Of a stretch of DNA of 47,379 nt, positions 1 to 47,379 are shown piece by piece. The position numbers and the translations under genes were made by a program. Location: positions 721,507 to 768,885 of the forward strand of contig WELB01000051.1 in the NCBI GenBank assembly GCA_009602725.1, read 5' to 3'. The stretch's first letter is position 1; every line of letters begins with the position of its first letter. The stretch comes from Spirogloea muscicola. Taxonomy: Eukaryota > Streptophyta > Zygnematophyceae > Spirogloeales > Spirogloeaceae. The notes beneath the pieces are model-generated. The model did no database searches. It was not told where the DNA came from and worked only from the letters and a program-made list of their open reading frames with translations.

Positions 1-3000
1 GGCGGCGGGCGGCGGCAGCGTTGGCGACGGCGGCGGCGCGGCGGCGCGCGAGGCGCTGCGGCAGGCGGTGGGCAACGCGCTGGAGCGGCGGCACTTTGTG
101 CTGCCGTCGTTCCGCATCTATGGCGGCGTGGCGGGGCTGTACGACTACGGGCCCCCCGGCTGCGCCGTCAAGCAGAACGTCCTCGCCTTTTGGCGCCAGG
201 TCCGCCGCGCAATTGCTGCCCCGGTGGCTCAGTGCCCAAACTCTGGCTTCTGGCCTTGAAGCTCGGCGGCAAGAGTTGTGGGTGTGTTCGTAGTCAGTGA
301 CGGAACCAATCGTCCTTACCGATGTGAGATCTCTTATTAGCCATAGGCTCTTCTTACTGAAAACCCAGTCCATAACAGTAGTGCCTTACTGCGGTGGCTC
401 AGTACCCAGAGTCTGGTGTCTGGCCTTGAAGCTCGTTGGCCAGATATGTGGGTACCTTACTCTCGTGACTCGACAGGGGCATCGGTCCTCCATCATCATT
501 AGATTTGAATTGAAGATTGCGAACGTTACTCGCTGTGCAGCACTACGTGCTGGAGGAGAGCATGCTGGAGGTGGACTGCCCCTGCGTCACGCCCGAGGCC
601 GTGCTGCGCGCCTCCGGGCACGTCGACAAGTTCACCGACCTCATGGTCAAGGACGAGAAGACCGGCACCTGCTTCCGGTCCGGCAACCCTTATAGGAACC
701 CACATTACAGGAACCCACATTATAGGAACCAATCATAGGAACCCATTATAGGAATCCAATTCACTGAAGTCCTTGGCTAGCACAAACACTGCAGACCCGA
801 CTTGGCGTCCGAAATATCGCCGCCACTGCGGCGCCAATGCTATCGCCGAGCTCATGTGGGCGCTGTCGTTGCTGCCGCTGCAGGGCTGACCACCTGCTCA
901 AGGACCACCTGGAGGAGGTGCTGGAGCGGGAGCCGCTGATGCCGGCCGAGCGCCGCGAGGAGCTGCGGCACCTGCTGGCCACTGTGGACGAGCTCGGCGC
1001 CGACGACCTCGGCGCCGCGCTCCGGCGCTTTGGCATCTGCGCGCCCGACACGAAGAACGAGCTCTCGCACCCGTACCCCTTCAACCTCATGTTCTCCACC
1101 ATGATCGGCCCCTCAGGCCTCCTGCGAGGGTACGACTACCATTTCCTTTCTCAACGCTCACCATTGAATGATCAGTCAAGCGCTGACCCTCTCGTGGTTG
1201 CCTCACAACTCCTGTGTTTCTTTGCGTTCAGTTCAAGGCTGGCCTGCGCAAAGCTGGCCTGCGCTAATTGGCACGAATCTCTGAAGCTGTCTCTAAAGCG
1301 TTGGACTGAGGTACTTGGCCGTTGCACCGCATCCTTGTGGCGTGTAGCTACCTGAGGCCGGAGACGGCCCAGGGCATCTTCGTCAACTTCAAGGACCTGC
1401 TGTACCACAACGGCAACAAGCTGCCGTTTGCGGCCGCGCAGATCGGGCAGGCCTTCCGCAACGAGGTGGGCTTTGCTCCTTCGCGTCCAACATCGCTGTG
1501 CGGCAGTAAACGTATCCATTACTTCAGCACGTCAGCCTGAAGGATGCTCTTCTCGACCTCACAGATTGCGCCGAGGGCAGGCCTCCTGCGGGTGCGCGAG
1601 TTCACACTTGCGGAGATTGAGCACTTTGTGCACCCCGAGAACAAGCGCCACGCCAAGTTCGCCAGCGTCGCAGATCTCGAGTTCCTGCTCTACCCCCAAG
1701 CCGAGCAGCTGGGCCCCAAGACGCCCGTCCGCACGCGCCTCGGTGACGCCGTTGCAGCCGTGAGCCCCAAGGAGCTATCCTGTCTTTGGTAACGTGATAC
1801 GAAGAGGACTGACTTCTTTAAGCCGCGGCACAGTTCATCTGAGGGCCTCAAGTCATGACAAATAAACACCAGGATTGGCGTCATGAACCTTCACGTCTCT
1901 AAGGGGCGGTTTGGCTTTAGTGTGTGGCCAGAGAGTGAGTATAACTTGGTCCAGGTATCACAAAATTAAGAAATCAATCAAGGGCTGAGGTTTGGTTTGA
2001 GGGCATGGCAAGCCCTGGCCTGGTGCTGTTGCTTATCATGCACCTCGCTCTCGCTCTCGCGGCTGGCTTCTCAGACCTGCAGCTGAGCGTGCTGAAGGAA
2101 AGGCGTCTTGGACGCAGGGTATGATCGACAACGAGACGCTGGGCTACTTCATTGGCCGCACGTTCCTCTTTCTCACGGCGCTGGGCATCAATTCAGAGCG
2201 ACTCCGGTTCCGCCAGCACCTCCAGCACGAAATGGCGCACTATGCCGCCGACTGCTGGGATGCGGAGATCGAGTGCTCCTATGGCTGGGTCGAGTGTGTT
2301 GGCCTTGCTGATCGCTCTGCGTATGACCTCAAAGCGCACACTGTATGTGACATGGGAGGCCTAGACCCTCTCAAGCCTCACTCCTTCTATTGTCACTTCT
2401 GCAACATCAAGCGTAATCACGAAATGTGTGTGTTTGCTGCTGTTGCAGCGATTGGTCAAATGTCCTATGAGACCTTTTGTCCATGTTGGAACCGTAGTTT
2501 CAACGCCCACGTTGTGAGATCCGACTGCAGGTGTGGGCCTGACCGGAAGCAGCGCAGAGCATTGGTGGCGTGGCTGCGTGCAGGAGAAGAGCAAGGTCGA
2601 GCTTGTGGCACATGAACGCTTTCTGGAGCCAAAGGAGATGCAGGTACGACAAAAGTCGGCGGCATCTGCCATTGGCGCTCATTGTGCACAACTCTCAGAT
2701 GCTTTTGCTTTGCGGGCTGACCGACTCGAGCTGCCAAGCAGGTTCTAGAGGTGGCGGTCAACAAGAAGGAGCTGGGTAAGTGCTTCAAGAAGGACGCGAA
2801 GGTCATCCAGGAGGCCCTGGAGGTCCACTCTTTGACCCAAACCTCTTAACCCTAAATCCTAACTACCTAAAAAGAAAACCCTAAACCTTAAACGGCAAGC
2901 TTTTGTGTAGTGTAGTGACCATTGCCGCTTGCCGGCCGCTCTCCATCAGCTGTATGCAGCCAGAGAGCCAATGCTCAGTCTTCACTACGTGAAGCAGCAG

Positions 3001-4161
3001 GCCAACACCCAAAGCACGCAAGGATAGAACGCCACAACAGGCAGAAATATTCTGGGGTCTCACCAGTCCTACAGTTTAGAGTAAGTTTGTAGGGTCCAGG
3101 GGGTCGGGGTTTTGCTTAGTGTCTCGCACAGAGAGCATGAGCATGTGACCCTCTTTGCTCCGGTCCTCAATCTTGAGGCCTTATTGCGCCAGGCTTTGCC
3201 GGAGGAGGAGGCGCTCATTATGAAGAGCAAGCTAGCAAGCGAGGGGTTGGCGCAGCTGACGATCTACGGCACGGGCCAGGAGTTCAGCATCACCAAGGAC
3301 ATGGTGTCCATCTCAAAGGAACTCAAGCGCCTAACGGTGAGGAGGAAGCTAATACTTCTGGGCCCCACTGGCCCGTCAGCTTTGACATCAGCACTCGTAT
3401 GCTTCAGAGTCTCAGTGAATACTGATGGTTGTTGACATGATTCTGATTGCTTGCGATGCAGGGTAGGAACTTCACGCCGTCAGTGATTGAGCCGTCATTC
3501 GGCATCGGGCGCATCATCTACTGCTTATACGAGCACTCGTTTTATACACGCGAGAACAGCGAAGACAAGACCGTCTTCCGCTTCACGCCACTCGTCGCGC
3601 CAATAAAGTGCACCGTCTTCCCGCTTGTTGCAAAGCCGGCCATGGAGGAGGAGGCTGCCAGGATCTCCAGGCTACTCACACGCGCCGGCCTTGCCAACAA
3701 GATTGACACAACTGGGACAAGCATAGGTACTCTTGCCCTGTCAGTGTTCTTTGTTGTTAAGTTTGGTAGTACATTAGAGACACCCCGGTTGATTGATCTG
3801 GTCCTGTGATTGATGCTTCCTGTCAGGCAAGCGCTATGCTCGGACAGATGAGCTTGGGGTCCCATTTGCCATCACGGTGGACGAAGATTTGGACGCTCCT
3901 AGCACTGTCACTCTTAGAGACAGGGACTCCACATTGCAGGTGAGCTCTGAAATCTCCTGCTGGCAGATCAGGGGAAGCATGCCTGGTGCTGTTCATTGCT
4001 TTGTGCTGGATCTAAGATTTGCTGAATCACAAGTGCAGGTGAGAATCCACAAGGACGAGGTTGCTGGAGTGGTCAAGGACATCTTTGACGGTGTGACAAG
4101 CTGGCAAGCTGTCACACTTAAATATCCAAGGGTTGTCAAAGACGTAGACACAGACTCCTGA
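1..4161 (+). CDS. GlyRS: Glycyl-tRNA synthetase, 5' end cut by window
   Basis: Class II aminoacyl-tRNA synthetase that charges tRNA-Gly; eukaryotic single-chain (alpha2) type. Twelve exons were modelled from homology and GT/AG sites: 1-199, 541-677, 884-1129, 1348-1465, 1565-1759, 2118-2342, 2584-2643, 2742-2822, 3193-3336, 3462-3726, 3827-3939, 4039-4161. They join into 634 codons plus a TGA stop. Visible landmarks are the N-terminal GLYDYGPPG segment, the motif 2 region (AFRNE split from the arginine by an intron), motif 3 [11 protein letters not shown], and the C-terminal anticodon-binding domain with [17 protein letters not shown] and the [12 protein letters not shown] strand. The start codon and any targeting peptide lie upstream of the window, so cytosolic or organellar location cannot be judged. 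It converges with the AAA gene to its right. Confidence 0.95.
223..454 (+). repeat. Diverged direct duplication in GlyRS intron 1
   Basis: Two copies of about 62 bp, 223-284 and 393-454, offset by 170 bp. Both begin GGTGGCTCAG and share TCTGGCCTTGAAGCTCG. They lie wholly in intron 1 and differ at roughly one position in six. No coding potential was recognised. Confidence 0.7.
691..757 (+). repeat. Short tandem repeat, TATAGGAACCCACAT unit
   Basis: About four imperfect tandem copies of a 13-16 bp unit (TATAGGAACCCACAT and variants) at the start of GlyRS intron 2, 13 bp after the donor site. This is simple slippage-type sequence with no gene. Confidence 0.7.
2846..2893 (+). repeat. Interstitial telomere-like CCCTAAA motifs
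   Basis: Degenerate CCCTAAA-type units in GlyRS intron 8, including CCCTAAATCC and ACCCTAAACC. The plant-type telomere repeat is TTTAGGG/CCCTAAA. Similar tracts recur near 30244-30296 and in the F-box gene intron at 35888-36090. Confidence 0.5.
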
Positions 4162-4663
4162 GAGTTGCGACGAGATTGACTGTGCTTGCTGTGCAGCTCG
4201 CAAGATTTGTTGTGACGTACTTGACGCCTTTGATCTGTGCACATATGCCTTTGAGACGTGCACTGTGTCGTACATGACGCACGGCTGTCTGCACTTTCAA
4301 GCACATGCACTGCAGCGGCAGCTGCAGATGCTCAGAACTCCGGGAAAATGGGAACCAGCTCTGCAGACTAGCTATGGGCTCTTAACTGTGGTCTGCAAGC
4401 GCTACGCGTGCACAGGCATAACCCAGCACCATCGTTTCTTCGATGAGAAGGTCCCTGCAAGAGCTTCACATAAGGCTAGAGATAAAACGTTAACTAAGAA
4501 GATAATGTCATCTATCAGCTTGACGTAACGAGTGGCTTTCTCAAAAGCGCCGCGGATCATTCCTCGTGCTTTTGCCCATCAAATACCAGGCCTCTTTGGC
4601 AAAGTAACCCAACACTCAGAGGAGAAGCTCGCTCCTAAGGATAATAGCACCGTCTGAATGTGG
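4162..4663. other. Convergent intergenic spacer
   Basis: About 500 bp between the GlyRS stop on the plus strand and the AAA ATPase stop on the minus strand. It presumably holds both 3' UTRs. I see no gene, no convincing repeat and no strong poly(A) signal. Confidence 0.6.
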
Positions 4664-7600
4664 CTACAAGAAATAGGTGAGGGCCTGGTTCCTCCTCGAG
4701 CCGCCCTCCCCGTACTGGTCATTCCACTGCCGCAGCTCTGCCATACCGCCACTGTTGGCAGCCGTGCTCGCCGAGACCTTCCTCATGTCATCAGTTTATA
4801 CGAGTTGATGAGAGTATATCAGAAAGAACCTCTGTAACGGGAAGAAAGTCACAAGCCTCTACTTGACAGGTTAACTCAGCACCAGATTGTAGAACTTGTA
4901 GCAAGCGGTGCAGCATGAGGCAGCTCGACAACAAGGAGATGTTCATTTTTAGATGGGTAGCTTCCTCGGACCCGAGTAACAAGACAAGTCACAGCAAATA
5001 CAATATTGAGCTGATCAAGAAACAAATGATCATAATGAATATGCGGCGCATACCTGCTCTCGGGCCTTAGCAATGTCGGCCATGGTCACAGGCCGGAGCT
5101 CGACGGGCTCCTCCTTCTTCCTCACGTTGTCCCTGCTTGCTCGCTCCTGGGACGTCTGCGGCTGCAGCTCTGCCGCCGCCTCCTCTGTGCTCTCCTCCGG
5201 CACTGCCTCCTTGTCGAGATGTAATTGACTTCCCGAGGCTCCAGCCTCTGCATCGGACGTCTGCACGTTGTCCCTGCTCGCTCGCTCCTGGGACGTCTGC
5301 GGCTGCAGCTCTGTCGCCGCGTCCTTTGTGCTCTCCTCTTCCACCGCCTCCTCTTCGCCGTGTGATTGACTTCCCGAGGCTCCGGCCTCGGCAGAGGACT
5401 CTGTGTCATTTTCACGTGGAGCCTGGCTGTTCCTGTCATATTCAGCATCTCCGGAATCTCTGAGAACCTGAACTGGCGATTGATCATGCAGCTCGTGCCT
5501 CTGCACACTTCCGTCCACCTCAGTGCCTTCATGGTCCTGTTTGCCTGCAATGTCCTGCTCACTAAGCTCCTCCCTGGCGCCATCCTCTCTCAGACCGTCA
5601 CCCTGCATCACGTGTCTTTCGTCGTCTGCCTTAGATAACTCCTTTGTTTGTGGGCCCCAACTATTTTCGCCTGCGCTGGCTGCATTGACCTGTTCCTCCA
5701 CACCTCGTCCTGCTCCTTGCGAGCAAGGTCTCAGCACTGGTGTGTGGAGAGGCTCCTCAGGCATCTCCCTGGACGCACGTTCTCCTGCTTCTTGCCCTGC
5801 TGCATCCTGCACAGTTGTTGCAGTGTCATGGTCTGCGTTGCAGCTGGCCGCCTCCACTGACACTAGCTCGGCTTCGGAACAGGCTTCCATCCCTGGACTT
5901 TGCTGGCCATTCTGATGACCACCATTACTGGGTGACTGAGCATCGGGGTGGGCACTGGCCCCTGCCGGCGCCGAGCTTGACAATGGAGCAGGGTCGCATT
6001 GCTCCTGCTCCTGCTCCTGAGCAGCAGAAGCGTCTGTGGGAGCTGCGGAGCTGGCCTCGCTATGGCTCTTCTCCTTCCTTGCTGCCGCCTCCTGACAGAG
6101 TAAGCAAGGAAAGCCATAACTCAGCAATCGCATATTCACAAGAAGATTGTTAGTGGTATGCAAATGATTGCTCGGCTGCAATTATATGAGCTACAAAACA
6201 TGTGAGACTTGTAAGCAAGAGCTGATGGTCCAGCTCCTAATGAACAATGAGTGGAGCTGGTAGCTTAACAAACATAGCCACTGCCGTGCACGCTTGCATC
6301 AAGTGCTTCTCCAATCTGCAGATCATCATATCATACAGTCATGCTGAACGACCCTGAAAAGGAAGGCTAGACCACAATTAACAGCAGCCGTGACACTTAT
6401 GGAGCCGCTCTTTGACATGTACCTTCTTCTCGTCCTCCAGAAGCTCTCTAATCGGCTGATAAGCTGCAGCCACGCAGAGATTCTTGAGGTCGCTGCCAGA
6501 GTAGCCCTCAGTGGAATTTGCAAGCTCCGCAAAGCTGAAGGCATCGTCCAGCTTCTCTTTCGCAAGTATGACCCGAAGTATCTTCTCCCGGTTGGCTGCA
6601 TCTGGTAGGTCCACCATCAGTCTGCCGTGCAGACATGCAACGGGTTTGGATTGTCGGTCAGATGAACTGGTGAACAGAATCCAGCTGAAATATCTCCATG
6701 TCACACAGTCTTGTATGACCGCTTCAGGATAATACTACTGTGCCCTGCTCACAGTGCAGCATGCCAGGGACATCAGATCACCAAAGAAACATCTTCAGCA
6801 AGGTGGGTGTACGTCTGTCAAACCTTCTGGGGAATCTGCGGATGATTGCATCGTCCAAGTCAAAGGGCCGGTTTGTGGCGGCGAGCACCAGCACCCGCTC
6901 GCCCGCCTTGGTGCGCAGGCCGTCCCAGTGCGCCATGAACTCGTTCTTCACCTTGCGCATGGTCTCATGCTCCCCCCACTGACCCCGCTTGCCAAGCAAG
7001 CTGTCCACCTGCCACACAATGAAGCATTGTTTGGATTAAGGATCTAAGGTGATGAGCAGCAGCAGCAATCACTGAAGTCAATGTTGGACTGTAGCTGGTA
7101 GGCTATCGTAACCAAGGAACAATACCAAGAACCTCCTCCAGGCCTTGAGTAACAAACTTAGTCCAATATAAGTACAGAACTTTCACGTCAACTTGAGGTC
7201 TTCTCAGAGTAGTGTCAGGAGTATCCCACTAAGGCAAGAGTGACTGAGTTGGCCGTCTGCATGCAGGACCAGGTCTTCAAAGTCAGCTGAAGGGCCGTGT
7301 GTACCTCGTCAATAAATACTACAGTGGGCGATATCTTGCTGGCCACCGAGAAGATAGCCTGGATGCTCTTCTCGGCTTCACCCAGCCACTGTACACTCAC
7401 AGACACATGCAAAGAGTCAATGCGCAGCCTTCATAAAGTCATTGAGGCCCCATGCATGCTTAGCTTCTCAAAGCGTTGGTTTGACAAACAAGCTCCACCA
7501 TGAAGAGAACTAATATTTCACTTCAACACATAAGTGCCCAATTACTCAATTGGTTATCAGATTCTACAATTCTCCGCACCTTGGAGAGGATAGAGGACAT

Positions 7601-9655
7601 GGAGATATTGATGAAGTTGGCACCGGCCTCGGTTGCGACGGCCTTGGCCAGCATTGTCTTGCCAGTGCCAGGGGGCCCAAAGAGCAGGATGCCACGGCAT
7701 GGCCTGGTCAGCTGTCCCTGGAAGAAGAGCTCGGGCCGCTGCAGCGGGAGCATCACCAGCTCCCGCAGCGCTTCTTTGACTCCCTCCAACGCCCCAATCT
7801 CATCAAACGACACGCCAATCTCGTCCGCTTGCACCACCTCCGACAGCATTCGCTCCTCGAACTTGTTTACAGCCGTCACCCTCTGCATCAAAGAAAAGGC
7901 CACTGATTGATTGTTCAATGAGCACCTCTCTATCATTACAATGTCTCACTTGTACAATTGACTCATCATGATAGCACAGCACCAGCCATTTACAGACTAG
8001 AATCAAAGGACGAGCCTATGACGAGGCTTATCCTGCTTGGCAAATCAGCGCCAAGGTGAAGTTGCAGTTCAGATCAATGGGAGGCACCAAGCAGACCTTG
8101 AGTTTCCGCTTTGAGACGCTCAGCGACAAATTCGAGGGCTCTTGTTGGGGCTCCGCTGCTTCGGCCTGAGCACAAGGGTGCAGCTCAGTCCGTGCTCATC
8201 CATGAAAACTTTCGCGTCTCCTGAAGACAGGATACTGCTGCATTCAGGGACAGCAGCAAGGGAAAGGGAAGAGGTGTTCCTACCTCCTTCAGCGATGGTA
8301 AGTCTTCCTGCCATGCCCTTAGCATTTGGACGCCATACATGACACTGGACGCGTGCAAATATGTCATATGGAGGTTCAGTCACTTGTTAGACATCGAGCA
8401 CTCTCGACAGAGCCAGCTGCCTATAGCAAAAACTGTAAAACCCAACAAACTTTGCTCATAAGTCATTATTAAGGCCAACACCTGGACCTGGGATAGGTAT
8501 TAGGGGATTGGTGCAGCAACGTAAAGGGGGTGCATTATCAAGAACCTTCAGACTGGCTGACAGACTCTCCGTGGGTCACCTTGAAGCAGGCAGAACGAGC
8601 TGATTTTCGCGCTGCACTGGGTCTGCGCAATCCATCAGGTAGGTCCCCGTTGCCCAGCCAACAACGTTGTCGGCGTCTGCAACCAGGCAGCAAGGCGGCT
8701 GGGGTTCAGCAAGTCGCCAGGCTAAAGAATCACATCAGTATAAATTTAGAGTTGGCCTTGAGCATCAATCTGTTTGATTCTTTATCCAATCCAGCAATTT
8801 GGAAACCATCTGCAGAACATGCAAACCATGAGAAAGGAGCACCACAACGGCTAGCTGATTGAGATGCATTAGCACAAACATTAGTGTTAGGCTCTAAACA
8901 ACTTGTCTCTGTTTCAAGCGGAATCTTAAGACTAGTGGCAAAAGTCACATGCATGTCAAGAAACCTGGCAAAAGTCCTGAACAAGTGATAAATTGGCAGA
9001 TGCCAACCATGCTCATCAATGTCCAGGTTGTTCAAGTCGATGGCATTCAGGTCGTCGCACTTCATATTGCTCCACTTGAGGGCCTGGACCAAGTGTTAGC
9101 CAGAGAAGGCAAGACGCCTTAAATCTTAGCAGCGCTGTTGACTATACTCATGCGTTTTGCTGCAGTTTGAAGGTGACCAATATTCCCTTTCCAGTCTCCA
9201 AAATGACGCCGATCAAATCTTGGGATTGCAGCAGCAGACTGGCCGAAGTCGAGCCATCTTATCAATTAGTGGAGCAATGTCGAGCAGCCCCACTTGTTCC
9301 AGGAGCCTGAGACTAGCGCGCGCAGTGAGAAGCTCTTTGTCCCTCTCCATCTGGCGCTCCCACACCGCTAGGGCTGCCCCTTCCTGCACACCATTGGAAC
9401 ACCGTCCATCAGATGCAGTAAAGTGGACACACGCCTGGTTGTCAGCAGTGTATCAGGCCCACATGTCCTTGGTAATGAGCTGCTCTTCACAGACCCGTCT
9501 TCTTATAACAGAATCTTGTAAAGTAACATCAAGGGATAACAATGTGAGCTGGCTACCTTGGGAGGCTGGATGGGAATGCAATTTGGAAAAAGGTCGTCGA
9601 TCGGGTCAACTGCTGGCGTGGGCTCATACGCGGCCTCTGGGCTGGGTGGATGGTC
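4664..9655 (-). CDS. AAA-type ATPase, plant At4g28000/DAA1-like clade, N-terminus missing
   Basis: AAA ATPase of the plant branch related to spastin/MSP1 proteins; its substrate is unknown. Twelve minus-strand exons: 9557-9655, 9294-9383, 9008-9083, 8580-8676, 8284-8344, 8097-8165, 7580-7882, 7305-7388, 6824-7008, 6423-6621, 5054-6091, 4664-4777. They join in frame into 804 codons plus TAG. Visible features are a clade-specific N-part ([27 protein letters not shown]), Walker A GPPGTGKT near residue 233, Walker B VVFIDE, sensor 1 [13 protein letters not shown], arginine fingers RRFPRR, and the family C-terminus [20 protein letters not shown]. The 346-codon exon 5054-6091 replaces a family linker of about 25 residues. 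The first modelled exon has no start codon and aligns to the middle of family members, so the usual N-terminal region is absent. See the junction with the YbeY-HAD gene. The 69-bp exon 8097-8165 is the least certain. Confidence 0.88.
5123..5397 (-). repeat. In-frame 141-bp tandem repeat in the AAA gene
   Basis: Two adjacent units, 5123-5263 and 5264 to about 5397. Each encodes about 47 residues starting near EAGASGSQ and running through [15 protein letters not shown]. The period of 141 bp is a multiple of three, so the frame is kept. The units differ at many acidic and serine positions, so the duplication is not recent. They sit at the C-terminal end of the low-complexity insertion. Confidence 0.85.
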
Positions 9656-9945
9656 CTGAGTATTGAATTGGTAAAAATTAGCAGGTCACTACTGCAGAAG
9701 GGCAAGCTGTCTGGAGGAGGGCAACCATCATACACTTTCCATTATAATTATCAAGAGGCCCAGCGCCACATTTCCCAAGTGTAATTTTTCAAGAGCCACA
9801 AACGAGTGTGTGGACTGGCACAAGCGCATGCAGACAGCCTGGGGTTGGCGCTGCTAAACAGCGACCCTATCACTTTGAAAGATGCTGACAGATAACACAC
9901 AGCATGTATGTTGTGCGCTTGCAGGCTGTAGAACTAAGAAGGCAC

Positions 9946-12047
<2,102 letters not shown>

Positions 12048-12283
12048 GGCTCGGCTCGCCTCCGGGCTTGCCACGGGATGAGCGACGGAGGGCCTGCGTG
12101 GCCCAGCCCAGCCTGCCGCGGGGGTGCTGACCAAGGGCATCCCACTCGCCATCTTCTCGAGCGCGAGCAGGAGCAAGTGCTCGTGGTGGCCACTTGCCGC
12201 AGCCGAAGGCAGCAGCCATGCAGCAGCCATGGCGCGGCCTGCACTCTCTCGCGAGTGGGCTGCGTGAGCCCGGGAAGCAAGTG

Positions 12284-12392
12284 CTCGCCCGTTGAGGATA
12301 AGAAAGAAGGTGCTCGCCCGTTGAGAAGAAGAAGGCTCGCCCATAAAGAAAGAGGGGCTGGCAAAGCCAGCCCAAAAAGAATGGACAATGTC
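12284..12392 (+). repeat. Repeat family 2, GCTCGCCC...CCAGCCC type
   Basis: Family 2 consensus by eye: GCTCGCCCRTTGAG, a short purine spacer, then a hairpin GGGGCTGG-nAAAG-CCAGCCC, then AAAAAGAATGRACA. This copy carries three GCTCGCCC starts before one hairpin. Other copies lie near 12506-12556, 12862-12922, 13117-13215, 13236-13300 (hairpin first), 14081-14138, 15137-15200 and 33938-33976. Copies share the hairpin but differ in flanks. Confidence 0.7.
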
Positions 12393-12944
12393 CAAAGCCA
12401 AAGAAAGAGGTGCTGAAAAAGGACTACACTACAAAAGTGCAAGACAGTGCAGAGGGAGATGCAGATGGCTGCTCAGTATCCACGTGTGAGCAACAGCAGA
12501 TCAGTTGAGATAGGGGCTGGAGAAGCCAGCCCAAATAAGAATGAACACAGTACGAGAAGGGGGCCAGGCGCAAGTGTATCGAATGCGCCTGGCCGTCTCG
12601 CTGCAGAGGTCTATGGCCCGGGCGTTGCACCTTCGTGCCGGCAGAGCCCTCGCTGCTGCCTCTGGCTCTGGCCAGGGGACCCACTTCAACGAGCCTAGCA
12701 TCTCCGACCTGCGGTTGCTTAGCAGATGTTACTGAGTGATTCTCCTGTAGCTCTTTGGATTTTGTCCATTCTTTTTTGGCTGGCTTCTGTCAGCCCCTCT
12801 CTTCTATGAGCGAGCTCATTCCTTGCCAGGGGAAGCGCTAAGAGAAACAAGAAGAAATTGCTCGCCCATTGAGAACAGGGGCTGGAAAAGCCAGCCCAAA
12901 AAAGAATGAACAGAGTACGAAACAAGCACACTTCTCCCTCAGAC

Positions 12945-13000
12945 TGTCCATTCTTTTGGGCTGGCCTTTCCCAGCCACCAGTCAATCTGGCCGCGCTTCC
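12945..13000 (+). repeat. Repeat family 1, TGTCCATTC...GGCCGCGCTTC type
   Basis: Consensus by eye: TTGTCCATTCYTTT, hairpin GGGCTGGCCTTTCCCAGCC, then ACCAGTCAATCTGGCCGCGCTTC, about 57 bp. Further copies, whole or partial, are at 30899-30941 (-), 30983-31040 (+), 31047-31078 (-, hairpin end only), 33787-33810 (+, distal end only) and 33843-33899 (-). High similarity between distant copies suggests recent or ongoing spread. Confidence 0.75.
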
Positions 13001-13515
13001 TCTCTTAGAAACGAAGTAGCTACGAGTCACTCAGCAACCCCTGCTAAGCAGCCGCAGATCAGAGATGCTAGGCTCCAAGGGAAGCAAGCGCGGCCACATA
13101 AACTGCCAGGGAAGAAAGTTCTCGCCCATAGAGAAGAAGAGGGGCTGGCAAAGAAGAAAGTGCTCGCCCGTTGAGAATAGGGGCTGGAAACGCCAGCCCC
13201 AAAAAAGTCAGCGAAGGACGAGAAGGGGATTTTCTTGGGCTGGCTTTGCCAGCCCAAAAAGGGAAGAGCTCGCCCATAGAGAATGGACAATATCCAAAGC
13301 CAAAGAAAGAGGTGCCGAAAAAGGGACTACACTGCAAACCACGGCAAGAAACACGCGACGATGCAAAGGAGAGCTCAATACCCGCGAGTGAGCGACATCA
13401 GGTCGGAATAGCTTGCTGCAGGGAATGAGGCACTCCACCGACACCCAGAGGCGGCGGTCATAGCACGGCCTGCTCTCGGCTTGGGCAAGGGAGCGTTGAA
13501 GCGATACTGCCGGGC

Positions 13516-13820
13516 GCATGCGGAAGACTTGTGCAAGCGAACCGGCGGCGTTGAAGCCGGGCAGCGCCCCTGGCAGACCCGGCCGCCGATCAATGGCCTG
13601 ACGGGCCAGGGAGCGCTGGGAGCGCTGGAAAGAGTCTGTGACAGCCGCATGCGGAAGACCTGCGCAAGCGAGCCGGCAGCGTCGAAGCCGGGGCAGCTCC
13701 CCTGGCTGGACCTTCTGCAGCAGCTTGCCCGGCAGGCCATCGATCGTCGGCAGGTCACCGAGTGAGCTGCCCGGCGACGACGCTGCCGGGTCGCTTGCCC
13801 AGGTGTTCAGCATGCGGCTA
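13516..13820. repeat. Repeat family 3, GCATGCGGAAGAC units, two direct and one inverted
   Basis: A unit of about 60 bp, starting GCATGCGGAAGACYTGYGC and ending near GAAGCCGGG, occurs at 13516-13578 and 13647-13706. An inverted copy ends at about 13820. Related sequence appears at 14977-15027 and, inverted, near 12560-12610. All three frames of the inverse give repeated short peptides such as LAQVFRMRL, but no long open frame persists, so I treat it as a non-coding dispersed repeat. Confidence 0.6.
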
Positions 13821-15394
13821 TCCACATCCTTCTATGGGCCCAGGCTCATGCAGTGCACTTGCGGGCAGGCCGTGCTATGGCTGCTGCTCGTTCTGGTGCC
13901 TCTTTTCCAGCTACAACGAGAGCAAGCTCCCATCCATTGTAGTCTCTTGCATGACTGTGTGCTTTTAGCGACTTTCGGCCCTTCAGACCTTGTCCATCAG
14001 TTTCGGGCTGGCTTTTCCACAGCCCTCGCCTTTTGAAAGAGCTCACTTTTTGGTTCCGGGCCCCTTCAGAAAGAGAATTGCTCGCCCATGGAGACGAGGG
14101 GCTGGCAAAGCCGGCCCAAAATCAATGGACAAATAGAAGGAAAGACCTCGTCCACTATTTCAGGGCTGGCTTTTCACAGCCCCTCGTCTCCTTACCTGTG
14201 TGCTTTAGGGCTTATCTGGCCCCTTCAGACTTTCTGGGCTGGCCAATCACAGCCATCGCCCACTATTGAAAGAGTCTTTCTCTCTTTGAATGAGCCCACT
14301 GCACTCACAGCTTTCTCTCACAGTCATCGCCCACCGAAAGCAGGTCCTTCTCTCCCGGGAATGCTTTGAGAGCTTTACGGCCCCTTCAGACCTTGTCAAT
14401 TGTCGGGCTGGCTGAGCCCTCGCCCCTTTGGAAGGCAACTTTCTCTCCCAGCACTGATGCAACAATGGCCGTGCGGAAGAAGAAAGAAAGAAAGACTCTT
14501 CCAGTGGAGGGCGATGGCTCCGGCAGCTAGTCTGTTGGACTTGAGGCTCCTCAGTCGTAACTACTGAGTGGTCCAACCTTCCCCGTTCTGACACAGCATC
14601 TTCAGGCCCCTTCGTAGCTGCTAAGCGCGTTAGGCCCCTCCGTCATTTGGCCCCTTCGGACCTCTGTCAATCCTTTTCGGGCTGGCTTCTCACAGCCCTT
14701 GCCCAATTGGCTCCCCATTGGGATAGCCACTTGATGGCTGGGATTGGCTGGCCCAGAAAAGGAGTGAAGAAGGTCCGATAAATGTCAAGGCACAGAGCGA
14801 CTCAAGTGGCCACGGGGTGCTCAACTAACCTCTACTGAACAGCCTCAGGTCAAAGACACTAGTTCCGAAGTAGCGGGTCCACTGGCCCGCTACTGTCAAT
14901 CTGGAAGCGCTTTTTCCCCTGGCCAGAGCCAAAGGCCGGCACACTGATGCAAATCATGTGCCACGGACCGCAGACAGGCGCATGCGATAGACCTGGGCGA
15001 GAGGGCCTGCCGCGTTGGAGTCAGCCTGCACCCCGTGATGACGTCGGGACACCCACGCCTCGCAAGAGCCGGGTGCAGGAGCTCGAGCTGGAGCTGGAGC
15101 TGGAGCCACCGAGCGCCGAACGAGCAGAAGAAAGGGCTCGCCCATTGAGGATAGGGGCTGGACAAGCCAGCCCAAAAAAGAATGTACAAAGAACGAGAAG
15201 GGGGCCAGAGGAAGCCAGAGGAAGCGCTAAGAAACCAAAGCACACAAAGAAAGAAAGCAGCTACAAATTACTCAGTAACCCCTGCTAAGCAGCCGCAGAT
15301 CAGAACAAGCCGTGAGGCCAGCAATGCGACGTAGCGGCAGGGAGCCGCGCCGTCCCCCACCCCGGACCCGGCCCGCGCTCCGGAGGCCCCACCC

Positions 15395-15433
15395 GCCACG
15401 TGGCGAGCCCCGGCTCGCGCCCCGCCACGTGGC
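15395..15433. promoter_or_regulatory. Two perfect G-box palindromes upstream of sucrose synthase
   Basis: GCCACGTGGC occurs at 15395-15404 and again at 15424-15433, 29 bp apart start to start, roughly 80-115 bp before the sucrose synthase ATG. CACGTG G-boxes bind plant bZIP and bHLH factors. Two identical 10-bp palindromes in a short GC-rich promoter are unlikely by chance, but occupancy is inference. Confidence 0.6.
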
Positions 15434-15511
15434 CCCCCGGACCCGATAGCCCCCCAGGCTGGCTGTCGTCACCGGCAACGATCAGCGGCCGCACTCGCCG
15501 CCGCCGCCGCC

Positions 15512-18500
15512 ATGGACTCCCGCGCGGCGCCGCGGCTGGCGCGCGCGCGCAGCCTGGCGACGCGCGTGCGGCAGTCGCTGCTGGAGCACCGCGACGAGTG
15601 CATCCTGCTGCTGTCGCGGTGCGTCGCCGCTGGCCAGCACCTGCTGCAGCCGCACCAGCTGCTCAACGAGCTGGAGGCCGCGCTGGACGCCGCGGAGCAG
15701 CCGGACGTGGTGCGCGACAGCGACTTCGCCAAGATGTTGCAGAGCACGCAGGAGGCCGTCGTCATCCCGCCCTACGTCGCGCTCGCCGTGCGGCCCCGCC
15801 CCGGCGAGTGGCAGTTCCTGCGCATCGACGTCGACGAGCTGGAGGCCGAGGAGCTCTCCGTCGCCGCCTGGCTGGCCTTCAAGGAGAGCCTGAGCAAGCG
15901 GTGGGGCCGTCGCCGCGCCGCGCCCGCAATGCATGCTCTCGAGCTGCGCAGTGCTTCTGACGACGCGCCGCCGCAGTGCCCATTGCACGATATACGATTA
16001 ACTTGCTGGCCTGTCATCCGACGACTGACCTGCGCCGTCGCCGCGGCAGCGAGGTGGGGGAGTATCAGCTGGAGCTGGACTTTGAGCCGTTCAACGCGTC
16101 GTTCCCGAAGCTGACGCAGTCGCGGTCCATTGGCAACGGCGTGCAGTTCCTCAACCGCTTCCTCTCGTCGCGCATGTTCCACCAGGACGCCAGCCTGCAG
16201 CCGCTGCTCGACTTCCTGCGCCTCCACAAGCATGCCGGCCAGGTTGGCGACGCCTGCCCCGCCCCGCTACACGGCTCGCACTGGCTCTCCACCTGCGAGC
16301 CCAGCGAGTGACGCCCGGCTGGCCTCACGAGACTCGGAGCCGGGCACATTGGGGGCGCAGACGCTGCTGATCAGCGAGGACCTCAAGGACATCGGGACGC
16401 TGCAGTCGTCGCTGCAGAAGGTGGACGAGATGCTCCGGAAGCTGGACCCCGCGACGGGCTACAAGGACGTGGCCGTCAGGTGCGGACTGCCAGCGCGTCC
16501 ATCGCGCGCGTATGCAATCGCTTGCTCTCGCGGGCAGCCAGCGGTCAGCACCATGGCTGTGCTCCTGCCGTCGTGCACGAGTGGCAGTCTCATGGACCGC
16601 TGGCGGGGGCCGCGGTTGCTGTGGGCCAGGCTGCGGAAGCTGGGCCTGGAGAAGGGCTGGGGCGACACGGCAGGCCGCATCCTGGAGATGGTGCGCATGC
16701 TCATGGACATCCTCCAGGCGCCGGACGCGGGCACGCTGGAGCAGTTCCTCGGCCGCCTGCCCATGATCTTCTCCGTGCTCATCCTGAGCCCACACGGCTT
16801 CTTTGGCCAGAAGGGCGTGCTTGGCATGCCCGACACCGGCGGCCAGGTGGTGTACATCCTCGACCAGGTGCGCGCGCTGGAGGTGGAGCTCCTCAAGCAC
16901 TTGCAGATGCAGGGCCTCGACTCCATCCGCCCGCAGATCGTCGTGGTGTGTGCCCTCCTCCCTCCACTCTCAGCGCTGCCGCTGCCAAGCGCCTGGGCCC
17001 ACGCATGCATGGCTTGCGGCCGCTGGATTCCCTCCATGCCCCCAGGTTGACCCACACCCTGGCGGGGGCCGCTGCAGGTGACGCGGCTCATCCCAGAGGC
17101 CAAGGGCACGACATGCAACCAGCGGATTGAGGCCATCGAGGGCACCGAGCACTCCCGCATCCTCCGAGTGCCTTTCCGCAGGCATGACAATGGCGAGCCG
17201 CTGCAGCAGTGGGTGTCCCGCTTTGACCTGTGGCCCTACATCGAGCAGTTTGCTGATGTCCGTCTGGCCCTGCACCTTGACACCCTGCTCCGGCCCCTCA
17301 GGCCCATGCTGCTCACAGGGACTGTGGTGGTGCAATATCTGGTTTTTCTTGAGTGGCTGCTGCCAGTCGCTGCACGCCTCTGCTGCACTGTTGAAAGCTT
17401 TCTACAGTGCAACAGTGCTCTCTCCGGTCCTGCGCTTGCTTTCACGCTGTGCCTTTGGAAGAGCCCATTGCAAACTGGGATGGTAGCTGAGGATATTGTG
17501 GGCACCTGCGAGGCCCTTGCTTCCAAACCCTTGTTGCAAAGGCTGAACCTTTGCTCACTGGTTGAGCAGCCTGATGACCCGCACTGGCGCAGGATGTCAA
17601 GAACGAGCTCAAGCAAGAGCTGGGGGGCAATCCTGACCTCATCATTGGCAACTACAGTGATGGCAACCTTGTGGCGTCTCTTCTGTCTCACAAGCTGGGC
17701 ATCACTCAGGTCCGTCAGCTCCTTGCCTCCCTGTGCTGAAAGTCCTGTGCTGAAAGTGGTGGCTGCCCTTGGTTGACAAAGGAGAGTGATTGAGGGGCTC
17801 AAATAGCTGACGCGTCTTGCATGAGCTTGTGGTGGGCGCTGCAGTGCAACATTGCGCATGCCCTGGAGAAGACCAAGTACCCAGACTCAGACATCTACTG
17901 GCAGAAGTACGAGGAGAAGTACCACTTCAGCTGCCAATTCACGGCGGACCTCATTGCCATGAACCACGCAGACTTCATCATCACGTCCACATACCAGGAG
18001 ATTGCTGGCATGTGAGCCTCGAGGCCAGTCCTACCCCTCACCTATGATCAACTTCTCCAGTAGCACGCCTCGAGGACCCAGCCTGACGTTCTTCTGTTCC
18101 CCATATTGCTCGCGCTGCAGGGAGGATACCGTCGGGCAGTATGAGAGCCACGCTGCGTTTACCATGCCCGGTCTTTACCGCGTCGTAAATGGAATCGAGG
18201 TCTTCGACCCAAAGTTCAACATCGTCTCCCCAGGGGCCGACCCTGATGTCTACTTCCCCTTCACGGAGGCTGACCGGCGTCTCAAGGACCTGCACCCTGC
18301 CATCGAGGAGCTCCTGTATGGCGAGGGCGACAGCGCGGAGCATACGTAATGCGCTCCCATCTCAGCTTGTCTCTTGTGTCTTGCATTCCAACTCTGGACA
18401 GCACCCTCAGAACCATACGTCCAAATGCATGGAATCGTTTGCCACAAGTACTCCTGTCTGTGCTGACTTTGCTCTTATATTGGTGCGTGCCCACAGTGGC

Positions 18501-19768
18501 CAGCTCGAAGATCGCAACAAGCCCATCCTTTTTTCCATGGCCAGACTCGACCGCGTGAAGAATCTCACGGGGCTGGTGGAGTCGTTTGCCAAGAATGACC
18601 GGCTGCGCAAGCTGGTCAACCTGGTAATCGTTGGAGGCCTTTTGGACAAGTCAAAGTCGGGCGACCGCGAGGAGATTGACCAAGTGAGTATCTTGCAGAA
18701 AGCATCACGCAGCTTCTCTGACATAGCGGCAGCTATATTTGCATCTTTGCCTTGAATTCAAATGTCCAAGCCTGAAACCTGGATCTGTGATCGCAGATTG
18801 AGAAGATGTATCAGCTGATAGAGGAGCACAATCTGCACGGCCACATCCGGTGGATAAGCGCGCAAAAGGACCGTATCCGGAATGGCGAGCTCTATCGCGT
18901 CATTGCTGACTCGCATGGAGCATTTGTTCAGGTTGCACACCTCAGGCACTGAGATATCTAGTGTACAGCACGGGTCAGACACAACACCAGTATTCAGCAA
19001 GGGCTTATTGAGCATGAGTCTAACGTGTCTGACAGCGTGACACATACTTTGCCTTTTGTTGCACAGCCTGCACTGTATGAAGCCTTTGGCCTGACAGTGA
19101 TCGAGGCCATGACGTGCGGCCTGCCCACTTTTGCCACCTGCCATGGGGGGCCGGTAGAAATCATCGAGAATGGCAAGTCGGGCTTTCACATCGACCCATA
19201 CCATGGAGAGGCAGCTGCAGAGCTCATGGCAGATTTCTTTGAGGAGAGTGCCAAGGACACGTCCAAGTGGGAGGCCATCTCGAAGGGCGGGCTCAAGCGG
19301 ATATTTACCAGGTCAGATGCGAATGAGACATCTACATTGTAAGATGATGTGCAACGCATGCTTTAGATCGTTGAGAGCGCTGCAGGTCTGAGTACATCGA
19401 AGTGCTTGCACGATGCAGTTACACCTGGAGCTTGTATGCGGAGAGAATGATGACTCTGTCTCGGGTCTACGGTTTCTGGAAGTACGTGTCCGGCCTGGAG
19501 CGGCGGGAGACACGCCGCTATCTGGAGATGTTCTACCGACTAAAATTCCGGCAGCTTGTAAGGGCGCCGACCCATTGACTCATCATTCCCAGTGCAACCG
19601 TGGTATTGTGCTGGCACAGGTCAAGGAACAAATCTAAAGTGCTGATTAGCTAACTTGCTTGATTATCAGGCACAAGAAGTACCGCTTGCCCCTGAGGAGG
19701 ACGGTGGCTCCGAAAAGAGCAAGCAGGAGATGAAGACAATCGAAGCCAATAAGTCGCCTGGCTCATAG
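15512..19768 (+). CDS. SUS: Sucrose synthase
   Basis: Reversible cytosolic GT-B glycosyltransferase (GT4 family): sucrose plus UDP gives UDP-glucose plus fructose. Thirteen exons: 15512-15900, 16050-16242, 16361-16479, 16630-16945, 17078-17257, 17593-17709, 17845-18011, 18121-18345, 18497-18683, 18797-18931, 19067-19311, 19419-19557, 19670-19768. All have GT/AG sites and compatible phases, giving 836 residues, the usual family length. The N-terminal RARS motif places Ser14 at the conserved SnRK/CDPK phosphorylation position. Other landmarks are LSPHGFFGQ near residue 288, [37 protein letters not shown], and the E-x7-E motif [10 protein letters not shown] (Glu681/Glu689). The C-terminus is short and acidic/lysine-rich. 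The only SUS copy in this window; two G-boxes precede it. Confidence 0.96.
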
Positions 19769-20061
19769 CTGACTTATGTCTCCTACTTTACAGCCCTAGT
19801 AAATGCGCTCTCTAGAGTCGAGGGCCAACTTTCAGTACAACTCTGTATACACAAGCTCCCATTGCCCTGTTGCTGCTTCTGGCTTGTCTATCTGATATTT
19901 GCGCATCTCAAGCGCTTTTGTTGTCAAAAGTGACCATGAAAAGAGCCTAATTAGCTCTTACAATAGCAACCTCTCATCAATTTCTCATGAAGTGCCGGGC
20001 TCATGGTGCAATCAAAGAATGCCCTGTGGGTGTTGGAAGCTGGTCCTATTGGGGCACCCGA

Positions 20062-22194
20062 CTACATTCGAATGACGTAGGAGTTGGCATGTGTGACGTA
20101 CCTAACCCAGCGGTATGGGTTGTATGACTTACTCTTTTTCATAATCTGCAAGTATCGCACCTGCACCAGGATGATTTTACACGGGAGGTCACATCCGTTG
20201 CACAGTGGAGCTTACGCATGTCAATATCACATCACAGACCTTTGCAAGTAGGAGAGAATGAAGACCTGGAGGCGTGACGCATTGTACATAGGTATGCTGA
20301 AGGTCATGCTCACAGGTCCCACATCCTTCTTCAGATTACCTGCGTACAGGCAGAGCCGACAAGACCTCAGCCATCACTCATGCTCTCAGTCTGCTGCAGC
20401 AGCATCTCATGCACATGGAGCTTGTTACAAGCCCAGGCTTTGGGCTTTGTTCTGACCACTGCGCTCCTGATTGAGGATGAGCTTCACTCGCAGGACATGC
20501 TCCGAGGCCCCAACAATCTGCCCAGAGCCCGAATTCGAGAATAGGTGGGGATCCGGGTGATGAGTCGTACGCACAGTGTGTAGCGAGCGTAGGCTTCACA
20601 CTGGTCTCACAAGCCCTCACAGTATGCAACTCAGTAGGTCAAGGGGAGCAGTGCAGCGGCGCACCTTCTTGAGCATCCACTCCATGGACTTCGTGGCCTC
20701 TTTGTAGTCAGTTGACTGTCCTATAGACGCTGCTTCCATCTCAAAACTGACCCTGGCATCCACGACCAATGAGGAGCGCGACTCAGTTCCTGCCACCCCC
20801 AGGCATGTACATGCTAGAGACTCCACAGCTTGGCGCCAGCCAGGCTGAAACCCAATGCTTTGCATAAGAGTGAAGGGCTTCATTGCACTAGCCTGGAGGT
20901 TGACTTGGGCAGCGGAACACGGAGCACAACAGAGTTTGCGCTTGCGACGGTGGGAAAGTCTGCGCGAACTTTCAGAATCAATTCAACCTGCAGGACGGCG
21001 ACAGGAATGTTAACGGCTTCCATAGATCGGGCAAGAGCTGATGAGCTTTTTGCATTTGCACAATACTTTTCAGAGGGAGCGACAAAAGGGAAGAGGAGAA
21101 GAAGGCGAGTGCCTTGAACGGGCCTGCCTCCTCGATGACGGGGTAGACACGGAAGGGCGGTTTGAACTCCTGCGTCATGCGGTAGTTCATGACCGAAAAT
21201 TCCCCGTCGGGCGGGACCTACACGCAGCAGCCGGCCATTGGCGCAAGCTCGAGCGTGTGAGCACCTACCTGCTCACGACCGCCGGGGCGACAGCAAGAGC
21301 CGATTGAGGGGGCCCCGGAGGCCGTAAGGCTGACCAGCTGACCAGCGCAAGCGTGCGGTCGAGGTCGAAGTCGTCCAGCCGCACGCTCTCGTGGAAGTTG
21401 CAGTCGTCCAGCAGCACCATGCCCGCGCCACCGGAGCCGGCGCCGTAGTCCGGCCCAAAGGAGGATGAAGTGGAGGAGTCCCGGCCGATGGCGAGGTCCT
21501 CGTTGAGCGCGACGCGGATCTCGGGGTTGCCCGTCAGGTAGCTCTTCATCTGCAGGCTGCCGTCGATCTCGGACGTCAGGATGTAGCCGCTGGCGTTGAA
21601 GGTGACGGAGATGCGCTCGACGAGGTCGACGAAGATCTCCTCGCGCTTGCGCCCGTGGCCGTCGGTGGCGACCACGGACTTGGTGACAGCGGTGGAGGGC
21701 AGGCGCTTGATGCCCTGCAGGAAGAGGCCGGCGGCGCCGAGGCTGGGCACGCGCGCGGCGTCCACGACCACGGGGTCGTTGAACACAAACGCCTTGAGCG
21801 CCTCGGTTGACGTGGACTGCGGGAAGCCGAAGTCGAGCATCTCGTCCAGCAGCTCGTAGACGAGCACGAAGTTGCGGCGCACGCTCTCCTCGCTCAGCAC
21901 GCCCAGGTAGTCCTTGGCCACGCGTGCGCAGCGCTGCAGCAGCTCCAGCACCAGCGCCGGCGGCGGCGAGCCGCGCGTCGTGGCGGCGAAGAGCAGCCCG
22001 CCGGCGCGCAGGTGCAGGTAGGAGACGCCGTCGACGGCGAACACGGGCGGCGCCTCGCCGCCGCCGGCGCCGGCGCCCCAGAACTTGACCTTGCGGAAGA
22101 ACACCTCCGCCGCGCCCTTGCCCACGTCGCCGCGGTAGTCCCGGAAGATGATGCTGTCGCCGCGCGGCGACAGCACGAACAGCTGCGAGATCAT
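20062..22194 (-). CDS. AP4M: AP-4 adaptor complex subunit mu
   Basis: Medium (cargo-recognition) subunit of the AP-4 trans-Golgi adaptor, which sorts vacuolar cargo in plants. Seven minus-strand exons: 21343-22194, 21113-21217, 20893-20987, 20665-20752, 20457-20517, 20266-20339, 20062-20160. They give 457 residues against about 450 in the family. Exon 1 holds the whole longin-like N-domain (MISQLFVLSPRGD start, LLQRCARVAKDYLG, FVLVYELLDEMLDFG) and the start of the mu-homology domain (REEIFVDLVERISVTF, SYLTGNPEI, CNFHESVRLDDFD). Later exons carry NYRMTQEFKPPFRV, FEMEAASIGQSTDYKEA and the terminal NPYRWVRYVT. Introns 2 and 3 need GC donors (ttcaag|gcactc and tccag|gctagt); no GT alternative keeps both phase and homology. 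Divergent with UTP12. Confidence 0.95.
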
Positions 22195-22549
22195 GGCTGC
22201 CGCTGCGCTGCAGCTTCTGCAGCGCAGGGGCGCTCCGTGGGAGGGCTGAAGCTTCAGCGCGGCGACAGCACAAAGGGCTGCGAGATCATGGCGGCACACT
22301 GCAGCTGCGGCCCCCGGGCGCGGCGTGGGAGGGCTTCAGCGCGGCCGCGCGCGGCGCCGCGGCGCCATGGCGGAGGGAAGGAGGAACGGCAGCCCGGCGA
22401 GTTCCTTTGTGGGCGCCCAACAAACACATCACCCAGCTACAGCCCACTGGGGTTTAAGCCCTCGGCTCCCCGAGGGGTGCCCGGAAAGCAGACCCAAGTG
22501 TGCGCCCAGTGGGGTTTAAGGCCCCCCGCCGCCGGCGCGGCCGGGCGCC
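22195..22549. promoter_or_regulatory. Bidirectional promoter region, AP4M / UTP12
   Basis: 355 bp separate the divergent start codons of AP4M and UTP12, so both promoters and 5' UTRs must share it. Next to AP4M it contains a tandem duplication of that gene's start region. Next to UTP12 it has two similar 20-bp blocks, 22442-22461 and 22504-22523, each reading GCCCASTGGGGTTTAAG; the second ends 27 bp before the UTP12 ATG. No TATA box is evident. Confidence 0.6.
22254..22289 (-). other. Upstream ORF, duplicated AP4M start (11 codons plus stop)
   Basis: A minus-strand ATG at 22289 opens an ORF reading MISQPFVLSPR and then TGA. It differs from the first eleven residues of AP4M (MISQLFVLSPR) at one position. 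It arises from a tandem duplication with a 95-bp offset (22163 onward against 22258 onward on the plus strand). It lies 95 bp upstream of the real start and would be in the 5' UTR if transcription begins upstream of it. Confidence 0.6.
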
Positions 22550-25500
22550 ATGGTGAAGGCGTACCTGCGCTACGCGCCCGGCGCGGCCTTCGGCGTCGTC
22601 ACCTCCGGCNNNNNNNNNNNNNNNNNNNNNNNNNNNNNNNNNNNNNNNNNNNNNNNNNNNNNNNNNNNNCGAGGCCGGCTCCGCGGCGCGGCCGTCGGTG
22701 ACGAGCCTGGCGCGCGCGCCGGCCGCCGCCCACCAGGCGAGCCCTCTCAGGCCCGGAGCTGCCATGGCCGAGCCCTCGACGCGCCGCAGCATGCCGCCAT
22801 CGCCGGTGAACCCTTAAGCCCTGAGCCTCCACCGTCGGCGGCGCAGGCGGCGGCGGGGTACGCGGACGGCAGCATCCGGGTGTGGGACTTCGTGGGCGGG
22901 GCGTGCGAGGTGACGCTGGCGGGCCACCGCGGCGCCGTCTCGGCCCTGCGCTACGACGCCGGCGGCGGGCTGCTGGCCTCCGGCGGCGCTGACACGGACG
23001 TCGTGGTGTGGGACGCGGTGGGCGAGGCGGGGCTCTTCCGCCTGCGCGGCCACCGCGGGCAGGTCACGGATGCCGCCTTCGTGGAGCGGCCCGCCGGCGG
23101 CGGCAGCAACGGCCGCGGCGATGCCCGCTGGCTCGCCACGGCCGCCAAGGACGGCCTGGTGCGCGTGTGGGACCTGGACACGCAGCGCTGCGTGCAGGTC
23201 GTGGCCGGCTACCGCGGTGAGGTGTGGTCCCTCGACCCCCACCCCCGCCTCCCACGCCTTGTCACCGCCGCCGCCGACCAGGATCTGCGCCTCTACGCCG
23301 TGGCCGGCAACGGCGACCAGGAGGGAGCCGGCGGCGACGTGCTGACGCTCCTGGGCACGGTCAGGCGGCAGAGCAGCGACCGCGCCGTGGCCGTGCGCTT
23401 CTCCGACGACGGCCGCCTCCTCGCCGTCCTGGCGGCGGGCAAGACCATCGAGCTTTACAGGCATGCTCACATTGACAAGCCCTCTGCCGACGACTGCCGT
23501 CTCCTGAGCTTGCCGAGCAACCTCGGGCACGCTGCTCAGGACGGGCTTGCATGCTGGCGGTGTCTGCGGGGCGCAGAGTGCTCGGTGACAAGGAGGCGGC
23601 CAGGAAGGCCAAGCGCCGGAAGAAGCGGAGGCGAGAGAAGGACAGGGCTGCTGCCCCCCATGTCGCCGACGACGAGGAGGGCGGAGGCGGCGGTGACGAG
23701 GATGCTGCAGGGGAGGGACGCCCTGCTGGCTCAGGGACGGTGTTGGCGGCAGACGAGCTTGCGCTGCTTCAGGTGCTGCTTGCGCTGGCACGGACTGGGA
23801 GCAGAGACCCCGAGTTCGTTGCCTTCCCTGCGACATGGGCTGCCGTTGCTGCTTCCTCTCTCATCCTGACCAGGCCTTGACGTGACTGGCTACGCCGTGT
23901 CCTTCTCGCAGGTGGTGAGGCTCAAGTACAAGGTGCGGTCCTTCTGCTTCCTGCCCGCTGGCGCTCTACGCAAGGGCGTGGAGGCTGTCTTGGCCGTCGC
24001 CCTTTCCACGAATTGCCTCCAAGTCTGGCTCTGGACGCAGCTCCTGCCTGAGCAATTGGTTAATGTGCAGTATTTGGTGCTTGTAATGCTCACTTGTTTT
24101 GAGTCTTGTCCTCAAGCGGCGGAGAGCTTGGATGACGCTTTCTGGTCGTCAGTGTCTTTCTTCGCCGCCTGCCAGGTGGTCGAGGTCGCCGCTGACGCTG
24201 CACCGCCGCTGTGTGTTTCCTCGCCTCCTGTCAGACGGTCGAGGTGAAGGACACGTCTGCAACCGTGGCGCTGACGGTGGAGCTGCCAGGCCACCGATCG
24301 GGCGTGCGCGCCTCTGCGCTCAGCTCCGACGCCTCCATGTTGCTCTCCACGTCGCACGACGCAGTCAAGGTCCGGCGTTGCTGTGAGGCGAGGCGAGGCG
24401 AGGCGAGCTGCTCAAGGTGTGCATTCGGGAGAGGGAAGCTTCTGTCAAGTTCCGGCATCAGACTGTGCGCCGGTGGTGTCTCATGCAGCTGTGGAACCCG
24501 CACACGGGGGCGTGCCTGCGGAGCATGGAGGCCGGGTACGGGCTGTGCGGGCTCTTCGCCCCTGGGGATCGCCATGCCGTCGTCGGCACCAAGTCCGGCG
24601 CCCTGGAGATCTTCTCCATTGACTCCTCGTCGCGCATTGAGAGCGTGGACGCGCACAGCGGTGCGCTGTGGTCCATCGCTGCCAGGCCCGACGGCTCTGG
24701 CTTTGCCACCGCCTCTGCCGATCACGACGTGAAGGTCTTCATCAATGCCTCGTGTTGGTTGCAATGCTGGCTTGCTAGTGGCCAGCCATTGTGATATGGA
24801 TGAGGCGAATGGGTTTCTTTGTGCAGTTTTGGGATTACGAGCTCCGTCAAGGCACAGCTCTCGAGGAGGACTCTGCTGCAGGACCGCCGCCGAAGCAGCG
24901 GCTCGGCGTTGTACATGTCACCACATTGCGCATGCACGACGATGTCCTCTGCGTGCGATTCAGCCCAGACGGCAAATATGTCGCGGTGGCCCTCCTTGAC
25001 TTCACCGTCAAGGTCAGCTTTCCCCACTCTTGCAGACTGGGGCCAAAATTGTACATAGTGCTACCTGGCTGAGGCGGGGTTTCATTTGGCAATTCCTGAT
25101 GGGCCGTACGGTCTTGCCTGAGTCACGCCCAGGTGTACTTTGTCGACTCCCTCAAATTCTTTCTGTCGCTTTACGGGCACAAGCTCCCAGTGCTGTGCAT
25201 GGACATCTCATCAGACGGCTCGCTGCTAGCCACCGGGTCGGCTGACAAGAACGTGAAGCTCTGGGGCCTTGACTTTGGGGACTGCCACAAGTCTCTCTTC
25301 GCTCACGCCGACAGGCAAGCCGCCATTCCGTTCGCACTTGAATCATGGAGTTCAAGTTATAGACTCATCGAGTACATCCACATCGAAGAGCCTTCGTGTG
25401 AGGGCTTTTGCCGTCCCTTGCAGTGTGATGCAGGTCCAATTTGTGCCTAACACGCACTACTTCTTCACTGCTGGCAAAGATCGCTTGATCAAGTACTGGG

Positions 25501-27280
25501 ATGGGGACAAGTTTGAGCACCTGCTGACACTCGAGGGGCACCATGCTGAGGTCTGGGGCCTGACTATAAGCAGCCACGGTGACTTTTTCGTGTCCACCTC
25601 CCATGATCGCTCCATCCGCCGCTGGGACCGCACTGAAGAGCCATTCTTTGTTGAGGTACTGTATACACTCATCTGGCCTTGCCATGATGATATGACACTG
25701 CATTTGGGTTATATCTATGCGCTTGCTGCCATTTTCTGATGGAGGAAGCTCCTCGCTGTGTGCAGGAAGAGAGGGAGAAGAGGCTCGAGTCCATGTTTGA
25801 GGAGACTTTGGAGAGCGAGCCTCTGGCAGCTGAGCAGCAGGAGGCGCCTGGTGACAGTGCTGTGGGGCCAGCAGGGAGGCAGACGCAGGACACTGTGACA
25901 GCAGCAGACAATATCATCGCTGCTCTAGATCTTGCCGATGCGGAGATGGAGCGAGTCTCCTTGCTCCAGGTTGGTATGCCAGTGCTTTGCTGTTTGTGAC
26001 ATTGCATGGATGGACATTGTGCAAGAGCATTGCCATTGACTGCAGGATGGACTTACAGCTACTCTTCTCAGACTGATGGGAGAAGGAGGTCATGCAGGCC
26101 CAGAAGAAGACTGCTCCGGAAAACGTACTGATGCTGGGACAATCTCCAACCCTGTACGTGCTCGGGGTGCTCTCCAAAGTGCGGACAAGCGACCTTGAGC
26201 AAGCTCTCATTGTAAGCCTTGAGCTTCCAGCTCCAGGGTCACTGCCTTTCTCAATCTGAGACTTCTCTACATTCTCCTATAGTTGCCATGGGACTTGCCA
26301 CAGATTGCGCTTGACTTGCACTTGACTTGAGCCAAGAGGAACCTGACTTTGTGAGGCTCGTTGCCTGTTTCCTTGAGCCCACACCGAATCCCTGTTTCTT
26401 GTTATTCTCAGATGCTGCCGTATAGTGATGTGCTCAAACTCCTGGGCTTCTTGGAGCAATGGCTCTCTGAGGGCAGTCAGGTAGCATGATATGGTCGCAC
26501 CACGTCTGCTTATGAAGGGGGGCATTGCTGCGCGGTTCAGTCAGCCATGCGAGAGTTGTGCAATGCGAGCAGCCATGGAAACAAACAGACAACCCACCCT
26601 GTCCTTGCTCCGCAGATTGAGCTGACGGTCAGGGTGGCCGTTTTGCTTCTACGGATGCACCACAACCAGCTGGTAGCGACACCCTCTGCTCGCGGGTCCC
26701 TCACATCCCTCCACGGTCATCTTCGCACCAGAGTGCAGGTATCGTGGAAGCAGGAGTGCATGTGAGCACGATCACAGAAGGAGATGCTCTTAGAAAGACG
26801 TACTGGGCCCAGACTGGCCCAGTGAAGGAGCGAGGAGGAGAGTGCTGTTGCAGTCTGTCAGCACAGCTGGTTGGGCTTGTCCTAATTCACTTCTATTCTG
26901 ATGCAGGACCTAAAGCATTGCATGGGTTTCAATCTGGCAGCCATGGCCCATTTGCAGGTAACCCAGGCAACCTACTCACTTTCAAATGACGTCTTCGTGA
27001 GTGTGCGCTCAGTAGCATATGTCAACATCAATCAGCCAGGTTCCACTTCAGAGTACCAGGAACTCTTGGAGTAGCTGGCTGACCAGCATGTGAATAATGA
27101 TCGTAATGTCTTCTGGAGGTTCTTGTGCAGCATGTGCTTGAGGTTCGATCTAGCGGCCCAGTTTCTGATGCTGCTGCCAAGGTGCTCGAGATTCGAGCGA
27201 AGCTAGCCAAGGGTCGAGAGAAGATTGTTGCAGAGAAGATGCCAGAGCATCGGACGAAGAGGAAGAGGCGGACACCTTGA
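22550..27280 (+). CDS. UTP12: U3 snoRNP/SSU-processome WD40 protein UTP12 (WDR3)
   Basis: Nucleolar WD40 tandem-propeller protein needed for 18S pre-rRNA processing. Exons: 22550-22736 (holds the N gap), 22847-23460, 23577-23772, 23912-24022, 24235-24369, 24489-24734, 24827-25012, 25133-25314, 25424-25655, 25766-25969, 26086-26211, 26412-26480, 26616-26738, 26907-26957, 27131-27280. The start MVKAYLRY is the family signature. Many WD repeats are clear ([85 protein letters not shown]), followed by the UTP12 C-terminal helical domain ([17 protein letters not shown]) and a basic tail RTKRKRRTP. Three introns use apparent GC donors, after 22736, 23460 and 25314. Up to about 50 residues are lost in the gap. 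Confidence 0.95.
22610..22669. other. Assembly gap in UTP12 first exon
   Basis: Sixty Ns directly after the codons for [20 protein letters not shown]-type N-terminus. Family proteins have roughly 50 residues between this point and the next recognisable segment (SVTSLARAP). The true missing length is therefore probably longer than 60 bp, or an intron is hidden. Confidence 0.8.
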
Positions 27281-27429
27281 TGTCCTCATTGCTAGAAGTC
27301 GGCAGTGCTTAGTGATGTTAAACCATTTAGGCCTTCACCAGGCCTACTGTGGGCCTTATGGAGTTGCCTGCTGAGGTCGTCATTTGTTACGATTCGTGCA
27401 ATATATATCAAGAATTGGCGCAGCTCCTC

Positions 27430-30224
27430 TCACAAAGTTGTCACATTCCAAAAGCTCATCACACTGTCCTTGACCTCCTTCAGCACAGAGTCAATTGCTG
27501 GCTTTGCGGAGGTCAGCAGAAGCCCTCTGTAAGTGAGCTTGCGCCAAAGAGAGAGCAGTTCGTAGTGATTGCGCTGGTAAGAGGGAGCAATGAGCTCCAG
27601 GACGATCGTCCTGGGCCGGGCATGGAGCAGGTGAGTGAGGCCCGCGCCATGGGCGGAGACGATGACATCAGCTGCAGTCACAGCATCCAGCTGCTCGTGC
27701 ATGCTCATGTGAGCAAAGAGGCCATTGATAATGTACACCCTCCTACGCGGCCCAGCTACTGGTTTTGTCTGCTGGTGCCTCGTCAGCTTCTCCTCCTCCT
27801 CCAAGTCCCTGCAGATATCTCCAATTTGTCAACAGCCAAGAGGGGTCTGTATGCCATAATGGCCTGTTGCCAAAGTTAATAACTGTTTCATGAACACTGT
27901 AATACAAGAACGACGATTTGATATAAGTGTCAACCTGGCAAGGAGGCCAGCAATGCTTAGCTCACAGGCGCAGGACTTGCTTGCAGACCTGTGGTCCTGG
28001 CGTCCGGACACTTGCAATGACCAGCGCTGCAAGGCCTCTACAAGCTCAGCTTCATTTTCCAGGCGCACTTCTAAGTTGCCGGTCTGCCGCGGGTGCGCCA
28101 AATATACCTCCCGCCTTATCCACAGCACCCGCACATCTGAAACATGCAGGGCTCTTGTCAACCTCAGCAACATGCCAGCCATCTCACGACCAAAGTGCTG
28201 CTCAAAGCTGTCAAGAACGGCATGTAGCAGACACTGGACCAAACCATTACCTGTGCGCTCATCTGGACCCCCTTGATCTTCCTCTTCGTCACTATAGAGT
28301 GAGGACAGTGACATCCAGCATCACGTCAGGGAGTTTGGTATTCATGCGCAGAATGGCAGCTCCTAAAACGCACAATCAAGATAACATGCCACACTGCAGC
28401 CCTGGTCACAGTCCTGACTTGCGGCTGGACAGCTGCCATGCCCATTTCGAGATACCGAGGCCGATGCTTCTGTTGCTGGTAAGAAAGGTCTCTCACCACC
28501 ACTTGGTCCCAGGCTGCATGCCGAGCCCAAAGCTCTTGACGACGAACTCGCCGTACTCCCTGACCTTCGCGGTGGTGCCCTGCGAATCGAGACTCGGATG
28601 GCTCGAGCCAGTGCAAGCACGGTCGCCCTGCACAAAGGCGTGTGTGACGCCAATGTCGTAGCCAAGCGGGGCGAATATGGCGTGGTCAAGGCAAATGGGC
28701 CCTTCCACGTGCTTCACATACACGGGCGCCTGGAAAAGTGCCGACCAACCCCCGTCCAGGGTGGCCTGCTGGAGACAAAGTGCCAGGAACAGATCGATAT
28801 GCAGCTGTCATTGTCAAAAACTTGACAGTAAGCAGAGACTGAACTGCTGCAAACAAGAGTGGAACCTCCATATGCAAGCTACTGGCCCTATTTGCCGCAC
28901 TCAAGCTGAAGCTGGAGCAAGAAAGACAATGGCAAAATCAGACTTGAGAGGGCAGCTGTCTACGACAGAGAACAGGCAAGGCAGCAATGGCGCATGCACA
29001 CCTGAGAGTGACCATCAATGAAGAGGATCCGCGGCGGGTGCCCGAGCTCCAGAGCCTTGGCGGCCGTGTAGACGCTGTACCAGTCCGTCATGGTGTGGAA
29101 GAGGTTGGCATACTCGTACCGCGTAACGATGATGGTTGGCTCCGCGATTGTCTGCAAGCGCATCACAAGCGCTGCAATGCAGACGGACCACTGACCTGGA
29201 TACAGAGCTTCAAGGTTTCAAATGTGAAGCTTCAGGAGAGTTGACACCCAGGGTCCTGTTCGCGCCTAGATACCTGTGGGATGTAAGGCAAGGGTGGCAA
29301 CAAAGGACTCTGGTTTGCGGGCACGTACCACATTGCAATCGCGCGAGTGCACCGCCTGGACGACTTGGAGCATGCTGGTGATGGGGTGCAGCGTGGCAGT
29401 CCGTGAGGGGACAAGGCCCTCAGCCGTCCCTGTGGCGACTGGCTGGAAGGAAACAGCTGCTTCGCCGAGCTCGACCTCAAACGCCCCGGGGGCGTACCGT
29501 GGGAGCTCCTCCTCCTCCCCGCGGCCCATGACGTCCTCGACGGCCTCTCCGCCACGTGACAGCGAGATTCTGGAGACGTGCCAGAAATCCCGCAAGCACA
29601 GTGCATTGCTCGCTGTGTGATCCTCGCCAAGGAGCACACATAGGCTGTCTTCTAACGCTGCCCCTGAACAAGAGCTCGCAGCACTGTGCTGACGTCAGAG
29701 CACCACCCATCGTGCTGGAGCTCCGCTGCTGATGGCTCTGACCTGCTGGGGTGCACCGCCATGCGCGCCGCTTCGCAGAGGGACGTCTGCAGCTGGCTGT
29801 TCTGGTGGCAGCGCAGCCAGCCACTGCCGAGCGCCGCTGCGGCGCAGGGGAGGGACAACGGGCAGCACCAGAGCCGCTCAGACTTGGCAGTGGAAATTGG
29901 TGAAAACGACAGACTTAGGACTTAGGATCTGTTCCTTGTGGTCACCGGTTCAAGTCCGATGGTGAGCAACTCGCTTGCTGCAATGGGTGAACACGGCAGA
30001 CTCAGGAAGAGCAATCGGACGACCGCCGCAGTGGCAGCCGCGGCCGGCAAGGCCGTGGGCCGGCGTCGGGAGCGTGCCTGGGCCATCCGGCGGCCGGCCC
30101 AGCACCGTGTTGGACTGCGTGAAGCCGTTCCCGAAGATGCGCTCGCATCTCGAGAGCTCCTCGCCGGCGCCGTGCCGCCAGCGGCCGCCGCACTGCAGGC
30201 GGGGCCACTTCTTGACCGCTCCTG
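27430..30224 (-). CDS. XYLT: Beta-1,2-xylosyltransferase (GT61), 5' exon unresolved
   Basis: Golgi enzyme that adds core beta-1,2-xylose to plant N-glycans. Minus-strand exons: 30024-30224, 29743-29836, 29329-29569, 29002-29151, 28497-28729, 27989-28291, 27430-27808. All phases agree. Matches along the family are CERIFGNGFTQSN, WLRCHQNSQLQTSLCEA, RISLSRGGEAVEDVMG, EEEELPRYAPGAFEV, EPTIIVTRYEYANLFHTMT, DWYS, FIDGHSQ, DHAIFAPLGYD, LWIRREVYLAHPRQTG, NGLFAHMSM, VIVSAHGAGLTH (GT61 signature) and ELIAPSYQRNHYELLSLW. The first exon with the type II membrane anchor should lie between about 30324 and 30579. A GC-rich frame with a short hydrophobic LVVLLVN stretch starts at an ATG at 30579, but an N at 30534 and stops in other frames prevent a firm model. 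The linker exon 27989-28291 is less conserved. Confidence 0.92.
29876..29968 (+). pseudogene. tRNA-Leu(UAG)-like sequence with duplicated anticodon loop
   Basis: Resembles a bacterial/organellar-type tRNA-Leu: D-arm GGAAATTGGTGAAAACGA, anticodon arm CAGA-CTTAGGA-TCTG, a long variable region, and T-arm ACCGG-TTCAAGT-CCGAT. The acceptor strands GCTCA and TGAGC can pair for five of seven positions. The seven-base anticodon loop CTTAGGA is present twice in tandem, and the spacing before the D-arm is too long. It lies on the opposite strand inside an intron of the xylosyltransferase gene. A weaker partial copy follows at 29978-30003. Probably a decayed organellar or SINE-derived tRNA; this identification is tentative. 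Confidence 0.4.
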
Positions 30225-30243
30225 CTGCCTCAGAATCGCCGTT

Positions 30244-30296
30244 GATGTAGGGTTAGGTTTTAGGGTTTCAGGGTTTGGGGATTCAGGGGTTTAGGT
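30244..30296 (+). repeat. Interstitial telomere-like TTTAGGG motifs
   Basis: Degenerate run of TTTAGGG/TTAGGGTTT units, for example GTAGGGTTAGGTTTTAGGG, in the presumed first intron of the xylosyltransferase gene. Not a true telomere: units are irregular and total about 50 bp. Confidence 0.6.
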
Positions 30297-30898
30297 TTGC
30301 CGCTGTCCACGGCACGCGCTCACCTGCCGCCTCCGAGCCGGCATCGCCGGCGGCCGCTCGCGACGACGCACTCCTGGCCCAGCCCACCGCCGCCGCCGGC
30401 CGCCGTCAGAGGTTGCCATCGGAGCAAGCCCGGGCCCAGCTCGCGCGGGGCAGCCGGGGAGCGCACCGGACGTAGGCGCCGCGCCGCGCGACGGCGTCGT
30501 ACACGCGCGCCGAGTTGACGAGCAGAACGACGAGGNGGGCGCGCGGCTGCCGGCCGCGGGGGCGGCCAGGCGCGGTCATGCGGCTGCCATGGCGGCCAGT
30601 CGGCGGGGGCGGGCCGGCGCGCCCTAAACCCCGAGCCTTGCCAAGCCTGACCTATATTTCGGGCTGGCTTCGACACAGCCCTCGCTCGCTTTGTTGGATG
30701 AGCTTACGTTCCGGCGCGTTTTTGCGCTGCATTCTTTGCACTTCATGCATTCTCTGCCTGAGCGATGTGTTGGCTTGAGTTTGGCCTCGCTTCAATTTGA
30801 TGCGCACCACGCGCCTTCTCTCCGGCGGCTAGTCTTTTCTGACTTGCGAGCTGGTCACAAGGAATCACTAAGCCACCGTGTGCACAACAAAGGAAAGA

Positions 30899-31078
30899 GA
30901 AGCGCGGCCAGATTGACTGGTGGCTGGGCGTTCCCTGGCTGATGTCTTAGTCCTAGTCGTTCGCACTCAGGCTCCCTCAGACCTTGTCCATTCCTTTGGG
31001 CTGGCCTTTCCCAGCCAACCAGTCAATCTGGCCGCGCTTCTTTTTCGCTGGGAAAGGGCAGCCCAAAGGAATGGACAA
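30899..31078. repeat. Family 1 repeat pair forming a hairpin
   Basis: Copy in minus orientation at 30899-30941, copy in plus orientation at 30983-31040, then an inverted hairpin end at 31047-31078. The 32-base arms 30983-31014 and 31047-31078 are almost perfect reverse complements (GTCCATTCCTTTGGGCTG against its complement), flanking a 32-bp core. The fold-back structure suggests a MITE-like element. Confidence 0.75.
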
Positions 31079-31119
31079 TAAAGTGGCTCTCCCAGACCCT
31101 CTTCTTCGACATTGAGTTT

Positions 31120-32720
31120 CCAGACGACCGTTCATACTTTTAAATGCTGCAAGTGACCAGGAGCTTGGTGCAGCACTGCAACAACAGGCCACCTCAGGCA
31201 GTGTGGGCACCATCGATTTCCTGTCCCGATCCCTAACAGCTCCAGCAAAACAACAATTTTGCTACAGAAAAAGAATGTCTAGCGGTGGTCCATGCTCTTC
31301 AACAGATTTATCCCTGCGTGCACGGCACCCATACTACCATTCATACTGATCACACGGCGCTGCAAGGACTCTTCAATCGGACTCAACCGCGAGGACGCAT
31401 CGCCCGCAGGGTTTGGTGTAGTCAACTTACCACTTCACCATTCACCACCGCCCTGGCTCCACAAAGCAAATAGGCCGATGCCTTGTTTGCCAAGGCACAT
31501 GGCGTCAGGATGTCGTGTACCGTGGAAAGCGCATGACATGGCATCGGCCTATTAGTTTGTGGAGCCAGGGGGGCGGTGAATGGTGAAGTGGTAAAGGTGA
31601 CTACGAGCAAATCCAGCGAGCGATGCGTTCTCGAGGTTCAGTCCGATTGAAGAGTCCTTGCAGTGCCGCGTGATCAGTGTAGATGGTAGTATGGGTGCCA
31701 TGCACAGTAGGGGTGAAGCTGTTGACGAGCATATGGACCACCACCAGACATTCTTTATCTGTAGCAATGTAGTTCTCCTCTGGAGCTGTCAGGAAGATAG
31801 ATAAGCAATGGTGCCCACACTGTCCGGGGCGTCCTGTTGTTGCAGTACTGATCCAAGCCCCTGGTCACTTGCATCAGTTTAAAGGATGAAAGGTCGTGTG
31901 AAATCTGGATGTTGACGAGACGTGGTTGTTGCAGGCCTTGTTGCGGTTGTCAGAAGGCCTCCTCACATTGCCTGAAGCACTGGAACTCACTGTCCTCTTG
32001 CGGAGACGTTTGCGTAGGAGCAGAGACGGAAGCAAAGTTGGGGATGAAGCGCTGTTGGAAGGGGCAGACTCCCACGGTTTCACAGTGCTTACATCGGTTG
32101 GTGTGGGGAAGTCCTTGATGACTTGAGCTTGGCCAGGGGTCTGGTCTCACCCCTTGGTTGTCGGCGATGTGGCCGAACACTTTGACCTGCCGTTGGGCAA
32201 AGTGGCACTTCGAAGCCTGTAGCCGGAGCCCTGCTTGTTCCAGGGGCGCTCGAACCGTGTCTACGTGTTGGAGATGGTCCTCTCCAGTGCGGGAGAAGAC
32301 GAGGATGTCGTCGAGGTACACCATTGCATAGATCGTCAGGTCGCCAAGGAGTTCATCATGTGCTGAAAAGTAGCTGGAACAATGGTGAGGCCAAAGGGCA
32401 CAGACTGAAGAGGGCCTTTTGGTGTGCGGACTGCTGTTCGGCAGCACAAATACAAGGAGAGATAGCATTTGCTCAAGGGACGCAGTGGAGTATCCCAGCT
32501 TCTACATTGCTCACGAGCACTTTTTCCATGGCGAGTTGGTGACAGAGAACCAGGCATAGCTTCTGAGGTTGTGCAACCGAGCAGGGATTGTTAGAAGCTT
32601 GGCACTTCTGAAACGTACAGGTGAGAGAATGGAGCAAGCAACATGCCGGGCTTGTGTAGGCTAGGTGGAAGTTCGATATGATGCCTTTGGAGGCCACCCA
32701 TGGGATTGGGGAGGGTGGAA
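31120..32720 (-). mobile_element. Degenerate Ty3-type retrotransposon with fold-back RNase H copies
   Basis: The minus strand from about 32720 down to 31530 encodes, with frameshifts and stops, the reverse transcriptase (FGLTIVPATFQHMMNSL, catalytic YLDDILVFSRTGEDHLQHV, then RFIPNFASVSAPTQT) followed by RNase H (VHGTHTTIYTDHTALQGLF). The plus strand at 31143-31510 carries a second, inverted RNase H copy (VHGTHTTIHTDHTALQGLFN). The two arms meet near 31525 at a short palindrome GCCGATGCC...GGCATCGGC. No integrase, gag or LTRs were seen, so the element is dead and fragmentary. Confidence 0.85.
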
Positions 32721-33786
32721 ATGACTGGGGCAGCACAATCTGGCAATGTCCAACAATCTGCCACTTGCCGAGCTACCAGATGTTCCCAGGATGGCTTGCA
32801 GTTGCCAAGTCTTTCAATCTGCGAGCTTGTTGAGAGTGCTATGATTGACTACACATACTGTCTACCAGTGCTAGCTCGGCGGCCCAAGCCAGCACATACC
32901 ATTTACACCTCACCAGCAGATGCAAGATGACTCAAGCAAGCTCCAAGAACCTCATAGCAGCAAGAAGATTGTTTGGCTGTACTGTGCAAGAGCGCAAGCC
33001 TTCTGAGCGAGCAAGCCTTCTGACTAGCTTGCTTGTATATCACGCTGCCTCCATACGTCCGTCAGCTGCCGTGTCGACCTGCGACAAGGCGACTTCACAA
33101 ATGAGGATCAGAGAATGGCAGTATAAGAGCACCTCGTGGCGTGGAATGAGAACCTTCACCCCATCCGGTGCGCTTTGTCGCCTGGACCACTATGGTCGGC
33201 TGGCAGTGCGCAGGCCGCCATCTCTGTGCCAGCTGGCCATTCACAGCCTGCAATGCGGCCTTCAGGGAGGAGGCGTGTGGTGAGGTAGGCTTGGGGCGCT
33301 CCTCTGCCTGGCAGCCAGCTGCCAGAGCAAGGTAGGAGCTCGAGGAGGGGGCGGGAGGAGGAGGCAAGGAGGCACTGCAGCGGTAGACGGCTCGGGCCAG
33401 AGCAAGTAACAGTAAGCTCAACCAAAGGGGGAGACCGCTTGTGAGAACGCCAGCCCTAAGAATCCGAAGGGGGGCCAGAGCGGCGGTGCCGGAAGTGCTG
33501 CGAGCTTGTACTTTTGAGGGGGTGGGGCGGTGAGGACATGGCCTGCCGACAGGGCAGGCGAAGCAGCGCGCACCGCTGGGCTCCTCGACGGACGAGCAAC
33601 CGCTTGTGGAAGTGGCCCACTTGCGTAGATGCGTGCTTCACATTCCTCGGCCGTCGCCATCTCCTATGGTCGATTCAGAAGGAGAAAGTACCAGAAGTGG
33701 GCGATGGCTGTGATGGAATCTGATTGGGCTGCCCTTTTTCGGGCTGGCTTCTCCCTTTTCATAGCCCAGGGGTGCCCATTAGAAGA

Positions 33787-33976
33787 TCAATCAATCTGGC
33801 CGCGCTTCTTTGACAGCATTTCCCCCAGTAGGAAGAAGAAGAAAGCGCGGCCAGATTGACTGGTGGCTGGGAAAGGCCAGCCCAAAGGAATGGACAAGGT
33901 CCCAATGGCAGGAGCTTCTTTCTTTCTTGAAGAAAGGGCTCGCCCATTGAGGATAGGGGCTGGACAATTGCTGGCC
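33787..33976. repeat. Family 1 fragments flanked by a family 2 copy
   Basis: 33787-33810 (plus, distal part only) and 33843-33899 (minus, complete) are family 1 copies facing each other across 32 bp. At 33938-33976 a family 2 start, GCTCGCCCATTGAGGATAGG, runs into GGGGCTGGACAATTGCTGG. The same pairing of families occurs in the 12-13 kb cluster. Confidence 0.7.
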
Positions 33977-34713
33977 CCTGCGAACTTTGTGCATTCTGTT
34001 CCTGGGCTGGCCAATTGCAGCCATCACACTCATACTCAAGTTTTCTCTCTACTGGAAAAAGTATGTATACCTCGTTCGTCTTCTCGCTTCCCTCCTATTT
34101 GTCGCCCCCTTGGCAAACGAAGAGAGAGCTCGCTCGTGTGTAGCCCCATGCCATGGCACAAGCTGTTGCCTGGATGGCGTGTTAGCTCGATTTGGCACCT
34201 GTTGGGCCGGGCGATTCGGCCTCCCTAGCGCATTCCATGCACCGCCGCCCCCTCCAGGTTCCCCCTTTTATTTCCCCCCTTTGGAGATGCTTCGTCTGAA
34301 GGGTCAGATCGGACGGGTGAGAGCGGGGGACACAACGGACGGCCCGGATGGGAGCCCGGCGGGCCCGGGCCGGCGCACGCGCGCGGGTACGAGCCGCCGC
34401 GGCGGAGCACGTGCGTGGGGCGATGAGCGCATCGGATACGAATCCGATGCGCGCCTGCCCGGGGGTGAGCTTTTGCGGCTGCCCGGGAGCGCCGGCGCGG
34501 GGGCGGGCAGCCACCGAAGGCTCCGCCCATCTGCCCGGATCCGGGCCTGATCGGATCCGGCGGGGCGGGGGCAGGGGACGATCCGCGGCTCGCAACGGCG
34601 CGGCCCATGTTGCGGGGACCCCCGGCGCGGCGGGGAACGAGCCGGAATGGGCGTCCCGACGGGGCCGGAGGGCGGGGACAGGGGCCGGGGGCGCCCGCGC
34701 GGCGCCCGCCTCC

Positions 34714-34809
34714 TTTTTTTTTTTTTTTTTTTNNNNNNNNNNNNNNNNNNNNNNNNNNNNNNNNNNNNNNNNNNNNNNNNNNNNNNNNNNNNNNNNNNNN
34801 NNNNNNNNN
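34714..34809. other. T homopolymer and assembly gap before the F-box gene
   Basis: Nineteen Ts (34714-34732) run directly into Ns (34733-34809). As at 11.8 kb, a homopolymer abuts the gap in very GC-rich DNA next to a gene start. An upstream exon or a longer N-terminus of the F-box protein could be hidden here. Confidence 0.75.
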
Positions 34810-34925
34810 CGCTGCGGCGCGGCGCGGCCGCCGCCTCGCCCCGGGCTGCCGGTGAGCCCGAGCGCGCACGGGCGAAGCGCCACCGAGCCTCTGCCGAGCA
34901 CCACAGCACGGCCGAGGTTGCCGGC

Positions 34926-37033
34926 ATGCGGCCTCCCGCCGAGCCGCTCATCCCCCTCCCCAACACCGGCGGCCTCAGCCGGACGTCCTCGGCGATCATC
35001 TTCGAGGAGTCGCAAGCGGCGCTGCTCAAGGCACAGCAGATGGAGGCCGCGGAGGCTGCGTCCAAGGCAGCTGTCGCGCCGCGCATCACGACCAGGCCGG
35101 CGGCTGCGGCCCGCGAGTGGAGCTGGCCGGCGCCGCAGCCCTCCGCACACTCTGCCACGCCCTACGGCAGGAGCCTTGAGGACCTCGGCGAGGGCCTGCT
35201 GCATGCCATCGTCGCCCGCGCCAACCTGTCGATTCACGAGTTCTGCCGCAACATGTGCGTCAGCAAGGCCTTCTACGCGGCCTGCCGCTCCGCGGAGGCG
35301 TGGCGGTCTGTGGAGATCGACGGCAAGGTGCGCACTTGCAGCTTATGCACCTCGTCCAGCCGCAGCTGACTCGTCCTCCGATTGCAAAGTGCGTGCCCCT
35401 CCCAGCTCCTCGCCGCCTTTCTGGCGGCTGACGCTTCTGAAGCGATGCATGTCGTGCAGGACCTCAAGCACTGCAAAGTCTCCAGCCGGGCGCTGCAGCA
35501 AGTGGCCGGCCACTGCCGCAAGCTGCAGGCCCTCACACTCTCCAACATCAATAGCGCCAAGCATTTCCCGGACGCCAAGGAGGCCGAGGAGGGCCAGTTG
35601 GACGACGGCGTCGAGGCCATGCTGAGGGCGGCCGGCCCCAGCCTGCAGCGCTTGACCGTCATCAATTGCTCCAGCGAGGCCATCACGCAAAAGGCAAGCC
35701 ACAGTTGCCAGAGCTGCCCGATAGCTGCTGCGGGAAGGCACGCCGGCGGCTCTGGCAGGATTCAAGGCTGCAGGCTAGTTGTTGTCCGATCTGTCGGCCT
35801 GGGTGCGCCCCACGGCGGTGGTCTGCAAGAAATTTCTAGTCATAGCTCAGTGCAGCATTAGGTTGGCCTAGTTCTTAGGTTGACTCCTCGGATTTAGGGT
35901 TTCGCATTAGGGTTTGGGTTCAGATATTCTAAGCATGCAGTAGTTTGACAGTCACTCATAAGCCCTAACGACTCAGGTTCAGGGTTCAAGTCAGGGTTTA
36001 GGCAGAGCTCCCATTCTAGTGGGCTGCTGGTGATACAAAGTGCTCGGTGAGGCTCCGACGGCACGGCAGGAAGCCTAAACCCAAACCCTATACTCCGAGG
36101 CCGCTCTCGACGCTGCTGACTCCACGCTGGCCAATGCTGCTGCAGGTGCTGTGGCTGGCTGCCCGCCACTGCAGCCACCTCGAGGACTTTGCGTACATCC
36201 TCAACGGCCACGACGTGACGGACGCGGCAATGTGGGCGCTGACCTGCAGCTGTCCCCACCTCACGCGCTTCCAGTGCTTCATCGGCGTTTCCAGTGTTCC
36301 AAGTGACGAGTCTTTGCGGCTCATGGGGCGCGGATGGAGCAAGCTGCGGCAGCTGCGTGTGGATGCGCGCGACATCACCACCGACGGCCTCCTCGCCCTG
36401 CGAGACTGCTCCCAGCTCCAGAGCCTTGATCTCGTCAGGTCAGCGTCACCTCAATCTTGGCATAGAGCTGCAGCTTCTTGCTCTGCGGTTCGCTGCATGC
36501 ACTTGCAACTAGGAAGCCAGGGTGGTCTTCATATGCATTTTCAGAATGGATTTGATGGAAAGCCTGAGTTAGGAAGGTGATCACTGACAGGATCTTTGAT
36601 TGTTGAAGTGAGGTCCTTAGTCTAGGAGTCTTGCTGTGAGGGTGGGGGCAATCGTCAGGATCGTGGACGGGATCGTGGATGCGCAATTTGCAAGCTGGTG
36701 CTGCAATCTGACAGCTTATGGGCGGGGTTGCGTGGTAGGTGCCAGCCGAGCCTCTTCCTGCGCTCCAAGCTGGACAGGGGCGGCAGCATCCTCTTTCAGA
36801 GCCTGCGGGAGGTCATGTTCACGTTTGCGCTGCCGACCGCCGACGACCTCCGGACGCTGGTCGAAATGTGCCCGCTGCTGGAGGTCATCACCGTCATCTA
36901 CGTGAGCAGCGAGCTGGACTCGCTTGGCCCTGCAGAGGTGACGCAGCTTGTGCAGAGCCTGGTTGCGCTCAAAGCTGAGCCGCTTTTCAAGAACGTGCGC
37001 CTCATCGTGGGGCCATTCCCTGCACCCAACTGA
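34926..37033 (+). CDS. F-box/leucine-rich-repeat protein
   Basis: Likely substrate-recognition subunit of an SCF ubiquitin ligase; the target is unknown. Exons: 34926-35327, 35406-35693 (or 35460-35693), 36146-36438, 36739-37033. They give 425 residues (407 with the shorter exon 2). An Ala/Pro-rich N-terminus is followed by an F-box-like segment at about residues 85-134 (LEDLGEGLLHAIVARANLS, CVSKAFYAACRSAEAWRSV), then LRRs such as ALQQVAGHCRKLQALTLSNI, VLWLAARHCSHLEDFA and GLLALRDCSQLQSLDLV. The donor after 35693 is GC (caaaag|gcaagc); it preserves phase and the LRR pattern. Two in-frame acceptors 54 bp apart precede exon 2. The chosen ATG is the first after the gap; the frame is open upstream into it. 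Confidence 0.85.
35888..36090. repeat. Telomere-like motifs in F-box gene intron
   Basis: Scattered TTTAGGG units (GGATTTAGGGTTT, GCATTAGGGTTTGGG, TCAGGGTTTA), with a reverse-oriented CCTAAACCCAAACCCTA near 36075-36090. Together they span about 200 bp of intron 2. Confidence 0.55.
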
Positions 37034-38197
37034 TGAGGCCCCAGCTTGAACACGGGCTTGAGAGTAGGACCACCTTTTTACCAGGAGGTTTTTCCACCTG
37101 AGCCCTCTTAGGGTAACGCGAGATGAGCTCAGCTGGTGCACCACTTCCTGTTGCCTATGCTGCAGTGCAAGCATTAGTAGTCAAAGGTAGAGGAGGGGAA
37201 GCAAGCCCATAATTTGTTGCCAGTCAGATTTCACCATTCTCGCTTGTGCGGCCGACCTGTATGTTAGTGCCCAATTTTATTCGGCTCGCCAGGCCTAGCT
37301 TGGAAGCCATCTCCTCCGATTCCTACCTCTGAGCAAGCTTCACCATCAACACCAGCAATGACTGCACCTTCTTGGTGCACCTTGGTGCACCAATTGCTGC
37401 ACCTTCTGCTGCACCTTTTGCTACATCAGGACCTGTTTCGGTCTCTTGATGTGCCGCCTTTTACTTTCCTGCGAAACATCATTCCTTCAACTCGTGGGCG
37501 AGGGAGATAATGAAAGAAGTCTGGTCCCATGTTCTGGCTTGCTTCTGCTTCTGCAGCTGAGTGTGCAATAGAGCAGGAAGGTCCTTGTCTGCCTCGGTGG
37601 TCCATCGTCCTTTCAGAGCTTCACATGCAAGCTATCATGCTTACGAGCACCCAAAGGTGCACACATACGTGCAGGTATAACAGGTAGGCCAGGTGTTGAA
37701 GAGACACTGTCATTGTTCTAGCAAATTGTGGCCCTCTCCCTGGCAGCATTGTGTTCGAAGCAGAAGTTGCTGCACAAAAACTATGAGAGACTTCCAAGTG
37801 CCAAGCTCCTGCAGCGAGGTAAACAAACACAGCCTCTGTAAGCTGCTGTGCCCAGTAGGCAGAACAGATTTGGAGGGCGTCTTGCGCAGGACATGACCTG
37901 TGACATGCAAGAGAAGCAGACGACCTGGCTTCTGCGCAAAAGCCATCACCTGTGGGACCTGCTAGGCTCTGCTTGCCTTGCCTTGGTATGCACAATTGCT
38001 AGTGAAGGCTCATTACGAGGATAACCTGCTAACGCGACAAGCATGCACCACACGTAGCTGTGCATAGTAAGCTTGCTCAGAAGGGCAGAAAGAGATTCCT
38101 CCAGTCACCCCCAGGCTAGCGTCTTTGCTAATACCTCGTCGTGAGCAGCTTAGACAGAATTGACATGCAATTATAGTTCATCTCAGAAGCCACAGCA
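37034..38197. other. Convergent intergenic spacer
   Basis: 1.16 kb between the F-box gene stop and the CWC22 stop on the other strand. Contains a short irregular repeat of TGCACCTT/GGTGCACC units at 37362-37430. No conserved peptide, RNA gene or transposon was recognised. Confidence 0.6.
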
Positions 38198-41100
38198 TCA
38201 CTTCTTGCGGCTCTTCTTGCTGCCCCTCCGCTTGTCATCCTCAGTACTGTCGTCACTGTCCTCGCTGTCTTCGCTGTCGCTGTCAGTGTCCGTATCGGAG
38301 CTATCACTCTCGCTGCTCTCCTGGCTGTCCTCTTTGATCTCCATTGCCGCCTTCTGTTGCTGCATGCGCCACGGCGATTTGCACTTTGAGCATTCTCACC
38401 TTTGTGCCTGACCATTTAGCACGCCACATGCCCTCAGACAAATTACGTGTGACAACAAGTGTTGCAGGTCGTACTGAAGGAATGTGGGGCATACCTGCTG
38501 CTGCATAATGAGCTTGGGCATGTTCTTCAGGTATTCGCGAAGGCCGTCAGTAAGGCCCCCAAGGCCAATGGACGTGAAGAAATTGATAGCAAAGCGCGTG
38601 TTCTTTGGATTGTCCTTGGGGAACACGCCATCGTAGTGCTGCTGCATGGTGGGGTCCGACAGACGCTCATTCAGCCGGCGCAACCCCAGGTGCTCCGACA
38701 GCTCCTGCCAGCATATATCAATCAGAAAACATCAGTTTATACCCTTCTTGCACATGGAGTAACGCAATTTAAGCAACTGTCTCAACAAGTACAATCTGAG
38801 TGGTGCATAGAGGTTGAGTGGTGCATCATCTGTACAGCAAGAGGCTAGCCCCCAGGCCCTGATGACTTGACAGACGTTTATTGGTAAGTGGCGGCACTCA
38901 GTGTTAAAGCAGGCAGGATGAGAGACACCCGCGGGCCGAACCTGGAAGAGAATCTTGATGAAGATGCGCGAGGAGGAGGAGGTGTCATCTTCGGTGAGGC
39001 GGATGTAGCCGAGCACGTTCCACGGCAGCGCATCGTTGCCGAGGAGGTGCGCAAAGAACTTGGCCACATTGCGCAGCTTGTTCGTCTCCAAGCGGTGAAT
39101 CATGGAGTACTGCTGCACGAAGCACGTGTCAAAGTTTTCCTGATACACGCGCCCGAGCATACAGAAGCGCTCCCCCAGCAGGCCGTAGTACCGCAGGTAC
39201 GTCCGCTCCTGGCTGCAGCACTCCAGCAGCATCACGCAGAATTCCATCTGCAGAAGACGTCCATGTGAAGTCGGAGCTGAAGGTCAATTTCAAAACTTCA
39301 GACACTCACTGTCAAGCCAAGAAGCAGACAAATGTAGATTCACGACTACATTACTGTTTGGTGGTTTCTGATGGCAAGAGTCCTCCTTGCCGAGCACTAT
39401 GCCTGACATACCCTTTGCCTGACAGACCATCTCAAAAGCTTCTTTACCAGAGCGCTTTGTCCTGCCTTGAAGTTGGGTTTGGGGTGTCTACCTCCTGGCC
39501 CTCCTCAAGCTTGATCTTCATGAGCTTGTGGCCGGCCTCCTCGAAGTCAACCGATGACATGATGGTGAGGTAGATCGTGCGCCGCAGGTTGACAAGGTTC
39601 GTCTGCGTGTGGTCCTGAATCTCCATGCGCGCCGCCATTGCCTCCTCGTCCTCCTCTGACTCCTCATCCTCTTCGTCGTCATCATCGTCATCCTCTTCTT
39701 CATCACCATCCTCGCCATCAGCGCCGCCCTCGTCACCGTCACCGCCCAGGATGTCGCGCTTCACCTCCTCCCACCGGCGCTCGTTCTCAACAAGGTCTGG
39801 GTCGACCTTGAAGATATCCAGGGCCGACTCGGCGTCGAGCTCCTCGTCCAGCAGCACTTGGTGCGTGATCTGGTCGTCCGCCTCCACAAGGTCCAGCTCC
39901 GGAATGACAGCCGGAAAGCCCTGCAAGAGGCGTGGCAACCATTGCAATGATCAGCTTCATGCCAGTCGCCAGGATGCTCGTGTACGACGCTAACATCCGC
40001 GGCAACCTGATACCGCTGCGGACATGGCAAGCTTGCTAAGCAAAGGGGACTCTGAGTGCTCCAATACCTCAAACTTGGCCTTTATGATCGCAAAGAGGCC
40101 CTCAATCATGAACTGCACGCGCTTGTCAATCTCGCCCTCCTGCAGCACCGCCCGGAAGCGGTTGAACACAACTGCCACAAAGGAGGGAGGAGAGGAGGGC
40201 GGTCTGTCTGTGAGCACACCGATGTAGAGGAGCCAGGGCAGCGCCACGACCCAACAACCCGCGCCTGACTCTGGCAGCAGGCATGGATGCAGTGGTGTCA
40301 AGGAGCGGGTCTCCGCCACCGCGGAAAGGGCGGTGTTGTAGTGCAGGACTCACTCTTGAAGCCCTTGGGCGAGGCCTCCTGGAGCGTCGCACCGCAATCC
40401 TTGAAAAACCCGACTGCCACCTGGGCCCATGCGCGCGCAGGCACAGGCGGGAGCAAGGGAGGGTGAGAGGCGCAGAGGAGGGGAGGGGCAGCGAAAGGAA
40501 GACAGGAGGAANACGGGCTTGTCGTTGCGGCGGAAGGCGCGGCGGAGCTGGAGGATGATGCGCGCGAGCAGCAGAGCGCCGAGCTCGGGGAACTTGGTGT
40601 TGACGACGGCGGCGAGCGCCGCGAAGACGTGCGTGAACGCGGACGACGCCATCTGGGACTTCATGACGGAGCGCGCGAACAGCCCGCGCCCGCGCACCAG
40701 GTTCTCGCCGAACAGCTCCGGCAGCACGTTCTTGATGTTGCTTGCGTTCACCTTGTTGACGAGCCCGTTGATGGACTTGCGCAGCGCGTCCCACGTGAGC
40801 CGCTGGTACTCGGCGCTCGCCTTGTTGGCCGCCGCGTCCTTGAGCAGCGCCGCGAGCTTGAACGGCGGCACGTACACGCCGCCCGCCTTGCCCAAGGGCT
40901 TCTCCGCGCGCGGCTCTGCCGCCGCCTTGCTCTGCAACGCCGCCAGCTCCGGCGTGGCGATGGCCGCCCCTGGCTGTCGTCGCTCCCCGTTCTCCGCTGC
41001 CTTGGCGACCTCCGCAGGCCTCTCATCCTGCTCGGCGGCACGGCGGCCCCTGCCGGCGCCGTCCGCCGCCCCGTCCCTCGTCCGGCGCTCGTCTTGCCCA

Positions 41101-41819
41101 TTCTCGCGACGCCTCCGGTCGTCGCTGTCGCGCCTCCCGTCATCCCGCTGCGCGCGGCTGTCGTCGTTGCGCCTCCGGCGGTCCTCGCGCTCATCGCCAT
41201 CGTGCCGCCGCCTCTCCCTGCGCTCCTCCTCCTCCTCCTCCCTCCTCTCGCGTCTCCGCCGCTCCCGGCCGTCCTCGTCGCCAGCCCGCTCCTCGCGCCG
41301 CCCCTCGCGACGCTTTTCGCGCCGCTCCTCGCGGCCGCCACCCCACGGTGTCCGCTCCTTCCGGTCCTCGTCATCGCCGCGGTGCCCGTCCTCGCCGCCG
41401 CTGTGCCGGTCACGCCTCAGCCCCAAGTCGCCGCCGCCGCCGCGGCGGCCGTCGTCGCGGGTGCCGCGCTCGGCCTTGGCACCGCCATCCTCCTCCGCCA
41501 GCGGCGTCGGCTCCTCTGCGCCACGACTGGCAGCCGCCGCCTGCGCATCTTCTGCCCTGCCCTGGTGCCCGTTCTGCGCCCCGGCCGGCGACTTACCGTC
41601 GACGTCACCGCCACCAGTGGCGGCGGCGGCGGCGGCGGCGGGCCTCCGCCCGTCGCGGCGCGGCGCGCTCTCCTCCTCCTCGCCGCTACTGGAGCTGCTG
41701 CCGCCGACGGAGCTCCGGCTGCGGCTGCGGCTGTCGACCTCGCTCTCGCTGCCGCTGCGGCTGCTGCTGCCGCTGCCGCTGCCGCTGCCGCTCTTGTCGC
41801 CGCCGCCGCCGCGCGCCAT
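38198..41819 (-). CDS. CWC22: Pre-mRNA splicing factor CWC22, one MIF4G exon missing
   Basis: Spliceosomal protein that recruits eIF4A3 to introns for exon-junction-complex deposition. Minus-strand exons: 40515-41819, 40354-40420, 40068-40171, 39492-39920, 38942-39247, 38495-38704, 38198-38359. Exon 1 encodes a 330-residue Ser/Arg/Glu-rich N-terminus, then the MIF4G start ([49 protein letters not shown]). Later exons carry [48 protein letters not shown], an acidic loop, the MA3 part ([38 protein letters not shown]) and [19 protein letters not shown]. The tail is Ser/Asp/Lys-rich. Between RNDK and VAVGFF, family members have about 40 residues absent here; a lone N at 40512 marks the spot. Both exon edges are phase 0. 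Confidence 0.95.
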
Positions 41820-42463
41820 GGCGGCCCGCCGCGCGCGCCCTAGCCGCTGGGGGTGCAACGTGACGTGGAGTACCAACGGCCGGAGCTCATTCCGACGATA
41901 CGCCGCTCACCGTTCGCGCCCTCTCGTTGGCCCCGCTATTAAATCGTTCTGTCCAGTGCCAAGCTTTCCAGCAACGGCGACTCGCGTTCCTGCTCGCTCC
42001 TGCTGACCCCCAGCAGTGCTCGCACGGCTCCGCTCGCATGGCGCCCCTGAGGACTGGAAGCTCCCACACCGACAGGCCCGGCAAAGTAGCTGTTGGCCAG
42101 CCCAAGAAGGAGATTGTCACACTTTCCAGTCACCGTGGAATGACTTGAAGCACTTCAATCGTAGATGCTTGTTGCATCCACCAGATAAGGAGAGGGACGA
42201 AATGAGGCAAATGCCGCCAAGGCCAACTTTCATCAGTTCTTTCAAGACCCTGCCTGGCAGTGCCGGAATATTTGGGCTCCATCTAGCCAGGCGGACTATC
42301 CAAATTGTACTTTTGGGGAGCGCTCGAGCTGCTTGAGCAGTAATGAGTGCAGTAATAAGTACTTGACTACACCCATGAAAGGTTTGGTTAGATTGAGCAA
42401 CCTGAGATACTGGGAATCAGCCAGCCAGCACTACTATGAGTACTTTGAGATCGTTAAATGACC
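41820..42463. other. Tandem intergenic spacer
   Basis: About 640 bp between the CWC22 start and the stop of the next minus-strand gene. It must hold the CWC22 promoter and the 3' UTR of the SMP/C2 gene. I see no gene or repeat in it. Confidence 0.6.
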
Positions 42464-45400
42464 TCATGCCTCGGACATTACTTCCTCTAGCTCCTTGGCC
42501 TTGGCGACCAGGAGGTCCCTGTCCCTCTGCAGCTCTTCAAGTACATCCTCGCGCTCAGACTCTACCCGCTCAAGGTCCTCCAGAAGGGCCGCTAGCGACT
42601 CATCCTCGCCAACGCCCTGTGCTATCACCACGGCCTTCCTCACCAGCATGCGTGCCTGCAGCCTCAACATGATCGTTTGAATGCCAATCAATATATCAAC
42701 AATGAACCCTGATGCCCTGGAAAGCTGCACAGTAGATATCAGGCAAAAACGTCAGACTGAGAGGATGCAAAAAGTAGCACTTGTAAAGAGACTATGACGT
42801 GCTGCCACCTGATCAGAGAGCTGCTGGAGATTGTGTTGTCCACCGACAGGCCGAGGCTCTTTCACCAGCAATGAGCTAGGAAGCTCCTTCGTTTTGCCAG
42901 AGCCTCTTCTTGTCACTTGCACTCGCAGCTCTGCTTCGTGTAAGCCAATAAGAGGGACCCACCTGCCATGCTTGGAGTGGCGTGAGAAGAGTAAGCGCAA
43001 CTACTTTGATCCACATAGATGGTCCAAAGGACTTGAATGTTACTATGCTGTGACAGGCAAGGATCAACAAGTTGATCTGCGTCAGATTTTCTCCACAGAA
43101 TGGGCACGGGAGAGGAGCCGCACCTGTCATGAGTCTGGCCCTGTGGCAGGCTCTGGTAGTCAATGATGCAGTGCCCAAGCTCATGCGCCTTCCTGAGACT
43201 GTGATGGTCCTTAAGGCGGAGCTCAAGTGAGGCCCCAATATCCACGAATTGCAGGGTCTGGTACCATTGAGGAGTGGTGGACCTATCTACGACCTGTAGT
43301 GCCAGAACATAGTAGCGCATTCAGAACATGAGGTGGCACAAATAATGGACGCCAGCATTCACAAGTACAGAACTGCTCACAGGTCATGGGCAGCTGATTC
43401 CAGCTGAATGATTTCGTCTGATTGTCATGGTGTACTGACAAGTTGACCTACAGGGGACAGATTGGTGAGCAGGAGCTTCTGATGCAGGATCGTAATCAAA
43501 CATTTGAATTGGTGTGTGGAGGTCAACAACCCTTGTCCTCTGCTTCTGATTGCCATAGCGGACAGAGACGTAGGGCTTTTTGGCATGAGCAAGCTCCGCC
43601 TGGGTGTTCTGCCTTGCTGCCCCAACAACAACCTCAAGTGTCGGCCCCTGCTCGTTGTTCAAGCCAACCTGAAAATGTCACTAAGCACTTCATAACGGAA
43701 ATTTGCCAACAATTCGTCGGGCCAACAACTTGCAGTATGGTGATGAACCACCCATGATAAGCGCTGAGTGAGGATGCAACCTGCCTACAAGGTGGGCACG
43801 ATGCTTATACCACCAGTCAAGTTGCTTGTCTGAAAACACTGAAATTACCTCCTGCCTTGTGGGGAGTATTCCACTCTGCGAACTCTCAGTGCTCTCATCA
43901 TGTACAGCTACTTTGACAAAAAGCTTTGCTTCGGTGCCTGCATCTATAGGTAACCAGAACCCATCTACCATGTCATTCGCAACTGCCTGCTGACAGACGA
44001 AACACACCGTAAGCCAGATATGCCAATACTCCAGAGTGCCGCAATCTGTCCATCAATGACGCAATATCTGATATCTGATTACATACCTGGATATCAAGCA
44101 CGGCACTGCCAAGCAACTGATCCCCGACATCAGTTGCTGCATAGCAACGAAGTTGCAAAAGCTGCCCGCTGTGTTGCAAAAAGCTGAATGTTTCATTCCA
44201 CATGGCATTGCCATCAGCTAACGTTGTCTTTGAGTTTCTCACCCTCTAAGACAGACCACAGCACTTGGTCATTATAGCATCAAACATGCTTCGCCCTGGT
44301 GGGTGTCAGTCGAAAAAGTTTGACAATATCAGTTTTACTCCGTTCTGTGTGCATTTGTGTAATGCTGCGAGGCAAGAGAGCAGGATGACAGCAGCAGGCT
44401 ATCTGCTGTCACTCATCGTACTATGAGATGCCGTCCTACCGTGCCGTAGATGATCTTCAGGTACACCTGATTCCTGCCATTTGGTAAGATGCCTCGCCCC
44501 TCGATCACTGTTAGCGTGATCTTCTTGCCCGTGGACCTTCGTGGTAGGCTGGACTTATCCAAAGCGCCCGGTTGCAGCGATGAATCAGCAGTCGCTCTTG
44601 ACCCGTCCGAGAATTGCCACTCTGACACGCTCAGGGCAAGGTGTACCTGCAATGCACAAGAGCCTCTGACCACTCATGCAGGGTTCACAGGAGCCCAGCA
44701 GATCGACAGGTGATTTGCAAGCCCATATGGCGGGACAAATTCAACATCTTCCAGTTGTGCAATACTAGAAGCATCGAAATCGGAGGATAGCCAAAGAGCC
44801 GGATGTGGGAGGGGAGGACTTGCCTTGATCAGAGCATGAGAAGAGCAAGTGACAACAAGTCTGACTTCCTGGCCACAGTACTCTGCGTAAGCTGACTCTA
44901 ATTTGTCGTCTTTGCCGATGGTCCAGATATATGTGCCTTGCTTTCCACCGTGCTGCACCTGCATCATCACGAGCCCATCAGCAACATCCATCTGTCGGCT
45001 GCTGAGCACAGCATGGACCTGTACCAATGATATGAACATCAGCAACGCCACTGATCAAGAAGCGTGGAAGGAGAGAGGACCATAACAAAAGGGTCATGGC
45101 GAACGGACCTGGAATGAGGATGAACCGACGACCTTGGCTCCAGTGGAAGTCCCAAGTTGCTCACATACATTGATTTCCAGGACCCCCATACAGCCCTCAA
45201 GGTCGAAGGGCAATGCTTCCACAGGATTCCCAGGAGAAGGGTTGGCCTTGGGCTTGGCCCTCTGCACAATGTGGTTCAAGGTGATCTCAACAAAATGCGA
45301 AGCTGCAATATCTGTGGCACCTGTCTGACCCTCCATGTCCACAGCAAGAACTCCAACAGTCAGTATGCCATTGACGGCCACCCTTGATGCCCCAACAGCC

Positions 45401-47328
45401 GGTAGCTCAAGAAGGAGTCTCTTGGGAAGCACGGCCTGTCTTCGCAGTGTGTCCACCAGGACATGCTTCTGCCATCAACAAGTGCGATGAACGATCAGCG
45501 AGCTTTGTGAAGCAAGCTTTAGCTGGCCTCCGTCTGAAAGCACAGGGCTGATGCAGCTTAAGGTTCTGCAGCTCGTTGAAACCTTCAGCCTTTGTGCACC
45601 TCGGTGATGAAACCCATTGAGTATGGATTTAAGTTCGAAGAGTTGCTAAGGAAGGCTCACCAGCCAGCCGGTAGCCAGGGGCATGTCAAAAGCAATGCTC
45701 ATTTGGCCACTGCGGTCGCCAATAGAGACACCCAGATCGACAAATGGCATCCCCACAAAAGTGTACAATAGGGCTCTTCCATCGAAGGCTGGGTCTAATC
45801 TGACCTGCGGCCAAATTCAGCAAGACCACTGCAAGTCAAGATCTGCCAATAAATGTGTGAATTACAGGTCACAGGCCTCCACTAACAGATATCCCTGTCA
45901 TGCTTGCAAGGTCTTGGTCTGAGGAAGGAAGCATCAACCATTACTACTGAGGAACCTCTGACGTGGGCATCGGGAGTACTCACATTCCCGGTCATCTGAA
46001 GGCGATTCACGACAATTTTTGCCGTAGCCTTTGCAGCGCTGCCAAAGTTAGCCGCGAGTACTACATTAAGGTCGCTGGTCTGCCACCTGAAACCTGCATA
46101 CAGAGCTGTCTGCATTCGGTTCTCAGCAAGACTCTGCCACAACATCCCCTCCAACAAACTGTGAGGACTTGGACCAGAATGCAAGTGCAGAACAACAGGT
46201 CAGCAGGCAAGGAACTGCATTGCTGTCACTGAAGACATTGACAACAACGGAGTTGCCTAGCAACATGTCACAATGATCAGGCTTCAGGTCTGCACACTAG
46301 TGACGGATACAGAAGAACCAAGGATTGCCTGGAGCTCATGCCAGCTGGGGGTGGGCATGGAGTGGCTCACCTGGCCATTGACATCAACAGACCACTGCAC
46401 GTCGTCCATGCCGACCTCGGGGCAAGTGTAGCCCAACACAAAGCTCTCCACTTGGACGCTCCGCTGCGGCCAGAATTTATGCGATCAAGCCTGTTAGACG
46501 GAGGCCGGAGCTGGTGTACCAAGTAGACATCCTCAGGAAAGCTCTGAGATGCTGGAGAAATGTCAAGTTCCAGTGCGACGTGGAAGCTCACCATGAAGGA
46601 AGGCTTCCTCTGCGTGAGCGTCTCCTGCACGAACGACCTGAGGTGCCTCTGCGCGCTCGGCTCCAGCAGGTTGGCCCACATTGTCTGCGCCAGCTTGTTC
46701 AGCCACTCGCAGGACTCCTTCTTTGTGGACTCCTGCATTACCCCAAGACTTACCACAATCATCAGACTGCCGGATTGACTAGACCTCTAGTAATATGAGT
46801 CTGCCCTCCTTTGAAGCGCTAATCCACTTCATTCAAGGACTTGCAGGGAAAGGCAATGTTGTTGGCATCCCGATCATGCCAGTGTCAATCGCAGGGGAGG
46901 GGCGGTGCAAGTGCAAGAACCTGGGAGCCGAGGAGGCTGCGCAGCGCCGGGAAGCTGCGGATCTCGGCCGCCTCTCGCCTTCTCAACCTCTCAGCCTGCG
47001 ACGCCGACACCATCGCCGCACCACGACGTTGTAGTGCTCGCACGACACTGCCAATCGTTCGTCTCGACGATGGATGCGAGCAGTCGCTCGGTGAGGCGGA
47101 CGTCCACAAGGCTCGTCGGCGCACCTGTAGCGCTAGCGAGAGGCCGGCCACGAGCAGGAGCGACGCTGGCAGCGGGAGCTGGAGCAAGCTGTGCAGGGCC
47201 GCGGCGGCGGTGGCGAGGAGCGCGAGGTGCAGCGCGAAGGACGCCATGGCGCCGGGGTAGCCGGCGAGCGCAGGCCGCCGCTTCTCCTCCGACGACGGCC
47301 GCGGACGCCGCCCGCGGCCGTCCATCAT
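42464..47328 (-). CDS. NTMC2T3: SMP- and C2-domain membrane protein, NTMC2 type 3-like
   Basis: Plant relative of synaptotagmin/tricalbin-type tether proteins, which hold membranes together and move lipids at contact sites. Fifteen minus-strand exons: 47125-47328, 46921-46995, 46592-46732, 46371-46463, 45984-46109, 45661-45804, 45109-45468, 44824-45018, 44440-44646, 44087-44245, 43849-43989, 43531-43668, 43124-43293, 42809-42962, 42464-42724. They give 855 residues, near the family's 815. An N-terminal hydrophobic hairpin lies at about residues 27-66. The SMP domain follows (CEWLNKLAQTMWANLLEP, VNRLQMTGN, FDGRALLYTFVGMP), then three C2-like blocks (SVSEWQFSDGS, KKITLTVIEG, KPYVSVRYGNQKQRTRV) and a C-terminal coiled coil. 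The intron after 44824 has a consensus GC donor (tcaag|gcaagt). The C2 blocks lack most calcium-binding aspartates. Confidence 0.93.
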
Positions 47329-47379
47329 CACCGCGCCGCTGCCGCCGCCGCCGCCGCCGCGGCCTCCGCCGCCGGCCTA

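Follow-up and report, generated by a model that had tools for sequence, protein, structure and literature searches.

The window, that is, the whole stretch of 47,379 bases that was analysed, forms the end of contig C51 in a draft assembly of 153.1 Mb and 471 contigs, parts of which read N. Its genes are rich in introns and include the 5′ part of a gene for a YbeY-HAD protein and the 3′ part of an AAA ATPase gene, which meet on the minus strand across a single intron-like stretch (Table 1). YbeY followed by HAD is an arrangement known from plant plastids (PMC9181182, section 4.3), and the genome probably belongs to a green alga.

Table 1. Positions of the gene parts, colinear blocks and probable breakpoint in the window
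Feature	Position	Strand	Description
Likely remaining AAA exons	4667..6108	-	Acidic/low-complexity stretch and C-terminus with stop; by eye, edges approximate
AAA ATPase gene, 3′ part	6423..9655	-	10 modelled exons; DUF7751, Walker A GPPGTGKT, Walker B VVFIDE, lid
First AAA exon in the window	9655-9557	-	33 residues; acceptor tcag, donor gtagcc; phase 0
Chimeric intron	9656..9945	-	80 nt of HAD donor side (9945-9866) and 210 nt of AAA acceptor side (9865-9656)
Probable rearrangement breakpoint	9865..9866		Left, AAA intron; right, HAD intron
YbeY-HAD gene, 5′ part	9946..11760	-	Seven modelled blocks
YbeY-HAD blocks	11760-11512, 11406-11311, 11122-10874, 10811-10739, 10573-10473, 10329-10237, 10017-9946	-	
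Last HAD exon	10017-9946	-	GLRVYGFGGSVVHSAELQPEVSTE; acceptor atag, donor gtgcct; phase 0
Colinear block, left	1..9865		C196:156257-166161 (+); in two pieces, C84:224668-214986 (-)
Colinear block, right, in pieces	9866..47376		C84:115356-164522 (+)

Two truncated genes

The YbeY domain is nearly complete (PF02130, E = 2.7e-35, profile positions 25–128 of 129 in Pfam) and contains the sequence HGTLHLLGYDH, in agreement with the Hx3Hx5H motif given for YbeY in PMC9181182, so that both marks of a YbeY endoribonuclease are present. The block at its 5′ end lacks an acceptor, and its frame opens only at 11760, with an in-frame stop just upstream in both C51 and its counterpart on contig C84, and an N/poly-A gap just upstream as well. 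This gap occupies 11820–11996 in GC-rich surroundings at the 5′ end of YbeY, consists of 57 N, a T, 118 A and a final N, and resembles one left by the assembly; the start of YbeY is thus only putative. The C84 match to YbeY that contains two TGA codons spans a modelled intron.

Downstream of YbeY, the Pfam match to Hydrolase_3 extends only as far as position 56 of the 255 in the profile, and the HAD domain in the window breaks off after motif II, at the beginning of the cap, leaving the set of motifs I–IV of a Cof-type HAD hydrolase incomplete. The missing pieces are recognised in C84 as Hydrolase_3 positions 165–204 and 206–255, which we take to be the regions of motifs III and IV. The edges of the last HAD exon are conserved in C84, and the residues of this exon and of the two before it (10573–10473 and 10329–10237) are identical between C51 and C84. 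Over 313 codons, the YbeY-HAD comparison gives a dN/dS of 0.23, a value that includes a poorly aligned linker with indels between C51 and C84, which is taken to raise it.

The other gene part has the Walker A, Walker B and lid elements of an AAA ATPase, with Pfam matches to DUF7751, AAA (PF00004, 1–130 of 131) and AAA_lid_3 (PF17862, 2–36 of 45). Among solved structures its best relatives by sequence are CDC48/p97 (E about 1e-98) and, more weakly, MSP1 (about 2e-69), and among known proteins it is closest to plant AAA ATPases of the DAA1/At4g02480 type. All ten modelled exons are equal in length and in AG/GT edges across C51, C84 and a third contig, C196, the edges of the first exon in the window included, and the AAA exons that precede the cut are recognised in both C84 and C196. 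Branch-specific dN/dS is 0.056 for C51, compared with 0.063 for C84 and 0.058 for C196. On C196, ATG8-like exons were seen by eye upstream of the AAA gene (locus positions about 7880–8450).

The original prediction, made from the letters of the window, had a HAD domain ending after motif II in a phase-0 exon, an AAA protein beginning in its middle with another, and HAD motifs III/IV and the AAA N-terminal region missing from the window, all of which agrees with these comparisons. A search of the genome for the missing exons placed HAD parts on C84 and on contig C235 and AAA parts on C84 and C196, and none of them was seen between 9655 and 9946, where their presence would have spoken against a fusion.

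Copy number and colinearity

The regions examined are each present in the genome as two or three diverged copies, with a divergence between copies of roughly 14%. On the AAA side there are three copies (C51, C84 and C196), about equally diverged, with pairwise dS values of 0.20–0.24 over 421 codons. The HAD side has two copies (genome searches, two matches each), and YbeY is present only on C51 and C84 (genome search, four exon matches). That the AAA region occurs in triplicate, with similar distances between all copies, hints at a polyploid or hybrid genome, and such an origin followed by the loss of some copies is plausible; an assembly of 153 Mb would equal three sets of about 51 Mb.

The left part of the window is colinear with C196 (85.9% identity) and with two blocks of C84 (85.6% and 83.6%). 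On the right, 9866–11776 matches C84:115356–117306 at 88.2%, and 15161–47376 follows C84 in pieces (79–93%) up to C84:164522. The largest stretch without alignment in the right block, about 11777–15160, has a C84 counterpart that is largely N, and colinearity can therefore not be judged from 12300 to 15160. This latter stretch holds many repeats with short, partly palindromic units (e.g., GGGCTGGC...GCCAGCCC), and pieces related to them are found in other loci examined.

A probable breakpoint within an intron

When window positions 9000–10300 were used as a genome query (five matches), the matches split at query positions 866/867, equivalent to 9865/9866 in the window, and the discontinuity is a single point within the 290 bp between the two gene parts at which colinearity changes partner. 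By eye the join is blunt, and the 40 bases flanking it on either side show neither microhomology nor a shared repeat; it contains no N. The corresponding introns are uncut in C84, where the HAD intron (115311–115436) is 126 bp long and the cut would fall 81 nt in from its donor side, of which 80 are kept in the window, while the AAA intron (214969–215196) is 228 bp long and the cut falls after its 17th base. The chimeric intron has GT-AG ends and phase 0 on both sides. The DNA break thus lies within introns of two separate genes that are joined in the same orientation (both minus) and the same phase (0/0). In C84 some 100 kb separate the HAD and AAA genes, which point in opposite directions. 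C84 and C196 remain alike through the AAA side of the break, indicating that the uncut AAA gene is the shared state.

Both cuts in the window lie in introns of phase 0, so that splicing from the HAD donor to the AAA acceptor would stay in frame, and the frames of the modelled exons are open. From its sequence, the locus could possibly give rise to an in-frame YbeY-halfHAD-AAA transcript and protein. With one random break in each modelled gene part and the right orientation as a simple null, the chance that introns are hit in both genes is 0.33, and that those introns also share a phase 0.19 (calculated with cut introns of 120 and 230 bp, where the C84 values are 126 and 228 bp), so the compatible phase is not remarkable and selection is not needed to account for it.

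The complementary HAD half

The C84 sequence just beyond the break (113856–115355), used as a query, returned 42 matches, consisting of itself, C235 and 40 short matches to a dispersed repeat. Positions 80654–82145 of C235 match bases 1–1493 of the 1,500-base query at 87%, ending beside the break, and the parallel between the two contigs extends over C235:80654–83000 and C84:115348–113019 (86.7%). Taken together, the HAD halves on C51 and C235 therefore leave just 7 bp of C84 sequence unaccounted for at the cut. To the left of 80654, C235 instead matches C35:465394–468439 (87%; two matches in all) and encodes the 3′ part of CDC23/APC8 (PDB CDC23 homologue, E = 2.4e-23), for which Pfam reports only TPR families. 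At this second join the 3′ parts of HAD and CDC23/APC8 stand head to head with ~11 bp of filler (by eye), and neither N nor, by eye, a shared repeat is present there. Both halves on C235 are promoterless, and no decay was evident by eye in their aligned exons.

That the HAD halves on the two contigs share one cut site to within 7 bp is the main evidence for a real break as opposed to a false contig, and a single HAD copy broken once, its ends given different partners, argues for a real multi-break rearrangement.

Search for a third join

A three-break exchange predicts a third join, between the 5′ half of the AAA gene and the 5′ half of CDC23. This join was not found in DNA and protein searches of the assembly, which counts against the rearrangement. 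The AAA 5′ sequence was recovered only from C84 and C196 (three DNA matches, with a query in which the first 433 of 1,500 bases were N, and two protein matches), and the CDC23 5′ sequence beside the cut only from C35 (one match). The more distant flanks do have extra copies, that of AAA 5′ on C423 (92%; five matches, namely itself, C84, C423 and two short ones) and that of CDC23 5′ on C8 (86%; 40 matches, namely itself, C8 and 38 short repeats). A query nearer the CDC23 cut gave 42 matches, of which one was itself, one was C8 (92%, bases 1–1161 of 2,900) and 40 were short repeats. C8 ceases to match C35 1.84 kb short of the cut and continues into a dispersed repeat and then N; the change from C35 homology on the CDC23 5′ side to repeat lies around position 1969 of the C8 locus. 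The third join has been lost, has escaped assembly or is concealed, in which case the repeat and N region of C8 may cover it; as the assembly has N stretches, its absence is not proof.

Discussion

Most probably, the two joins result from a real chromosomal rearrangement with several breaks, affecting one of the copies in which the region is present. A cut inside an intron would have split a YbeY-HAD gene copy; the 5′ fragment would then have become attached to the 3′ part of an AAA ATPase gene copy (window 9865/9866), and the 3′ fragment to that of a CDC23/APC8 gene copy (C235:80654). We infer that both joins stem from one common event. The blunt join in the window, the ~11 bp of filler on C235 and the 7 bp missing between the HAD halves resemble what end-joining of double-strand breaks would leave. 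Any chimera would be made from the YbeY promoter, provided that the chimeric intron is spliced. Its half HAD domain would be catalytically dead, given that motifs III/IV are missing; the sequences of YbeY and the AAA module appear intact. Putative uncut copies are present elsewhere (YbeY-HAD on C84, AAA on C84 and C196, and CDC23 on C35), and through this redundancy the loss may be tolerated.

Among the alternatives, an artefact of assembly is unlikely but retains the most weight. C51 and, separately, C235 would then be false joins, made by chimeric molecules or by the assembler, and all three genes would be uncut in the cell. The draft has N gaps, with a single N and a run of 118 A within the window itself, the expected third join was not found, and the lack of evident decay in the orphaned coding halves would follow equally from an assembly error or from a recent event. 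Against this, neither join shows N or, by eye, a shared repeat, and two independent false joins would have to hit one HAD intron within 7 bp. The same observations, with the complementary half cut within 7 bp, give no support to the collapse of the assembly that the original prediction had offered as an alternative to fusion.

A simple inversion, in one copy, of the segment equivalent to C84:115356–214985 would fit the geometry of the window join relative to C84 exactly. It predicts a reciprocal join of HAD 3′ to AAA 5′, whereas the HAD 3′ half has CDC23 as its partner and the searchable assembly contains no additional AAA 5′ copy; the inversion is accordingly disfavoured and has very little probability.

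It is equally doubtful that the chimera is a selected new fusion gene, expressed and kept because an AAA motor tethered to YbeY is useful, an idea that is itself compatible with a real rearrangement. Both parts are open, their splice sites are kept and the AAA branch dN/dS is as low as in the uncut copies, yet a recent event would look alike, compatible-phase intron breaks arise by chance at ~0.19 (one break per gene, this orientation), and the orphan halves on C235 are just as undecayed, so that conservation here is no sign of function. The lack of decay is most simply read as a sign of an event too young to be informative, and a selected function for the chimera is not supported. The fuller proposition, of a chimera in a young multi-copy genome that is expressed, spliced across 9656–9945 and acts as a plastid-targeted endoribonuclease with its own AAA motor, is highly improbable.

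A deletion between neighbouring genes, one of the two causes offered in the original prediction, has in its favour that the missing exons do not fit in 290 bp, but is rejected as next to impossible, since with the genes ~100 kb apart and in opposite directions in C84 it is unable to explain the join; of the YbeY-halfHAD-AAA fusion proposed there, the joined gene and its compatible phase stand at the level of DNA and the deletion does not.

If the rearrangement is real, the locus captures at base resolution a young event with several breaks, in which three genes were cut, each with an uncut copy kept, and one possible in-frame fusion was produced by chance. Extra copies could buffer such damage, and the case would show that fusion proteins can arise without selection. 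It would also call for caution, as a domain architecture taken from one copy of a multi-copy genome may be the scar of a breakpoint. The spot looks like an ordinary rearrangement scar and not a new kind of protein system.

Both partners are housekeeping genes whose products resemble known plant proteins. The YbeY endoribonuclease of plant plastids, as laid out in section 4.3 of PMC9181182, carries a C-terminal HAD-like domain; in the gene described here, too, a HAD-like hydrolase domain comes after a YbeY with Hx3Hx5H, and while the C84 copy runs on into the remaining HAD domain, the window copy has the AAA region in place of HAD beyond motif II. With plant AAA ATPases of the DAA1/At4g02480 type, the other part has in common DUF7751, the AAA module, the lid and a C-terminal motif recognised by eye, though the window copy is without the N-terminal part.

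Genes fused intron to intron are known to arise by chromosomal rearrangement, as in tumours, and this locus is most probably a new example of that known kind. As in tumour fusions, the breaks lie in introns of two genes, a 5′ part is joined in phase to a 3′ part and the promoter would be supplied by the 5′ partner; here, the putative fusion affects one copy in a multi-copy, algal-type genome assembly.
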